Origin: Gammaproteobacteria bacterium HGW-Gammaproteobacteria-11
GTDB taxonomy: Bacteria > Pseudomonadota > Gammaproteobacteria > Pseudomonadales > Pseudomonadaceae
Length of the DNA: 64,000 nt
Direction: 5' to 3'
Assembly (NCBI GenBank): GCA_002840055.1
Contig: PGZJ01000003.1
Span: 62,001-126,000 of the forward strand
Part shown: positions 1-64,000 of the stretch, in pieces
How the letters are laid out: every line of letters starts with the position of its first letter
How positions within the stretch are numbered: position 1 is the stretch's first letter
Translations under genes and position numbers: made by a program
The notes under the pieces: generated by a model
The model's input: the letters and a program-made list of their open reading frames with translations, nothing else
What the model was told of the DNA's origin: nothing
The model's database searches: none

Positions 1-98
1 AGATCAATATTGGCCTCGTCCAGAGCTACGGTAGGCGCTGCCGCCATAGCCATGCAGGGAAGCAGTGCAACTATCAACGCTAGAAATTGCTTTTTCAT
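1..98 (-). CDS. petC: cytochrome c1, bc1 complex (partial, 5' end only)
   Basis: Only the first 32 codons are in the window; the gene continues past the left edge. The translation starts MKKQFLALIVALLPCMAMA, a signal peptide, followed by a mature start of the kind seen in cytochrome c1, the membrane-anchored c-type haem subunit of ubiquinol-cytochrome c reductase. Its ATG overlaps the petB stop by one base (TAATG), so it is translationally coupled as the third gene of petABC. The haem-binding motif is outside the window, so the call rests on position and leader. Confidence 0.85.
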   Translation of the reverse strand, partial: MKKQFLALIVALLPCMAMAAAPTVALDEANID

Positions 99-1321
99 TA
101 GCCAGTAACCCTCTCCGGAACGGGTTTAGTCTTCTCCATGCGGGTGTAGAACGGCATGAGTATGAAGAAGGCAAAATACAGGACGGTACAAATTTGCGAA
201 ATCAGCGTACGGGTATCGTTACCCGGAATGGCGCCCAGAATTCCCAGAATGACGAAGGAAATACAGAAGATCACCAATGCCAACTTGCTCATCCAGCCCT
301 TGTAACGAATCGAGCGAACCGGGCTGCGATCGAGCCAGGGCAGCACAAAGAGCACCGCGATGGCCGCACCCATGGCTACTACACCAGGGAAGGCCGAGCC
401 GCCAATGGCAGGTACTGCGCGCAGGATTGCGTAGAAGGGCGTGAAGTACCACACCGGCGCAATGTGATCAGGTGTCTTGAACTGGTTGGCAATTTCGAAG
501 TTCGGCTTCTCGAGGAAGTAGCCACCCATTTCCGGGAAAAAGAACAGCACGATGCAGAACACAAAGAGGAAGACTACAACACCGACAATATCCTTGACCG
601 TGTAATAGGGATGGAAAGCGATGCCATCGAGCGGCTTACCATTCTCGTCTTTGTGCTTCTTGATGTCGACGCCATCCGGGTTGTTTGAACCCACTTCATG
701 CAGGGCGATGATGTGCAATACGACCAGGCCCAACAAAACGATCGGCAACGCAATCACGTGCAGGGCGAAGAAGCGGTTCAGGGTAATGCCGGAAATCAGG
801 TAGTCGCCGCGAATCCACTGCTGCAGGTCAGGCCCGACAAAGGGTATGGCTCCAAACAGCGAGATGATGACCTGGGCACCCCAGTAGGACATCTGACCCC
901 AGGGCAGCAGGTAGCCCATGAAGGCTTCAGCCATCAATACCAGATAGATGGTCATACCGAACAGCCAGATCAGCTCGCGTGGCTTCTGGTAGGAACCGTA
1001 CATGATGCCGCGCAGCATGTGCAGATAGATCACCACAAAGAATGCAGAGGCGCCGGTGGAGTGCATGTACCGCAGCAACCAGCCATATTCAACATCACGC
1101 ATGATGTATTCGATGGAAGCAAAGGCACCATCACCCGAGGGCTCATAGCTCATGGTCAACCAGATACCGGTGACGATCTGATTCACCAGGACCAGCATGG
1201 CCAGGGAGCCGAAGAAATAGAAGAAGTTGAAGTTCTTGGGCGCGTAGTATTTGGTCAGGTGATCTTCGACCACCTTGTTGACCGACATGCGCTCATTGAT
1301 CCAGGCATTCAGCTTGCTCAT
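98..1321 (-). CDS. petB: cytochrome b subunit of the bc1 complex
   Basis: This 407-residue polytopic membrane protein carries the two b haems and the quinol oxidation and reduction sites of the bc1 complex. About eight or nine hydrophobic helices are visible. Haem-ligand histidines sit in the second helix (HSTGASA, near residue 85) and the fourth (FALHVIALP). The Qo-site tetrapeptide reads PVWY instead of the PEWY of mitochondria. The start overlaps the petA stop by one base (TGATG) and the stop overlaps the petC start, giving a petA-petB-petC operon read leftwards. Identity is secure. Confidence 0.97.
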   Translation of the reverse strand: MSKLNAWINERMSVNKVVEDHLTKYYAPKNFNFFYFFGSLAMLVLVNQIVTGIWLTMSYEPSGDGAFASIEYIMRDVEYGWLLRYMHSTGASAFFVVIYLHMLRGIMYGSYQKPRELIWLFGMTIYLVLMAEAFMGYLLPWGQMSYWGAQVIISLFGAIPFVGPDLQQWIRGDYLISGITLNRFFALHVIALPIVLLGLVVLHIIALHEVGSNNPDGVDIKKHKDENGKPLDGIAFHPYYTVKDIVGVVVFLFVFCIVLFFFPEMGGYFLEKPNFEIANQFKTPDHIAPVWYFTPFYAILRAVPAIGGSAFPGVVAMGAAIAVLFVLPWLDRSPVRSIRYKGWMSKLALVIFCISFVILGILGAIPGNDTRTLISQICTVLYFAFFILMPFYTRMEKTKPVPERVTG

Positions 1322-1914
1322 CAGGCAGTCTCCTGATCCACGCCGATGACAATGATGTCGTCGGACTCATAGGAATGGGGGGGGACCGGCAGGTTCAGCG
1401 GTGCCGGCTGGCCCCGGAACACTCGACCGGACATGTCGTAACGCGAACTATGACAGGGACAGAAATAACCCCCTTTCCAATCAGCGCCCAAATCTGCCGG
1501 AGCTACTTCAGGACGGAAGGTAGGGGAGCATCCTAGATGGGTACAGATACCCACCACGACCAGCACGTCACCGCGTATTGAACGCGTCTTGGGGTCAACA
1601 TAGTCCGGCTGAACAGAGGCCTTGGACTCCGGGTCGGCAAGCACTGAATCCATTTCTGCCAGAATAGCCATAGCCTCATCGGTACGGCGGGAGACAAATA
1701 CCGGCTGACCGCGCCATTCGGCGACGATCTGCTGACCTGGCTCCAGCTTACTGACATTGACCCTTACAGGCGCGCCAGCGGCCTTGGCCCTGGCACTCGG
1801 GACCCATGACCCCAAGAAGGGTACTGCCACCCCTACGGCTCCGGCTGCACCCACAACACTTGTGGCTGCCACCAGGAAGCGACGCCGGCCGTTATTTACG
1901 CCGTCATTACTCAT
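1321..1914 (-). CDS. petA: Rieske iron-sulfur subunit of the bc1 complex
   Basis: Encodes a 197-residue Rieske [2Fe-2S] protein that takes the first electron from ubiquinol and passes it to cytochrome c1. Cluster ligands are visible in CTHLGC (residues 124-129) and CPCHSS (152-157). The N-terminus has a twin-arginine motif (GRRRFL) and one membrane anchor, as expected for Tat export. A longer ORF begins upstream at 1935, but the ATG at 1914 has a GGGAGA Shine-Dalgarno about 7 nt before it and gives the usual family length. First gene of petABC. Confidence 0.96.
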   Translation of the reverse strand: MSNDGVNNGRRRFLVAATSVVGAAGAVGVAVPFLGSWVPSARAKAAGAPVRVNVSKLEPGQQIVAEWRGQPVFVSRRTDEAMAILAEMDSVLADPESKASVQPDYVDPKTRSIRGDVLVVVGICTHLGCSPTFRPEVAPADLGADWKGGYFCPCHSSRYDMSGRVFRGQPAPLNLPVPPHSYESDDIIVIGVDQETA

Positions 1915-1995
1915 CCAGTCGTCTCCCATCAGCAAATACGGGCCTTTTTAACGGCCCTTTTAAGAGTTTTAATCCGCATGCACAAAATGAATCCG

Positions 1996-2024
1996 ATGGT
2001 AATGAAAAACCCCATTTTTGACAA
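1996..2024 (-). promoter_or_regulatory. probable sigma70 promoter of petABC
   Basis: Reading leftwards, TTGTCA (2019-2024) and TACCAT (1996-2001) are separated by exactly 17 nt. The site lies about 80 nt upstream of the petA start and downstream of the rpsI terminator, so petABC would have its own promoter. Called by eye from hexamer matches. Confidence 0.5.
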
Positions 2025-2125
2025 GGCAACTTATCGAGCAATAACAACAGAGCCATTGCTCAAAGGCTTGAAAATCCGAGGCTTGACGAGAATCCAGGCA
2101 GCGAGCGGCATTATGCCGCAGATAC

Positions 2126-2160
2126 AAAAACGCCCAGCATCCTGATGGAAGCCGGGCGTT
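2126..2160 (-). terminator. intrinsic terminator of rplM-rpsI
   Basis: Reading leftwards the RNA would form an ACGCCCGGC / GCTGGGCGT stem (one G-U pair) with a 12-nt loop, followed by a run of five T. It lies 20-55 nt past the rpsI stop and separates rplM-rpsI from petABC. Confidence 0.85.
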
Positions 2161-2180
2161 CTCGCGAGTCGTAAAACGTA

Positions 2181-2573
2181 TTAACGCTTGGAGTACTGAG
2201 GACGCTTACGCGCCTTGCGCAGACCCACTTTCTTACGTTCAACTTCGCGGGCGTCACGGGTAACGAAGCCGGCCTTGCGCAGAGCGCCACGCAGGGTTTC
2301 GTCATACTCCATCAACGCACGGGTGATACCGTGACGAATGGCACCGGCCTGACCAGTAGTACCACCGCCCTTGACGGTAACAAAGACGTCGAACTTGCTC
2401 ACGGTATCAGTCAGCTCAAGCGGCTGACGAACGACCATGCGAGCGGTTTCACGACCGAAAAAGTTTTCGATGGTGCGGTTGTTGATCTGGATACTGCCAG
2501 TGCCCGGACGCAGGAACACGCGAGCGGTGGCAGTTTTACGACGGCCAGTACCGTAGTTTTGTGTCGCCGACAT
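2181..2573 (-). CDS. rpsI: 30S ribosomal protein S9
   Basis: 130 residues, the normal length for bacterial S9 (uS9). It begins [19 protein letters not shown] and ends in the hallmark basic tail RKRPQYSKR, which reaches the P-site tRNA in the 30S subunit. An AAGGAG Shine-Dalgarno precedes the ATG. It follows rplM by 10 nt, the conserved rplM-rpsI pair, and is closed by the terminator at 2126-2160. Confidence 0.98.
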
Positions 2574-2583
2574 AGTATGCTCC

Positions 2584-2931
2584 TTAAATCTTCAGTTCTT
2601 GTGGCAGCATGCCCTTGACGGCAGACTCGATAACGCGCTCAGGAGCACGAACGATTAGCTTTTCGAAGTTGATCGACTTGATGCCGCCCGGGAAACCGGA
2701 GTGACTGTAGTAGATCTTGTTCTGCGCCTTGTTACCGGTAACGTGAACCTTTTCGGCATTGATGATTACGATGTAGTCACCAGTATCCACGTGGGGGGTG
2801 TATTCGGGCTTGTGCTTGCCACGCAGGCGAGTGGCCACTTCAGTCGCCAGGCGACCCAGAGTCAGGCCAGTGGCGTCTACGATGAACCAATCACGTTTTA
2901 CGGTTTCAGTTTTTGCGCTGAAGGTTTTCAT
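2584..2931 (-). CDS. rplM: 50S ribosomal protein L13, apparently shortened near the C-terminus
   Basis: L13 (uL13) is an early-assembling 50S protein. The start [15 protein letters not shown] and the body ([15 protein letters not shown], the VTGNK motif) match the family clearly. The protein is only 115 residues, against 142 in E. coli and Pseudomonas. Up to AVKGMLP it is collinear with the family, then it jumps directly to the normal last residues QELKI and stop. This is equivalent to an in-frame loss of about 27 codons that removes the conserved LGR...RKLKVYAG...H segment. The ATG at 2931 follows an AGGA motif; the longer ORF start at 3009 is not conserved. It could be a real deletion or an assembly error. 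Confidence 0.93.
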
Positions 2932-3108
2932 TAATCCTAGCCTCAGAGGCCGCTCTAATAAGAAGACGGCGAATCTTACAGAATGAAATGTGTTTTTACA
3001 AGACAACAAAGCCTAGAACAGACACTCAGTGGGGGCTGCGTGGGTCTGGGTGGCATCTGCGCTGTAAACAACAACGACAGGCTAGGCATCCTGTCGAAAG
3101 TGGCGGGC

Positions 3109-3136
3109 ATTATGCCAAGGGGGATGAAAATTACAA
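3109..3136 (-). promoter_or_regulatory. probable promoter of rplM-rpsI with a long leader
   Basis: Reading leftwards, TTGTAA (3131-3136) and CATAAT (3109-3114) are spaced by 16 nt. A GC-rich stretch (GCCCGCC) follows, as in stringently controlled ribosomal promoters. This places transcription start about 170 nt upstream of the rplM ATG, leaving a long 5' leader (about 2932-3100) that contains no gene and could carry translational control. Confidence 0.5.
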
Positions 3137-3216
3137 CCCTTATTTACAAGCAGGGCGACATTCCGTCAGCCTATGGTCAATACTGACTCACTCGTTACCA
3201 TTTTTGGGAGCCATAC

Positions 3217-4257
3217 ATGCAATACCGTCCGCTAGGCCGCAGCAAGCTGAAAGTCAGTGCACTTTGCCTGGGCAGCATGACCTGGGGCGAGCAAAACTCG
3301 CAGAAAGAGGCTTTCGCCCAGATTGATCGGGCCCGGGATGCCGGGGTGAACTTCATTGATACCGCAGAAATGTATCCCGTGCCGCCGCGTGGCGAGACTG
3401 CCGGGGCGACCGAAAGCATCATTGGCAATTACCTGAGCGAACGCGGCAACCGCGATAAATGGATTATTGCCAGTAAAATAGCTGGGCCAGGTGAATGGCT
3501 GCCGCATATCCGGGAGGGCAAGACACGCTTTACCCGCGAGTTCATTACTGCCGCCGTGGATGCCAGTCTCAAGCGCCTGCAAACCGACTACATAGATCTG
3601 TATCAGTTGCACTGGCCGGATCGCAGCACCAACTTCTTTGGCCACCTGGGCTATCGCCATAATCCGGATGAGTTGATTACCCCGGTAGAAGACAGCCTTG
3701 AGGCGTTGGATCAACTGGTCAAGGCCGGCAAGATTCGCCACATCGGCCTGTCAAATGAAACACCCTGGGGCGTCAGCCGCTTCCTGCATCTGGCCGAGAC
3801 CCACGGCTGGCCGCGAATTGCTTCCGTGCAGAACCCCTATAACCTGCTGAATCGCAGCTATGAAGTGGGCATGGCCGAAATATCACTGCGCGAACAGGTC
3901 GGATTACTGGCCTACTCGCCCCTGGCCTTCGGCACCCTGACTGGCAAGTACCTGAACGGGCTGCGCCCGGAAAAGGGCCGCCTGACGCTGTTCAGTCGCT
4001 TCAGTCGCTACACCAACCCGCAGGCCCAGAAAGCCTGTGCGCGTTATGTCCAACTGGCCCGCGACCACGGCATGGACCCCGCTCAGCTGGCCTTGGCCTT
4101 TGTTACCCGACAACCCTTTGTCACCAGCAACATTATTGGCGCAACCAATATGGACCAGCTCAACCGCAACCTCAGCAGCATCAACATGGGCCTGACCGAT
4201 GCGATTCTTGAAGCCATTGCCGAGATACACCAGAGCCAACCCAATCCAGCGCCCTGA
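3217..4257 (+). CDS. tas: Tas-type NADP(H)-dependent aldo/keto reductase
   Basis: 346 residues, closely resembling E. coli Tas along the whole length: the MQY start, AEMYPVPPR, a DSLKRLQTDYIDLYQ-like barrel segment, GKIRHIGLSNET and QNPYNLLNRS. Aldo/keto reductases are TIM-barrel NADPH enzymes with an Asp-Tyr-Lys-His tetrad; the Asp and Tyr fall in DTAEMY. The physiological substrate of Tas is not settled. The ATG has a GGGAG Shine-Dalgarno 5 nt upstream. A Tas-like gene beside rplM is, as I recall, also found in Pseudomonas. It is transcribed away from rplM. Confidence 0.92.
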   Translation: MQYRPLGRSKLKVSALCLGSMTWGEQNSQKEAFAQIDRARDAGVNFIDTAEMYPVPPRGETAGATESIIGNYLSERGNRDKWIIASKIAGPGEWLPHIREGKTRFTREFITAAVDASLKRLQTDYIDLYQLHWPDRSTNFFGHLGYRHNPDELITPVEDSLEALDQLVKAGKIRHIGLSNETPWGVSRFLHLAETHGWPRIASVQNPYNLLNRSYEVGMAEISLREQVGLLAYSPLAFGTLTGKYLNGLRPEKGRLTLFSRFSRYTNPQAQKACARYVQLARDHGMDPAQLALAFVTRQPFVTSNIIGATNMDQLNRNLSSINMGLTDAILEAIAEIHQSQPNPAP

Positions 4258-4267
4258 GCCAAGCGAC

Positions 4268-4288
4268 GGCCCGGCACCTCGCCGGGCC
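4268..4288 (+). terminator. GC-rich hairpin after tas
   Basis: GGCCCGGC / GCCGGGCC forms a perfect 8-bp stem with a 5-nt loop, 10 nt past the tas stop. No T tract follows, so termination would be weak or factor-assisted, or the hairpin may only protect the 3' end of the message. Confidence 0.5.
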
Positions 4289-4389
4289 ATATCAAGGCGC
4301 ATGTGACATGCAGTACAAGACACTTGCGCCAAACTACAAGATGCTTTAGTCATAGTGTGGCCAATACAGCTTATAACAGGCCACCCGTC

Positions 4390-5400
4390 ATGACATCCGA
4401 ACCCGCTTCTGCCCCGCCTCTACGCCAGGTAGCCATTCTTGCCACCGACGGTGTGATTGCCTCCAACCTGATGCAGTTCAAGGATTTCTTTCACATGGCC
4501 AGCCTGCGCGACGGACGCCGCCGCGGCCAGGGGCTGACACCGGGATTTCGCACCGCTCTTGTGGCGCCGGACAACCTGCCGGTGACCAGTTTCAGCCAGG
4601 ACCGCATCGCTACGGATGCCACCCTGAGCGCAGTCCGCCCACAACTGATTATTCTGCCGGCCTTTTGGGGGGATTTCGATCAGTTGATTGAGCGCTACCC
4701 GGGCGTGGTGCCCTGGCTAAAGGCCGAACACAGCCGTGGCACACTGATCAGTGCCGCGGCCAGTGGCGTGTTCTGGATGGCTGAGGCGGGGCTGCTTGAT
4801 GGTCGCGAAGCCACGACCTACTGGCGCTTTTTCGATGAGTTCAGCCAGCGCTTCCCGGCGGTCAACTTGAACCGCGACAAACACATCACCGATGCCGACA
4901 ACCTGTACTGTGCCGCCGGGGTCACCTCGGCCTGCGATCTGGCCATCCATCTGATTGATCGCCTGTGCGGCAGCCAGGTTGCCCAGGCGGTCGCCCGCGA
5001 CACCTTGTATGAAATCCAGCGCAGCTATACGCCTGGGATCATTGGTTTTGGCGGACAAAAACTGCATCAGGATGTGGCGATTCTGCAGATCCAGCAGTGG
5101 CTGGAGGCACATTTTGCCGACAAATTTCGCTTCGAGGATGTAGCTAGCCAGCATGGCATGAGCATCCGCAACTTCATGCGGCGCTTCCACGCGGCCACCG
5201 GAGACAAGCCGCTGCATTATTTACAGCGGCTGAGGATTGAAACGGCCAAGGGCCTGTTGAGTACCACGCGACGCAGCATCAAGACCATCAGTTATGACGT
5301 AGGCTATGACGATGCGAGTTTTTTCGCCCGGCTGTTCAGACAGCACACCGGGCTGTCACCCAACCAGTATCGACGTCAGTTCCAGCAAACACTCAACTGA
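4390..5400 (+). CDS. GlxA-family AraC-type transcriptional regulator
   Basis: 336 residues in two parts. Residues 1 to about 195 form a DJ-1/PfpI-like domain (VAILATDGV start, then SAAASGVFWMAEAGLLDGREATT) in which the nucleophile-elbow Cys appears to be replaced (SAAASG), so it is probably a ligand sensor and not an enzyme. Residues about 225-335 are a double helix-turn-helix AraC domain ending in the signature YDVGYDDASFFARLFRQHTGLSPNQYR. I chose the ATG at 4390 because the upstream extension is not conserved in character. Family members often control amino-acid or betaine catabolism; no target is evident nearby. Confidence 0.88.
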   Translation: MTSEPASAPPLRQVAILATDGVIASNLMQFKDFFHMASLRDGRRRGQGLTPGFRTALVAPDNLPVTSFSQDRIATDATLSAVRPQLIILPAFWGDFDQLIERYPGVVPWLKAEHSRGTLISAAASGVFWMAEAGLLDGREATTYWRFFDEFSQRFPAVNLNRDKHITDADNLYCAAGVTSACDLAIHLIDRLCGSQVAQAVARDTLYEIQRSYTPGIIGFGGQKLHQDVAILQIQQWLEAHFADKFRFEDVASQHGMSIRNFMRRFHAATGDKPLHYLQRLRIETAKGLLSTTRRSIKTISYDVGYDDASFFARLFRQHTGLSPNQYRRQFQQTLN

Positions 5401-5415
5401 TCTTGCGCAGCGCTA

Positions 5416-6510
5416 TCAGGGCTTGTGCGGACGAGCAAGGAACTCGTGGCTTTGCATTTCCAGCAAGCGGCTCAGGGTACGCTGAAACTCGAAGTTGAGC
5501 CGGCCACCGCTGTACAGATCCTTGAGTTCCACTTCAGCCGAGAGGATCAGCTTGACGTTTCGGTCGTAGAACTCGTCAACCAGGTTGATGAAGCGTCGCG
5601 CCATGTCATCCCGACTGGCGTCCATGCGCTCGACGTTGGCAATCAGCACAGCGTGGAAGATCTTCGCCAGGCCAATGTAGTCATTCTGGCTGCGCGGACC
5701 GTCGCAGAGCTCGCGAAACTCGAACCAGGCCACGTCCTCACAGATCCGGATCGACTTTATTGGACGGTTCTCAATGGTCAAGACTTCAGCCTCGACCACT
5801 TCGTCCATATCCGGCACCAGACTGACAAAGCTTTCACGAAGACTGATATCGGCACCGGCATCCAGCGGCCAGTGGTACAGCTCGGCCTGCTCCAGCGCAC
5901 GCAAGCGGTAATCCACGCCGTTATCGACGTTGACCACATCAGTGCAGCTGTTCAGCAGGGCAATGGCTGGCAGGAAACGTGCGCGCTGCAAACCGTCCTT
6001 GTATAGACCATCTGGAACGATATTCGAGGTCGCCACCAGGGTCACACCATTGCGGAACAGTTCTTCCATCAAGGTACCGAGAATCATCGCATCGGTAATA
6101 TCCGAGACAAAGAACTCGTCAAAACAGATCACTCGCGCCTCGCCGGCAAAGCGTTTGGCAATCAGGGTAAGAGGGTTCTTCTCGCCCTTGAGCGACTTGA
6201 GCTCCTGGTGCACGCGCTGCATGAAGCGGTGAAAGTGCGTGCGCATCTTGCGGTCAAAGGGCAGCGCATCATAAAAGGTATCAACCAGATAGGTCTTGCC
6301 GCGACCGACACCGCCCCAGAAATATAACCCCTTGATCGGCTTGGCCGGTTTTTTCCGCAGCAGTTTACCCAAGAGCCCGGTATGGGCTGACTCAACAGCC
6401 ACCAATTCATCAAACAGCCGTTGCAGATGCCTGACAGCGCGTTCCTGGGCAGGATCGTGAAAGAAATCGGGCCGCTGAAGGTCAGCTTGATAGCGAGCAA
6501 GGGGCGTCAT
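5416..6510 (-). CDS. zapE: cell division protein ZapE (AFG1-family ATPase)
   Basis: 364 residues. Walker A is in LYFWGGVGRGKT, Walker B is CFDEF, and a sensor-like VATSN follows, typical of the AFG1/LACE1/ZapE AAA-like family. E. coli ZapE is an FtsZ-interacting ATPase used in division under stress. The start MTPLARYQADLQRPDFFHD is the usual family start; the ORF can be extended to 6612 but that adds a non-conserved segment overlapping the neighbouring gene. No strong Shine-Dalgarno is seen before 6510. Confidence 0.95.
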   Translation of the reverse strand: MTPLARYQADLQRPDFFHDPAQERAVRHLQRLFDELVAVESAHTGLLGKLLRKKPAKPIKGLYFWGGVGRGKTYLVDTFYDALPFDRKMRTHFHRFMQRVHQELKSLKGEKNPLTLIAKRFAGEARVICFDEFFVSDITDAMILGTLMEELFRNGVTLVATSNIVPDGLYKDGLQRARFLPAIALLNSCTDVVNVDNGVDYRLRALEQAELYHWPLDAGADISLRESFVSLVPDMDEVVEAEVLTIENRPIKSIRICEDVAWFEFRELCDGPRSQNDYIGLAKIFHAVLIANVERMDASRDDMARRFINLVDEFYDRNVKLILSAEVELKDLYSGGRLNFEFQRTLSRLLEMQSHEFLARPHKP

Positions 6511-6580
6511 AGCGAGATACCATGGGATATCGACGGGGGCAGTACTGTACCCGCCACCTGCGCACTTGGCAATCAGCTTG

Positions 6581-7204
6581 TCATGTACCTGACAGCAGCT
6601 CTTCGACAACATTTTTCAAGTCAACCAGCCGACCATGGAAAAAATGTCCGGCGCCGGCAAAACGACGCAGATCGATGCCCGGCTGATCCAGCAGGGAAAA
6701 CACCGCCTCTGGCGCAACCACATCGTCTGCGTCACCCATGCATACCGCACATTCGCCACCCAGAGGCAAAAGATCGGCAAAGGGCAGCCGCTCCACAGAG
6801 GGCGCAACCAACACCAGACGCTGCGGATAGACTGGCAAACGCTTGGCAGCGGCGGCAGCTACATAGCCGCCAAAGGAAAAGCCCATCAACCAGACCGGCA
6901 AGGCATAGCGCTGCTCGGCCCAGGCTATTGCGGCCAGGCAATCGTCGACCTCGCCACGGCCATCATCATGCAGGCCCTGGCTGCCACCGACCCCACGAAA
7001 ATTGAAGCGCACCACAGTGGCACCCTGATCACGCGCGGCACGCATCAAGGTGTGCACCACCTTGTTGTCGAGTGAGCCGCCATAGAGCGGATGCGGGTGA
7101 CAAATGACCGCCACGGCACGCGCCGCAACAACCTCCGTGACCCGTAATTCAAGTTCTCCCTCAGGGCCATCAATGGTCAGAACTAGATCGTTTGGCGCTT
7201 GCAT
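6581..7204 (-). CDS. alpha/beta hydrolase of the small HPHP-type family
   Basis: 207 residues forming a minimal alpha/beta hydrolase. The oxyanion-region motif HPHPLYGGS is near residue 36. The nucleophile elbow GFSFGG holds the Ser, the acid is probably in GDADDVV, and the catalytic His is in GAGHFFHG. The RFNFRGVGGSQG segment is characteristic of a widespread proteobacterial family of unknown substrate, often annotated as CocE/NonD-like or YfhR-like. The ATG has an AGGA motif upstream. It sits immediately upstream of zapE on the same strand and may be cotranscribed with it. Confidence 0.88.
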   Translation of the reverse strand: MQAPNDLVLTIDGPEGELELRVTEVVAARAVAVICHPHPLYGGSLDNKVVHTLMRAARDQGATVVRFNFRGVGGSQGLHDDGRGEVDDCLAAIAWAEQRYALPVWLMGFSFGGYVAAAAAKRLPVYPQRLVLVAPSVERLPFADLLPLGGECAVCMGDADDVVAPEAVFSLLDQPGIDLRRFAGAGHFFHGRLVDLKNVVEELLSGT

Positions 7205-7532
7205 ACTGGCATCCTAGGTGACTGTGAACTGAATCAGTGCGTCGCAATCTGGCTGAGGCAAAAGGGCCATGAACCCGGATTCAAGGCAATTAAGGCTCCG
7301 ATCAGCTGAATTAATAGGTGAAAAGCTGATCGAAACTAGTGACAGTCCAGCCGAAAATGGCTGCTGACTGTTAGCCACAAGGTCAAACGCGGCAGCCTCA
7401 GCAGGTTTGTTCAATTTGACCAGAGAAGGCTCAAGGGTACTAGCCTTGACCGGCAAATGTCGTTACCGTAAGTGCAAAGGCGACGCTCAATTTGAGCGTA
7501 CTCGCCTAATCAACGTGAGAGAGGGACCCAAG
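7205..7532 (+). other. 328-nt divergent intergenic region with three inverted repeats
   Basis: No gene is supported between the hydrolase (leftward) and zapG (rightward). The region holds a 9-bp inverted repeat CGATCAGCT (7299-7307) / AGCTGATCG (7324-7332), an interrupted stem CAGTCCAGCC / GGCTGCTGACTG (7344-7370), and a near-perfect palindrome ACGCTCAA-T-TTGAGCGT (7483-7499) just upstream of the zapG start. These may be operators or RNA hairpins. No convincing -10/-35 pair was identified. Confidence 0.4.
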
Positions 7533-7976
7533 GTGGAATCAAGTGAAAACCTCTGGATAGCAGTGGCCGTAGCCCTGGCTCTGGGTGTGGTAGTCGGCGT
7601 GGTACTGACTCAGATTGCCCGTCGCGTCAGTGGGGGGCAGATCTCCGGCAGCACTCAGGCACAGCTGGAAAACCTGCAGCTACGCTTCGAGGAATACCAG
7701 CAGGAGGTCTCCAGTCACTTCAAGACCACTGCCAATCTGGTTTCACGCCTGAACCGCAGCTATCAGGATATACAGCAACACCTGACCCAAGGTGCCATGG
7801 ATCTGTCGCCAGATGAAATGACACGCCAGCAACTGCTGGCTGTTCTGGAGCAAGACAACCGGCCCAGTTCCGGCGAGCCGGCATTTGACAGCCTTGAACC
7901 ACCGCGGGACTACGCTCCGAAAAATGAAGATACGCCCGGCACCCTGTCTGAAGGCTACGGCGTCAAGCGGCACTGA
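7533..7976 (+). CDS. zapG: ZapG / YhcB family (DUF1043) inner-membrane protein
   Basis: 147 residues from a GTG start. One N-terminal membrane helix (residues about 8-25, LWIAVAVALALGVVVGVVL) is followed by a glutamine-rich coiled coil (QLENLQLRFEEYQQEV) and a low-complexity acidic tail. This is the YhcB/ZapG layout; E. coli YhcB links cell division with envelope biogenesis. The GTG at 7533 follows GAGAGG by about 8 nt; the ORF could start at 7407 but that extension is hydrophilic and unlike the family. Confidence 0.85.
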   Translation: MESSENLWIAVAVALALGVVVGVVLTQIARRVSGGQISGSTQAQLENLQLRFEEYQQEVSSHFKTTANLVSRLNRSYQDIQQHLTQGAMDLSPDEMTRQQLLAVLEQDNRPSSGEPAFDSLEPPRDYAPKNEDTPGTLSEGYGVKRH

Positions 7977-7984
7977 TGGAGTTT

Positions 7985-8008
7985 ACCCGCAGTCATCCGA
8001 CTGCGGGT
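7985..8008 (+). terminator. perfect 10-bp hairpin between zapG and the MCE operon
   Basis: ACCCGCAGTC and GACTGCGGGT are exact reverse complements with a 4-nt loop, starting 9 nt after the zapG stop. No T tract follows, so it may be a weak terminator or an mRNA-stabilising hairpin; it lies 26 nt before the next start. Confidence 0.5.
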
Positions 8009-8033
8009 ATCACGATAGGAAATCAACCCCGCC

Positions 8034-9161
8034 ATGCCGGCCGCGCCAGTAACCCGCTTTTTCAGCCTAGCCCAGGAGCGCCCGGATCATCTGATCGTCG
8101 AAGGCGACTGGGTACTGCTGCACTATGCGACCCTGCGGCAACAGATAGCACGTTTACCGCAGATCAACTCGGCGGACCTCAGCCAGATGGGCCAGTTGGA
8201 TACCGCTGGCGCCCAGTTATTGGCCGAGCTGCTCGGCCGCCCTTTACTCGAACAGATTTGCACCAAGACCGAAGCGCTAGCCGCAGAAAGGCGTATTCTC
8301 TTGCAGCGGGTGGCCAGTGCCCTGGATCGCGAGGCCGAACTGCCGCCCAGCGAAGGGATATTGCTATTCGAACTGCTGGCCCGCACAGGACAGGCAACAC
8401 TGCGTTTCTGGCACAATCTGATCGACCTGCTGGGATTTTGCGGTTTGATCCTGGCCAGTCTGTTCAGCAACATCCTGCGCCCTCGTTCCTGGCGACCCAC
8501 GGCCGTGGTTGCCCAGGTCGAGCAGATCGCCCTGAATGCCGTGCCTATTGTGGCCCTGCTGACCTTTATGGTCGGCGCGGTTATCGCTTTCCTCGGCGCT
8601 ACGGTATTGAACAGTTTTGGCGCCAGCATCTACACCGTTGATCTGGTGGCCTTTTCCTTTTTACGTGAATTTGCCGTCCTGCTGACAGCCATCCTGATGG
8701 CCGGCCGCACCGCCAGCGCCTTTACCGCGCAGATTGGCTCAATGAAAGCCAACGAGGAAATTGACGCCATTCGCACACTGGGCCTCAACCCAGTCGAGAT
8801 ACTGGTTCTACCCAGGGTGCTGGCGATGCTGATTTCCCTGCCGATTCTGACTCTGGTCGCCATGCTTTCGGGTCTGTTCGGCGGGGCGCTGGTCTGCGCC
8901 TTGTCACTGGATATATCGCCAACCATGTTCCTCAGTATTCTCCAGCAGAACGTCGAGATGCGGCACTTTCTGCTGGGCATGGCCAAGGCGCCGATTTTCG
9001 CGCTGTTGATTGCCATCATTGGCTGCCTGGAAGGACTGAAAGTCAGTGGCAGTGCCGAATCGGTTGGTGAACACACCACCTCGAGCGTGGTGCAGTCGAT
9101 TTTTGTGGTGATTCTGATCGACGCCCTGGCGGCCATGTTCTATATGGAGATGGGCTGGTGA
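8034..9161 (+). CDS. MlaE-family ABC transporter permease with N-terminal STAS-like domain
   Basis: 375 residues. Residues 1 to about 95 look like a STAS domain (GDWVLLHYATL, then NSADLSQMGQLDTAGAQLLAEL), and residues about 120-375 are a MlaE permease with five or six helices and the conserved GQIGSMKANEEIDAIRTLG-type loop (here AQIGSM then EEIDAIRTLG). In E. coli Mla the STAS protein MlaB is separate; here it appears fused to the permease. It is the first gene of a four-gene operon (permease, ATPase, MCE protein, lipoprotein) for lipid movement between the two membranes. Confidence 0.9.
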   Translation: MPAAPVTRFFSLAQERPDHLIVEGDWVLLHYATLRQQIARLPQINSADLSQMGQLDTAGAQLLAELLGRPLLEQICTKTEALAAERRILLQRVASALDREAELPPSEGILLFELLARTGQATLRFWHNLIDLLGFCGLILASLFSNILRPRSWRPTAVVAQVEQIALNAVPIVALLTFMVGAVIAFLGATVLNSFGASIYTVDLVAFSFLREFAVLLTAILMAGRTASAFTAQIGSMKANEEIDAIRTLGLNPVEILVLPRVLAMLISLPILTLVAMLSGLFGGALVCALSLDISPTMFLSILQQNVEMRHFLLGMAKAPIFALLIAIIGCLEGLKVSGSAESVGEHTTSSVVQSIFVVILIDALAAMFYMEMGW

Positions 9162-9967
9162 GCACCCTCCCGGAGAGTCAGAACAGCCCTTCCATTCAGG
9201 TTCGCGGACTGGTCAACCGCTTTGGCAGTCAAACCATTCATCAGGACCTGGATCTGGATATCCAGGCCGGCGAAATTCTCGGGGTGGTTGGCGGTTCAGG
9301 TACCGGTAAGTCCGTATTATTGCGCTCAATTGTTGGACTGCGCCAGCCCAATGCCGGCAGCATCAAGGTGTTCGGCCAGGATTTGCAGCAGCTGAATGGG
9401 GAAGCCCGATCCCGACTGGAAAGGCGCTTTGGCGTGCTGTTCCAGCGCGGCGCACTGTTCTCATCGCTGACCGTTGTGGAAAACGTGGCCTTGCCTTTGC
9501 TTGAACATAGCGGCCTTGATCGGCGCGATGCCGAGCATCTGGCACGCATGAAGATTGCGCTGGCCGGCCTGCCCCATGCTGCCGGGGATAAACTGCCCTC
9601 CGAGCTGTCCGGTGGCATGGTCAAGCGCGCGGCACTGGCCCGCGCCCTGGCGCTGGATCCGGACATTCTGTTCCTTGACGAGCCTACCGCCGGGCTTGAC
9701 CCGATTGGCGCAGCGGCCTTTGATCAACTGATCAAGACCCTGCGCGACGCGCTCGGTCTGAGTGTCTTCCTGGTCACCCATGACCTCGATACGCTGTATG
9801 CAATCTGTGATCGCATCGCCGTGCTCTCGGAAAAAAAGGTCCTGATCGCCGACACCCTTGAACGGGTGGCTGCAACGGACAATGCCTGGATCAAGGAGTA
9901 CTTCCACGGCCCGCGTGGCCGCGCCGCGGCGGATGCCGTCAACCGACAACAGGAGTCCGTACGCTAA
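9158..9967 (+). CDS. MlaF-like ABC transporter ATP-binding protein
   Basis: 269 residues from a GTG start overlapping the permease stop by four bases, with GGAGA just upstream. Walker A is GGSGTGKS, the ABC signature is LSGGMVKRAALARA, Walker B is ILFLDEPTAGLDP, and the switch His is in LVTHDLDTL. The LSGGM and LDPIGA wording is typical of the MlaF/Ttg2A group that energises MCE lipid transporters, not of generic importers. Confidence 0.92.
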   Translation: MSTLPESQNSPSIQVRGLVNRFGSQTIHQDLDLDIQAGEILGVVGGSGTGKSVLLRSIVGLRQPNAGSIKVFGQDLQQLNGEARSRLERRFGVLFQRGALFSSLTVVENVALPLLEHSGLDRRDAEHLARMKIALAGLPHAAGDKLPSELSGGMVKRAALARALALDPDILFLDEPTAGLDPIGAAAFDQLIKTLRDALGLSVFLVTHDLDTLYAICDRIAVLSEKKVLIADTLERVAATDNAWIKEYFHGPRGRAAADAVNRQQESVR

Positions 9968-10905
9968 TGGAAACCCGAGCCCATCATGTACTGATTGGCC
10001 TTTTTACTCTGATTGCAGCAGGCATCGCAGTGTTCTTTGCCATCTGGTTGAGCAATGCCAGCAACAGCCGCGAGTTCAACCACTACACGGTTGTCTTCAA
10101 CGAGGCAGTAACCGGCCTGTCACGCGGCAGCGCGGTGCAATACAGCGGTATCCGTATCGGTGACATTGTCAGCCTCAGTCTCGATCCCGAAGACCCCCGA
10201 CGGGTACTGGCGCGAATTCGGGTCGAAGCCAATGTGCCAATCAAACAGGATACCCGTGCCCGACTGTCCTTCACCGGCATTACCGGCACCTCAGTGATTG
10301 AGCTTAGCCATGGCGACCCTAGCAGCCCGCTGCTGGTCGGTCAGCGCGGTTCCGACCCGATTATTGTCGCCTCACCCTCGCCCATCTCGACCCTACTGGC
10401 TAACGGTGAGGACCTGATGACCAACATCAACCAATTGATGTCGAGTGCCCGCAGCATCCTCTCGGAGGAGAATGCCCACAGCCTGACCCGAACCCTGGGC
10501 TCGATTGAACAAGCCACCCAGAGCATTGCCGGCCAGAGTGATGACCTGAAATTACTGATTGCCGAGCTGACCAAGGTCAGTCGTCAAGCTGGCGAAGCAC
10601 TGGAGCAAACCAGCACCTTGATGGGCAGTGCTGACACCCTGCTGAACGAACAGGGCACCCGAACACTGGACGGTGCCGAGCAGGCCCTGGCATCCATCGC
10701 CAGAACCAGCGGCATCCTGGAACAACTGATGACTGAAAACAGTGAAGCTTTTGCCAGTGGTATGCAGGGCCTGGGTCAACTGGAACCGGCGATCAACGAA
10801 CTGCGCGGAAGCCTTGGGGCGCTGCGCAGCATTACCCGACGCATTGAAGACAACCCGACGCGGTTTTTGCTTGGCCGCGACAGCATGGAGGAGTTTGAAC
10901 CGTGA
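9967..10905 (+). CDS. MCE domain protein (MlaD-like)
   Basis: 312 residues. An N-terminal membrane anchor (residues about 7-27) is followed by one MCE domain (residues about 38-120, with GLSRGSAVQYSGIRIGDI and SFTGITGTSVIEL) and a long helical tail with LLNEQGTRTL repeats. MCE proteins form hexameric rings that carry phospholipids through the periplasm. The ATG overlaps the ATPase stop (TAATG). The long helical tail distinguishes it from the short E. coli MlaD and resembles PqiB/LetB or mycobacterial-type MCE organisation. Confidence 0.9.
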   Translation: METRAHHVLIGLFTLIAAGIAVFFAIWLSNASNSREFNHYTVVFNEAVTGLSRGSAVQYSGIRIGDIVSLSLDPEDPRRVLARIRVEANVPIKQDTRARLSFTGITGTSVIELSHGDPSSPLLVGQRGSDPIIVASPSPISTLLANGEDLMTNINQLMSSARSILSEENAHSLTRTLGSIEQATQSIAGQSDDLKLLIAELTKVSRQAGEALEQTSTLMGSADTLLNEQGTRTLDGAEQALASIARTSGILEQLMTENSEAFASGMQGLGQLEPAINELRGSLGALRSITRRIEDNPTRFLLGRDSMEEFEP

Positions 10906-11519
10906 CCAGCCAACGCTGCATTAAACCTGTCATGGCCGGCCTGCTGGCGCTCGCGCTGGCAGCCTGCAGCATTCTCCCCGAGGCAGAATCTCTGACGATT
11001 TATCGCCTGCCCAACAGCCTGGTAGCGGACGGCGATGCCGCCATGGCAGACATACCCTCGCTGCGGATCAATACCCCTCAGGCCAGCCTGGCCCTGAGTG
11101 GTCCACGCATGCTGGTCAATCCCCAGGGTGATCAACTCAGTACTTACAAGGGGGCACGCTGGTCCGACCCCGTTCCTGCCTTGGTCCGCGAGCACGTTGC
11201 CGGCGCCTTTGCCCAGCGGTTCTCGTTGTCGCGCATCAGCACCGACGAGCACGGTCTGCACGCCGATGTCCATTTGGGCAGTGACCTTCAGCAGTTTCAA
11301 GTCAATTACATTAACGGTATGCCGCGCGCCACCATTGAGCTTAACGCACGCTTGATCAATCCCGGCACACGCCAGGTCATCGCCGCGAAATCCTTTCTGG
11401 TTGAACAGACACTGGCTGATGTTCAGGTACCCGGTGTGGTCAGTGCCTTCCAGTTGGCCGCCGATGATCTGGCCTCACAACTGGCCGAATGGGTTCAATC
11501 TGAACTCCAGGAAGGCTGA
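10902..11519 (+). CDS. ABC-type transport auxiliary lipoprotein (PqiC-like)
   Basis: 205 residues from a GTG start overlapping the MCE gene by four bases. A lipoprotein signal ends in the lipobox LAAC (Cys about residue 23), followed by a PqiC-type domain (IYRLPNS, IRIN-like LRINTPQ, FAQRFSLSRI). PqiC-like outer-membrane lipoproteins complete MCE systems by docking the periplasmic bridge at the outer membrane, which fits the position as last operon gene. Confidence 0.85.
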   Translation: MTSQRCIKPVMAGLLALALAACSILPEAESLTIYRLPNSLVADGDAAMADIPSLRINTPQASLALSGPRMLVNPQGDQLSTYKGARWSDPVPALVREHVAGAFAQRFSLSRISTDEHGLHADVHLGSDLQQFQVNYINGMPRATIELNARLINPGTRQVIAAKSFLVEQTLADVQVPGVVSAFQLAADDLASQLAEWVQSELQEG

Positions 11520-11576
11520 CATAGCTTGCCTGATGACGTGTTTGTATCCGGATTGTTTCTTATAAGGGAGTCATAG

Positions 11577-12848
11577 GTGGATTCAAAGCCGTTCTGGATA
11601 GTCCGACAAGCACTCAAGAAGGTCTGGGTGCGGGTAGTCAGCTTTGCACTGCTGTGCGTTCTGACCGTGGGCCTGGCACCGACCCTGGCGCAGTGGCTGC
11701 CAGACGGCTTTGCTGAGGACCTTGGCAGCCTGTCCGTGGACCGGATTCTCGGCATACTCGCGTCCTCGATGCTGGCGGTTACCACCTTTTCCCTCTCCAT
11801 TGCTGTTTCGGCCTTCGCTGCCGCAGCCGTGAATGCCACACCCCGAGCTACAGCGCTGCTGCAGGAGGACCCGACGACGCAAAATGTACTGGCAACCTTT
11901 CTCGGCGCCTTCCTGTTCAGCCTGATTGGCCTGATTGCCCTGCGTACGGATTATTACGACCCTGCGGGGCAGATTTTTCTTTTTCTGGCCACCCTGGTGG
12001 TGGTGGGTCTGGTGGTTCTGGCATTGCTGCGCTGGATCAGTCACCTGATGAGCTTTGGCCGTATGTGCGACACCCTCGACCGGGTAGAACAGGCTACCGC
12101 GCACTCACTCCAGCAGCGGCTTGCACACCCCTATCTTGACGGCAATCCCTTGCACGGCAACATCCCTGATGATGCCGTGCCGCTTCTGGCAAGCTGCACG
12201 GGTTACGTTCAGCATATCGACATCAGTGCACTGGCCAACTGTGCAGAAGTCGTCAAGGCAGAGTTGTATGTTGCCGCCTTGCCCGGCAGCTTTGTGCACC
12301 CGGCAGCACCGATGCTCTGGACCCGCGGCGGGACAGTCGATAAGAAACAGCAACAAGCATTGCGCGAGGCCTTCAGCATTGGCAACGAACGCTCCTTTGA
12401 TCAGGACCCGAGATTCGGCTTGATCGTCTTGTCAGAAATTGCCTCACGGGCCTTGTCCCCCGCGGTGAACGACCCCGGCACGGCAATCAGTGTGGTCGGG
12501 CGCCTGGTGCGCCTGCTCTCGTGCTGGACCGAACAGCAAGAACCGAAGATTGACTACCCCTCAGTGCATGTCCCGCCGATTTTGCCTGATGACATGATTT
12601 GTGACGCCTTCCGGCCCATCGCCCGCGACGGCGCCGCCCTGATCGAGGTGCAAATACGACTGCAGAAAGCCCTGGCCGCCTTGGGCAGTATTGCGCCCAT
12701 GGCCTTTGCCCAACCGGTCAATGCATTGTCACGTTATGCCCTCGAGCGCGCGACGGCGGCCGGGCTGAGTGCCTCGGAAATGGACATCATTGAAACTACG
12801 GCAGCCGCTGTCAGATCCACAACAGCGATTAACACCAGCGCTTGCTGA
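11577..12848 (+). CDS. DUF2254 family membrane protein
   Basis: 423 residues from a GTG start with AAGGGAG 7 nt upstream. Four hydrophobic segments lie in the first 170 residues (about 18-42, 60-85, 107-127, 137-155), followed by a large soluble domain with the conserved stretch SEIASRALSPAVNDPGTAI. This matches DUF2254, whose function is unknown. It lies 57 nt after the MCE operon on the same strand and may be read through, but nothing ties it functionally to lipid transport. Confidence 0.85.
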   Translation: MDSKPFWIVRQALKKVWVRVVSFALLCVLTVGLAPTLAQWLPDGFAEDLGSLSVDRILGILASSMLAVTTFSLSIAVSAFAAAAVNATPRATALLQEDPTTQNVLATFLGAFLFSLIGLIALRTDYYDPAGQIFLFLATLVVVGLVVLALLRWISHLMSFGRMCDTLDRVEQATAHSLQQRLAHPYLDGNPLHGNIPDDAVPLLASCTGYVQHIDISALANCAEVVKAELYVAALPGSFVHPAAPMLWTRGGTVDKKQQQALREAFSIGNERSFDQDPRFGLIVLSEIASRALSPAVNDPGTAISVVGRLVRLLSCWTEQQEPKIDYPSVHVPPILPDDMICDAFRPIARDGAALIEVQIRLQKALAALGSIAPMAFAQPVNALSRYALERATAAGLSASEMDIIETTAAAVRSTTAINTSAC

Positions 12849-12889
12849 GCAGGACTGTGCGCACTGACGCGCCGACTGGAAGGCGCATT

Positions 12890-12915
12890 GCCGCTGAGCT
12901 TGCGGCATAGCCTTT
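12890..12915 (+). terminator. possible terminator between convergent genes
   Basis: GCCGC / GCGGC with a 7-nt loop is followed by CCTTTTC, 42 nt past the DUF2254 stop and before the end of the convergent DUF1513 gene. The stem is short, so this is tentative. Confidence 0.3.
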
Positions 12916-12932
12916 TCAGATCAACCGCTGTC

Positions 12933-14036
12933 TCAGATGGGCAAATCAAGGGCTGTGAGATGATTGTCCCAACAGAAGTCTTCTCCACCAAGAAGCTCAG
13001 GCTGCGCGCCCGGCAGCACACGATAAAGACCCCCGAGGCCGGACGACACAACAAACCCCCGCGCGCTGGGCAAGGCTCCACCCCCATCCGGAAAGGGTAA
13101 AAGCCCGACAAAGCGGCCAGCGTGGTAGTCGAACAGTGCCAGCTGGTTACCTTTTGGCGCCGTGACCAGGGCAAGCCCACTGAGCGGGTTGATCGCCACA
13201 CTGGCAATGTAATTGGCCAACAGCGCCAGCTCGACCTCGGGAACATGCGGCTCACTGAATTGGCCGGTAGCGGCATCCAAACGCCCCATCAGGGGTGGAG
13301 ACAGCCAGCTCGGACCCTCGAACTGATAACCGACCATCACTATGCCGTCCGGACTGACATCCAGATGATGGCAGCTGAGTTGATGGTGCGAGGGGTGGTG
13401 TTGCTGGACAACCTGCCCCGTCTCAGGATCAAGCAGCGTCAGATTGGGTTGCATGCTCGCCAGATTGAGCTTGATACGGGCAAAGTCAGGATGGGTTCGA
13501 ATGCCCCCGTGGGCAATGGCCAACGTCTGTTTGTCCGGCATCAGGCGCAGTTCATGGGGATCCATGCCGCCACTGGGCATGATCCGCAACGGGCGATACC
13601 GGTGCACGGCATCAAAGACCAGAATACGGCCCTGGCCCGAGTCGATGTGATTGGCCGTTGCATACAACTCACGTCCATCGGCACTGAAGACCGCATGGCC
13701 ATAAAAGTGCAGACCGGGCCCTGCCTCCAGCACCTGAACCAGTTGACCATTACGCAGATCAATCACCAGGGCACGACATCCGGGCCGGCGTTCGACCATA
13801 ACCAGCTCATCACCTCCGGGACGCTGAGCACCCGCATGCAGGCGCCCGGAAACCGGCTGCGACTGGGGGGAGGAGAGCAAGCCGCTCAGCAACAGGTTGT
13901 CAGCGGATGCATTACGACCACCACTGGCCAGTCCGAATTGGCCTGTCCGCGCACCGGCAAGTGTCATTCCGCTACGGCCAGCGCAGCCCGACAACAACCC
14001 CATGGCGGTCCAGGCTAGCAAGGTGCGGCGCTGCAT
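12933..14036 (-). CDS. DUF1513 protein, exported, last gene of the iron-related operon
   Basis: 367 residues. The N-terminus MQRRTLLAWTAMGLLSGC has a twin-arginine-like pair and a lipobox (LSGC). The rest looks like a beta-propeller-type DUF1513 domain (HFYGHAVFSADGRELYAT, GGMDPHELRLMPDKQTL). The product is unknown; members occur next to imelysin proteins in Pseudomonas, and here it follows the second imelysin gene by 2 nt. By context it serves the same periplasmic iron-linked function. Confidence 0.85.
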   Translation of the reverse strand: MQRRTLLAWTAMGLLSGCAGRSGMTLAGARTGQFGLASGGRNASADNLLLSGLLSSPQSQPVSGRLHAGAQRPGGDELVMVERRPGCRALVIDLRNGQLVQVLEAGPGLHFYGHAVFSADGRELYATANHIDSGQGRILVFDAVHRYRPLRIMPSGGMDPHELRLMPDKQTLAIAHGGIRTHPDFARIKLNLASMQPNLTLLDPETGQVVQQHHPSHHQLSCHHLDVSPDGIVMVGYQFEGPSWLSPPLMGRLDAATGQFSEPHVPEVELALLANYIASVAINPLSGLALVTAPKGNQLALFDYHAGRFVGLLPFPDGGGALPSARGFVVSSGLGGLYRVLPGAQPELLGGEDFCWDNHLTALDLPI

Positions 14037-14038
14037 GC

Positions 14039-15049
14039 TCAGTCTCCGTCGGAGGCGTTGAAGCCCCTTACAACCCCAAGCTCGACGGCGATGTCACCAC
14101 CAAGCAGACGGGCCAAACCATCAATATCGATATAGAGCCGTTGTAACTGCAGATAGTGCGTCTGATCCTCAAGGACCGTTGCCATGCCCGGAGGCAGTGT
14201 TTCAAAGCGGACAAGCGCCGATTGCAACAGCTCGGCAAACCGAACCGCCAACCGCTGTTGTGCCGCACCTTGCAACTGCATCTCCAGTCCGGGCAAAAAG
14301 TACGTCTGCAGACCCTGCAAACTGGCCTGGGCCGCCTGCAGACTCGATTGACTGCGCCATGCCTCCGCCAGATAGACATTGCGGCGACCTGCTGGCATGC
14401 CCATGGGCTGCCCCAGGCGCTTGTCACGTAGTTGTTCCAACGCATGCAGGGCCGCCAGCAGCATTTTTGCTTCAGCCTCCGGATCCTCTCGGTAGCGTTG
14501 AGCATAAGCCTGCCAATCGGCCTGCAGCTGGCTTGCATTGTCCGCTAGCCGTTCGGCGACAGCCTTCAGCACACGGCAACTGCCAACCGATGGGAGCGCC
14601 TCACTTCGCGTTTGCAACTGCGGATCAAAAAGCAGGAACTCCAGCGCCGGAAAGCCCTGCACGGCCACACTGTTGAGACTCGGTGGTTGGTCTCCACTGT
14701 GTTGCAGCAGTCGCTCGGTCTGGCTGCCGACCAGATTCTTGTTGTCTGGCCAGAACTGCAATTGCCAGCCCCGGCTGTCGACCAGTAGTGGACCAAAGTC
14801 GATAAAGCGAACGGCTTGCCAGCGACCAAAGGCTGCATGCCAATGCCGTTCCACTTGCTCACGCCGGGCGTCTGACGGCGCGTCGCAATAGGCGGTTGCG
14901 CTGACCTGCAACTGGGCACTGTCGCGCTGCAGCAAGCGATAGCCCTCTGCTCCCGCGCTGGCCCAGCGTTCCTGTGCCGGCTCAGTTGCGAACGCGGGAA
15001 CCGCACTCAGTCCAGCCAGGAGGACAACCAACCCCATGATACGCCGCAT
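14039..15049 (-). CDS. imelysin-family periplasmic protein (EfeO/IrpA-like)
   Basis: 336 residues with a cleavable signal peptide (ends VPAFA). The body is alpha-helical and of imelysin type (FGRWQAVRFIDFGPL, DNKNLVG, GFPALEFLLF). The canonical imelysin GxHxxE metal motif reads GFPALE, so the His is absent while the Glu is kept; it may bind metal differently from the first imelysin gene at 16524-17873. AGGGGG lies 5 nt before the ATG. It follows the DUF1111 gene by 9 nt. Confidence 0.87.
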   Translation of the reverse strand: MRRIMGLVVLLAGLSAVPAFATEPAQERWASAGAEGYRLLQRDSAQLQVSATAYCDAPSDARREQVERHWHAAFGRWQAVRFIDFGPLLVDSRGWQLQFWPDNKNLVGSQTERLLQHSGDQPPSLNSVAVQGFPALEFLLFDPQLQTRSEALPSVGSCRVLKAVAERLADNASQLQADWQAYAQRYREDPEAEAKMLLAALHALEQLRDKRLGQPMGMPAGRRNVYLAEAWRSQSSLQAAQASLQGLQTYFLPGLEMQLQGAAQQRLAVRFAELLQSALVRFETLPPGMATVLEDQTHYLQLQRLYIDIDGLARLLGGDIAVELGVVRGFNASDGD

Positions 15050-15058
15050 ATAGGCCCC

Positions 15059-16459
15059 CTAAAGCGATTCAAGAAAGGCCAGTAAAGCCTGGCGTTGTTC
15101 GGCTGACATCTGCCGATAGAAAGCAATACTGTTTTCGGCTTCACCCGCGTGCCAGAGAATCGCTTCTTCCAGTGTGCGGGCTCGACCATCGTGCAGGAAC
15201 CCCGCCAGCGGGTTGACCTGTTGTGCCAGGCCAATGCCCCATAGCGGTGGGGTTCGCCACTCCCGGCCGTTAGCCAGAAACTCGTCACGACCATCGGCCA
15301 GACCTTCACCCATGTCATGCAGCAACAAATCGGTGTAAGGCCATATACTCTGATTGCTCAGATCCGGGCGTTGATTGACCTCGCCGGTAACATGCCTGGG
15401 TGTATGACAGGCCGCACACTGCGCCTGGTTGAATAGCAGCGCACCGGTCTGCACCTCGGGGCCATCCAGGTTGCGGCGTTGCGGAACGGCCAGACTACTG
15501 GAATAGAAGGCAATGAAGTCGGCAATACGATCACTGACCTCAGGCTCACCGCCATGCGGCAACGCATCACAATGCTGACCTGGTGTACAGTCCGTGGCAG
15601 GCACCAACGACGACGTCAGTCCCATGTCCCCGGCAAAGGCGCCCATGCTCTGTTGCATGATGCTCGGCTCTGCTGCTTTCCAGCCAAAGCGACCCACAAC
15701 AGTTTCTTTACCTGCCTTGTCCCAGACCCGATTGGCCCGACCGGATATGCCGTCAGCATTGCTGTCCTGCGGATCAGCGGCGGCCAGCAGGTCTGCTTCG
15801 GGAATCGCCTCAAGCAAGCCAAGACCTATCATGCCTGGCGCCACCCGCGGCGAAATCAGCAGGTCCGGATGAAGTGGGCCATAGGCTGGCTGGTCGATAT
15901 GGTAACTCGGCTCTCGCAGCGCCACACGGCTGCCATCCGCCAGCTCTACAGTAAACTCACGCCACTCGACCCGCAGCTTGGCTTCTGGCGCTTGCCCGGG
16001 TATGGCAGCAGTTTGCAACTGGCTGCCGTATATCGGCTCGGGCACAAAACCATGCTGGAGAAGCGTCTGGAGATTGCGCTCGGGATCTGCCGGAATGGCC
16101 AAACGCAAGAACAGTGAGACTGAATCAGTGTCGGCCGTCCCAGGATGCCCCCGTCCATCCTTGATATGACAGCCCTGGCAACTGTTGGTATTGAACAGCG
16201 GGCCCAATCCGTCTCGCGCAGCAGTACTGGCCGGCGCGGCGACCCAGGGGTTGCGGAAGAAACTGTTGCCAACGCTGAAATCCAGGCGTTTGGACATTGA
16301 CTGGTTGGCCTGGGGCAACGAGAAGGCATTGTGATCGAACTGCGCAACACTGCCCTCGCCGCCAGTCATGACAGTATCCTGAACCGGGTACTGGGCTTGA
16401 ACAGACGCGTGCGTCAGCATAATCGCAAGTGCAACGGGTAAGACAGGTAACATCGACAT
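15059..16459 (-). CDS. di-heme DUF1111 protein (thiol oxidoreductase-like cytochrome c)
   Basis: 466 residues with a signal peptide (cleavage near AQA, residue 23) and two c-type haem motifs, CQGCH at residues 94-98 and CAACH at 348-352. The layout, including GLGLLEAIPEADLLA and ISGRANRVWD, is that of the DUF1111 family, annotated as di-heme oxidoreductase and related to MauG/cytochrome c peroxidase. It probably performs an electron-transfer step in periplasmic iron handling. It lies between the two imelysin genes. Confidence 0.88.
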   Translation of the reverse strand: MSMLPVLPVALAIMLTHASVQAQYPVQDTVMTGGEGSVAQFDHNAFSLPQANQSMSKRLDFSVGNSFFRNPWVAAPASTAARDGLGPLFNTNSCQGCHIKDGRGHPGTADTDSVSLFLRLAIPADPERNLQTLLQHGFVPEPIYGSQLQTAAIPGQAPEAKLRVEWREFTVELADGSRVALREPSYHIDQPAYGPLHPDLLISPRVAPGMIGLGLLEAIPEADLLAAADPQDSNADGISGRANRVWDKAGKETVVGRFGWKAAEPSIMQQSMGAFAGDMGLTSSLVPATDCTPGQHCDALPHGGEPEVSDRIADFIAFYSSSLAVPQRRNLDGPEVQTGALLFNQAQCAACHTPRHVTGEVNQRPDLSNQSIWPYTDLLLHDMGEGLADGRDEFLANGREWRTPPLWGIGLAQQVNPLAGFLHDGRARTLEEAILWHAGEAENSIAFYRQMSAEQRQALLAFLESL

Positions 16460-16477
16460 TCCACCGGTAAAATCGCA

Positions 16478-16500
16478 GAAGCCCGGCGTAGCCGGGCTTC
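16478..16500 (-). terminator. intra-operon hairpin between imelysin 1 and the di-heme gene
   Basis: GAAGCCCGGC and GCCGGGCTTC are exact reverse complements around a 3-nt loop. It sits in the 64-nt gap after the first imelysin gene. Only a late, broken T run (ATTTTACC) follows, so it may attenuate expression of the downstream three genes instead of stopping it. Confidence 0.55.
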
Positions 16501-16523
16501 ATGCAGCTTAGCGAAAAGACAAC

Positions 16524-17873
16524 TCAGAAAGCGTGGCCGGCATCATCAGGCCGCAATGCCTCTACTCCGAGCAGTGCAGCCACTTGCTCGATCGAAGCCG
16601 TCTGCCCTACCAAGGCGGCGATGGCCTGATCAATCAACGCAGCACCCTCGGCATTGTCAGGCGCAATCATCATGTCGAAGAAGACCGGCTGGTCTTCCTG
16701 CTCGGCGGCGCCTTTGATGGCGCCCAGCGCGGTCATTGACGCGTCCAGCTCAGTGCGCAGGCGCGCATCCAGTTCCGCATCCTGGATAGCCACCAGATCG
16801 GCCAGGGATGGCCCGTTCAGCTCGCTGCCATCTGAACGCAGGAACTGTCCAAGATAAACGTTTTGAATGCCTTTTCCATTGTAATAATGGGAGTTGTGGG
16901 TGTTGTCGCTGAAACAGTCGTGCTCGTCTTCGTAGGAGTTGGCTTCCAATGCCACTTTCATGCGTTCCCCGGCCAATTCGCCGAGGGACAACGAGCCCAT
17001 ACCAAACAACATGCGCTGAACTGCGTCTTCCACTGGCAGCGCCAGCAGTTGTGCGCGGTAATTATCATCGCCCTCTGCCGACCACTGCTCGACCATCCAC
17101 TGCAGATCGCTGACCAGCAGATCAGTCGCGGCATTCAAGTAATCGCCGCGGCGCTCACAGTTACCCTGGGTGCACGCGTCACCAACTACATAGTCGGTAT
17201 ACGGACGCTCACCGGCACCGCGCTGGTAGCCCTGCAAATCCTGACCCCAGAGCAGGAACTCAATGGCGTGATAGCCCGTTGCAACATTGGCCTCGGATCC
17301 GCCTACTTCGTTCAGGCTGGCCAGCAAGCCTGCATTCAACTGAGACACATCCAGTTGCTCGCCACCAATGGTCAGGCTTGAACTGCCAATGATATTGGCG
17401 GTTGCGCCCTCGTTGCCCAGCTCATGCTGATAGCCCTCAGCCGCGACATAGTCGATCAGACCTTCATCCAGCGGCCAGGCATTCAACTGCCCTTCCCAAT
17501 CATCCACCACCGGGTTGCCGAAACGGAATACCTCAGACTGCTGATAGGGAACACGCGCCTCAATCCAGGCCTGCCGCGCTGCCGCCAGGTTGGCCTCTGA
17601 CGGCTCGGCAATCAGCGCATCGGTAGCGGTATCGAGCGCCTTGGCTGTTGCTAGCGCATCAGCAAAAACAGCGTGCGCGAGATCAGCATAGTGGGTAATC
17701 ACAGCTGTTGGCTGAATCACCTGATCAGTCATGCTGTCGCCCACCGGGGTAGCGGGCTCTGCCTGTGCCGGAGTAGCCGAATCAGTGGCAGCCACGTCGT
17801 TATTGCAGCCTGCCAGGAATAGGGCAGCAGACAATGAAACCGCCAGTACGCTGAGTTTATGATGAACGGCCAT
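16524..17873 (-). CDS. imelysin-family iron-regulated lipoprotein (IcmP/IrpA-like)
   Basis: 449 residues. A lipoprotein signal ends in LAGC (Cys about residue 23), then an acidic linker and a long imelysin domain with the metal motif GYHAIEFLLWGQD (HxxE present) and ERRGDYL. Pseudomonas aeruginosa IcmP, an iron-regulated outer-membrane protein once described as an insulin-cleaving protease, is the likely relative; current view favours metal binding over proteolysis. GGGAG precedes the ATG. First gene of the operon and only 26 nt from the Fur box. Confidence 0.88.
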   Translation of the reverse strand: MAVHHKLSVLAVSLSAALFLAGCNNDVAATDSATPAQAEPATPVGDSMTDQVIQPTAVITHYADLAHAVFADALATAKALDTATDALIAEPSEANLAAARQAWIEARVPYQQSEVFRFGNPVVDDWEGQLNAWPLDEGLIDYVAAEGYQHELGNEGATANIIGSSSLTIGGEQLDVSQLNAGLLASLNEVGGSEANVATGYHAIEFLLWGQDLQGYQRGAGERPYTDYVVGDACTQGNCERRGDYLNAATDLLVSDLQWMVEQWSAEGDDNYRAQLLALPVEDAVQRMLFGMGSLSLGELAGERMKVALEANSYEDEHDCFSDNTHNSHYYNGKGIQNVYLGQFLRSDGSELNGPSLADLVAIQDAELDARLRTELDASMTALGAIKGAAEQEDQPVFFDMMIAPDNAEGAALIDQAIAALVGQTASIEQVAALLGVEALRPDDAGHAF

Positions 17874-17898
17874 GAATACACTCCCTGATCAGATATTG

Positions 17899-17917
17899 AA
17901 TGATACTAATTATCATT
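17899..17917 (-). promoter_or_regulatory. Fur box upstream of the imelysin/di-heme operon
   Basis: AATGATA-CTAAT-TATCATT is a 19-bp perfect inverted repeat (7-bp arms, 5-nt centre) of the Fur type, 26 nt before the start of the first imelysin gene. It predicts iron repression of the four genes running down to 12933. Confidence 0.85.
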
Positions 17918-18232
17918 AATATTACAGGAAATCAGTGTTTTCATACAACCTGATCAAGCAGGAAATCACAGCCGCACTGCAATCAATCCTATGTTGCGGG
18001 GCGAAGTCGGCACTTCGTTAAAGGGCAGCACAACTGACAGGAACAGTGCACAGGCCACGCTGAGCTTCTGATACAGCGAAGCCTGCGCATGTTCACGGGA
18101 TACCGTAAACCCAGCTCGGAACGGACCATGTTCAGTGCGGTTCCGGCATCCCCACACTATCGGCAATGACAACCAAAGCAGGTATAGTTACCCCTTTTTG
18201 ACAGCAGGATCGATGACTTTGCTGGGAGAGGG
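17918..18232 (+). other. 315-nt intergenic region before the DAR cluster
   Basis: Between the Fur-controlled operon (leftward) and the ABC transporter of the DAR cluster (rightward). A 68-codon ORF on the minus strand (17966-18172) has no recognisable domain and no Shine-Dalgarno and is not called. The right part holds the candidate promoter at 18160-18188. Nothing else was recognised. Confidence 0.4.
18160..18188 (+). promoter_or_regulatory. candidate promoter for the rightward DAR genes
   Basis: TCGGCA and TATAGT are spaced by 17 nt, about 45 nt before the first start codon. The -35 match is poor (4 of 6), so it may need an activator. Confidence 0.35.
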
Positions 18233-19156
18233 ATGACGTTGCTGGACATTGATCAGCTGACCTTTGGCTACCGCCAACAGCCTGCTTTGCTGGCTGACAT
18301 AAGCCTACGGCTTGCCGACGGCGACATGCTGGGACTGCTTGGCCCCAATGGCGCCGGCAAGACCACACTGGTGTCACTGATTACCGGATTGCTGCAACCC
18401 AGTCATGGCACCATCTCACTGAACGGCAAGCCCGTCAGGCTGGGTGACCGCAGGATTGCACTGGTGCCTCAGGAATATGCTTTCTATCCGCGCCTCAGCG
18501 GCCGGGAAAACCTCACCTATTTTGCCGGCGTACAGGGCCTAAAAGGCTCAGCCGCCAAGCAGGCTGTCGACAGAGTACTGGCGCAATGTGCACTGACCTC
18601 ATCCCAACATCAGCGCGCAGCCAGGTACTCGGGTGGACTTAAACGCCGATTGAATTTTGCCATCGCCCTACTGAGCCCTCCGCAGCTGCTGATTCTCGAC
18701 GAGCCAACGGCCAACGTCGACCCGCAAACCCGCAAGCTGTTATTGGACATAGTCCGTGACCTTAATCGCGAGGGCGTGGGCATTATCTATACTTCACACC
18801 TGCTCGGCGAGGTTGAAAACCTGTGCAACCAGGTCGCCCTGCTGCACGAGGGTCGAGTGGTGCTACACGGCAGCATGCATGACTTGCTCGAAGAAACGCA
18901 GCATTTCGTCTCCCTGAAGACTGCACACGCCCCGCCAGCTGACCTGATCAGCCGCTTCAATGCCAGTCAGCTGGCCAATCAGTGGTGGCGTTTTGAACTC
19001 CCCGCAGGCACCACGGTAACTGGCTTGCTCGCCACACTTGAGCAGGCCGGCCTGCACTACACACATATCCGCTATGGTACCCAGGCGCTTGAAGATATCT
19101 ATCTGGCGCTGACCAGTGATACTGGCCATGCCAGCTTCAAGCGCGTCGCGTCATGA
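18233..19156 (+). CDS. ABC transporter ATP-binding protein of the DAR cluster
   Basis: 307 residues. Walker A is GPNGAGKTT, the signature is YSGGLKRRL, Walker B is LLILDEPTANVDP, and the switch is TSHLLGEVE. The SGGLKRRL wording and a C-terminal domain of about 90 residues are typical of ABC-2 exporters of the drug/polyketide/antibiotic type. It overlaps the permease gene by four bases. GGGAG lies just before the ATG. Linked ATPase/permease pairs occur in flexirubin-type clusters, so the likely cargo is the pigment or a lipid precursor; this is inference from context. Confidence 0.9.
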   Translation: MTLLDIDQLTFGYRQQPALLADISLRLADGDMLGLLGPNGAGKTTLVSLITGLLQPSHGTISLNGKPVRLGDRRIALVPQEYAFYPRLSGRENLTYFAGVQGLKGSAAKQAVDRVLAQCALTSSQHQRAARYSGGLKRRLNFAIALLSPPQLLILDEPTANVDPQTRKLLLDIVRDLNREGVGIIYTSHLLGEVENLCNQVALLHEGRVVLHGSMHDLLEETQHFVSLKTAHAPPADLISRFNASQLANQWWRFELPAGTTVTGLLATLEQAGLHYTHIRYGTQALEDIYLALTSDTGHASFKRVAS

Positions 19157-20316
19157 CCGCTTTCATAGCTGCCCTGCGCAAGGAACTGCGTCTGCTACTG
19201 CGGGACTGGCATGCGCTGCTGTTGCTGTTTTTGATGCCCAGCGCCTTTGTCATCATCATGTCGCTGGCATTGGCTGGCAGTTTTGCTGATGACCAGCAAC
19301 TGCAACTCAAAGGCTATCTGGTCAGCCCCGATACGCCCAGTGCCGCCAGTGATGATTTCCTCGCGACCCTGAACACCAGTGCTCTGTTTGACCTGCAGCC
19401 CGCCACCCTGACCACGCCACTGCGGCTCAGTGGGCGCAGTTTTGTACTGCAGATACACGAGGATTTTGACGCAGCTCTGGACACGCCTGGCGCCAGTGGC
19501 TTGAGTCTTGGCTTTGCTGCCGAGATGGGTCTGCGCGAACGCGCGCTGATCCGCGCCGCCGTGCAACAGCTTTTTGCCAAGTACTACACCCATCTGATTG
19601 CCTACGAGCTGGGTTATGACGATGACTATGCCCGCGAAGAGTTGCTGCGCGAAGGCTTTGTCAGTGAACTGCCCGGTAGTACCGGCGGCAGCCCTAATGC
19701 CGTGCAGCAGAACGTGTCCGGCTGGCTGATCTTTGCCATGTTCATTATTGCCATTCCACTTTCCACCACAGTGATTCAGGAGCGCAGTGAGCGCACGCTG
19801 ATGCGCCTGCAAACCCTCGGCGCTTCACTGATCAGTATCTATCTGGCCAAGCTGCTGCCCTACGGCGTAGTCAATCTGCTGCAACTGCTGCTGATGCTGG
19901 TCCTGGGTGCATGGCTACTGCCGCTGCTGGGAGCACGCGGCCTGTCACTGCAGATCAACTGGTCAGCACTGCTGCTGATGGGATTGGCCACCAGTTTTGC
20001 CGCCCTGTGTGTGGCCAGTCTGGTCGCTACTGCCGCTCGTACCGTGGAACAGGCTACGGTGTTCAGTGGCGGCCTGACCATTTTGCTGGCCGCCATCAGC
20101 GGTATTATGATTCCAACCTTCATCATGCCGCAGGCCATGCAAAGCATGGCTGCGATGTCACCCATGAACTGGGCGCTGGAGGGCTTTCTCGAGGTACTGG
20201 TCAGACAAGGCACGCCGAGCGATGTCATGCACTACTGTTTTCGTTTATTTCTGTTTGGCCTCCTGATCGGGACGCTGGCAGCATTTCTGCTGAAAAGGAA
20301 CAATCAACATGGCTGA
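19153..20316 (+). CDS. ABC-2 type permease of the DAR cluster
   Basis: 387 residues with the ABC-2 exporter layout: one N-terminal helix (about 21-40), a periplasmic domain of about 150 residues (40-185), then five or six helices with IPLSTTVIQERSERTLMRL between the first two. It forms the membrane channel for the ATPase just upstream. Its end overlaps the acyl carrier protein gene by eight bases, tying export to synthesis within one operon. Confidence 0.9.
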   Translation: MTAFIAALRKELRLLLRDWHALLLLFLMPSAFVIIMSLALAGSFADDQQLQLKGYLVSPDTPSAASDDFLATLNTSALFDLQPATLTTPLRLSGRSFVLQIHEDFDAALDTPGASGLSLGFAAEMGLRERALIRAAVQQLFAKYYTHLIAYELGYDDDYAREELLREGFVSELPGSTGGSPNAVQQNVSGWLIFAMFIIAIPLSTTVIQERSERTLMRLQTLGASLISIYLAKLLPYGVVNLLQLLLMLVLGAWLLPLLGARGLSLQINWSALLLMGLATSFAALCVASLVATAARTVEQATVFSGGLTILLAAISGIMIPTFIMPQAMQSMAAMSPMNWALEGFLEVLVRQGTPSDVMHYCFRLFLFGLLIGTLAAFLLKRNNQHG

Positions 20317-20575
20317 GCCAGATGCCGAGCTGAAACACGCATTGAAGGTATTGATCATTGAGGAATGCGACAAGGATGAACTCAGCCCTGAGGACATCAG
20401 CGATGAGCAGGCTCTGCTCGGTGGCGATCTCGATCTGGACTCACTTGATGTACTGCAAATTTGCATGGCGATAAAAGCCGAATACGGCGTCCGTATCGAA
20501 GGTTCAAAAGAGGCTCGCAAGGCACTGGGGTCAATCAATACCCTGGCGCAAACCATCATTGATCGCCGCAGCTGA
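20309..20575 (+). CDS. acyl carrier protein of the DAR cluster
   Basis: 88 residues with the 4'-phosphopantetheine site at Ser45 in LDLDSLDVLQ. It is acidic, with the four-helix ACP pattern. It starts inside the permease gene and its stop overlaps the ketosynthase start by one base (TGATG). It should carry the growing beta-keto chain used by DarB and the ketosynthase pair that follows. Distinct from the two ACPs of the aryl polyene cluster at 58.7-59.3 kb. Confidence 0.93.
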   Translation: MAEPDAELKHALKVLIIEECDKDELSPEDISDEQALLGGDLDLDSLDVLQICMAIKAEYGVRIEGSKEARKALGSINTLAQTIIDRRS

Positions 20576-21759
20576 TGCACGTCAGTCTCTCTGCCTATGA
20601 TGCTTATTGTGCGCTGGGCCGTGGTATCGAGACCTGTGTCGATCAGTTGCTGGCCGGTGGCGTAGCTGTCGGCCAGCGTCAGTTTGACGGATTGAACGAA
20701 GCCCTGACCCTGCCCTACTTTGCCATCCCAGCCGGCAGTGAGCATGGCTCAGACAGCGGGCCAGATCTATATCACATGCTCAGTCAAGTTGCCGGTGGCG
20801 TACTGGTCAACAGCGGGCTGGATGCTACAGCCAGGCAGCGCACAGCGATACTGCTCGGCTCATCCTCATTTGACGTGCAAGTTTCCGAACAACGCTACCA
20901 GGCCGATCTGCTGCAACGCGGCGATGCTGCAGTGCCCATGCCGATTGTCGGCTACGGTAAACTGGCCGATCGCCTGGCCAATGAGTTGGCGCTGAGCCCA
21001 TACCGATTTACCTACAGTACCGCCTGCACGTCCAGCGCCAATGCCCTGCTCTATGGCCAGCGGCTGATCAGTGCGGGCCTGGTTGAGCATGCGCTGGTGA
21101 TCGGTCTGGAGTGGCGAAACCTTACCAGCATACTGGGCTTTGCCGGACTGGGATTGCTCAGTCCGACTGCCAGCATGCGGCCTTTTCAGAGTGGCCGCGA
21201 TGGTTTGCTACTCGGTGAAGCCATCGGTTGTGTGTTACTCAGTCACCCACAGCACGCCGCAACAGGCGCACCGCGCTTGGCCGGTGGCGCCATAGCCACC
21301 GACAATCACAGCCTGACTGCCGCCAATGTGGACGGTATTGATCTGGCCAGGGTTATCCGTCAGGCATTGCTGGATAGCGGCATCAACAGCGCTGAAATAA
21401 AAGGCATCAAAGCACACGCTACCGCATCGCTGAAAAATGACGAAGCCGAATCCGCGGCTATCCGACAGGTACTGGGCGACACACCGCCCCCGCTGTTTGC
21501 ACTGAAACCTTTTTGTGGCCATACCCTGGGAGCCAGCGGCGCGCTTGAGCTGGCACTGACATTGGGCTGCCTGGCTCGCGGTGTGTTACCCGGAAATCAG
21601 CGCGTTCAATGTGATGAATCACTGGGCATCAGCCTGCTGAGCGACACTATAATCGCCGAGAGCGGCTATTACCTGCTCAACTCCTTTGCCTTCGGTGGTA
21701 ACAATAACGCGCTGGTGATTCACCATCCTGGCAGCGAGGCACCGACATGCGCATCGTAA
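20575..21759 (+). CDS. beta-ketoacyl-ACP synthase (FabF-like) of the DAR cluster
   Basis: 394 residues, a condensing enzyme with the full Cys-His-His triad: Cys151 in STACTSSANA, His281 in KAHATASLKNDE, and His316 in FCGHTLGASGA. It would elongate acyl-ACP chains destined for DAR assembly. Compared with housekeeping FabF it lacks several conserved stretches and is about 20 residues shorter. It overlaps the next gene by 13 nt, consistent with working as a pair with that cysteine-less homologue. Confidence 0.92.
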   Translation: MHVSLSAYDAYCALGRGIETCVDQLLAGGVAVGQRQFDGLNEALTLPYFAIPAGSEHGSDSGPDLYHMLSQVAGGVLVNSGLDATARQRTAILLGSSSFDVQVSEQRYQADLLQRGDAAVPMPIVGYGKLADRLANELALSPYRFTYSTACTSSANALLYGQRLISAGLVEHALVIGLEWRNLTSILGFAGLGLLSPTASMRPFQSGRDGLLLGEAIGCVLLSHPQHAATGAPRLAGGAIATDNHSLTAANVDGIDLARVIRQALLDSGINSAEIKGIKAHATASLKNDEAESAAIRQVLGDTPPPLFALKPFCGHTLGASGALELALTLGCLARGVLPGNQRVQCDESLGISLLSDTIIAESGYYLLNSFAFGGNNNALVIHHPGSEAPTCAS

Positions 21760-22637
21760 TCAGCAGCCATTACAGCCTGCTGCACAGCATTGATGCTGCC
21801 GAGCCGCAACTGCCGGATCTTCAGGCACTGATACAGCGCTGGCACCCCGAACGTATCCGCCGCATCGACCGGTATATTCAGCTCTGCGTGGCTGGCGGGC
21901 TGAACTGTGTAGCCGGTCGTCAATTGCCCGCTGATACCGGTGTGTATCTGAGTTCCAGCGCTGGCGCGGTGAGCACGTCCAGCGCCGCTATGCGCCATAT
22001 CCAACAACAGGGCGAGCTGCCAAAACCGCTGCATTTCGTCAACACCCTGGGCAACTCGGCCGGCTATTACCTGACCCGACTACTTCAGCTCAACGGCAAT
22101 ACCTTGCTGGTTTCGGACGAGGAACTGTCCTTTGAGGCGGCGCTGCTGCACGCCGGCATGGATCTGCTGGCTGGCCGCATCAGTACCGCACTGGTGGGCG
22201 GTTTCGATGAGGTAGCAATACCGATAGCACAGCACCTGGAACGTCTGCGAGCCCCCGCCGATACCGCCAGTCTCTACGAAGGCAGCCATTGGTTACTGCT
22301 GGAAATGCAGAACAACAGCCAGAACCCGATTACCGGCGAGCTGGAACTACCCAGCTATCTACGCGACATGGAAACGCTGGCACAGTGGCTAGACCAGCAT
22401 ATTGAGCGGCCCCTGCAACTGAGCTTCAGACCAAATGCAAAGGAACGTGCGCTGCTGAGCAACAGGCAGTGGCAGGAATTTGCAGGCAAGGCATTGCCAC
22501 ACGGGGTGTTTTCAGGCGCAGCACTGAATGCTCTGGTGGGCGGAAATCAATCCGCCATTCACCTCAGCAAAAAAACCGGCGGCAGCTACTGCGCGGTGAT
22601 AGTCAGCTTTGCGGAGTCGCCTGCACCCAGCGTTTGA
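21747..22637 (+). CDS. degenerate ketosynthase-like protein, probable partner of the preceding enzyme
   Basis: 296 residues with a ketosynthase N-terminal fold (VYLSSSAGAVSTSSA, FVNTLGNSAGYYL). The expected active-site segment (TACxSG) reads NTLGNSAG, so the catalytic Cys is missing, and the C-terminal His region is absent. Such proteins act as non-catalytic partners or chain-length factors in heterodimeric ketosynthases. The last 35 bp overlap the end of the convergent BtrH-like gene. Confidence 0.8.
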   Translation: MRIVISSHYSLLHSIDAAEPQLPDLQALIQRWHPERIRRIDRYIQLCVAGGLNCVAGRQLPADTGVYLSSSAGAVSTSSAAMRHIQQQGELPKPLHFVNTLGNSAGYYLTRLLQLNGNTLLVSDEELSFEAALLHAGMDLLAGRISTALVGGFDEVAIPIAQHLERLRAPADTASLYEGSHWLLLEMQNNSQNPITGELELPSYLRDMETLAQWLDQHIERPLQLSFRPNAKERALLSNRQWQEFAGKALPHGVFSGAALNALVGGNQSAIHLSKKTGGSYCAVIVSFAESPAPSV

Positions 22638-23601
22638 GGCCCTGCCAGGCGACACTTTCCTGTTCCGCACAGTCACGCAGTTTGTCCGCCAGCATCTGGC
22701 GATCGATCGGCTGATCGCGCTTGCACTGCTTGGCTACCAGCAAGGCAAACTCGCGCCAACCATCGCCCACCGCGGTCATGTTTTCCGAAGCCTCGGCCAG
22801 TACCTGATCGTCCAGTTTGTTGGCCGCTTCCTGCAGGAATGAGGCGTAGATAAATCGGAAGCCTGCGCCGCCCGTACCTATCTCTTCCTGCATGCGCACG
22901 ATATGGCCGAGAAACAGGCGCTGCTCCTGTTCAGTACCCTTGAGTCGCTCAATCTTGCCGGCCAGATAGCGGATACCGCGCACACCAATCACCGGCAAGG
23001 GTGCGCCGGTCATGACCTTGACGTTCTTGCCGATCGCCTCACGAATCAGACTCGGATAATCCAGCTCCTGAGGAACTGACTCAATGCTGTACATAAGGCC
23101 CTTGGGTGCCAACGGGCCACGGACAAAACGCGCCTTGTTCAGATCACGCGCGGCAATCTGCACCGGCTCTTCAAAGATCGGATCGCTGACCAGATACTGT
23201 TTTTCCTGTTTGCCATACACCAACAAATTGTGCGCATTGAAATGGAAGCGCATTTCTTCGGGAAAGTACGGCAAATAATATACAGACGTCTGCAAGCCTA
23301 CCGGCGTGTTGGCTGCCAGCATGTCGTCCAGCGCATTAGCCGCACGCAGCGGATCTTTGAAGGTTTGGAAACGGACCTTCACGCCCAGGCGCTTGCACAG
23401 GTTCTTGATGATAAAGCGCGGCGGCAGGCGATAGGCAATCAGCGGCTGACCAGCCAGTTTCACAATCGGGATATAGGCAAACGCCAGCGCATTGGCCAGA
23501 CCGAAGGCCATTGGCTCGGAGATCGGTAAACCGTGGTGTGAAAGCAAAGCCGAGATCGCGCCACTTTCGCAGTGGGCTGACTGGGTGTGTTGAAATGTCA
23601 T
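22603..23601 (-). CDS. BtrH-like acyltransferase / cysteine peptidase-fold protein
   Basis: 332 residues from the ATG at 23601; an extended ORF upstream to 23775 is not conserved in character. The N-terminus has HTQSAHCESGAISALLSHHG, where the Cys heads a helix as the nucleophile does in papain-fold transferases. A segment with FNAHNLLVYG and YLVSDP resembles the catalytic His/Asp part. This is the BtrH N-terminal domain plus DUF4872 architecture. BtrH transfers an acyl chain from an ACP to butirosin's amine. Similar genes sit in flexirubin clusters. Its ATG overlaps the stop of the small gene upstream (ATGA). Confidence 0.82.
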   Translation of the reverse strand: MTFQHTQSAHCESGAISALLSHHGLPISEPMAFGLANALAFAYIPIVKLAGQPLIAYRLPPRFIIKNLCKRLGVKVRFQTFKDPLRAANALDDMLAANTPVGLQTSVYYLPYFPEEMRFHFNAHNLLVYGKQEKQYLVSDPIFEEPVQIAARDLNKARFVRGPLAPKGLMYSIESVPQELDYPSLIREAIGKNVKVMTGAPLPVIGVRGIRYLAGKIERLKGTEQEQRLFLGHIVRMQEEIGTGGAGFRFIYASFLQEAANKLDDQVLAEASENMTAVGDGWREFALLVAKQCKRDQPIDRQMLADKLRDCAEQESVAWQGLKRWVQATPQS

Positions 23602-24005
23602 GGGCGTGATTCCGGCAGGGTTTTCAATTCGCTGATGGTTTTGTCCATGGCCTGTGCATAACGCGACAGTACCCTGGCACTCAACCCCGCAAAGACGTTC
23701 GGCTTGAAGTGGCGATTGACCCGCCAACGCCAAAACCCGGTGAGCTGACAAAGCAAGGGTGGATCCATACGGCAATCGTACATGTGAAAATACAAAGGCG
23801 ATTTCTGGCCAGCTTCAACTTCTGCACGGGCCTGATCAGCCCAAGCCTGATATTGCGCAACGGCATCCAGCGTGGCATTGGCCTCGGCCTCCCAACCGGA
23901 GGACTGCACGCCGGTATAAGCGCCAGATTCGTCCTGGGCGTAGAGCAGTTTTTTATGTCCGGCATAGGTACTGGACTGATCCTGTGGCACCTCATCAATG
24001 CGCAT
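23598..24005 (-). CDS. conserved hypothetical protein of DAR clusters, HTH-like C-terminus
   Basis: 135 residues of unknown function. The first half (IDEVPQDQSSTYAGHKKLLYA, SGWEAEANATLDAV) looks soluble. The last 45 residues (LTGFWRWRVNRHF, FAGLSARVLSRYAQAM, ISELKTLPE) resemble a lambda-repressor-like helix-turn-helix. It is stop-start coupled to the BtrH-like gene and lies 86 nt after darB, so it belongs to the darA-darB-btrH operon. It may be a small regulator or an adaptor protein; no catalytic motif was seen. Confidence 0.7.
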   Translation of the reverse strand: MRIDEVPQDQSSTYAGHKKLLYAQDESGAYTGVQSSGWEAEANATLDAVAQYQAWADQARAEVEAGQKSPLYFHMYDCRMDPPLLCQLTGFWRWRVNRHFKPNVFAGLSARVLSRYAQAMDKTISELKTLPESRP

Positions 24006-24091
24006 GCAAGCCTCACTGGACTGACGGTTCAGACCGTCTTTTTATTGGACTACCCTTTCATTGGTCCGCGTGCATGCTCAGCGGCGCACTG

Positions 24092-25243
24092 TCAAACCAC
24101 CGTCAACAGCATGTAAGAAACAGAGAAACGGCCGCTTTCAGGGATGTAACAGAGAATCTTCTCGCCGGGTTGCAGGCGACCACTTTTGAACAGCTCATCA
24201 ATCATGATGTAAATGGACGCGGCACCGGTATTGCCCTTCTCTGACAGATTACTGAACCAGCGCGACTGATCAATGCCAAAGCCGACTGACTGCATGGTCT
24301 GATCCAGCTTGTCTCGAAAATAATGTGAAGAAAAATGCGGCACAAAGTAATCAATCTGATCGGCTGAAATAGCATATTTCTTTTGCACAACGGGTAAGGT
24401 GCGGGTCGCGGTAAGCTCAATAATATGTTCGTTGAGCTGTTTGACATCCTGCTTGACCGACAGAAAACTCTCAGTATTACAGACTGTGCGGTCGACAGCC
24501 TGCCAGCCAGTCAGTGAACCATCCGGCTCTTTGCGACCGCCGGCATACATGCACACGCTCATTTCATTGGCGTAGGACAGGTTGTCGATCCACTCGACCC
24601 GAAGCGCCAGCCCCTTCTTGGGCTTTTCAGACTGCAACAGCACTGCGCCAGCGCCATCAGAAAGCATCCAGCGTAAAAAATCCTTTTCAAAGGCGATTTC
24701 CGGATGGCTTTCCAGCGCAGCAACCTTGTGCGCCAGTTCCGGCTCAAAATTCTCCGCCTTCATGGCATAGGAAGCCGCTTCCGAGGCGGCCGCCACCGCA
24801 CTGGGATGTTGACCGGCAGCGACATTGAGCCAGGCGTACTTCATCGCTGTCATACCACTGACACAAACACCTGACACACTGGCTATCTCGCAGGGTGGTG
24901 AGCCCAGTTCACCGTGGACCATGGAAGCATGACCCGGCATGATCTGATCAGGGATGCTGCTGGCCGCCGCCAGACAACTGATATCGCTCAAGGCAAAATC
25001 TTCTGAGATCAGGCCTCGCACTGCCTCGGCACATAACTGCGCATTAGTGTAGTTATGTTTGCCGGTAAGCGGATCAATGGCGTAATAGCGCGTCCTGATC
25101 TGATTGCTGCGCAAAATCAACTTGCGCGACCGTGAGGGACGTTCACCTACCTGCCCGAGAATTTTCTCCATACTGTCGTTATCGACCGGAGCATTGGGCA
25201 GGAAACTGGCTGTGCGCGTAATGTATACGGAGTGAGCTGGCAT
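24092..25243 (-). CDS. darB: DarB-type beta-ketoacyl synthase (KAS III-like)
   Basis: 383 residues with the KAS III triad Cys127 (SVSGVCVSG), His303 (VPHFSSHYF) and Asn338 (EKGNTGAAS). The N-terminal wording (FLPNAPVDNDSME, ILRSNQIRTRYYA) is the one I recognise from DarB proteins of flexirubin and dialkylresorcinol clusters. DarB condenses two beta-keto acyl chains and closes the ring to the cyclohexenone precursor, which DarA then aromatises. It lies 23 nt downstream of darA on the same strand. Confidence 0.88.
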   Translation of the reverse strand: MPAHSVYITRTASFLPNAPVDNDSMEKILGQVGERPSRSRKLILRSNQIRTRYYAIDPLTGKHNYTNAQLCAEAVRGLISEDFALSDISCLAAASSIPDQIMPGHASMVHGELGSPPCEIASVSGVCVSGMTAMKYAWLNVAAGQHPSAVAAASEAASYAMKAENFEPELAHKVAALESHPEIAFEKDFLRWMLSDGAGAVLLQSEKPKKGLALRVEWIDNLSYANEMSVCMYAGGRKEPDGSLTGWQAVDRTVCNTESFLSVKQDVKQLNEHIIELTATRTLPVVQKKYAISADQIDYFVPHFSSHYFRDKLDQTMQSVGFGIDQSRWFSNLSEKGNTGAASIYIMIDELFKSGRLQPGEKILCYIPESGRFSVSYMLLTVV

Positions 25244-25266
25244 TGTTGCTTAAGAAATCCTTTCTA

Positions 25267-26205
25267 TCAGTCGCCGGAAGGCCCGGCATAATAAGCCTTC
25301 TGCCCGGCAATACGTTTTTTCATCAAGGGTGAAAACAGCCATTTCAGAATCGCCGTTATCGGCACCACGGTCACAATCATCAGCAGCAGAAACAGGGTGT
25401 AAAGTGCTGCAAGCGGCTTGCGCATCAAGCTATCGGGCGCGCCGCACGCCAAAAACAACTTGCCCCACAAATAGAAACTGCGGGTAGCGATTTTTTCGCT
25501 GAGAATCAGTTTGTCATTGACCGGGGCGGCACCCAGCCCTTTCAATACGTCGATGTCCAACGCCTCAGCGCTGGTGAGACGTTGGCGCAGTGCCTCACCG
25601 AAACGCTGCGCGCCCTCGACATCCCGTTCAGAAACGCCGGCCGGCGGCACCAGCCCAAACCAGTGCGGCCCCTTGCGGCCGGTGAGCACCCACAAGGGGG
25701 TAGCAAAGAAACTGGCAACACTGCCAGCCGCATCCACCAAGACAATATTGCCCACCAGGTTTGCGCCCAGCCTGTGCAGATGCGCCTTCACCTTTTCCTG
25801 TGCCTGCAGCCACATGTTACGGCAGGCAATCACGGTTACAACCGGGGTGTCAGCCAGGAGTCTGGCCGCGAGGTCGGACTGCAAAAACGAGGACACGGGA
25901 ATGGACGGTGCCAGATACCAGACCTGATACGCCAGAATCACCAGGTCGTATTGCGACTGCAAGTGCTCGATCTGCAAATCGAGGGCACAGGGTACCTGAT
26001 GCGCAGACTCGGGAAAGGTATTGATAAAACGCAGAAACGGCCAGGGAAAAGGAAAGGCCTCACGCGGCTTGAGCGGCAAAAAGTCCAGCTGCACGGCATC
26101 GTCGTTCAGCAGCGGCGTCGCGACTGAACGAGCTACACGCTCGAGTTGACCGGTCTGCGAATAATGGACGACCAGCACGCGCTTTTTAGTTTTCGAATCC
26201 TGCAA
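25267..26205 (-). CDS. darA: DarA-type dialkylresorcinol aromatase (flavodoxin-like)
   Basis: 312 residues. The N-terminus VLVVHYSQTGQLERVA is a flavodoxin-type FMN loop. LVILAYQVWYLAPSIPVSSFL and VVTVIACRNMWLQAQE are wording I recognise from dialkylresorcinol condensing enzyme DarA. A membrane helix lies near the C-terminus (residues about 270-292), so the enzyme is membrane-tethered. It is thought to oxidise the DarB cyclohexenone product to the resorcinol. The start codon is TTG with GGAGAGGTAGGA before it. First gene of the leftward operon darA-darB-hypothetical-btrH. Confidence 0.88.
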   Translation of the reverse strand: MQDSKTKKRVLVVHYSQTGQLERVARSVATPLLNDDAVQLDFLPLKPREAFPFPWPFLRFINTFPESAHQVPCALDLQIEHLQSQYDLVILAYQVWYLAPSIPVSSFLQSDLAARLLADTPVVTVIACRNMWLQAQEKVKAHLHRLGANLVGNIVLVDAAGSVASFFATPLWVLTGRKGPHWFGLVPPAGVSERDVEGAQRFGEALRQRLTSAEALDIDVLKGLGAAPVNDKLILSEKIATRSFYLWGKLFLACGAPDSLMRKPLAALYTLFLLLMIVTVVPITAILKWLFSPLMKKRIAGQKAYYAGPSGD

Positions 26206-26307
26206 ATCCTACCTCTCCGCACATCGCGCCTGCCGATGAATATCGTGCGAGAGCCATGCTAAACTGCGCGAAAGTTTATCATAGCTTGGCAAATTGACGG
26301 TAACAGC

Positions 26308-26763
26308 ATGGATAATTCAGGACAGTGGCGAACAATCCTGTTCGTCAGCATCGCTGCACTACTGACCTGCACCTCGGTAACGGCCAGTCCGTTTCAGCTA
26401 GTGATAACCGACAATGCCTCGCCGACGCTGCCAATTTACATCGCTATCTATCCGGCTAGCGCCAAGGACTGGGACAGCGAGCCGACATTGCGGTTACACG
26501 AAGTCCTGCCTGAAACGCAGACGGTGGAGATCGCGCTGGACCTGCCGCCTGGCGAATACGCGATCCGCGCCTTTGTTGATCATGACAACAATGGTGCGCT
26601 GAATCTGAATCACAGGGGCCACCCGGCAGAACCCTATGCCAGCAGCCTGAGCCCCGAACGCAATCGCCGCAGTCAGCGCTTTGAGCACGCCATCATCATG
26701 CTCACCGCAGACCAACCATCCGTGAGCATTGGCCTGACATACCCTCGCAGCAGCGATGACTAG
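26308..26763 (+). CDS. DUF2141 family exported protein
   Basis: 151 residues with a signal peptide ending near TASP. The central signature GEYAIRAFVDHDNNGALNLNHRGHPAEPY is split over several motifs typical of DUF2141, a small secreted beta-sandwich family often found near pigment or carotenoid genes. Its function is unknown. It is transcribed divergently from darA and its stop overlaps the stop of the convergent hot-dog gene by four bases. Confidence 0.83.
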   Translation: MDNSGQWRTILFVSIAALLTCTSVTASPFQLVITDNASPTLPIYIAIYPASAKDWDSEPTLRLHEVLPETQTVEIALDLPPGEYAIRAFVDHDNNGALNLNHRGHPAEPYASSLSPERNRRSQRFEHAIIMLTADQPSVSIGLTYPRSSDD

Positions 26764-27068
26764 GCAGGTACCAGCACAAACGAGGCGTCCAGAATCTGCA
26801 TCATCTCGCCTGCCTCATCCAGACGCTGTACGCTGACCTGCACACGCGGCCAGCGATTGTCATCAATATTGATCTGTGCTGACTGTTCCGGCAGCAGCGG
26901 AAGCAGAAACTTGACCTTTTTCAACGCCTCAACCCGCCAATTCGGATAACGGGCCAACAACACCGCGTGCACCTTACCGAGCAGCCAGGCGCCAGGCACC
27001 ACTGGCATACCCGGGAAGTGGCCCTGTACACAGGGGGCATCGGCTTCAACAATAAAGTGCTCAGTCAT
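26760..27068 (-). CDS. hot-dog fold 3-hydroxyacyl-ACP dehydratase-like protein (ApeI/FabZ-like)
   Basis: 102 residues, a single hot-dog domain with the dehydratase motif QGHFPGMPVVPGAWLL, whose His is the catalytic base of FabZ-type enzymes. Short, like the ApeI-type dehydratases of aryl polyene pathways. It would remove water from 3-hydroxyacyl-ACP intermediates. It is divergent from the second hot-dog protein at 27117 and convergent with the DUF2141 gene. Confidence 0.82.
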   Translation of the reverse strand: MTEHFIVEADAPCVQGHFPGMPVVPGAWLLGKVHAVLLARYPNWRVEALKKVKFLLPLLPEQSAQINIDDNRWPRVQVSVQRLDEAGEMMQILDASFVLVPA

Positions 27069-27116
27069 GGGTTATGATTAGCCGCCGAATGAATGTCAGT
27101 GCTCCGATCGAACACC

Positions 27117-27584
27117 ATGGATACCAGAAAATTGCCTGCGCTCTTGCCACCGATTGCCGATCTATTACCGCACAGTGCGCCTATGGTGCTCCTGGACGCT
27201 ATCAGCCTGTGGGATCAGCAGACTATTCGCTGTCTCACCCAAAGCCATCTGCTACCAGACAACCCCCTGCGCGACGGCGGCGTGTTATCGGTATTTGCCG
27301 GCGTTGAGTATGCCGCCCAGGCCATGGCCATACATGCCCGCCTGCTCGACTCGGCAACGGCAGACATCCCGCCACGCAAAGGCTTTCTCGCCGTCGCCTC
27401 AAAGTTAAACGCCAATGTCGATGTGCTCGATCACATTGCTGCGCCCATTCAGGTTGAAGCAAACATGCTGGCGCATAATACCGACAGTTCACTTTATGCC
27501 TTCAGCCTGACTGCCGATGGCCAGACACTCCTGAGCGGCCAACTGACTGCCGTTATCATCAGCGATACCAGCTCGAGACCTTAG
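27117..27584 (+). CDS. hot-dog fold dehydratase-like protein (ApeP-like)
   Basis: 155 residues from 27117; a start at 27093 adds eight residues and cannot be excluded, since neither has a good Shine-Dalgarno. The pattern LLPHSAPMVLLDAI near the N-terminus and FAGVEYAAQAMAIHA later are those of the ApeP-like half of hot-dog dehydratases (COG4706). In aryl polyene synthesis an ApeI-type and an ApeP-type protein form a heterodimer; the small gene at 26760-27068 is the likely partner. Confidence 0.8.
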   Translation: MDTRKLPALLPPIADLLPHSAPMVLLDAISLWDQQTIRCLTQSHLLPDNPLRDGGVLSVFAGVEYAAQAMAIHARLLDSATADIPPRKGFLAVASKLNANVDVLDHIAAPIQVEANMLAHNTDSSLYAFSLTADGQTLLSGQLTAVIISDTSSRP

Positions 27585-27611
27585 GCAAGGCAAGTCTATA
27601 GCGCAAAGAAC

Positions 27612-28184
27612 CTACCAAAGATAGGGCAAAAACATCTTGCTGCGTTGCAGATAGTCGCGGTAACTGACTCCAAAAAAATCACAGTTTTCCTGTTCTTCCG
27701 TGCGTGCCGTCAAATACAGCGCAAGGGACACCAGGAGGGCAACAACGATGGCATCAAGCGCTGGTCGCTTCAGCACCAGCCCCCAGTTCAACAGCAACAA
27801 TGAGCTGTACATGGGGTGGCGGATAAAAGCATAAATGCCCTGGGTAACCAGGGTACTGGTATTTTCGAAGCTGAAATTCTCTTCCGCCTGCCGCAGTGAG
27901 CTGGCGCCACCATATCGGCGCAACCCATACACACCGCCAATCAACAAGCCCAGCGCTGACAGCATCATCAGTAACGACAGTAGCTGCGGTAGCGAAGTTA
28001 TATTGTGATGCCAGAGTCGCAGGGCGTTGAGGAAAAGCCAGAGGATGCCTTCAAAGGCAAAGAATCGGTAAAACCCGTGACATCCAGGGTTAAGTAACTG
28101 ACGCCGACATAACCACGCCAGTGCACAGCTGAGCACAATAAACAGCGGCACAATGACCGCTTGCAGGTTAACAGCTACATCCAT
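27612..28184 (-). CDS. isoprenylcysteine carboxylmethyltransferase-like membrane methyltransferase
   Basis: 190 residues with four or five membrane helices and the C-terminal signature YAFIRHPMYSSLLLLNWG followed by RTEEQ, the SAM-binding pattern of the ICMT/PEMT family. The substrate cannot be read from sequence. It lies at the edge of the DAR cluster, convergent with the ApeP-like gene, so it might methylate a pigment hydroxyl or ring; equally it could be an unrelated membrane-lipid methyltransferase. Confidence 0.8.
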   Translation of the reverse strand: MDVAVNLQAVIVPLFIVLSCALAWLCRRQLLNPGCHGFYRFFAFEGILWLFLNALRLWHHNITSLPQLLSLLMMLSALGLLIGGVYGLRRYGGASSLRQAEENFSFENTSTLVTQGIYAFIRHPMYSSLLLLNWGLVLKRPALDAIVVALLVSLALYLTARTEEQENCDFFGVSYRDYLQRSKMFLPYLW

Positions 28185-28274
28185 ATCAGCGATTCCAAGG
28201 CTTGAGCACCAGCGCTACAGCATTATCACCAGCGGCAAGGTTCCATTTGTCCATCATCTTGGCTTGTTACAGGT

Positions 28275-28298
28275 AAAGCCCGCGCTTATGCGGGCCTT
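28275..28298 (-). terminator. terminator of guaA
   Basis: Reading leftwards AAGGCCCGC / GCGGGCTTT forms a stem with a short loop and one bulge, ending in TTTA, 46 nt past the guaA stop. Confidence 0.6.
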
Positions 28299-28343
28299 GA
28301 AGCACCCCATGCCATCAACTACCTGACGACAACACAGCTGGAA

Positions 28344-29921
28344 TCATTCCCACTCGATGGTCGCTGGTGGCTTGCTGGAAATATCGTAGGTTACCCGCGA
28401 GACACCGGAAATTTCATTGATGATGCGGTTGGAGACCAGCTCGAGAAACTCGTAGGGTAGGTGTGCCCAGCGAGCGGTCATGAAGTCGATGGTTTCCACC
28501 GCGCGCAGGGCAATAACCCACTCGTAGCGACGACCATCACCGACCACGCCAACCGACTTGACCGGCAGAAATACCGCGAAGGCCTGGCTGGTCTTGTGGT
28601 ACAGGTCAGCCCTGCGCAATTCTTCGATAAAGATGAAATCGGCGCGGCGCAGAATATCGGCGTACTCCTTGCGCACTTCGGCGAGGATACGCACGCCCAG
28701 ACCGGGACCCGGGAAGGGGTGACGGTAGACCATGTCATAGGGCAGTCCCAGCTCCAGACCGAGTTTGCGGACCTCATCCTTGAACAGCTCACGCAGCGGC
28801 TCGACCAGCTCGAACTGCATATCGTCCGGCAGACCGCCGACATTGTGGTGCGACTTGATCACATGGGCCTTGCCGGTCTTGGCGCCAGCCGACTCGATCA
28901 CGTCCGGGTAGATGGTGCCCTGGGCCAGGAACTTCACGCCCTGCAGCTTGGTGGCTTCTTCATCGAATACTTCGATAAAGGTACGTCCGATGATCTTGCG
29001 CTTTTCTTCGGGGTCGGTGACGCCGAGCAGACGCGAGAGGAACTTGTCTTCGGCGTTGGCGCGGATCACCTTGACACCCATGTTCTCGGCAAACATGGCC
29101 ATCACCTGCTCGCCCTCGTGCAGGCGCAACAGGCCGTTGTCGACAAACACACAGGTCAACTGATCGCCGATAGCCTTGTGCAACAGCGCCGCTACAACCG
29201 ACGAATCGACCCCGCCAGACAACCCCAGCAGGACCTTGGCATCACCGACCTGGGCGCGCACCGTGGCAATCGCATCATCAACGATGTTGGACGGCGTCCA
29301 CAGTGCCGCACAGCCACACAGCTCCAGAATAAAGCGCGACAGAATGCGCTGGCCCTGCTTGGTATGCGTCACCTCGGGATGGAACTGTACGCCGTAAAAA
29401 TGCCGTTCCTCGTCACCCATGGCGGCAATCGGGCAACTGGGTGTGCTGGCCAGTATGTGGAAGCCCTCCGGCAGACGGATTACCTTGTCACCATGGCTCA
29501 TCCATACGTCCAGGGACAACACGCCATCGGCATCCACATGGTCTTCGATACCGGCCAGGAAATTGCTCTTGCCGACAATATCGACTCGCGCATAACCGAA
29601 CTCGCGCTCCTCGGAGCCCTCGACCTTGCCGCCCAACTGCTCGGACATGGTCTGCATGCCGTAACAGATACCCAGTACGGGAACCCCCAGCTCAAACACC
29701 AGTTGCGGCGCGCGCGGGGTGTCTTCCATGGTCACCGACTCAGGTCCACCGGCCAGCACAATACCGCGCGGGGCAAAGGCACGAATGGCCTCTGCATCCA
29801 TATCCCAGGGGTGGATTTCACAGTACACACCGATTTCGCGCACCCGGCGGGCGATCAACTGGGTGTACTGCGAACCGAAGTCCAGAATCAGAATACGGTG
29901 GGCGTGAATGTCTTGGGACAT
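28344..29921 (-). CDS. guaA: GMP synthase (glutamine-hydrolysing)
   Basis: 525 residues in the standard three-domain order. A class I glutamine amidotransferase comes first (Cys in GICYGMQ, His-Glu in FHPEVTHT, residues about 10-200). Next is the ATP pyrophosphatase domain (P-loop [11 protein letters not shown]), and last the C-terminal dimerisation domain ending [15 protein letters not shown]. It converts XMP to GMP. It follows guaB with a 114-nt gap that carries a long inverted repeat. Confidence 0.98.
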
Positions 29922-29943
29922 GGGGATTCCTCTGGAAAAGTTA

Positions 29944-30018
29944 AGCTACAAGCCAAAAGCTGCAAGCCACAAGAACGGGCCATATCAACTTGCGGCTTGC
30001 AGCTTTCAGCTTGTAGCT
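29944..30018. repeat. 30-bp imperfect inverted repeat between guaB and guaA
   Basis: The left arm at 29944-29973 and the right arm at 29989-30018 are reverse complements at 27 of 30 positions, with a 15-nt spacer. Both arms contain AAGCTGCAAGCC-type words, like the intergenic palindromic repeats scattered in Pseudomonas genomes. The hairpin would lie in the guaB-guaA message. Confidence 0.8.
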
Positions 30019-30035
30019 GGTCGGATGAGCAACGC

Positions 30036-31505
30036 TCAGCCGACCCTATAGTTCGGTGCTTCCTTGGTGATCTGTACGTCGTGAACGTGCGACTCGCTCA
30101 TGCCGGCACCAGTAATGCGCACGAATTCCGGCTTGGTGCGCATCTCATCAATACTGGCGCAGCCGGTGTAGCCCATGGAGGCACGCAAGCCACCCATCAA
30201 CTGGTGAATAATCGCCGCCAGCGGCCCCTTGTACGGGACGCGGCCTTCGATACCCTCGGGCACGAGCTTCTCGGCACCGGCGCTGGAGTCCTGGAAGTAG
30301 CGATCAGACGAACCCTGATTCTGCGCCATGGCACCCAACGAACCCATGCCACGGTAGGCCTTGTAGGAACGCCCCTGGAACAGCTCGACCTCACCGGGGG
30401 CCTCTTCGGTACCGGCGAACATGGAGCCCATCATGACCACCGAGGCACCGGCGGCAATGGCCTTGGCCAGATCACCGGAGAAGCGAATGCCTCCATCGGC
30501 AACCAAGGGTACATCGGTATCCTTGAGCGCGGCGGCCACATCGGCAATGGCCGACATCTGCGGCACGCCGACACCGGCAACAATACGTGTGGTACAGATG
30601 GAACCGGGACCAATACCCACCTTGACGCCATCGGCACCGGCCTCGACCAGCGCGCGGGCGGCGGCGCCGGTGGCGATGTTGCCGCCAATCACCTGGATCT
30701 CGGGGAAGTGCTGTTTGGCCCAGCGAACGCGGTCGATCACGCCCTTGGAGTGGCCGTGGGCGGTATCGACAATGATCACGTCAACACCGGCGGCGGCCAG
30801 CGCAGCAATCCGCTCTTCGGTTTCAGCGCCGGTACCGACCGCCGCACCCACGCGCAGACGACCCTGGTCGTCCTTGCTGGCCAGCGGATAGGCACGGGCT
30901 TTTTCAATATCATTGACGGTCATCATGCCGCGCAGACGGAAGCTGTCATCGACAATCAGCACGCGCTCGATGCGGTGTTTGTGCAGCAACTTGCGCACTT
31001 CCTGCATGTCGGCGCCTTCCTTGACCGTAACCAGGCGTTCCTTGGGCGTCATGACATCACGCACACGGGCGGTCATCTGGGTTTCAAAGCGCACATCACG
31101 GGAGGTAACGATGCCGATCAGATTGCCGTTGTACATCACCGGCACACCGGAAATGTTGTTCTGCCGGGTCAGGTCGAACAACTCACCGACCGTAGCGTCA
31201 GCGTCAATGGTGATCGGGTCGCGTACCACACCGGACTCAAAACGCTTGACCTTGCGTACTTCGGCCGCCTGCTGCTCGATGGTCATGTTCTTGTGAATAA
31301 TGCCCATGCCACCTTCCTGGGCCATGGCAATCGCCAGGCGCGCTTCGGTGACGGTGTCCATGGCGGCGGACAGCAGGGGAATATTCAAATGGATCTGGCG
31401 GGTCAGCCGGGTCTTCAGACTGACGTCCTTGGGCAATACCTCGGAGTATCCGGGCACCAGCAGAACATCATCAAAGGTAAGGGCTTCTTGGCTAATTCGC
31501 AGCAT
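30036..31505 (-). CDS. guaB: inosine-5'-monophosphate dehydrogenase
   Basis: 489 residues, the normal Pseudomonas length. It has an IMPDH barrel with two inserted CBS domains (residues about 95-205) and the active-site Cys in [11 protein letters not shown]. The start [19 protein letters not shown] is the family start; GGAG lies before this ATG, and the longer ORF to 31640 overlaps the promoter. It makes XMP from IMP, the step before guaA. Confidence 0.98.
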
Positions 31506-31541
31506 CGCAGGGGCTCCCGAGCGGGAAAATGGAAGCGCGTC

Positions 31542-31570
31542 ATTATACCTGCCGCACCGGTTCGGCTCAA
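31542..31570 (-). promoter_or_regulatory. guaB promoter with GC-rich discriminator
   Basis: Reading leftwards, TTGAGC (31565-31570) and a perfect TATAAT (31542-31547) are 17 nt apart, with GACGCGC directly after the -10. A GC-rich discriminator is the mark of stringently controlled promoters, known for guaBA in E. coli. Confidence 0.75.
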
Positions 31571-31639
31571 TCAGTATCATCAGTCCATGGCAATTATTCA
31601 GCACTCCCCTATCAGGCCGACACAGGCTAAGATGCGCCA

Positions 31640-33022
31640 ATGACTGATCAGACCCTGTTCCAACGCCTGACTGCCGAGCGCGAGATCCTCAGCGTCAGCC
31701 AGCTTAACGCCCGCGCCCGCAGCCTGCTGGAGGATGTGTTCCCGCAGGTCTGGGTCGAGGGCGAGCTGTCGAATCTGGCAAGCCCGTCCTCGGGCCACCT
31801 GTATTTCAGCCTGAAGGACAGCAAGGCACAGATCCGCTGCGCCTTTTTCCGTCAACGTGCCAGCCGCGTGCGCCTTGATCTGCGGGACGGCCAGCAGGTC
31901 AGCGTGCGAGGCCGGGTCAGCCTGTATGAAGGCCGCGGCGACTACCAGTTGATCGTCGACAGCCTTGAAGCCGCCGGAGACGGTGCTCTGCGCCAGGCCT
32001 TTGATGCGCTCAAAGCCAGGCTGCAGGATGAAGGCCTGTTTGCCACTGAGCGCAAGCGTACCTTGCCGACCCAGGCGCGGCGGATTGCCGTGATTACCTC
32101 GCCCAGTGGTGCGGCGGTACGCGACATCATCAGCGTCTTCGGTCGACGCGCCCCCTTTATCGAGTTGTTTATTGTGCCGACGGCGGTGCAAGGTCGTGAC
32201 GCCGCGCCGCAGATTGTGCGCGCCCTGCAACTGGCTGATCGCGGTGGTTTTGATGCCCTGATCCTGGCCCGTGGCGGCGGCTCACTGGAAGACCTCTGGC
32301 CCTTCAACGAGGAGCAGGTGGCCCGCGCCCTGTTTGCCTGCAAGACACCGACGGTCAGTGCGGTTGGTCACGAAACCGATGTATCCATCTGCGACTTCGT
32401 CGCCGATGTGCGCGCACCGACGCCCTCCGCCGCTGCTGAACTCCTGAGCCCGGACCAGCAGGTCATGCTGGCCCAGGTCACTCGCGCCCAACGCCAGCTG
32501 CAGCAACGCATGCGCGAGCGTCTGGCCCGCGAACACCTGCGACTGGACAGTCTGCGCCGACGTCTGCGCCACCCTGGGCAACGCCTGGCGCAACAGGCAC
32601 AACGCCTGGACGATCTGGAGTTGCGCCTGCAGCGCAGCCTTCGGCAACAGCTCAGCCTATTGCAGCAACGCCATGAGCGCCTGCAGGCACGCTTGCAGGC
32701 ACGCCATCCGGGCCAGCAGCTGGCGCTGTTGCGCCAGCGCCTGCAACACTACCAAGAGCGCCTGCCGCGGGCGATCCAGCATAGTCTGCGGCAGCGTAAA
32801 GCTCGCTTTGAAGCCCTGGTGCAGAACATGCACCTGATCAGTCCGCTGGCAACCCTCGGCCGCGGTTACAGCATTCTGCTGGATGGCCAGGGCCGCGCCG
32901 TTCGCCGCAGTCAGGACACGCAACCCGGCCAGCGCCTGGAGGCACGCCTGGCAGAAGGCCGCCTGAGCCTGCGGGTCGACGATCCGGACGGCCAACCCCA
33001 TACCCTGTCACTTCTGGACTGA
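31640..33022 (+). CDS. xseA: exodeoxyribonuclease VII large subunit
   Basis: 460 residues. An OB-fold nucleic-acid-binding domain (residues about 10-110, with [10 protein letters not shown]) is followed by the nuclease core with [26 protein letters not shown] and [16 protein letters not shown] long Gln/Leu/Arg-rich coiled coil (residues about 280-400) then binds the small subunit. Divergent from guaB, a conserved arrangement in Pseudomonas. Confidence 0.97.
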
Positions 33023-33029
33023 AGACCCG

Positions 33030-33866
33030 ATGATCCGCCCCGCTACCCTGCTTATCAGCCTGCTGTTTCTGTGCCTTGGTCTGCCTGCGCAGGCCGAAGG
33101 TTTTATCACCCGCCTGCTGAACAAGCCGGTCCCGGGCGGTGTTGCTGTGATCGGCCTGCCGGAACAGGCAAGCGCACCCCGCGCACGCTTTCAGGATCAG
33201 CCGGTGCTGGTGATCCGCGAAGAGGGCAAGCGCTGGATTGCCATCATCGGCATTCCGCTGGGCACTGCAGTCGGCACCCAGCATATCGCGCTGGATGACG
33301 GCAGCCGTCTGAGCTTTGCGGTCGGCGACCGCCACTACCCGGCCCAACACATCACCCTGCGCAACCAGCAGCACGTCACTCCGGACCCGGCCCATCAGCG
33401 TCGGATCGCCCGCGAGCTCGAGGAACAACTGACCGCCTACCGGCGTTTCAGTCCGCGTCAGCCCAGCAATCTCATGCTCGACCGCCCCGTAGACGGGCGA
33501 CTGTCCAGCGCCTTTGGTTTGCGCCGCTTTTTCAATGGCGAAGAGCGCAATCCACATTCCGGCCTGGACTTTGCCGTACCCAGTGGCACCCCGATACGCG
33601 CCCCGGCGGCCGGCGAAGTGATTCTGGTTGGTGATTACTTCTTCAATGGCAAGACAGTGTTCGTTGACCATGGCCAGGGCCTGATCAGCATGTTCTGCCA
33701 TCTTTCCGAGATTGACGTGCAGGTCGGCGATGAGCTGGATCGCGGCCAGGTACTCGGCAAGGTCGGCGCTACCGGCCGCGCCACCGGACCGCATCTGCAC
33801 TGGAACGTCAGCCTGAACAATGTGCGCGTGGACCCGGCGATCTTTATTGGCGCCTTTATGCCCTGA
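33030..33866 (+). CDS. M23 family metallopeptidase, periplasmic
   Basis: 278 residues with a signal peptide (cleavage near AQA, residue 22). The C-terminal LytM domain carries the zinc-site motifs HSGLDFAVP and GPHLHWNV plus a further His in VFVDHG, so it is probably an active peptidoglycan endopeptidase. The N-terminal half (residues 25-125) is the beta-rich domain typical of this Pseudomonas group. It lies 7 nt after xseA and is likely cotranscribed. Confidence 0.9.
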   Translation: MIRPATLLISLLFLCLGLPAQAEGFITRLLNKPVPGGVAVIGLPEQASAPRARFQDQPVLVIREEGKRWIAIIGIPLGTAVGTQHIALDDGSRLSFAVGDRHYPAQHITLRNQQHVTPDPAHQRRIARELEEQLTAYRRFSPRQPSNLMLDRPVDGRLSSAFGLRRFFNGEERNPHSGLDFAVPSGTPIRAPAAGEVILVGDYFFNGKTVFVDHGQGLISMFCHLSEIDVQVGDELDRGQVLGKVGATGRATGPHLHWNVSLNNVRVDPAIFIGAFMP

Positions 33867-34054
33867 GCTGTTTTGCGCAATCGGATGCATACCCGACCCA
33901 ATTGCGCGCTATTTAATGCCGAAAATCTTCTACAAATATGCATTTCTGCCAAATTAAAAACCACTGTTGCAATAAATACCGAACAATCCTACCTTTACTG
34001 CAACAAAACCCCATTTAACACCTGCATCCAAAAGATGCCATCCGAGGACACGCC

Positions 34055-35725
34055 ATGAGCATGCTCGCCGACCCGTCGTGCAAATACCGCGCCTTCACGC
34101 CAGTCGATATCCCCGACCGCACCTGGCCGTCGAAGACCATAACCCAGGTCCCCATCTGGGCCAGTTCTGACCTGCGCGATGGCAACCAGTCATTGATCGA
34201 ACCCATGGACCCGGCAAAGAAACTGCGTTTCTTCCAGACGCTGGTCAAGGTCGGCGTCAAACAGATCGAAGTGGCCTTTCCCTCCGCCTCGCAGACCGAT
34301 TTTGATTTTGTCCGCACGCTGATCGAAGACGGTCATATCCCTGACGATGTGACCATACAGGTGCTGACCCAGGCCCGTGCCGACCTGATTACCCGTACAT
34401 TCGAGTCCCTGCGCGGCGCCAAACGCGCCATCGTGCATGTATACAACGCCACGGCGCCGAGTTTTCGCCGTATCGTGTTCAATCAGGACAAGGCCGGCGT
34501 GGTGGCTATTGCCGTCAAGGCCGCCACCCTGATTCGCGATCTGGCTGCTGCGCAGCCGCAGACCGAGTGGACCTTCCAGTATTCACCGGAAATCTTCACC
34601 TCAACCGAGCTGCCCTTTGCCGTTGAGGTCTGTGATGCCGTTCTGGATGTCTGGCAACCTACGCCGGAGCACAAGGCGATTCTCAATTTGCCGGCGACCG
34701 TTGAGGTATCGACACCGAATATCTATGCCGATCAGATCGAGTGGTTCTGCCGCCATATCAGTCGCCGTGACAGCGTGCTGGTCAGCCTGCATACCCACAA
34801 TGACCGCGGCACCGGCGTCGCCGCCACCGAACTGGGCCTGCTCGCCGGTGCCGACCGGGTCGAGGGCTGCCTGTTCGGCAACGGCGAACGTACCGGCAAC
34901 GTCGATCTGGTGACCCTGGCCTTGAACATGTACACCCAGGGCCTGCATCCGGGCCTGGACTTCTCGGATATCGACGCAGTACGCAAGGTGGTCGAGGAAT
35001 GCAATCAGTTACCCGTGCATCCGCGTCACCCCTACGTTGGTGATCTGGTGCATACCGCCTTTTCCGGTTCGCATCAGGATGCCATCCGCAAGGGCTTTGC
35101 CCAGCAGGCGCCAGATGCACGCTGGGAAGTACCCTACCTGCCGATTGATCCGGCTGATATCGGCCGCAGCTATGAGGCGGTGATCCGCGTCAATAGCCAG
35201 TCCGGCAAGGGCGGTATTACCTATTTGCTCGAACAGGAATACGGCATCAGCCTGCCCCGGCGCATGCAGATCGAGTTCAGTCAGGTTGTGCAGTCTGAAA
35301 CCGACCGCCTGGGCCTGGAAATGAGCGCCCGACAGATCTTTGAACTGCTCGACAAGGAATACCTGAAAGCCAGCAGCCCGTATGCGCTGGTTCGCCATCG
35401 CCTGCAGGAAGAGAACGGTACCAGCGCCGTTGACCTGGAGGTTCAGGATGACGGCACCACCCAGCATTGGCGTGGTATCGGCAAGGGCCCGCTGGAAGCT
35501 CTGGTCGCCTGCCTGCCCATGACGGTTGAAATCATGGACTACCATGAGCACGCGATTGGCTCTGGCACCCAGGCCAAAGCCGCGGCCTACATCGAAATCC
35601 GCCTGGGCCAAGGCAAGCCACTGCACGGTGTCGGTATTGATGAGAACCTCACCACCGCCAGTTTTCGTGCGCTGTTCAGTGCCCTTAACCGGGCCTTGCG
35701 TCAAGCCAAGGTACAAGCCGCCTGA
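34055..35725 (+). CDS. leuA: 2-isopropylmalate synthase
   Basis: 556 residues of the long LeuA type found in Pseudomonas and actinobacteria. The HMGL barrel begins with [10 protein letters not shown] and carries the metal motif [10 protein letters not shown] linker (about 380-430) and a C-terminal leucine-feedback regulatory domain (residues about 440-550) follow. It commits 2-ketoisovalerate to leucine. The 188-nt upstream gap shows no leader peptide rich in leucine codons. Confidence 0.97.
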
Positions 35726-35732
35726 ACCTGAT

Positions 35733-35760
35733 CGGGGTGCCCGAAAACGGGCGCCCCGTT
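35733..35760 (+). terminator. hairpin terminator of leuA
   Basis: CGGGGTGCCCG-AAAA-CGGGCGCCCCG (one G-U pair) begins 7 nt after the leuA stop; only TT follows. It reaches the stop of the convergent HxlR gene and could serve both. Confidence 0.65.
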
Positions 35761-36127
35761 ACTCGCCACTGCGCTGCCAGTGACCCCGACCCCATAGACA
35801 CATGGCTTCGAGCACCGGCTGCAGGCTGCTGCCATGCTCGGTAATCCGGTACTCCACCCGTGGTGGCACCTCGGCAAAGACAGTGCGGCTGATCACGCCG
35901 TTTCGCTCAAGCTCACGCAACTGCTGGGTGAGCATCTTCTCGGTAATATCCGGAACCAATCTTTTCAGCTCGGAAAAGCGCAACGGCTGCTGAAGAATGT
36001 GATAGACCAGCACCGACTTCCATTTGCCCCCGATCACCTCAAGAGTCACTTCAATCGGCGTGTTATACACCTTGTCGCCCTGAACCAGACGCTTCGAGTC
36101 AGCTTTTACATCTTCAACGGGGAGCAT
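35759..36127 (-). CDS. HxlR-family transcriptional regulator
   Basis: 122 residues forming one winged helix of the HxlR family: EVIGGKWKSVLVYHIL, LRFSELKRLVPDITEKMLTQQLRELE, ISRTVFAEVPPRVEYRIT. The conserved N-terminal Cys just before the PIE/PVE motif, used for thiol-based sensing in many members, is Asn here (YNTPIEVTLE). It is divergent from the alkene reductase gene and so probably represses it in response to electrophiles or other ligands. Confidence 0.88.
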   Translation of the reverse strand: MLPVEDVKADSKRLVQGDKVYNTPIEVTLEVIGGKWKSVLVYHILQQPLRFSELKRLVPDITEKMLTQQLRELERNGVISRTVFAEVPPRVEYRITEHGSSLQPVLEAMCLWGRGHWQRSGE

Positions 36128-36142
36128 AAATGGTTACCTTAA

Positions 36143-36212
36143 AGTAAGTGACTGTCCATATCGTACGTACTTGTCATTATGAATGCGACCCCCATAATGA
36201 CATGCACTGTCA
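36143..36212. promoter_or_regulatory. candidate HxlR operator region
   Basis: The divergent gap holds an imperfect dyad AAGTAAGT ... ACGTACTT (about 36143-36173) and a perfect inverted repeat TGACA-TGCAC-TGTCA (36198-36212). Either could be the binding site of the adjacent regulator; no test was possible. Confidence 0.35.
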
Positions 36213-36250
36213 GCACCGTCTGATCAATATCACTTCCTGGAGTTAACAGC

Positions 36251-37354
36251 ATGTCCGAGCACTCTCTGCTGCAACCGGTTCAACTGGGTTCATTGTCACT
36301 GGCCAACCGCATGGTCATGGCCCCGCTGACCCGCCAGCGCGCCAAACAACCGGGCAATATTCCCCACGCCCTGAACGCTGAGTATTACACCCAGCGTGCC
36401 AATGCCGGAGTGATCATCAGCGAAGCCAGTCAAATCTGCCCGGAAGGCCAGGGCTATGCCTGGAGCCCAGGCATTCACAGTGCCGAGCAGGTTGAGGGCT
36501 GGAAGCTGACTACCGAAGGGGTCCACGCTGCGGGCGGTAAAATCATTCTGCAGCTCTGGCATGTAGGCCGTATTTCCCACCCCCTGCTTCAACCCAATGG
36601 TGTAGCACCGGTTGCACCCTCGGCGATTCAGGCCAAGGCCGAGTGCTATGTGCAGGAAGCCGACGGCAGCCATCACCGGGCAGCCTGCGCCATGCCACGG
36701 GCACTTGAAACCAGTGAACTGCCCGGCATTGTCGAGGCCTACGCCCAGGGTACGCGTAACGCGCTGGCTGCTGGTTTTGATGGTGTTGAGGTGCATGCAG
36801 CCAACGGCTACCTGCTTGACCAGTTTCTCTGTTCCAACAGCAACCAGCGTACTGACGCCTACGGCGGCAGCGTGGAAAACCGTGCCCGTCTGGTGCTGGA
36901 AGTGGTTGACGCCGTAGTAGCGGCCACCGGTGACAGCGGCAAGGTCGGCATTCGCATTTCGCCGATGGGTACCTTCAACGACGTGCATGATGCCAATCCG
37001 CTGGAGACCTTTACCTACCTGCTGAACGAGCTGAACAGCCGTAACCTGGCGTATCTGCACGTCAACAAGCCGGACTGGGTGGGTGGCACCTACGAGGGAT
37101 TTGACGACCTGCTGAAGACCCTGCGCGGCATCTACAAGGGCACCTTGATCCTGTGCGGCGGCATGGATGCCGAGACCGGTGCCCAGGCACTGGAATCCGG
37201 CCTGGCCGACCTGATCGCCTTTGGTCGTCCGTACATTGCCAATCCCGATCTGGCCCAGCGGGTGGCTGCCGGCGCAGCCTGGAACCAGATCAATCCCGCC
37301 ACCCTGTATGGCGGCGGTGCTGAAGGCTATACCGATTACCCCAGCATGGAGTGA
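36251..37354 (+). CDS. Old Yellow Enzyme family alkene reductase (NemA/XenB-like)
   Basis: 367 residues forming an FMN TIM barrel. MAPLTRQRA lies near the N-terminus, the substrate-binding pair is in EVHAANGYLLDQFL, and YGGSVENRARLVLEVVDAV and FGRPYIANPDLAQR follow. These enzymes reduce activated alkenes, nitrate esters and nitroaromatics with NAD(P)H. It is preceded by CTGGAGTT and divergent from the HxlR regulator, the usual nemA-type arrangement. Confidence 0.93.
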   Translation: MSEHSLLQPVQLGSLSLANRMVMAPLTRQRAKQPGNIPHALNAEYYTQRANAGVIISEASQICPEGQGYAWSPGIHSAEQVEGWKLTTEGVHAAGGKIILQLWHVGRISHPLLQPNGVAPVAPSAIQAKAECYVQEADGSHHRAACAMPRALETSELPGIVEAYAQGTRNALAAGFDGVEVHAANGYLLDQFLCSNSNQRTDAYGGSVENRARLVLEVVDAVVAATGDSGKVGIRISPMGTFNDVHDANPLETFTYLLNELNSRNLAYLHVNKPDWVGGTYEGFDDLLKTLRGIYKGTLILCGGMDAETGAQALESGLADLIAFGRPYIANPDLAQRVAAGAAWNQINPATLYGGGAEGYTDYPSME

Positions 37355-37362
37355 TCCCGACT

Positions 37363-37391
37363 CAAGCGCTGGGGCCTGGCCTCAGCGCTTG
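37363..37391. terminator. convergent hairpin between alkene reductase and der
   Basis: CAAGCGCTG and CAGCGCTTG are exact 9-bp arms around an 11-nt loop, 8 nt past the alkene reductase stop. The der stop codon lies inside the structure. No T run on the plus strand. Confidence 0.5.
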
Positions 37392-38827
37392 TCCTTGCGC
37401 TTTTTCTCGGCTTTCTTGTGGTGACTCATCAACCGGCGCTTCTTGTTCACCTGGCGATCAGTCAGGGTGTTCTTGCGATCGGCAAAGGGGTTGTCGCCCG
37501 ACTTGTATTCCACCCGAATTGGCGTCCCGGCCAACTTAAGTACCTTGCGGAAGGTATTTTCCAAGTAACGGGTATAGGAACGCGGCACATCATCCACCTG
37601 ATTGCCGTGAATCACGATAATCGGCGGGTTGGAGCCACCCAAGTGTGCATAACGCAGTTTGATCCGGCGCCCCTTGACCAGCGGCGGCTGGTGATCAGCC
37701 ACGGCATCCTCAAGGATCTGTGTCATTCGATTGGTGGGGACCTTGGTCATCGCGCTGGCGTAAGCCTTGTCCACTGACTTGTAGAGCAGACCCACACCAC
37801 TGCCATGCAGTGCGGAAATAAAATGCAGATCGGCAAACTGGGTGAAGATCAGTCGACGCTGCAACTCGATCTTGACGTAATCCTTCTCGCGCTCATCCAT
37901 GCCGTCCCATTTGTTCACGGCAATCACCAGTGCGCGCCCGGCATCCAGCACAAAGCCCAGCAGATGCAGATCCTGCTCGACGATGCCATCACGGGCGTCG
38001 ACCACAAAGATCACCACGTTGGCGTCCTGAATGGCCTGCAGGGTCTTGATCACCGAGAATTTCTCGATCGCCTCAAAGACCTTGCCACGGCGCCGCACAC
38101 CCGCGGTATCAATCAGGGTGTAGGGTTTGTCATGACGCTCATAGGGGATGTAAATACTGTCGCGGGTGGTACCGGCCTGATCGAAGACCACCACCCGGTC
38201 CTCACCCAACATCCGGTTGACCAGCGTTGACTTGCCGACATTGGGTCGACCTATCACAGCAATCTTGGTGCCGATGGCCTCGACAATCTTGCGCTCGCCA
38301 GCCTCGCCTTCAGCCTGTTCAGCCAACAGCGTCAGCAGCCCATGCTCACCCAGCACCTGTTCCAGCATCGGGTTGATATTGCGGCCATGGGCGGCGGCAA
38401 TACCGATCGGATCGCCAATACCCAGCTTGGAAAATTCGCCGTGGATGGAGTCCTGATCAGCACCGTCAATCTTGTTGGCAATCAGGTAGGTATGCTTGTT
38501 GCGTTTGCGCAGGTGCTCGGCAATCTGCTCATCACCGGCGGTACGACCGGCACGGGCATCAACCAGAAAGAGCACCGCATCGGCCTCTTCGATGGCCTGC
38601 AGCGACTGACCAGCCATGATCATGTCCAGACCCTGCTCGTCACCGGTCAGACCACCGGTATCGACAACGATAAAGGGCTTGCCCTGCCATACCGCTTCAC
38701 CGTACTGGCGATCACGGGTCAAACCGGCCACGTCGGCCACAATAGCGTCACGACTTTTGGTCAGACGGTTGAACAGGGTGGATTTACCGACGTTGGGCCG
38801 GCCCACCAGGGCAATAACAGGAACCAT
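37382..38827 (-). CDS. der: ribosome biogenesis GTPase Der (EngA)
   Basis: 481 residues with two tandem G domains: G1 motifs GRPNVGKST occur near residues 8 and 190, with DTGG and DTAG switch motifs and NKID / NKWD specificity motifs. A KH-like domain and a very basic tail ([11 protein letters not shown]) follow. Der acts late in 50S assembly. The ATG at 38827 has GGAG 5 nt upstream and gives the standard [12 protein letters not shown] start. Confidence 0.97.
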
Positions 38828-38838
38828 GATCACTCCGC

Positions 38839-38854
38839 GCACGGACGTCCGTGC
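38839..38854. repeat. 16-bp perfect palindrome between bamB and der
   Basis: GCACGGACGTCCGTGC is self-complementary, 12 nt upstream of der and within the 93-nt gap after bamB. It may be an RNA hairpin tuning der translation or a protein site. Confidence 0.5.
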
Positions 38855-38920
38855 AATAAACAACAAGGCCGCTGCGCCTGAATCAACGGGCAGCGGCCGG
38901 CATAGTATAGCTGGCTGGCG

Positions 38921-40066
38921 TCAGCGCAGCTTCAGGGCAACCAGATTGCCGCTGTTACCATAAACATACAGCGTATCGCCTGCGGTAATAGGCGGGGCCC
39001 TGACACCCTTGCGGTCTACCCGGGTGCGTGCAACCAGACGTCCATCGGTTTGCGCCAACAAGTGTACATAGCCTTCGAAGTCGGCCACAGCCACGTAGCT
39101 GCTGAAGGCGACCGGCGCGGTCAGGCTGCGGCGCAGCAATGACTCGTTGGTCCACAGGGGCGTGGCACGGCCACTTTCAACTGCCTCGACCTTGCCATCT
39201 GCATGGCTCAGGTAAATGCTGCCAAAACCACCGGCCGGGCCGCTGTAACTGGACGCGTCGCGCTGCCAGCGCAGGTTGCCGGACTCGGCATCAAGTGCCG
39301 TCATGCTGCCCTGAAAGGTAGCGACATAAAGGGTATCGCCCTCAAGCAGCAGACGCCCGTCGATATCGACCATCCGCTCCAGCTCGGAACGGCCCTGTGG
39401 CTGTGCCACACGTTGTTCCCAGATGGGCAAACCGGTGTCGGCCGCCAACGCCACCACACGTCCACTGGCCAGACCTGCATAGACCCGGCGCACATTGACG
39501 ATTGGCGCGCTGTGACCACGCACAGTGAGCACCGGCAAGGTCGACTCGTAGATCCAGCGTTGCTCGCCGTTACTGATATCAAGTGCTGTCAGCTTGTCGT
39601 CCTGGGTTTGCACCACGACCACGTCACCGTTGGTCTGCGGGGGTGCCAGCACTTCACTGGACAGCTGCGCGCGCCACTGTTCACTACCGTCCTCTTCACT
39701 CAAGACAATGACTTCACCGTCCAGAGTACCGACCATGACCCGTCCGCCACCGGCGCCGACGGCCCCGGACAGGCGTTCTTTCAAGCGCACCTGCCATTTG
39801 ACATCACCGGTATCGCGCTCCATGGCAACAACCCGGCCACGATCATCAGCGGCATACAGGGTCAGACCATCAAGCTGCGGCACCAGGCTGTTAAACAGCT
39901 TGCCCTGCCCGCTACCAATATTGCGGCTCCAGCTGCGTTCCAGCTCAGCCTCAGCTTCAAACTTTTCCAGTTCGGCGGGAGGCAACTCCTTCTTGCCGGA
40001 ACCGCTGCAACCCAGAATCATCAGGGCTGACATACCCACAGCAAGAAAACGCAACGTCAGGTTCAC
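38921..40066 (-). CDS. bamB: outer membrane assembly lipoprotein BamB
   Basis: 381 residues. A lipoprotein signal ends in MILGC (Cys about residue 20), followed by an eight-bladed PQQ-type beta-propeller (repeated motifs such as ALDAESGNLRW and ALDISNGEQRW). Accessory scaffold of the BAM machine. The GTG start overlaps the yfgM stop by one base (TAGTG) and has GGAGGA upstream. The bamB-yfgM-hisS-ispG order is conserved in gammaproteobacteria. Confidence 0.96.
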   Translation of the reverse strand: MNLTLRFLAVGMSALMILGCSGSGKKELPPAELEKFEAEAELERSWSRNIGSGQGKLFNSLVPQLDGLTLYAADDRGRVVAMERDTGDVKWQVRLKERLSGAVGAGGGRVMVGTLDGEVIVLSEEDGSEQWRAQLSSEVLAPPQTNGDVVVVQTQDDKLTALDISNGEQRWIYESTLPVLTVRGHSAPIVNVRRVYAGLASGRVVALAADTGLPIWEQRVAQPQGRSELERMVDIDGRLLLEGDTLYVATFQGSMTALDAESGNLRWQRDASSYSGPAGGFGSIYLSHADGKVEAVESGRATPLWTNESLLRRSLTAPVAFSSYVAVADFEGYVHLLAQTDGRLVARTRVDRKGVRAPPITAGDTLYVYGNSGNLVALKLR

Positions 40067-40707
40067 TAGACTTCCTCCGCCAGATCATCCAGCTTTAACT
40101 GTAATTGTGGGCGCTGACGCGGATCTTCCAGGGCATCAATGGCCGCCTGATAGGCTGCACGCGCCTCATCTACCCGACCCAGACCCAGAAACAGGTCACC
40201 ACGCACCTCTTCACGGCCAGCCAGCAGGGGACCCGACACCGGCTCGACGAACAGCTTGAGACCTTCTTCGGCCCGCTCCTGAGCGGCCATGACACGCGCC
40301 AGGCGTTGCCGGGCAACCTCATTCAGCACCGCATCGGTACGACTCTCGACCAACTCGCTCAAGACCTGCTCAGCACTGGCCAGATCACCGCTCTCTACCG
40401 CCAGACGCGCCTGCATCAAGCCGGCAAAATCGGCGTAACGGGTACCGGCATAGTCACTACGGATCTGCGCTGCCAGCTCGGCACTGCGCGCCTTGGCTTC
40501 CTCGCTTTGATCGCTGAGCATGGTTTCCAGCATGTTCTGATACAGGGCCGAAGCATTGGCCGCCTGGGCTTCCTGGTAGTTATTCCAGCCCTGCCAACCG
40601 AACACACCCGCCAGGGCAAGTACCACCCCGGTCAACAACGGAACGCCATGGCTACTCCAGAGATCCTTGATTCTCTGAACCTGTTCTTCTTCTGTCTGGT
40701 AAGTCAC
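40066..40707 (-). CDS. yfgM: YfgM-like tetratricopeptide membrane protein
   Basis: 213 residues. MTYQTEEEQVQRIKDLW is followed by a membrane helix (residues about 18-36) and helical TPR-like repeats in the periplasm. E. coli YfgM is linked to the Sec translocon and PpiD. The C-terminus ends in EDPRQRPQLQLKLDDLAEEV, typical of the family. It sits between hisS and bamB. Confidence 0.92.
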   Translation of the reverse strand: MTYQTEEEQVQRIKDLWSSHGVPLLTGVVLALAGVFGWQGWNNYQEAQAANASALYQNMLETMLSDQSEEAKARSAELAAQIRSDYAGTRYADFAGLMQARLAVESGDLASAEQVLSELVESRTDAVLNEVARQRLARVMAAQERAEEGLKLFVEPVSGPLLAGREEVRGDLFLGLGRVDEARAAYQAAIDALEDPRQRPQLQLKLDDLAEEV

Positions 40708-40747
40708 CCTACACTCCTTGCCGTATCGATAGTGGCTTGCGTTCCGC

Positions 40748-42025
40748 TCACAACAATTGTTTTAGCTGCGCTGGCACGTCCTGCCAGGCAATATTTTTCT
40801 GTTCGCCATCCGTGCGCAACGGCTTCAGGCCAACCTGCTCAGCCAGCGCTTCATCTTCACCCAGAATCAGGGCAAAACGCGCACCAGACTTGTCAGCCTT
40901 CTTGAACTGGCTTTTGAAACTGCCGCCGCCACAATGCACTACCAGTCGCAGATCAGGCAAGACGTCACGCAGGGATTCAGCCAGACGGAAGCCCGCCAGC
41001 ACGGCTCCCGGCCCCAGAGTAACCAGGTAGACATCCACCTGATTGGCCAATTCAGCCGGCACCTTACCGAGGGTTTCGATTAACAGCAACAGTCTTTCGA
41101 TACCCATGGCAAAGCCTACTGCCGGCGTGGGCTTGCCACCCAACTGCTCAACCAAACCATCGTAGCGGCCGCCAGCACAAACGGTACCCTGGGCACCCAG
41201 CCTGTCGGTCGTCCATTCGAACACTGTCAAACCGTAATAATCCAGCCCTCGGACCAGCCGGGGGTTAAGCACATAGGGGACGCCCGCCGCGTCGAGCAGG
41301 GCACGCAGCCCCTGAAAATGCGCAACAGCTTGCTCATTCAGATAGTCCGCCAGCTTCGGCGCGTCCTGCAGCAAGGCCTGGGTCTGCGGATTCTTGCTGT
41401 CAAGAACGCGTAACGGGTTGGAATCGAGACGGCGCTGACTGTCCTCGTCCAGTTGATCGAAACGCGCGCGCAGATAGTCGACCAGATCGGCACGATAACG
41501 GGCACGGTCTTCACTGCTTCCCAGACTGTTCAATTCCAGTGTTACCGCCTCGCGCAGGCCCAATTGCTGCCAGAGTCGCCAGGTCAGAATGATCAGCTCG
41601 GCATCAATATCCGGACCGGCAATATTGAAGGTTTCCACACCGATCTGATTGAACTGGCGATAGCGACCTTTCTGCGGACGCTCATGACGAAACATGGGAC
41701 CGGCATACCAGACTTTCTGACTGACACCGCCACCGGTCAATCCGTGCTCAAGCATGGCCCGCACACAGCCTGCAGTACCCTCCGGACGCAGGGTCAGGGA
41801 ATCACCGTTGCGGTCGGCAAAGGTGTACATTTCCTTTTCAACGATGTCGGTCACTTCGCCGATCGAGCGTTTGAACAACTCGGTCGACTCGACAATCGGC
41901 ATACGGACCTGCTGGTAGCCATAGCGACCAAGCAGATCCGCAACGCTACGCTCAAGGTACTGCCACAGGGCGCTGTCGGCGGGCAGAATATCGTTCATGC
42001 CGCGCACGGCTTGCAGGGTTTTCAA
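40748..42025 (-). CDS. hisS: histidyl-tRNA synthetase
   Basis: 425 residues, class II synthetase. Motif 2 is around [15 protein letters not shown], the histidine-specific motifs are [13 protein letters not shown] and CAGGRYDGL, motif 3 is in [12 protein letters not shown], and a C-terminal anticodon-binding domain follows (residues about 325-425). The start [15 protein letters not shown] is the family start. Confidence 0.98.
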
Positions 42026-42041
42026 CAGGGTCTTTCCTTAT

Positions 42042-43154
42042 TCATCCACGGGCGATGGTATTGGCGTCCAGCGCCTGTTTTGCCGCAATTTTGTCACGAA
42101 TCAGTCGCTCGAGGGTATCAACCAACTGCAGATTGTCGACCTTCTGATCTGGCGTACCACCGACATAGATCAGGTTGTTCGGTGTGCCACCGGCCAAACC
42201 GATATCCGCTTCCTTGGCCTCGCCGGGACCGTTGACCACGCAACCAATCACCGCCACATCCAGCGGCGTGACGACATCTTCAAGCCGCGCTTCTAGTTCA
42301 TTCATGGTCTTGATTACATCGAAGTTCTGTCGTGAGCAGCTGGGACAGGCAATAAAGTTGATGCCACGCGAGCGCAAATGCAGCGACTTGAGCAGATCAA
42401 AGCCAACCTTGATCTCTTCAACCGGGTCAGCCGCCAGGGAAATGCGGATTGTATCGCCTATTCCTTCAGCCAACAGCATGCCCAGACCAACGGCGGACTT
42501 CACCGTACCTGAACGCAGTGCGCCGGCCTCGGTAATACCCAAATGCAGGGGCTGCTCGATCTGCGCGGCCAGCAAGCGATAAGCGCCAACGGCCATGAAC
42601 ACATCAGACGCCTTGACGCTGACCTTGAAGTCCTGAAAATCCAACTTGTCCAGGTAATCAACATGGCGCAGGGCCGATTCAACCAGCGCCTCAGGCGTTG
42701 GCTCACCGTATTTCTTTTGCAGATCCTTTTCCAACGAACCGGCATTAACACCGATGCGAATTGGAATGCCATGGTACCTGGCCGCATCAACCACCGCCCG
42801 AACCCGGTCTTCCCGGCCAATATTGCCGGGGTTGATACGCAGGCAGTCCACACCCAACTCGGCGACGCGCAGGGCAATCTTGTAATCGAAGTGAATGTCC
42901 GCCACCAACGGTAGGCTGACCTGGCGGCGAATCTCGCCGAAGGCTTCGGCGGCCTGCATGCTGGGAACCGAGACGCGAACGATATCGGCACCCGCAGCCT
43001 GCAACTGGTTGATTTGCGCTACGGTTGCCGCTACATCACAGGTTTCCGTGTTGGTCATGCTCTGCACTGAAATAGGCGCATCACCACCCACCAGCACCGA
43101 GCCGACACGAATCTGCCGGGACACCCGGCGCTTTATCGGAGAAGCATGGTGCAT
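42042..43154 (-). CDS. ispG: (E)-4-hydroxy-3-methylbut-2-enyl-diphosphate synthase
   Basis: 370 residues. It has a TIM-barrel half and a C-terminal [4Fe-4S] half with Cys in ACPSCSRQ and CVVNGPGEA. It makes HMBPP in the MEP isoprenoid pathway. The cluster requirement is notable because most of the ISC assembly operon is missing from its usual place nearby. It follows rodZ by 11 nt. Confidence 0.97.
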
Positions 43155-43165
43155 TGACTGACTCC

Positions 43166-44077
43166 CTACTGGCCCAGCCGCAGGCGCACAACGCCGGACC
43201 GATTTGATGACGGTATAGTGACTGGCTGCCCCTGATAGTGGAAACGGGATACCGACTCGATAGCGCCGACAAGCACCTCCACAGGGCCGCTGGCGGGCAT
43301 CTGCAATTGCTGACCGGGCTGCATCAGCGCACTGTGCAGTACCCGACCATCAGCCGCGGTAATCTCGACCCAGCAACTCGCGCTGAATTGCATGCTCAGC
43401 CCGTCGCTTGACGTCGTCGCTGGCACTGGAGCCTGCGCCTGGGTTTCAGTCACAACGGCGGATTCGGGCTCGGTCTCAGCGGGAGCCGCTTCGGCAGTCG
43501 GCTCAGGCAGGCTGTCGGGCTCATTGTCGGCGACAGAGGTCAACGGCAGCGCAACCTCTCCCTGAATGACCAAGGGCATGGGCGATGCATCTACCTCCAC
43601 CTCTTCGATACTTTGCACCACCTGATCAACCCGCTCAAGGACCGGCTGAGCCATCCGACTTTCATGCCACCAGAGCACACCGGAAGCAATAACAGCCAAC
43701 ACCACCAGCAGGCTGCCCAAACGGGTAAAGTGCAGGCCACGACGCACAGGCTTGTTCAGGGTATCGATGGCACCGACCTTGCCTTCCCGCTCTTCGGCAC
43801 CCACGAACTGGTCGAACTGCACTACCAGTCTGTTGGCATCCAGGCCCAGCAGGCGAGCATAGCTGCGGACATAGCCTCTGGAAAATGTATTGCCCGGTAA
43901 CGCCTCGAATCGGCCTGCCTCAATATGCTCAAGGGTTTTGACTGGCAAACGCAGACTGGCGGCCGCATCAGCAACCGACAAACCACGTTGCTCACGCCCT
44001 GCCCGCAAGTCCTTGCCAGGATTGACTGGAGGATGGATCGGCTCTTTGTCGATAGTGTGCTGCTGATCAACTGTCAT
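43166..44077 (-). CDS. rodZ: cytoskeletal protein RodZ
   Basis: 303 residues. An N-terminal Xre-like helix-turn-helix (residues about 22-85, [19 protein letters not shown]) binds MreB in the family. A basic juxtamembrane stretch, one membrane helix (about 113-133), a Pro/Ala/Glu-rich linker and a C-terminal DUF4115 beta domain follow. It sets rod shape by linking MreB to the wall machinery. Between pilF and ispG as in other Pseudomonas. Confidence 0.93.
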
Positions 44078-44079
44078 GC

Positions 44080-44835
44080 TTATTCCGAGGCACTCAAGGC
44101 CGCCGCTTCCGGGCTGGCAGGGTAAAGTCGCCGTAACTGCAGGGCATAACTGGCCGCGCGGTTGTGATCCTCAAAACGTCGTGCCAGTTGCACACCCAGC
44201 CACAGGCTGCTGGCATCCTGACCGGACATCCGGGTAAAACTGAGGTAGTAATCCCAGGCCGGCACATAGTTCTGCTCGGCAAATTCAATTCTCGCCAACT
44301 CCAACAGCGGCATGGGTTGTCGGCTGTTGAGGCGTAACGAACGTTCGAAGCTGCTGCGCGCTTCAGCTGTATTGCCCATGCGCGCATGGGTCAGACCTAT
44401 ATTGGCAAACACCCTGGAACGCTCACCATAAAGATTATCTTCAACCGCCGCCTCGAACTGCTGCAGGGCTTCCGGGTAGCGCTCCTGGTTGAGCAGAAAC
44501 ACCCCGAAGTTGTTCAGTACCCGTGGATTGTTCGGCTCACTGGCCAATGCGGAACGAAAATGCCGCTCGGCAGCGGTGTATTCACCTTCCTGGGTAAACA
44601 CCTGAGCCAGCGCAAGATGCGCCGAGGCAGAGCGTGGATCGAGCTTCAAGGCCTCGCTCAGGGGTGATTTGGCGCTTTCGGTCTCGCCCTGCTGCATGTA
44701 ACCGATACCCAACTGGATGTAAGCATCACGCGCCGCATTCGGATCCGTCTTGCGACTCGGCTGATCCGTCGTCGTAACACAGCCTGTCAATATCAGCAGG
44801 CAGAGCAGGCTAGTGGCGAGTCTTGTTCTGTTCAT
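44080..44835 (-). CDS. pilF: type IV pilus pilotin lipoprotein PilF (PilW)
   Basis: 251 residues. Lipoprotein signal ends in ILTGC (Cys about residue 19), then six TPR motifs (for example ALKLDPRSASAHLALAQ, NNPRVLNNFGVFLLNQ). PilF pilots the secretin PilQ to the outer membrane. I chose the ATG at 44835 because AAGGA lies about 9 nt upstream; a TTG at 44844 is the alternative. Confidence 0.93.
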   Translation of the reverse strand: MNRTRLATSLLCLLILTGCVTTTDQPSRKTDPNAARDAYIQLGIGYMQQGETESAKSPLSEALKLDPRSASAHLALAQVFTQEGEYTAAERHFRSALASEPNNPRVLNNFGVFLLNQERYPEALQQFEAAVEDNLYGERSRVFANIGLTHARMGNTAEARSSFERSLRLNSRQPMPLLELARIEFAEQNYVPAWDYYLSFTRMSGQDASSLWLGVQLARRFEDHNRAASYALQLRRLYPASPEAAALSASE

Positions 44836-44858
44836 CTCAATCAATCCTTGGTTGGGAA

Positions 44859-46010
44859 TTACCTGTCCTGGACGGAGGCAGGCCGTTCAGCCACCTCGTC
44901 CACCGGAAGTTCACGCAAGGCGATGTAGCGCTCACTGCGACGCGTGCGGTCCATGACCTGCCCTACCAACTGGCCACAGGCGGCATCGATATCCTCACCG
45001 CGCGTGGTGCGCACGGTCACCTGGTAACCCGCCTTGTGCAGCATGTCCTGGAAACGCCGGATACTGTTGTTGCTGGGCCGCTCATAGCCCGAATGCGGAA
45101 AGGGATTGAACGGAATCAGGTTGATCTTGCAGGGCGTAGAGCGCAGCAGCTCGATCATTTCTTCAGCCTGCTCCGGCTGGTCGTTGACATCCTTGATCAG
45201 GGTGTACTCGATGGTCAGCACGCGCTTCTCGCCCAGGCGTGCGATATAACGATTGCAGGCCGGCAGTAGCACTTCCAGCGGGTATTTCTTGTTCAGCGGC
45301 ACCAACTGGTTGCGCAACGCATTGTTCGGCGCGTGAAGAGACAGCGCCAGGGCCACATCGGTAATCTCACCCAGACGCTCGATCATCGGTACTACGCCCG
45401 AGGTAGACAGGGTCACCTTGCGCTTGGAAATACCGTAACCCAGGTCATCCATCATCAACAGCATGGCATCAACAACGTTGTCAAAGTTCAGCAGCGGCTC
45501 ACCCATACCCATCATCACCACGTTGGTGATGGCACGGTCGGACTTGGCCGGAATAGTCCCGAAGGACTTGTTGGCAACCCAGACCTGGCCAATGATCTCG
45601 GCTACGGTCAGGTCACTATTGAATCCTTGTTTGCCGGTAGAGCAAAAGCTGCAATCCAGCGCACAGCCTGCCTGCGAGGATACGCACAGCGTCCCGCGAC
45701 CATTCTGTGGAATATAAACCGTCTCTACGCAACTGCCTGAAGCAACGCGTATCACCCACTTGCGGGTGCCATCCTTGGAGATATCTTCACTGACCACCTC
45801 GGGTGGTCGAATCTCGGCACAGGCGTCGAGCTTCTCGCGCAACGCCTTGCCGACATTGGTCATATCTTCAAAGCGGTCGACACCAAAGTGATGGATCCAC
45901 TTCATGACCTGTCCAGCACGGAAACGTTTTTCCCCGAGACTCTCGAAGAAAGCTTCCATTTTCGGCTGTGTCAGTCCCAGCAGATTGATCTTGCCGGTTG
46001 TATCGGTCAT
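44859..46010 (-). CDS. rlmN: dual-specificity rRNA/tRNA m2A methyltransferase RlmN
   Basis: 383 residues, radical-SAM enzyme with the CxxxCxxC cluster motif in [11 protein letters not shown] and the second catalytic Cys near the C-terminus (DIDAACGQL). It methylates A2503 of 23S rRNA and A37 of some tRNAs. The start at 46010 ([13 protein letters not shown]) is preferred over the GTG at 46019. It requires a [4Fe-4S] cluster. Confidence 0.96.
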
Positions 46011-46046
46011 GGCGGTCACATCACTTGGTTGGTGTCGAGAAGCGCA

Positions 46047-46475
46047 TCAGCCGCGCGGGCAGAGGTCAGTTTCAGCAAAGAAGTAGGCTACTTCACGGGC
46101 GGCCGAGGTAGTTGAGTCGGAGCCGTGAACCGCATTGGCGTCGATTGACTCGGCGAAATCGGCACGAATGGTGCCGGCAGCGGCTTCCTTGGGGTTGGTG
46201 GCACCCATCAGCTCACGGTTCTTCAGAACCGCACCTTCGCCTTCCAGCACCTGAACAACAACCGGACCGGAGGTCATGAAACCAACCAGATCCTTGAAGA
46301 ACGGGCGCGCGCTGTGTTCAGCGTAAAAGCCTTCGGCATCGGACTGGGACAGCTGAACCATCTTGGCTGCGACAACACGCAGACCGGCCTGCTCAAAGCG
46401 GCTGATGATCTGGCCAACAACGTTTTTGGCAACGGCGTCGGGCTTGATGATGGACAGGGTACGTTCTACGGCCAT
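46047..46475 (-). CDS. ndk: nucleoside diphosphate kinase
   Basis: 142 residues, normal length, with the active-site His117 in NAVHGSDS and the N-terminal [12 protein letters not shown]. It balances NTP pools by phosphate transfer. The ORF extends to 46517, but the start MAVERTL is the family start and follows GGAG. It has its own probable promoter at 46535-46562 and lies where the 3' end of the isc operon would normally be upstream. Confidence 0.97.
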
Positions 46476-46534
46476 GAAACTCTCCAATGGGCAGTTATAG
46501 TTCAATAAAGACAACAAGAAAGGTTAACTTGCCG

Positions 46535-46562
46535 ATTATACGCAGGTTGCAGCCAAAGTCAT
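46535..46562 (-). promoter_or_regulatory. probable ndk promoter
   Basis: Reading leftwards, ATGACT (46557-46562) and a perfect TATAAT (46535-46540) are spaced by 16 nt, with the -10 about 60 nt upstream of the ndk ATG. Confidence 0.6.
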
Positions 46563-46593
46563 TACGGCTGGCCCGTCTGAATGCCGCACCCGC

Positions 46594-47757
46594 TCAAGCC
46601 GTCTGGCGCAACCGCGTCACCACCTCGACCAGAATGCGTGCCGCCGCATCCATCTCGGCGGGCTGACTGAAGCGACCGATCGACAGGCGCAGCGAGCTGT
46701 GGGCAAGGGCATCAGGTATGCCTATGGCACGCAGTACAAAGGAAGGTTCAACCGAGGCCGAATTGCAGGCCGAACCGGAGGACAACGCCAGATCCTTGAG
46801 CGCCAGCAACAGCAGCTCACCATCGACGCCGGCAAAGGCCAGATTAAGATTATGCGGAATGCGCTGCTGCTCACTGCCATTCAGACTGACACCAGAGAGA
46901 CCGGACAAGCCATCCAGCAAGCGTTGGCGCAGGGCGCGGATGTGCACGTCATCCTGCTGCATCTGCTGGCCAGCCAGGGCAAAGGCCTCACCCATACCCA
47001 CTATCTGATGGGTGGCCAGCGTGCCGGAGCGCATGCCTCGCTCGTGCCCCCCACCATGAATCAGCGCCTCCAGCTTCAGCTGTGGGTCACGCCGCACAAA
47101 CAGCGCACCAATGCCCTTGGGGCCATAGGTCTTGTGCGCGCAGAAGGACATCAAGTCAACCGGCAGACTGCGCAGGTCAATGGGCAACTTGCCGGTCGAC
47201 TGGGCCGCATCCACATGCATGATGGCGCCAGCGGCATGGGCTATCTCACCCAGCGCGGCGATGTCATTGATGGTGCCGATTTCATTGTTTACATGCATCA
47301 GCGACACCAGCAGGGTGTCGTCACGCAGAGCAGCTTGCAACTGTTCGGGGTGAATAAGGCCCTCTGCGCCAGGCTGCAGATAGGTCACCTCGAAGCCCTC
47401 CAGCTCGAGCTGCTTGCAGCTGTCGAGCACGGCCTTGTGTTCAATCTGCGAGGTAATGATATGCCGCCCGCGCTGCGCGCGGGCGCGAGCCAGACCTTTG
47501 ATGGCCAGGTTATCCGACTCGGTCGCACCTGAGGTCCAGATGATTTCGCGCGGATCGGCGCCGACCAGATCAGCGACCTGACGCCGACCCAGCTCAACCG
47601 CCTCTTCGGCACGCCAGCCATAGATGTGCGAGCGTGATGCCGGATTGGCGAAATTGCCCTCCAGCGTCAGACAGGCGGTCATTTTCTCTGCCACCCGCGG
47701 GTCCACCGGGGTGGTCGCGGCGTAATCCAGATAAATCGGCTGTGTAGCGTCCGCCAT
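46594..47757 (-). CDS. iscS: IscS-type cysteine desulfurase lacking the C-terminal tail
   Basis: 387 residues with a PLP fold. The PLP Lys is in [14 protein letters not shown], the mobile-loop Cys is in [14 protein letters not shown], and the group is clearly IscS ([35 protein letters not shown]). E. coli IscS has 404 residues; this protein ends right after VVTRLRQTA, without the last 20 or so residues (the ...SIEWAHH tail) that bind IscU. It follows cysE by 2 nt; iscR, iscU, iscA, hscB, hscA, fdx and iscX, normal neighbours in Pseudomonas, are absent on both sides. Confidence 0.93.
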
Positions 47758-47759
47758 GT

Positions 47760-48578
47760 TCAGGACGGCTCCCGCCCGGTTGCTGGTGACGGTTTCTCAG
47801 CAGCAGGCTCAGCCGCATCCTTGAGCATGTCAAAGTCGTCGCCACCCAAGGTCGGCAATTCCTTGGCGCAGTAATCACTGCCCAACTCACTGAGGGCGGC
47901 ACACATGCCCTGCAAGCGGTTATCCACGGCATGCATGTGATCAAGCATCTGGCCAATGGCGCTGGCGACCGGATCAGGCATGTCGCGGGTCACACCATAG
48001 GCATCGAAACCGAGCTTTTCCGCCATGGCCTGACGCCGCGCACAGCTGGCGTCCGCTGGCTCGATATCCTTGAGAATGATGCGCCCCGGAATACCTACAG
48101 CCGTAGCGCCCGGCGGCACCGCCTTGGTCACCACGGCATTGGAGCCAATCTTGGCGCCAGCGCCCACCGTGAAGGGTCCCAGCACCTTGGCACCGGCACC
48201 GACCACGACACCATCCTCCAGGGTCGGATGGCGCTTGCCCTTGTTCCAGCTGGTGCCACCGAGGGTTACACCCTGATACAGGGTGACGTCATCACCGATC
48301 TCGGCGGTCTCGCCAATCACCACACCCATACCGTGATCGATAAAGAAGCGTCGGCCGAGCCTGGCACCGGGATGAATCTCCACGCCGGTCGCCCAGCGGG
48401 CAAAGTTGGAGACAATGCGCCCCAACAGGTAGGCCCGGCGAATCCACAGCGCATGGGCCAGACGATGCAACCAGATGGCATGCAGGCCGGGATAGCAGAA
48501 CAGCACCTCCAGCGTCGAACGGGCAGCCGGGTCGCGGTGGAATACGCTGGCGATATCTTCCTTCATGCGCTTGAACAT
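47760..48578 (-). CDS. cysE: serine O-acetyltransferase
   Basis: 272 residues. An N-terminal helical domain is followed by left-handed beta-helix hexapeptide repeats (residues about 70-190) with the active-site region [17 protein letters not shown] and [17 protein letters not shown] long C-terminal extension follows ([14 protein letters not shown]...). It makes O-acetylserine for cysteine synthesis. In Pseudomonas cysE normally leads into iscR; here it leads into iscS directly, coupling cysteine supply to desulfuration. Confidence 0.96.
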
Positions 48579-48580
48579 GC

Positions 48581-49360
48581 TTATTGTCTCCGCTCACCGG
48601 CGGCTTTGACGCCGATGGCTTTCTGGGTTTCGGTCAGAATACCGCGCAGGATGTTCATTTCCATCCGGTTGATCCGAATGCGCCCAAACAGGCGACGCAG
48701 ACGCGGCATCAACTGTCTTGGTTTCTGCGGGTCAAGGAAGCCGATTTCAACCAGTACCTGCTGCAAATGGGCAAAATATTGTTCCAGCTCCTCGGCGGTG
48801 GTCGGAATCTCGTTCTGCGTTGCCGTGGTCTCGACCTTGAGCATATGGGTCGGCTGGCCCTGGCGCTGCAGACCCTGCATGCGCAGCTCGTAAGCCAGTA
48901 CCTGCACAGCAGCCGCCAGATTCAGCGAGCTGAAGTCCGGATTCGAGGGAATATGCACATGGAACTGGCAGCGCTGCAGCTCGTCACTGGTCAGCCCCGA
49001 GTGTTCGCGGCCAAACACCAGTGCGACCTGACAGCCAGGCAGACTGTCCAATTGGTCGAGCACCTTGTCGGCCGCCTCACGCGGGTCCACCACTGGCCAG
49101 GGAATGCGCCGGTCACGCGCGCTGGTACCCATAACCAGCACACAGTCGGCTATCGCCTCCTCAAGGGTGGCGACTACCAGGGCGTTCTCCAGCACATCAT
49201 CGGCACCCGCGCCCCGGGCACTGGCATTCGGGTCTGGGAAGCGCTCTGGATCAACCAGCACCAGACGCGTCAGACCCATGTTTTTCATGGCTCGGGCAGC
49301 CCCACCAATATTGCCGGGATGACTGGTATTGACCAGAACCACACGTACATTGTCGAGCAC
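48581..49360 (-). CDS. trmJ: tRNA (cytidine/uridine-2'-O-)-methyltransferase TrmJ
   Basis: 259 residues from a GTG start with GGAG 6 nt upstream; this gives the family start (M)[19 protein letters not shown]. The ORF extends to 49444, but that part is not conserved. The SPOUT (trefoil-knot) motifs [25 protein letters not shown] and [14 protein letters not shown] are visible. It methylates position 32 of several tRNAs. It is 2 nt from cysE. Confidence 0.94.
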
Positions 49361-49439
49361 AACGGACTCCGGAGCGAGCAGCAGAGAGGGAACAGGACCT
49401 CGCATCTTACAAAAGCCAGGAGACAAAGACCATGACGCA

Positions 49440-49468
49440 TTCAAGTTGTCAGGCTTATCTGCTACAAT
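49440..49468 (+). promoter_or_regulatory. probable extended -10 promoter of suhB-uxs
   Basis: TGCTACAAT (extended -10, TACAAT at 49463-49468) with a weak TTCAAG -35 17 nt upstream, ending 39 nt before the suhB ATG. Confidence 0.5.
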
Positions 49469-49506
49469 TTCCGGCTTTTCATCATTCCCTTACCAGAGAC
49501 ACCCGT

Positions 49507-50322
49507 ATGCAGCCCATGTTGAACATCGCCCTGCGCGCCGCCCGCAGTGCCGGAGAACTGATCTATCGCTCCGTGGAGCGGCTCGACGTTCTGACCGTCA
49601 ACGAAAAAGAGGCCAATGACTACGTCAGCGAAGTAGACCGGGCTGCAGAACAGAGCATCATCGCCACCCTGCGCAAATCCTTCCCGGATCACGGTATTCA
49701 CGCTGAGGAGTCGGGCTTTCAACCGGGCACCGGCGAAGGCGCCGATATTGTCTGGATCATCGATCCGCTGGACGGTACCACCAACTTCCTGCGCGGCATT
49801 CCGCACTATGCCGTGAGCATTGCCTGTCGCATCAAGGGCCGCATCGAACACGCTGTGGTGCTGGACCCGGTCCGCCAGGAAGAGTTCACCGCCAGCCGCG
49901 GCCGCGGCGCGGCGTTGAACGGCAAGCGTCTGCGCGTCAGCGCGCGCAAGACCCTGGATGGCGCCCTGCTGGGTACCGGCTTTCCATTTCGCAGCGACCA
50001 GGTCGATGACCTGGACAACTATCTGGGCATGTTCCGCAGCCTGATTGGCCAGACTGCCGGCATCCGCCGCTGCGGCGCCGCCAGCCTGGATCTGGCCTAT
50101 GTTGCTGCCGGTCGCTATGACGCCTTCTGGGAATTCGGTCTGGCCGAGTGGGATATGGCCGCAGGCAGCCTGCTGATTCAGGAAGCGGGCGGGCTAGTCA
50201 GTGATTTCACCGGAGGCCACCATTTCCTCGACAAGGGCCACCTGGTCGCCGGTAACCCCAAGTGCTTCAAAGCCGTACTGACCGCCATCCAGCCGCACCT
50301 GACGCCGGCGATGAAGCGTTAA
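49507..50322 (+). CDS. suhB: inositol-1-monophosphatase family protein SuhB
   Basis: 271 residues. The metal-site motif WIIDPLDGTTNFLRG and the C-terminal WDMAAGSLLIQEAGG define the inositol monophosphatase family. SuhB also works with NusA/NusG in rRNA antitermination in E. coli. The start MQPMLNIALRAARSAGELI is conserved; the 25-residue ORF extension is not. Divergent from trmJ, as usual in gammaproteobacteria. Confidence 0.96.
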   Translation: MQPMLNIALRAARSAGELIYRSVERLDVLTVNEKEANDYVSEVDRAAEQSIIATLRKSFPDHGIHAEESGFQPGTGEGADIVWIIDPLDGTTNFLRGIPHYAVSIACRIKGRIEHAVVLDPVRQEEFTASRGRGAALNGKRLRVSARKTLDGALLGTGFPFRSDQVDDLDNYLGMFRSLIGQTAGIRRCGAASLDLAYVAAGRYDAFWEFGLAEWDMAAGSLLIQEAGGLVSDFTGGHHFLDKGHLVAGNPKCFKAVLTAIQPHLTPAMKR

Positions 50323-50345
50323 GGCGACTTCAGGGGCCCTGATAC

Positions 50346-51344
50346 ATGCACAACATTCTGGTGACCGGTGGTGCTGGATTCATTGGTCGTCACCTGTGTC
50401 AGGCGCTGCTGGATGAAGGACACAACGTCATCTGTGTCGACGACTTCAGCAGCAGCCATCCCAACGACCTCGGCCCGTTACGCGCCCAAACCGGGTTCCA
50501 GTTGATCGAACAGGATATCTGCGCGCCGCTGGATCTGCCGTTCAAGATCGAGCGCATCTTCAACCTCGCCAGTCCAGCCTCGCCGGTTCGCTATCAACTG
50601 GACCCGATTCAGACCCTGAAAACCAATGTCGTCGGCACATTGAACCTGCTGGAACTGGCCCGCCAGCACGGCGCCCGGCTGCTGCAGGCCTCGACCAGTG
50701 AGGTCTACGGCGACCCCTTGACCAGCCCACAACACGAGTCCTACAACGGCAACGTCAACCCCATCGGCCCGCGTGCCTGCTATGACGAAGGCAAACGCTG
50801 CGCCGAGACCCTGTGCAGCGATTATCGGCGACAATTTCAGTTGGATACCCGGATCGTGCGTATCTTCAACACCTACGGCCCTGGCATGCAGATTGACGAT
50901 GGCCGCGTTATCACCAACTTTGTTGCGCAGGCGCTGAACAATCAACCTATAACCGTCTACGGTGACGGGTTGCAAACCCGCAGCTTCTGCTATGTCGCCG
51001 ACCTGGTCGATGGCCTGCAGCGCCTGATGGCACTCCCGGATCACAACGGCGAACCGGTCAATCTGGGCAACCCGGAGCCAGTCAACATGCTGCAGCTGGC
51101 CTCGTTGATTCAACACCTCTGCCACTCCCGCTCGCCCCTTTTCCATCGCCCTCTTCCGCAGGACGATCCATTGCAAAGAGAGCCGAATATCGAGCGCGCC
51201 CGGCAGTTACTCGGCTGGCTGCCAAGCACCCCGCTATCGGAAGGACTGCAACGGACCATCGCCGCACTGCAAAGCCGGCTGGAGCAGGACAATGCCTGCA
51301 ACAATGCTCAGTCAGCCCAACCTGATACTGTCCAGATCCTCTAA
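50346..51344 (+). CDS. UDP-glucuronate decarboxylase-type NAD-dependent epimerase (UXS-like)
   Basis: 332 residues, short-chain dehydrogenase/epimerase fold. The Rossmann motif is VTGGAGFIGRHL, the UXS-type segment is NLASPASPVRYQ, then TSEVYGDPL and the catalytic ACYDEGKR (YxxxK). The ASPASP and RACYDEGKR wording points to conversion of UDP-glucuronate to UDP-xylose. It lies 23 nt after suhB, so likely cotranscribed; it sits between suhB and the sec operon, where it is not a standard Pseudomonas neighbour. Confidence 0.85.
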   Translation: MHNILVTGGAGFIGRHLCQALLDEGHNVICVDDFSSSHPNDLGPLRAQTGFQLIEQDICAPLDLPFKIERIFNLASPASPVRYQLDPIQTLKTNVVGTLNLLELARQHGARLLQASTSEVYGDPLTSPQHESYNGNVNPIGPRACYDEGKRCAETLCSDYRRQFQLDTRIVRIFNTYGPGMQIDDGRVITNFVAQALNNQPITVYGDGLQTRSFCYVADLVDGLQRLMALPDHNGEPVNLGNPEPVNMLQLASLIQHLCHSRSPLFHRPLPQDDPLQREPNIERARQLLGWLPSTPLSEGLQRTIAALQSRLEQDNACNNAQSAQPDTVQIL

Positions 51345-51430
51345 CCTGGCTGACTTGAAAACCATTCACGCCCTTAGCACGCTGCATTACAGCCTGATCC
51401 GCCGTCTTGGGCCGCCATACAGGCAGCCAT

Positions 51431-51463
51431 AAAAAAGCCCCGACCAATGGCCGGGGCTTTTTT
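51431..51463. terminator. bidirectional terminator between the uxs-like gene and secF
   Basis: AAAAAAGCCCCG ... CGGGGCTTTTTT is a symmetric stem with T runs on both strands, shared by the rightward suhB-uxs unit and the leftward yajC-secD-secF unit. Confidence 0.92.
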
Positions 51464-51477
51464 GGTATCGACCCGAA

Positions 51478-52392
51478 TCAGGGCCTTTCGTCGGCAGCCT
51501 CTTCGATCTGCGGCGGAATAAGATCTTCACGCGTCAGATTCATCGTCATCAACAGGCCGTTGGAGACGTAAATGGACGAGTAAGTACCCACCAGCACACC
51601 GATCAACAGCGCCGTGGCGAATCCATGGATATTTTCACCACCAAAGAAGAACAGCGCCAGCAACACCAGAATGGTCGAGAAGGAGGTTGCCAGGGTACGT
51701 GCCAGCGTCTGGGTGGTTGAGACGTTGATGACCTCCTCCAATTCAGCCTTGCGCATGATCCGCAGGTTTTCCCGCACCCGGTCAAACACCACGATGGTAT
51801 CGTTCAGTGAGTAACCAATCACCGCCAGCAGGGCCGCCAGCACGGTCAGGTCGAACGACAGGCCAAAAAAGGCAAAGAAACCGAGGGTAAAGATCACGTC
51901 ATGCACCAGGGCAACAATCGCGGCCACGGCAAATTTCATCTGAAAGCGCAGTGACACATACAGCAGGATGCCACCCATGGCCAGCAGCATGCCGAGGCCA
52001 CCCTTGTCGCGCAGCTCTTCCCCCACCTGCGGGCCGATAAACTCGACGCGCTTGACGGTGACGGCACTGCCATCCTCGCGCTGGATCAAGCCGGCAATTT
52101 GCCCACCCAGATTCGGATCGTCACTGGCCAGACGAATCAGCACATCAGTAGAGGCGCCGAAATTCTGTACCACCGCATCGGACCAGCCTTCAGTGCGCAG
52201 AACCTGGCGAATCTCCTCCAGATCCGGCGGCGTCTCGTAATTCAACTCGACCAGGGCACCCCCGGTAAAGTCCAGACCGAGGTTCAACTGCTTGATCGCC
52301 AGACTGACGACCGAGCCAACCATGAGCAGGATGGCAACGGCGTAGAAGAACTTGCGCAGCGCCATGAAATTGATTGTTTTACTGGTAATCAT
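51478..52392 (-). CDS. secF: protein translocase subunit SecF
   Basis: 304 residues, six membrane helices with a large first periplasmic loop. Conserved LDFTGGALVEL near the N-terminus and GYSLNDTIVVFDRVRE in the RND-type core. Partner of SecD in proton-driven protein export. It follows secD by 9 nt. Confidence 0.97.
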   Translation of the reverse strand: MITSKTINFMALRKFFYAVAILLMVGSVVSLAIKQLNLGLDFTGGALVELNYETPPDLEEIRQVLRTEGWSDAVVQNFGASTDVLIRLASDDPNLGGQIAGLIQREDGSAVTVKRVEFIGPQVGEELRDKGGLGMLLAMGGILLYVSLRFQMKFAVAAIVALVHDVIFTLGFFAFFGLSFDLTVLAALLAVIGYSLNDTIVVFDRVRENLRIMRKAELEEVINVSTTQTLARTLATSFSTILVLLALFFFGGENIHGFATALLIGVLVGTYSSIYVSNGLLMTMNLTREDLIPPQIEEAADERP

Positions 52393-52401
52393 GATCGTTC
52401 C

Positions 52402-54270
52402 TCACAGCCACAGCTTTTTGATGTCACGGCCGCCAGCGGTCAGATTGACCATAGCGCGGGTGACCATGATGGCGCTGAACATCGAGGTCAGAATCCCCAG
52501 CGACAGCGTCACGGCAAAGCCCTTGATCGGACCGGAACCCATGGCAAAGAGAATCACACCCACCAGCAGGGTGGTCAGGTTACCGTCAACAATGGCCGAG
52601 AACGCCTTGTCAAAACCCTCGTGAATGGCGCGCTGGGCCGACATGCCGGCTGCCACCTCTTCCTTTATACGCGAGAAGATCAGCACGTTGGCATCAACCG
52701 CCATACCCAGGGTCAGTACGATACCGGCAATACCTGGCAGGGTCAGAGTAGCGCCCAGCAGGGACATCAACGCCAGCAGCAACACCAGGTTGAAGCTCAG
52801 GGCAATGCCGGCAAAGATGCCGAACACCCGATAGACCACCACCATGAAGATCAGTACCAGAATGAAGCCAACCTGGGTCGCAGTAATGCCCTTGGCAATG
52901 TTCTCAGCACCCAGACTCGGGCCTATGGTGCGCTCCTCGACAAAGTACATGGGCGCAGCCAGACCACCAGCGCGCAACAGCAACGCCAGCTCGGAGGCTT
53001 CGGCAGGCGAGTCCAGACCGGTAATGCGGAAATTGTTACCCAGCGTGCTCTGAATGGTTGCCAGGCTGATGATGGCCTTTTCTTCAACAAAAGCCGGCAC
53101 TTCAACCCGCTGCATGACGCCGTCGACCTCCTGCATAACCTCTCGAGTGATCTGCCGCTGCTCGATAAAGAGTACCGCCATGCCGCGCCCGACGCTGTTA
53201 CGCGTGGCTCGGGTCATCAGCTCGCCACCATGGCCATCGAGGGTAATGTTGACCTGAGGACGGCCATTTTCGTCAAAGTTGGACTGCGCATTGGTGACCT
53301 GGTCACCGGTCAGGATCACGCTGCGCTCAACGTCAGCCGGTGGACGGCTGCCACCGCGGAATTCAAAGTTCTCAACCGTTGCGCGAGGCGCATCAAGCTC
53401 AGCGGCCAGACGAAACTCAAGGTTGGCGGTCTTGCCGAGAATCCGTTTGGCTTCGGCGGTGTCCTGCACGCCGGGCAACTCAACTACTATGCGATTGGCA
53501 CCTTGACGCTGAACCAGGGGCTCTGCCACGCCCAGCTCGTTGACCCGGTTACGCACTGTGGTCAGGTTCTGGTTGACGGCATATTCGCGAATCGAGGCCA
53601 TCTCGGCGTCGGTCAGGGCAAGCCTCAATACCTCCAGTTCGTCACGCGTCACGGTACTGAGCTGGAATTGACTGTACTGCCGAGCAATCAGCCGCTGCGC
53701 CTGATCAAGCTGCTCCGCGTCGGTAAAACCGAACTGCAGTACATTGGCCTGACTGGGCATGCTGCGAAAACGCACACGCTCACCGCGCAACAACGTGCGC
53801 ACTTCACTCTCGTAGACATTGACCCGCGCTTCGATGGCTTTATCCATATCCACTTCCAACAGGAAGTGCACACCACCGGACAGATCCAGACCCAGCTTCA
53901 TGGGACCTGCACCAATCGCCTTCAGCCAGTCAGGCGTGGTCTGGGCCAGATTCTGGGCCACCACAAACTGGTCGCCCAGGGTCCGCCGAACAATATCCTG
54001 GGCCGGCAACTGATCACTGCGCTTGACCAGACGCACCAGACCCGAACGGGCCAGATTGGCCACTTCGGTGCCCTTGGTCTGGATACCCGCCTGATTAAGC
54101 GCCAGCTCAATGCGATCTAGATCGCGCTGTTCGACGCTGTAGGTCGAGCTGGATCCGGAAATCTGGATCGCCGGATCATCCGGATAAAGATTGGGCATGG
54201 CATAGACAAGGCCGAGCCCAAGCACGACCAGTATCAGCAGGTATTTCCACAATGGGTAACGATTGAGCAT
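52402..54270 (-). CDS. secD: protein translocase subunit SecD
   Basis: 622 residues from the ATG at 54270 (MLNRYPLWKYLLI, the family start); a TTG at 54288 would add six residues. The N-terminal helix, a long periplasmic P1 region with LGLDLSGGVHFLLEV, and a C-terminal six-helix RND domain with GMAVDANVLIFSRIKEE are present. It lies downstream of yajC behind a strong hairpin at 54290-54311. Confidence 0.97.
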   Translation of the reverse strand: MLNRYPLWKYLLILVVLGLGLVYAMPNLYPDDPAIQISGSSSTYSVEQRDLDRIELALNQAGIQTKGTEVANLARSGLVRLVKRSDQLPAQDIVRRTLGDQFVVAQNLAQTTPDWLKAIGAGPMKLGLDLSGGVHFLLEVDMDKAIEARVNVYESEVRTLLRGERVRFRSMPSQANVLQFGFTDAEQLDQAQRLIARQYSQFQLSTVTRDELEVLRLALTDAEMASIREYAVNQNLTTVRNRVNELGVAEPLVQRQGANRIVVELPGVQDTAEAKRILGKTANLEFRLAAELDAPRATVENFEFRGGSRPPADVERSVILTGDQVTNAQSNFDENGRPQVNITLDGHGGELMTRATRNSVGRGMAVLFIEQRQITREVMQEVDGVMQRVEVPAFVEEKAIISLATIQSTLGNNFRITGLDSPAEASELALLLRAGGLAAPMYFVEERTIGPSLGAENIAKGITATQVGFILVLIFMVVVYRVFGIFAGIALSFNLVLLLALMSLLGATLTLPGIAGIVLTLGMAVDANVLIFSRIKEEVAAGMSAQRAIHEGFDKAFSAIVDGNLTTLLVGVILFAMGSGPIKGFAVTLSLGILTSMFSAIMVTRAMVNLTAGGRDIKKLWL

Positions 54271-54289
54271 ATCTGAGCCCGATAACAAG

Positions 54290-54311
54290 CCGGGCGCCCA
54301 TGGGCGCCCGG
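54290..54311 (-). repeat. 22-bp perfect palindrome between yajC and secD
   Basis: CCGGGCGCCCA and TGGGCGCCCGG are exact complements with no loop bases. It begins 19 nt past the yajC stop and ends 20 nt before the secD ATG. Without a T tract it probably adjusts the yajC:secD message ratio by RNA stability or partial termination. Confidence 0.65.
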
Positions 54312-54329
54312 ATTAGATGGTTGTCATTA

Positions 54330-54662
54330 TTAGATGGCTTTCAGCGTGCCTTTCGGCAGTACTGCTACGATGGCACCTTTCTGGAACTTGAGTTCCTGGC
54401 TGTCGCTGACTTCCAGCACCACGAACTCGTCGGTGACTTTCTTGACCTTGCCAAGAATACCGCCACCGGTAACGACTTCATCGCCGGTCGCCAGTCCGCC
54501 AATCAGATTCTTGTGTTCCTTGGCACGCTTGGCCTGTGGGCGCCAGATCATCAGATAGAAGATGACCAGAAAACCAATCAGGAAAATCCACTCGAAACCG
54601 CCACCAGCAGGGGCTGCACCCTCAGCAGATTGGGCCATGGCAGCAGGGATGAAAAAGCTCAT
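54330..54662 (-). CDS. yajC: preprotein translocase subunit YajC
   Basis: 110 residues with one membrane helix (about 25-43, FEWIFLIGFLVIFYLMIW), then RPQAKRAKEHKNLI and a small beta domain (GDEVVTGGGILGKV). Accessory part of the SecDF-YajC complex. Between tgt and secD as in other gammaproteobacteria. Confidence 0.96.
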   Translation of the reverse strand: MSFFIPAAMAQSAEGAAPAGGGFEWIFLIGFLVIFYLMIWRPQAKRAKEHKNLIGGLATGDEVVTGGGILGKVKKVTDEFVVLEVSDSQELKFQKGAIVAVLPKGTLKAI

Positions 54663-54719
54663 GTGATACTCCTAGTTTAAACACGCAAGAAAAGGTTAAT
54701 GGGGCTTCCTGGTCGCTTT

Positions 54720-56893
<2,174 letters not shown>

Positions 56894-57020
56894 CTTGACG
56901 GGAGACCCACAGGGAAAAAGGGTTGCCATGGTAGCGGAAAAGCCGCTTTTCAGTCATCAAGAGGATTGACCACCTGCATAATGGGTTCGTATACTCCGCG
57001 CCTGCTTGCGCTTGACGCAT

Positions 57021-57107
57021 GCCTCGATGGCGGAATTGGTAGACGCGGCGGATTCAAAATCCGTTTCTGGTGACAGAGTGGGAGTTCGATTCTCCCTCGA
57101 GGCACCA
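57021..57107 (+). tRNA. tRNA-Leu (anticodon CAA)
   Basis: 87 nt with an encoded CCA end. The acceptor stem GCCTCGA / TCGAGGC is perfect, the D-loop has GGTAGAC, the anticodon loop is TTCAAAA (anticodon CAA), there is a long variable arm typical of class II tRNAs, and the T-loop reads GTTCGATTC. A tRNA-Leu downstream of queA is a conserved Pseudomonas arrangement. Its last bases form half of a 25-bp palindrome. Confidence 0.97.
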
Positions 57108-57126
57108 TTTGCAATGCAAATGGTGC
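57102..57126 (+). repeat. 25-bp palindrome that includes the tRNA-Leu 3' end
   Basis: GCACCATTTGCA and TGCAAATGGTGC are exact complements around one central A. The left arm contains the last six bases of the tRNA, including CCA. It may be a terminator-like hairpin, a processing signal, or a remnant of an attachment site; no integrase or second copy was found. Confidence 0.75.
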
Positions 57127-57306
57127 GCACAGCAACCCCCCCCTGAATACATATCGCCCTGCCTGACGTTTTACCCTCCTCGCCAAGCCTGCATTCCCTT
57201 TCGATCCAGTGTGTGCCGACCAGAGGTAGCTGCCAGTATCTGGCCATTAGACGATCAAACCGGTTAAACTGCCGACTCAATTTGTCACATATAAAAATAG
57301 TCACGG

Positions 57307-57981
57307 ATGAGTCACCCTCTTTACATCGCGGATTGGATAGGCTGGAGCGCTTGCGGCCAGACTGCGCCCGCAAATCCCGCCCACAACCTCAGCGACCGGC
57401 TCACTGATCCGGCCTTGCCTGCTCTGTTGCGGCGCCGCCTTGACCTGGCCGGAAGAGCGGCATGTGATATTTTGTCCCTGCTAGTCCCCTGCGACAGCTG
57501 CCCGATCATTTATGCGTCGCGCCACGGCGATTTGCGTAGCTCTTTGGACATGTTGAAGGCCCTGGTCCAAGGGGAAAAGCCCTCGCCCAGCAAATTTTCC
57601 ATGTCGGTTCACAATGCCGTGACCGGTGTCTACTCAATTGCCCGCAAGCATCACGGACCGATTCAGGCCCTGGCTGCCTCCGGGCATGAGTTCGACGCCA
57701 TGATGCTTGAAGCCCAGGGCTACCTTGCAACAGGCCATGAGGCGGTTGTGGTGATTTTTTCTGAAGGCGAGATACCTGTTGAGTACGCCGAGCATACTGC
57801 ACATTGCGCACAGCCAAGTGTGGTCGGCCTGAAACTGACCAATGAGCCGGGAATACGCCTGCATTCCAGTCAAGGCAGTCATTCCGAGCACCCGACTCCT
57901 GCGGATCTGATTGCCTGGCTTGATACACCCACCAGTGCAGCCCTTGTGTCTGCGCAATACTGGCATCTGGAGAGAGCGTGA
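57307..57981 (+). CDS. beta-ketoacyl synthase chain-length-factor-like protein of the aryl polyene cluster
   Basis: 224 residues with a truncated ketosynthase N-terminal fold (pattern LYIADWIGWSACG, PIIYASRHGDL). The segment KFSMSVHNAVTGVYSIAR matches the chain-length-factor group, in which the active-site Cys is absent. In aryl polyene pathways such a protein pairs with a catalytic ketosynthase to control chain length. It is the first gene after tRNA-Leu, about 200 nt downstream, and its stop overlaps the next GTG by four bases. No strong Shine-Dalgarno was seen. Confidence 0.85.
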   Translation: MSHPLYIADWIGWSACGQTAPANPAHNLSDRLTDPALPALLRRRLDLAGRAACDILSLLVPCDSCPIIYASRHGDLRSSLDMLKALVQGEKPSPSKFSMSVHNAVTGVYSIARKHHGPIQALAASGHEFDAMMLEAQGYLATGHEAVVVIFSEGEIPVEYAEHTAHCAQPSVVGLKLTNEPGIRLHSSQGSHSEHPTPADLIAWLDTPTSAALVSAQYWHLERA

Positions 57982-58802
57982 CACTGGATCAGTGGCGCCG
58001 CGGCGCATCCACGGCGTTATCGTTCAGCACCTTTGGCCTGGGCGGAGTCGTCATTGGCGTGATCATTGCGCCAGTTTTGCTGGTCCTGGTGCGCAACACT
58101 GAAACCAGGCGCCGCTGGATGCGCAAACTGATCCAGCTGGCTTTCCGCGGGTTCATCGGACTGATGCGCATCACCGGCGTACTCAGATACGAGCTGCACC
58201 AGGTAGAGCTGCTCCAACGCCCAGGGTTGCTCATCTTTGCCAACCACCCGTCGCTGATTGACGTTATCTTCCTGGTTGCCAACACTCGGCATGCGGACTG
58301 TATCGTCAACGGCGCGCTGGCCCACAACCCCTTCACCCGGGGCCCGATAAAAGCCGCTGGCTATATCACCAATAAAGACCCCGCAACCGTTCTGCTGGCC
58401 GCCAAGGAAAGTCTTGCTCGCGGCAACTCACTGATCCTGTTTCCCGAGGGCACCCGGACCGCACCTGATGGCCAGGTCAACTTTCTGCGCGGGGGGGCGA
58501 ATATCGCCCTGCGTACCGAAACCGCCATTACACCTGTGCTGATATCCTGCGTTCCGACCACCCTGACCAAGGGCGAACCCTGGTATCACATACCTCCTCA
58601 GCGCATCCATATCAGCCTGAAGGTACTGCCTGACCTGCCATTGGCCAATGAGCCGAACAAACCTCTTCGCGAACGTGCCAGGGAACTTACCTGCTGGCTT
58701 ACTGATTACTTCAACAAAGAACTGGAGTTGTTCCGCCATGAGCGAGACGCAAAACCTGACGACGGAAATAAAGCGCATGATTATCGACACTCTGGAGCTT
58801 GA
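57978..58802 (+). CDS. PlsC-like lysophospholipid acyltransferase of the aryl polyene cluster
   Basis: 274 residues from a GTG start with GGAGAGA upstream. One or two N-terminal helices lie at about residues 15-45. The acyltransferase motifs are NHPSLID (HxxxxD, residues about 88-94) and FPEGTRT. It probably transfers the polyene or a lipid chain in the membrane during assembly of the lipid-linked pigment. Overlaps the ACP gene that follows. Confidence 0.88.
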   Translation: MTLDQWRRGASTALSFSTFGLGGVVIGVIIAPVLLVLVRNTETRRRWMRKLIQLAFRGFIGLMRITGVLRYELHQVELLQRPGLLIFANHPSLIDVIFLVANTRHADCIVNGALAHNPFTRGPIKAAGYITNKDPATVLLAAKESLARGNSLILFPEGTRTAPDGQVNFLRGGANIALRTETAITPVLISCVPTTLTKGEPWYHIPPQRIHISLKVLPDLPLANEPNKPLRERARELTCWLTDYFNKELELFRHERDAKPDDGNKAHDYRHSGA

Positions 58803-59007
58803 GGACATCACCCCGGATGACATCGACCCGCAGGCCCCCCTGTTCGGTGAAGGGCTGGGGCTGGATTCGATCGATGCGCTCGAATTGGGGCTTGCGCTGC
58901 AAAAACGCTATGGCATCAAACTGGACGCGGAAGCCGAGGATACTCGCAGCCACTTTGCCAGCCTGAATGCACTTACCGCCCTGGTGGAGGCTCGCCGTGT
59001 CGCTTGA
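58738..59007 (+). CDS. acyl carrier protein 1 of the aryl polyene cluster
   Basis: 89 residues, with the phosphopantetheine Ser44 in GLGLDSIDALEL. It starts inside the acyltransferase gene (ATG at 58738 after CTGGAG); the track-length extension upstream is in the acyltransferase coding region and is rejected. One of the two dedicated ACPs that aryl polyene clusters normally carry (ApeE/ApeF type). Confidence 0.92.
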   Translation: MSETQNLTTEIKRMIIDTLELEDITPDDIDPQAPLFGEGLGLDSIDALELGLALQKRYGIKLDAEAEDTRSHFASLNALTALVEARRVA

Positions 59008-59260
59008 AGCCAACCAATCCAACGAGGCTGTATTCAACTTCCTGCGCGATACGCTGGTTGAATTGTTCGAGATTGAAGCCGAGGCCATCCAGCCGGAGGC
59101 GCGTCTGTATGAAGACCTGGACATAGACAGCATTGACGCCGTGGATATGGTAGTTGAGCTCAAACGTTTCACGGGTCAACGCATCAACCCTGACGACTTC
59201 AAAGCCGTTCGCACGGTTGACGACGTAGTCCAGGCCGTAGTCCGTCTGACGCAGCGATAA
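58997..59260 (+). CDS. acyl carrier protein 2 of the aryl polyene cluster
   Basis: 87 residues from a GTG with GGAGG 7 nt upstream, overlapping ACP1 by 11 nt. The phosphopantetheine Ser45 lies in LDIDSIDAVD. A sister of ACP1, but with different surface residues, as in ape clusters where one ACP carries the starter and the other the elongating chain. Confidence 0.92.
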   Translation: MSLEANQSNEAVFNFLRDTLVELFEIEAEAIQPEARLYEDLDIDSIDAVDMVVELKRFTGQRINPDDFKAVRTVDDVVQAVVRLTQR

Positions 59261-59262
59261 CC

Positions 59263-59799
59263 ATGCATTCTGGTCTGAAAAAAGGGCTGGGAGCGCTGGC
59301 ACTAATGGCTTGGCCTTTAGCCATATTCCTCCTGCATGACCTGACCGGCAGTTGGCTGTTGCTGCTGCTTGGCTGTCTGCTGCTGGTCTGGCGGATGCCT
59401 GATGCCCGCGTACTCGCACTGATCGCCGCAGCTGTATTGGTTGCCCTGGGGCTGTTCAGCCAGGCGGAATTGGGCATGCGGGCTTACCCTGTGGCAGTGA
59501 ATATCATCATGTTCTGCCTGTTTGCCTCCAGCCTGATCAAAGGCCAGTCGATGATTGAACGATTCGCACGCCTGCAGGAACCCGATCTACCTCCCGAGGG
59601 CGTGCGCTATACCCGTCAGGTCACCTGGGCATGGTGCGGTTTCTTCGTGATCAATGGCTCGATTTCCGCCTGGACCGCCCTGTATGCAGAGCTGGCGACC
59701 TGGGCGCTGTATAACTGTTTAATCAGCTACCTGCTGATGGGTCTGATGTTCGCAGGCGAGTGGCTGATCCGGCGCCGGGTACGCAGGGTGAACGCATGA
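59263..59799 (+). CDS. COG4648-type membrane protein of the aryl polyene cluster
   Basis: 178 residues with five hydrophobic segments (about 10-28, 29-42, 46-63, 72-92, 116-135) and the conserved RYTRQVTWAWCGFFVINGSI. This small membrane protein is a regular but uncharacterised member of aryl polyene clusters. Its stop overlaps the ligase start (ATGA). Confidence 0.82.
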   Translation: MHSGLKKGLGALALMAWPLAIFLLHDLTGSWLLLLLGCLLLVWRMPDARVLALIAAAVLVALGLFSQAELGMRAYPVAVNIIMFCLFASSLIKGQSMIERFARLQEPDLPPEGVRYTRQVTWAWCGFFVINGSISAWTALYAELATWALYNCLISYLLMGLMFAGEWLIRRRVRRVNA

Positions 59800-61478
59800 A
59801 TTTTTCACCCTTGAGCCGATTACCCTGGCGACGTGAACACAGGTCTGCTGGCCTGCCAGGATGCTGGGTCGATAGTGCAAACCTGGGGAATGAAGTTGAC
59901 CGCTGGCGAGTCTGGCTGGCGGACCAACCGGGCGGGGCCTGGTTATTGTGTGAGCGCGACCCACTGAGCTTCTGCAGCGCCCTGCTGGCTCTTTGGGAAA
60001 CCGGCCGCGTAGCCGTGTTGTCTGCCGATGATCGCCCCGAAACCCTGTCGCGAATAGCCAGCCAGATAGACGGCAGGATACCGCAGGCACCAACACCGAG
60101 CACAGCTCAATCACTGCCGCCGGCGCCAGCCCTGCTGGACAGGCACAGCAGAGCACTGGTCCTGTTCACCTCCGGCAGCAGTGGCGAACCCCTGGCTTTG
60201 GCAAAGACCTTCGCGCAGTTGGAAGAAGAACTTGAGGTTCACGCCCAACTCTGGCCCCTGGGGGAGAAAGCTGCCGTTATCTCTCAAGTCAGTCACCAGC
60301 ATATCTATGGGTTACTGACCGGCGTACTGCATCCACTCTGCAGCGCGCGACCCTTTTGCAGCCAGGACTGCCATTACTCTGAAGTGTTGGCCCAGCGCCT
60401 GTCCGAGGCTGGCGCCGCCGAGTTGACGGCAACCTTGGTCAGCTCACCGCCGCAACTCTCACGCCTGCCGACCCATACCCAATGGTCCGCACTGGGCGAG
60501 CTGACACGGGTGTTCTCATCCGGCGCGCCGCTGGCCCTGGAACACGCCATCCATGCCGAGCAGGTGCTCAAGGCTCCGGTCATCGAAATTTACGGCAGTA
60601 CCGAGACCGGTGGCATCGCCTGGCGACAGCAGCAACACAATGTTGTCTGGACTCCGCTGCCGGGCGTCAAGGTACGCGTCGATGAGGGTTGCCTGGCTCT
60701 CACCTCGCCCTTTCTCGAAACACCCCAGAGCTGGTGGCGACACCCTGACCGGGTAGAGCAGGTGGGTCAGGGCTTCAAACTGATGGGCCGCGAAGATCGT
60801 ATTGTCAAAGTGGCCGGCAAACGCCTGTCACTGATGCAGATGGAGGCCGCCATCAGTGCCATCGAGGGCATCAGGACAGCCCGCTGCGTTGAGCTCGACC
60901 GCGCTGATGGCCGTCTTGGCGCGATAGTTGTGGTCTCAGGCAACGCACCATCTGAACACGATCAGCGGCGCAAGCTGATCCAGCAGTTGCGGGAGCATCT
61001 GAGCAGTCATTTTGAAACCGTCACCCTGCCTCGCTATTGGCGCTTCGTCGATGAGCTACCCAGCAACGCCCAGGGCAAACTGGACCGCGGCCTGATTAAG
61101 CGGCTGTTCAACGATATTAATGACAACAAAAGTCCACGCTGGCTGGCTGAAAAAGTGGTCAGTCAAAACGCCCGGGTAATCACCCTCGAAGTCCCGGAAC
61201 GGCTGATTTTCCTTGATGGACATTTTGCCCGTTTTCCCCTGGTGCCTGGCGTCGTCCTGGTTCAATGGGCCATTCAATTGGCCCACCAGAGCTTTGGCGA
61301 TCAAGCCGGGTTTGGCGGTCTGGAGCAATTGAAGTTCCAGCGACCGCTGCGTCCCGGGACGCGCTGCAGTCTTGAACTGACACTGACCAAAAAAGGGCTG
61401 GGTTTTGCCTATGACACCCATGAGGGTCGCCATGCGGCCGGCCGCGTAGTACTGATAAACCAGGATGGGCAAGCATGA
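59796..61478 (+). CDS. AMP-dependent acyl ligase fused to a hot-dog dehydratase
   Basis: 560 residues from the ATG at 59796. Residues 1 to about 440 are an ANL adenylating enzyme: P-loop FTSGSSGEP (124-132), EIYGSTETGG, the DRIVKVAGKR hinge and the catalytic Lys in NAQGKLDR. Residues about 455-560 are a hot-dog dehydratase (FLDGHFARFPLVPGVVL). It probably activates the 4-hydroxycinnamate starter and loads it on an ACP, while the second domain dehydrates 3-hydroxyacyl-ACP. Ligase-dehydratase fusions occur in ape clusters. Confidence 0.9.
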   Translation: MNFSPLSRLPWRREHRSAGLPGCWVDSANLGNEVDRWRVWLADQPGGAWLLCERDPLSFCSALLALWETGRVAVLSADDRPETLSRIASQIDGRIPQAPTPSTAQSLPPAPALLDRHSRALVLFTSGSSGEPLALAKTFAQLEEELEVHAQLWPLGEKAAVISQVSHQHIYGLLTGVLHPLCSARPFCSQDCHYSEVLAQRLSEAGAAELTATLVSSPPQLSRLPTHTQWSALGELTRVFSSGAPLALEHAIHAEQVLKAPVIEIYGSTETGGIAWRQQQHNVVWTPLPGVKVRVDEGCLALTSPFLETPQSWWRHPDRVEQVGQGFKLMGREDRIVKVAGKRLSLMQMEAAISAIEGIRTARCVELDRADGRLGAIVVVSGNAPSEHDQRRKLIQQLREHLSSHFETVTLPRYWRFVDELPSNAQGKLDRGLIKRLFNDINDNKSPRWLAEKVVSQNARVITLEVPERLIFLDGHFARFPLVPGVVLVQWAIQLAHQSFGDQAGFGGLEQLKFQRPLRPGTRCSLELTLTKKGLGFAYDTHEGRHAAGRVVLINQDGQA

Positions 61479-62221
61479 ACAGGCTATCTGCTTGCGTACT
61501 CATCCCGGTCTACAACCATCCCCGCGGCGTCACTCTGGTCGTGCAGCAAATTCGCCAACTGGGCCTGCCCATTCTGCTGATCGATGATGGCAGTGACAGT
61601 GACTGCGCCAGCGTACTGGATGGGTTGGCCAAACAGGATTGCCACTTGCTGCGCCTGCCCTTCAATCAGGGCAAGGGCGCGGCTGTACGTGCCGGGCTGG
61701 CCGAAGCGGAAAAACTCGGGTTCAGTCATGCGTTGCAAATCGATGCCGATGGCCAGCATGCAATAGAGGATCTGCCGGCCTTTCTGGCGCAACTGCCGAA
61801 CAATCCCGAAGCACTGGTAGTCGGCTATCCGCAATACGACGAGAGCGTGTCCCTGACGCGCTTTTACGGCCGCTACGCAACCCATATCTGGGTCTGGATC
61901 AACACGCTCTCGCTGGATATTCGCGACTCCATGTGCGGCGCACGCCTGTACCCCCTGGCAAACGTCAATCAGTTGCTGCGGCAAGCGCCCTGCGGCAATC
62001 GCATGGACTTTGATACCGAGGTACTGGTGCGCTGGCACTGGACCGGGGGCCGCGTGGTCAATCTGCCGGTGCACGTGCACTACCCTACCGATGGCGTCAG
62101 CCACTTCCGGCTGTGGCGCGACAATTCGCTTATTTCGGCCATGCATGCCCGCCTGTTTTTCGGCATGCTGTGGCGGCTGCCGACGCTGCTGCGGCGACGC
62201 TTGCAGCACGCATTCTCATGA
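61475..62221 (+). CDS. family 2 glycosyltransferase of the aryl polyene cluster
   Basis: 248 residues with the GT2 start VLIPVYNHPRGV, the nucleotide-binding DDGS motif, and the catalytic DADGQHAIEDL. The acceptor and sugar are not readable from sequence. In ape clusters this gene is thought to decorate the lipid-linked polyene. Start and stop overlap the neighbours by four bases. Confidence 0.9.
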   Translation: MNRLSACVLIPVYNHPRGVTLVVQQIRQLGLPILLIDDGSDSDCASVLDGLAKQDCHLLRLPFNQGKGAAVRAGLAEAEKLGFSHALQIDADGQHAIEDLPAFLAQLPNNPEALVVGYPQYDESVSLTRFYGRYATHIWVWINTLSLDIRDSMCGARLYPLANVNQLLRQAPCGNRMDFDTEVLVRWHWTGGRVVNLPVHVHYPTDGVSHFRLWRDNSLISAMHARLFFGMLWRLPTLLRRRLQHAFS

Positions 62222-63159
62222 GCCAGCACTGGGCACGAATCGGCGAGCGTGGCACTGTCGTCGGCATGCAGATCATGGTCTTCATCCATCGTCGACTGGG
62301 GCGCTGGCCGTTCCAGATTGCCCTTTGGCCGGTCATCATGTGGTACTTCCTGGCACAAGGCATTGCCCGACGGGCCTCACAGCAATATCTGGTCAGACTC
62401 TATCCTGAGCTGGCGGATAAACCGGTCACTCGACTGTGGCGCAGCTACCGGCACTTTCTGAGCTTTGGCAGCGCCCTGATGGACAAGATCTCGGCCTGGA
62501 GCAGCCCTATTGACGAGTCACGACTGCAAGGAGAGGGCTTTTCACGCTTCACCACGGCCGTCGACCAGGGCCAGGGCGGCATCGTGCTGGTCTCCCATCA
62601 TGGCAACCTGGATATCGCCAATTCATTGGCCCGTTATCATCCGACCCTGGATATGACCGTACTGATGCACACGCGCAATGCCAGCAAGTTCAACCGACTG
62701 CTGGAAAAGGTTACCGGGCAAGCGCGCCCCGATGTGCTCGAAGTCACCGAGATAACCCCCGCTACCGCACAGGACCTGGCCGAACGCATCGGCCGTGGCG
62801 GCTTCGTGGTGATTGCCGCCGACCGCATTCCGGTCGCGGGTGATCGCATGCGGGCAGTCTCTTTTTTCGGCGATCAGGCGCTGTTTCCCGAAGGCCCTTT
62901 CCTGCTCGCCAGCTTGCTCAGATGCCCGGTTTACCAGTTGAGCTGCGTACGCGAAGATGCTCATTTCCGGATCGACTTCGGCTTGTTTGACAATACCAGC
63001 GAATTACCGCGCAAGGCACGTGACGCCTGGATCTCCAGTTCGATGCAGCGCTATGCCGATACCCTGGCAGCCAGTGTGCTTCGCCATCCGCTGCAATGGT
63101 TCAATTTCTACCCCTTTTGGCTGAATGATAGTGGACACCGCAATGACGATAATGCATGA
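62218..63159 (+). CDS. LpxL/HtrB-like lysophospholipid acyltransferase of the aryl polyene cluster
   Basis: 313 residues from the ATG at 62218 overlapping the glycosyltransferase stop. Of LABLAM type: a short N-terminal helix followed by the catalytic HHGNLD motif (HxxxxD) and FPEGPFLLASLL. Second acyltransferase of the cluster beside the PlsC-like one, so the polyene is probably attached to a lipid carrier. Its last 17 nt overlap the ammonia-lyase start. Confidence 0.88.
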   Translation: MSQHWARIGERGTVVGMQIMVFIHRRLGRWPFQIALWPVIMWYFLAQGIARRASQQYLVRLYPELADKPVTRLWRSYRHFLSFGSALMDKISAWSSPIDESRLQGEGFSRFTTAVDQGQGGIVLVSHHGNLDIANSLARYHPTLDMTVLMHTRNASKFNRLLEKVTGQARPDVLEVTEITPATAQDLAERIGRGGFVVIAADRIPVAGDRMRAVSFFGDQALFPEGPFLLASLLRCPVYQLSCVREDAHFRIDFGLFDNTSELPRKARDAWISSSMQRYADTLAASVLRHPLQWFNFYPFWLNDSGHRNDDNA

Positions 63160-64000
63160 CCAGATACCTGTAAGTGCCGAGCTGACCCTCAATGGATCAG
63201 AGGTCAGCCTGGAGCAGGTGCAAGCAGTAGCCGAGGGCCGGTGCCGGGTTGTACTGTCAGCCGATCGCGCCTTTCGCGAGCGTATCGCGCGCGGCAGCGC
63301 CTTCCTCGAAAAGCTCCTGGCTGAAGACGGCGTCATTTATGGCGTCACTACCGGTTATGGGGACTCCTGCACGCGGCTGGTACCCAGCGCCGACATGGAA
63401 GACCTGCCGCGTCAGCTGTATACCTTCCATGGTTGCGGCATGGGGCAGATACTCTCGACAGAAGCCGCCCGTGCCGTAGTAATGGTGCGTCTGGTCTCAC
63501 TCTGCCGCGGCTATTCAGGTGTGTGCCTGGAGCTGCTCGAGCGCCTGGTCTGGCTGTTGAACCACGATGTCATGCCGGTGATACCTGAAGAGGGCTCGGT
63601 CGGCGCCAGTGGCGACCTGACACCACTGTCCTATCTGGCGGCGGTCCTCTGTGGTGAGCGCGAGGTCCTGGTCGACGGTGCACGGCGACCCACTGCTGAG
63701 GTATTCGCCGAACTGGGGCAAACCGCCTATCGCCTCAAACCCAAGGAAGGCCTGGCCTTGATGAACGGCACAGCGGTGATGACGGCACTGAGCATTATGG
63801 CCTTCACTCGCTGCAGCTATCTGGCACAACTGGCTTCGCGCATTACCGCCATGGCCGTTTACGCCCTGGATGGCAACCCCTATCATTTTGATGCAGACCT
63901 GTTTGCCGCCAAACCCCATCCGGGTCAGAACCAGGTCGCAGCCCGGATTCGCGACGACCTGCATGCCGCCAGCACGCCACGCAACTCGGCCCGTCTGCAG
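63143..64000 (+). CDS. aromatic amino acid ammonia-lyase (HAL/TAL family), partial
   Basis: Runs off the right edge after 286 codons. The catalytic Tyr loop reads YGVTTGYGDSC and the MIO-cofactor triad is in SVGASGDLTPLS, so the MIO precursor Ala-Ser-Gly is intact. In aryl polyene clusters this enzyme deaminates tyrosine to 4-coumarate, the starter. The segment aligned with the selectivity switch reads TFHG; it is neither the clear Ser-His of histidine ammonia-lyases nor the His-Leu of bacterial TAL. Start could be the ATG at 63143 or 63152. Confidence 0.93.
   Translation, partial: MTIMHDQIPVSAELTLNGSEVSLEQVQAVAEGRCRVVLSADRAFRERIARGSAFLEKLLAEDGVIYGVTTGYGDSCTRLVPSADMEDLPRQLYTFHGCGMGQILSTEAARAVVMVRLVSLCRGYSGVCLELLERLVWLLNHDVMPVIPEEGSVGASGDLTPLSYLAAVLCGEREVLVDGARRPTAEVFAELGQTAYRLKPKEGLALMNGTAVMTALSIMAFTRCSYLAQLASRITAMAVYALDGNPYHFDADLFAAKPHPGQNQVAARIRDDLHAASTPRNSARLQ

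Follow-up and report, generated by a model that had tools for sequence, protein, structure and literature searches.

In Azoarcus sp. BH72, the arcuflavin dar cluster has the order darK-J-C-I-F-E-D-B-A, polyene clusters lie elsewhere in the genome, and the product is a xanthomonadin-dialkylresorcinol (DAR) ester, as described in PMC3949708. Hybrid clusters of aryl-polyene (APE) and DAR genes (V1-V3) were reported in marine Pseudomonadaceae, for example in Pseudomonas sp. 8O (PMC10165715). The kind of pathway discussed here is already known. The flexirubin clusters of Chitinophaga and Flavobacterium likewise contain DarA, DarB and an aryl polyene started by an ammonia-lyase (PMC3992019), but they come from a different phylum. 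The darABC system of P. chlororaphis shares DarA, DarB and a darC gene with our locus; according to PMC6403133, it comprises three biosynthetic genes and the AraC-type regulators darS/darR and makes free 2-hexyl-5-propylresorcinol.

We analysed a window of 64,000 nucleotides from a gammaproteobacterial contig, in which positions 18233-28184 encode the resorcinol part of a yellow membrane pigment resembling flexirubin. With the Azoarcus dar cluster this island shares the ketosynthase (KS), the acyl carrier protein (ACP), the ABC permease and ATPase, the BtrH-like protein, the conserved hypothetical DarD, DarB and DarA, and a hypothetical protein adjoins the Azoarcus KS at the position of our KS partner. 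In contrast, the DUF2141 protein, the hot-dog pair and the methyltransferase are all present here and are not listed for the Azoarcus dar cluster in PMC3949708. The polyene of Azoarcus is of xanthomonadin type and starts from a chorismatase, unlike the ammonia-lyase type found in the window.

Gene content of the DAR island

The initial annotation placed a DAR island of 13 genes here, and this was confirmed: all 13 frames are open in an ORF check, and Pfam and NCBIfam identify most of the products. The ketosynthase/cyclase DarB (24092..25243, minus strand) scored 589 bits with the StlD/DarB model NF005293 (cut-off 450) and matched the StlD structure 5gk0 with an E-value of 1.3e-135. Its Cys127-His303-Asn338 triad is kept in 84/84 aligned rows, and it fell below the narrower resorcinol_DarB model NF053539 (491.8 bits vs. 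a cut-off of 550). DarA (25267..26205, minus strand) is a candidate flavodoxin-fold aromatase with a helical C-terminal part. We identify it from homology and its predicted fold: a homologue occurs in 77 of the 80 fetched DarB loci, and the AlphaFold2 model (pLDDT 92.8) has FMN flavoproteins as best PDB matches. The profile search proposed for these two genes therefore held for DarB, which passed its family cut-off, but not for DarA, which had no Pfam or NCBIfam match (Pfam was negative even at E 10).

The type II PKS parts are encoded on the plus strand. The DarC-like ACP (20309..20575; PF00550, 24.4 bits) carries the attachment site Ser45, and D44-S45 is invariant in the family alignment (65 rows). 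The DarJ-like KS (20575..21759; PF02801/PF00109) keeps Cys151 and His316; its best solved relative is 6qsp_A, from the X. doucetiae ApeO-ApeC structure (PMC8358021). Its half-size partner or chain-length factor (CLF), DarK-like (21747..22637), has weak KS matches and presents SDEELS in place of STACTS, in agreement with the cysteine-less partner first described; a sequence search against PDB gave chance matches only.

Two hot-dog proteins resemble ApeI and ApeP. The ApeI-like protein 1 (26760..27068, minus strand; 6qsr_A, E 1.5e-4) has His17 of the GHFPG motif and lacks the Glu, with GHFP in 13/13 rows. The ApeP-like protein 2 (27093..27584, plus strand; 6qsr_B, E 0.03) has Glu72/Gln76 and lacks GHFPG; His27, Glu72 and Gln76 are found in 15/15 rows, some of which (L101, perhaps L046, L060, L065 and L067) may be ApeP itself. 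These residues suggest complementary active-site halves on two subunits, so that the island would have its own ApeI:ApeP-like split dehydratase, a less ordinary feature. The two dehydratases of the initial annotation both stay under the curated Pfam cut-offs (PF22818, 25.3 vs. 28.5 bits; PF22817, 18.1 vs. 27 bits).

For export, the island encodes a DarF-like ABC ATPase (18233..19156, plus strand; PF00005, 107 bits) and a DarI-like ABC-2 permease (19153..20316, plus strand; PF12698, 84.7 bits), present in 65 and 63 of the 80 DarB loci. A DUF2141 protein with what looks by eye like a signal peptide (26308..26763, plus strand; PF09912, 50.9 bits), and a membrane methyltransferase of PEMT/ICMT type (27612..28184, minus strand; PF04191, 37.1 bits) each occur in 25/80. 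Together with the ACP, the ketosynthase and the BtrH-like protein, these products had all been named beforehand, and each has its Pfam or NCBIfam match.

The BtrH-like protein is DarE (22603..23601, minus strand), a putative acyltransferase with BtrH_N and DUF4872 domains that scored 478.8 bits with the NCBIfam 'DarH' model NF053550 (cut-off 300). Its start is at 23601 (332 aa), with a 4-base overlap with the DarD gene, which corrects an earlier start at 23775. The putative catalytic Cys11, His124 and Asp140 are present in 76/76 rows; together with the family name, they make DarE a candidate ester-forming enzyme. A sequence search of PDB retrieved no relative at E 1. DarE-like matches below the cut-off in two other genomes (G011 and G039) had no other island genes in the 19 kb around them and were left uncounted.

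DarD (23598..24005, minus strand) had been counted among the 13 genes but left unnamed; it belongs to the NCBIfam 'DarG family' (NF053536, 171.8 bits, cut-off 70). Fold matches of its AlphaFold2 model (pLDDT 87.9) hint at an XRE-type helix-turn-helix in the C-terminal half. A weak DUF4123 match (E 0.04) was also seen. DarD and DarE are co-present in 72/80 DarB loci, and no locus had just one of them. Being coupled to DarE, DarD may act as its partner or as a regulator.

The island could be wholly or partly inactive or silent, for instance through a missing ketoreductase or regulator: none of its 13 genes encodes a ketoreductase, and the MAG is 75.9% complete and 4.1% contaminated. We consider this very improbable, since every frame is open, the active-site residues are kept, and a single-contig genome of the same genus (G030) has a 90% identical DarB and the same gene order beside guaA.

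Distribution and relatives

The core order DarA-B-D-E / CLF-KS-ACP-permease-ATPase recurs strand for strand in 33/80 named DarB loci, which argues that the island is no chance assembly of ORFs. As for the synteny check suggested at the outset, all 24 rows of a Pseudomonas/Stutzerimonas/Thiopseudomonas clade share this order. Not counting StlD, the tree holds 84 DarB proteins, and 24 of them fall in that clade, which contains one other gammaproteobacterium; DUF2141 and the methyltransferase are each present in 22 of its rows. We had considered that the island was rare in the family, and rejected it given this clade. The window DarB does not group in one clade with these 24 rows (AU p 1.95e-5, on a quick tree and with the group named after the tree was seen). 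Pseudomonas sp. 8O (L110) has the order DUF2141/DarA-B-D-E/CLF-KS-ACP-permease-ATPase/ICMT as in the window, with APE genes adjoining; however, its DarB is only 52% identical to ours, its two halves are adjacent instead of 29 kb apart, and hot-dog protein 1, present in the window, is found in 0/24 rows of its clade.

In the DarB tree, the window falls in a 64-row clade formed mainly by clusters bearing DarE and DarD; the exceptions are L070, with DarA and DarB only, and L038, with an incomplete locus. Pseudomonas rows with darAB only (L089 and L111) and the Photorhabdus rows lie outside it. The island is richer than the simple darABC, as initially proposed.

These placements bear on a rather unlikely alternative, namely that the product is a free DAR or cyclohexanedione, used as a signal or antifungal as in P. 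chlororaphis and Photorhabdus and leaving the cell through the ABC system, with DarE adding an ordinary fatty acyl or nothing polyenic and the APE genes acting independently. DarA and DarB alone are enough for free DARs in other bacteria. The P. chlororaphis darABC precedent (PMC6403133), the island's own exporter, the position of L070 inside the 64-row clade and the 5/18 DarE genomes without ApeP fit this view. Against it, the window DarB is apart from the darAB-only rows, DarE strongly co-occurs with APE genes, and the same core gene set accompanies a DAR-polyene ester in Azoarcus (PMC3949708).

The closest locus by sequence is that of Gilvimarinus polysaccharolyticus (L036; DarB 72%, DarE 74%), which has the same order including both hot-dog genes. 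Among the 80 loci, Gilvimarinus is nearest for 11 of the 12 shared island genes, DUF2141 being the exception; the methyltransferase (ICMT) was not found in the fetched Gilvimarinus stretch. There, the APE genes come immediately after the DAR genes, but they are not nearest to those of the window. The DAR half is nearest to Gilvimarinus and not to Pseudomonas (the AU result above), whereas the APE half is not nearest to Gilvimarinus.

The initial annotation saw more resemblance to the flexirubin clusters of Bacteroidetes. A recent transfer of such a cluster would fit the ammonia-lyase start and the DAR half. It is hardly credible, since nearly all shared genes are nearest to a gammaproteobacterium (the tree and the 80 loci hold no Bacteroidetes rows), and DarD stays under the flexirubin-specific DarG model NF053545 (131.2 bits vs. 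a cut-off of 170). The closer resemblance is not supported: the core genes are those of the dar cluster in Azoarcus, a proteobacterium.

Within its own genus the island is uncommon (3/37 genomes). It adjoins guaA at a variable spot, with empty sites in 7/20.

The polyene half on the same contig

An aryl-polyene gene set is present in the same genome and on the same contig. It begins at 57307, about 29 kb (29,000 bases) from the island, and extends 10.6 kb beyond the window end, with the remaining genes at G000:C1:126000-136593. The first reading of the window missed it.

The APE genes within the window are on the plus strand. An ApeC-like chain-length factor comes first (57307..57981; PF13723, 149 bits), followed by an ApeD-like acyltransferase (57978..58802; PF01553, 46 bits) and two consecutive ApeE/ApeF-like acyl carrier proteins (58738..59260; LDSID and IDSID motifs by eye, starts uncertain). 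A membrane protein without Pfam match is called ApeG-like from its position only (59263..59799, an ORF). Then come an AMP ligase fused to an ApeI-like dehydratase (59760..61478; PF00501, and PF22818 with 38.4 bits, cut-off 28.5), a glycosyltransferase (61475..62221; PF00535), a lipid A-type acyltransferase (62113..63159; PF03279, start uncertain) and an aromatic amino acid ammonia-lyase with an ASGD motif (63125..64000; PF00221, 541.7 bits), which the window end cuts. The APE phosphopantetheinyl transferase scores under its Pfam cut-off.

ApeP was found in 13/18 DarE genomes vs. 22/352 others (Fisher p 3e-11, kinship ignored), and in 12/17 when our own genome is left out. In the own genus, all three DarE genomes are among the 9/37 with ApeP (chance 0.011, or 0.044 excluding our genome). 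Five of the 18 had no ApeP over the cut-off, so DarE can occur without this type of APE cluster. Ammonia-lyase and ApeR were both present in 10/10 DarE-bearing genomes picked from the 80 loci, mostly for visible nearby APE genes. The second half on the contig would complete the full flexirubin-like toolkit claimed for this DNA. Such islands are not unusual in the family, given the 24-row clade and the hybrid clusters (PMC10165715).

Proposed pathway

We consider it likely that an APE-DAR pigment pathway (flexirubin/arcuflavin-type) has its DAR half in the island and its polyene half 29 kb downstream, with DarE esterifying the DAR with the polyene. The product in this organism is probably a two-part pigment such as has been described before in related bacteria. 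This is supported by the family cut-offs passed for DarB, DarE and DarD, the core genes resembling those of the arcuflavin-producing Azoarcus, the APE set on the same contig with DarE/ApeP co-occurrence, the invariant catalytic residues of DarB and DarE, and the co-presence of DarD and DarE. The distance between the halves, the missed NF053539, the lack of an island ketoreductase and the five genomes without ApeP count against it.

The ACP, the KS-CLF pair and the split dehydratase would provide two thioesters, one beta-ketoacyl and the other alpha,beta-unsaturated acyl; because the island has no ketoreductase, the reduction step would need a shared one. DarB would condense and cyclise the two thioesters to a cyclohexanedione, which DarA would oxidise to the resorcinol; both reactions are published for homologues. 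For the polyene, the ammonia-lyase product would be loaded by an ApeH-type ligase and extended by ApeO-ApeC/ApeR, ApeQ and ApeI:ApeP, a flux read from the genes present. DarE, with its Cys-His-Asp, would transfer the polyene acyl from the ACP onto a resorcinol hydroxyl. The pigment may then reach the envelope through the ABC-2 exporter together with the export functions of the APE cluster (MMPL, LolA-like). Against this role of DarE, a different enzyme, FlxW, was proposed for the joining step in PMC3992019.

Possible origin of the two halves

Less ordinary than the pathway itself are the Gilvimarinus-nearest DAR half, unlike the APE half, the variable site adjoining guaA and the island's own split dehydratase. 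We tentatively suggest, with some doubt, that the DAR half could be a portable plug-in module (own type II PKS parts, DarE, helix-turn-helix-fold DarD and exporter) acquired apart from the polyene half and inserted in this genus beside guaA, near an older resident APE locus, so that a lineage making ordinary aryl polyenes would have gained a flexirubin-like ester through two halves of unlike origin. A flexirubin-like gene set is thus present in a gammaproteobacterial genus and was seemingly put together from halves that lie apart. This makes flexirubin-type pigments a weaker marker of Bacteroidetes, a point already made in PMC3949708. Moreover, the island opens two so far unassigned proteins, DarE and DarD, to clear tests, and likewise the question of why such an island should need its own dehydratase pair.

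The separation of DAR and APE genes had seemed peculiar to this genus, which we rejected: in P. peli and S. stutzeri, too, the two sets are on separate contigs (draft assemblies). PMC10382565 lists strains that have an APE cluster, and its sole Halopseudomonas strain does not appear there, which agrees with APE in 9/37 genomes of our genus, if the genus is that one.

Results and discussion

The dialkylresorcinol (DAR) island described in the initial annotation is real, and the aryl polyene (APE) half missing from that description is located on the same contig. The island, a single block at 18233-28184, comprises 13 reading frames, all of them open. Its plus-strand genes encode, in order, an ABC ATPase, an ABC-2 permease, an ACP, a ketosynthase (KS), and a half-size KS-like protein (CLF, 21747..22637). 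The minus-strand genes encode a BtrH-like protein (DarE), a DarG-family protein (DarD), DarB, and DarA, and the right end holds a DUF2141 protein (+), hot-dog 1 (26760..27068, -), hot-dog 2 (27093..27584, +), and a membrane methyltransferase (-). We follow the Azoarcus naming, where DarE is the BtrH-like protein (DarH in NCBIfam) and DarD the small protein of the NCBIfam DarG family. DarE (478.8 bits), DarD (171.8), and DarB (589) passed their curated cut-offs of 300, 70, and 450. Under narrower models, DarB scored 491.8 against a cut-off of 550 (NF053539), and DarD 131 bits against the 170 of the flexirubin DarG model (NF053545). DarE starts at 23601 and its gene overlaps that of DarD by 4 bases. 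The GC content of the island is 53-59% in 1-kb steps, with little contrast to the window.

Of the two proposed core enzymes, DarB was confirmed by its profile, but DarA was matched by no Pfam or NCBIfam model. The alignment of DarB to the StlD structure scored 455 bits, and all 84 sequences compared keep its Cys127, His303, and Asn338. A DarA homologue was present in 77 of 80 loci, these being the best 80 of 550 relatives, fetched with a DarB alignment in a scan that may leave out records very near the window's genome. The AlphaFold2 model of DarA (pLDDT 92.8) had FMN flavoproteins as its nearest structures (best E 1.7e-6); its matches also included several unrelated membrane receptors, presumably through the helical C-terminal part. 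A flavoprotein would be the expected type of enzyme for oxidising a cyclohexanedione to an aromatic ring, which fits the predicted fold.

This kind of island is already known. In Table 1 of PMC3949708, the dar cluster of Azoarcus BH72 has the same core set, and the strain is described there as making the polyene-DAR ester arcuflavin. The hybrid APE-DAR locus of Pseudomonas sp. 8O (L110; PMC10165715) has the same island order, and a resorcinol-arylpolyene cluster is listed for a Pseudomonas in PMC12032627. The weight given to the island as unusual for this lineage was overstated. The features particular to this find are the separate placement of the two halves, the distinct DAR lineage, and the extra dehydratase pair.

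The APE cluster begins at the right end of the window, where the initial annotation had not reported it. It was detected via an ApeP model match at G000:C1:133072 (the own genome), 7 kb past the window, and was read in two stretches. It spans 57307 to about 74600 in window coordinates, so 29 kb of other genes lie between the two halves. The gene order is: ApeC-like CLF, acyltransferase, two ACPs, membrane protein, AMP ligase fused to an ApeI-like dehydratase, glycosyltransferase, lipid A-type acyltransferase, aromatic ammonia-lyase, thioesterase, LolA-like protein, MMPL exporter, Trp-halogenase-like flavoprotein, DUF3261 protein, KS (ApeO), ApeP, ApeQ ketoreductase, ApeR KS, and a phosphopantetheinyl transferase-like protein (20.6 bits, below the cut-off of 25). 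The Trp-halogenase-like flavoprotein lies past the window end, at 68018-69298 (L030:14019-15299), and may either halogenate the polyene or act as an oxidase. A tRNA-Leu (CAA) at 57021-57107 stands 200 bases ahead of the first APE gene.

Across 370 genomes of the class, DarE was over the cut-off in 18, ApeP in 35, and both in 13. ApeP was found in 13/18 genomes with DarE vs. 22/352 without it (Fisher p 3e-11, uncorrected for kinship), and in 12/17 when the own genome was excluded (p 2e-10, likewise uncorrected). The other 5/18 DarE genomes had no ApeP over the cut-off, which counts against pairing. Within the genus, DarE was over the cut-off in 3/37 genomes and ApeP in 9/37, with all three DarE genomes among the nine (chance 0.011, or 0.044 without the own genome, uncorrected for kinship). 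Among the best 80 of 550 relatives, 25 loci had at least two APE genes no more than 10 kb away from DarB, and all 25 carried DarE. The ammonia-lyase (59-68% identical) and ApeR (57-68%) were present in 10/10 DarE genomes chosen from the 80 loci, a count that leans towards yes because seven of the ten were chosen with at least two APE genes already in view. In G055, a genome of another, related family, the APE genes directly adjoin the DAR genes.

For DarE, Cys11, His124, and Asp140 were kept in 76/76 sequences. BtrH, the namesake of its family, transfers an ACP-bound acyl group. These residues and the BtrH-type family make DarE the best candidate for joining the polyene to the resorcinol, a step earlier assigned, as a proposal, to another enzyme, FlxW (PMC3992019).

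The island also carries APE-like parts of its own, namely the KS, the CLF, and the hot-dog pair. The solved protein nearest to the KS was 6qsp_A, from the entry of the ApeO-ApeC pair (PMC8358021). The CLF that accompanies the KS is half-size and has no cysteine at this position (SDEELS instead of STACTS); in the same paper, ApeC is described as half as large as its KS. The GHFPG histidine is present in hot-dog 1, which lacks the glutamate at the usual place; conversely, hot-dog 2 has the ExxAQ glutamate and lacks GHFPG. In rows that are best tblastn matches rather than proven orthologues, the histidine was invariant in 13/13 and the glutamate in 15/15, although among the latter L101, and perhaps L046, L060, L065, and L067, may be ApeP or other hot-dogs. 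Both proteins fell under the curated Pfam cut-offs. Their best solved matches were the two chains of 6qsr (E 1.5e-4 and 0.03), which we take to be ApeI:ApeP from the chain names and the match of the own ApeP. In G055, the two are one fused 255-residue protein beside DarA (L009:13374-14141). The complementary residues, the chain matches, and this fusion point to a probable split dehydratase, which would probably supply the unsaturated substrate of DarB. Within the best 80 of 550 relatives, both hot-dog genes were found in 6/80 loci, and hot-dog 1 in 0/24 loci of the Pseudomonas clade.

Regarding origin, the closest island among the best 80 of 550 relatives was that of Gilvimarinus polysaccharolyticus, which led in 11 of the 12 genes shared in the fetched stretch (the exception was DUF2141). 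Its identities vs. the next best of these 80 were 72 vs. 58% for DarB, 74 vs. 59% for DarE, 56 vs. 44% for KS, and 58 vs. 40% for CLF. In the DarB tree, the window grouped with the genus genomes G030 and G021 and with Gilvimarinus (SH-aLRT 99), and a separate Pseudomonas/Stutzerimonas/Thiopseudomonas clade comprised 24 rows (98). A topology forcing the three genus sequences to group with those 24 was rejected (p 2e-5; a quick tree of one gene, with the group named post hoc). For the APE half, Gilvimarinus was not the nearest among ten genomes: ammonia-lyase identities were 68% for Pseudomaricurvus, 66% for both P. straminea and S. stutzeri, and 62% for Gilvimarinus, and ApeR identities were 68% for Pseudomaricurvus and 59% for Gilvimarinus. 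Gilvimarinus has two tandem ApeR-like ketosynthases (G427:C1:223823-226272).

At the genomic level, 7/9 genus genomes with ApeP have the ammonia-lyase at a distance of 31-35 kb from guaA, so the APE locus appears to be long established in the genus; the exceptions are G010, with the two genes on different contigs, and G032, where they are far apart. The DAR island adjoins guaA in the own genome and G030 and sits elsewhere in G021. We surveyed the DNA downstream of guaA in 20 of the 35 genus genomes besides these first two, G021 included. Mla-type transport genes (8034-11519 in the window) were directly downstream in 7/20 and were spaced by 1.8-7.0 kb of other DNA in 7/20; in the other 6/20, the 5.7-8 kb of sequence retrieved contained none of them. 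In the window, 16.8 kb separate guaA from the Mla genes, made up of an imelysin/DUF1513 group and the DAR island. Thus, the content of the guaA-Mla junction (8034-11519 and 28344) varies within the genus, and some relatives have an empty site there.

The group at 12933-17873 encodes two imelysin proteins (PF09375) together with a di-haem peroxidase-like and a DUF1513 protein. Upstream, near 17900, a Fur-box-like AT-rich stretch was seen by eye. Other island copies contain genes absent from the window: in G021, a methyltransferase-like gene beside the ICMT gene (L008:3240-4343, by eye), and in G030, two genes between hot-dog 2 and the methyltransferase (L007:13218-14347), which we take to be DUF1254-like.
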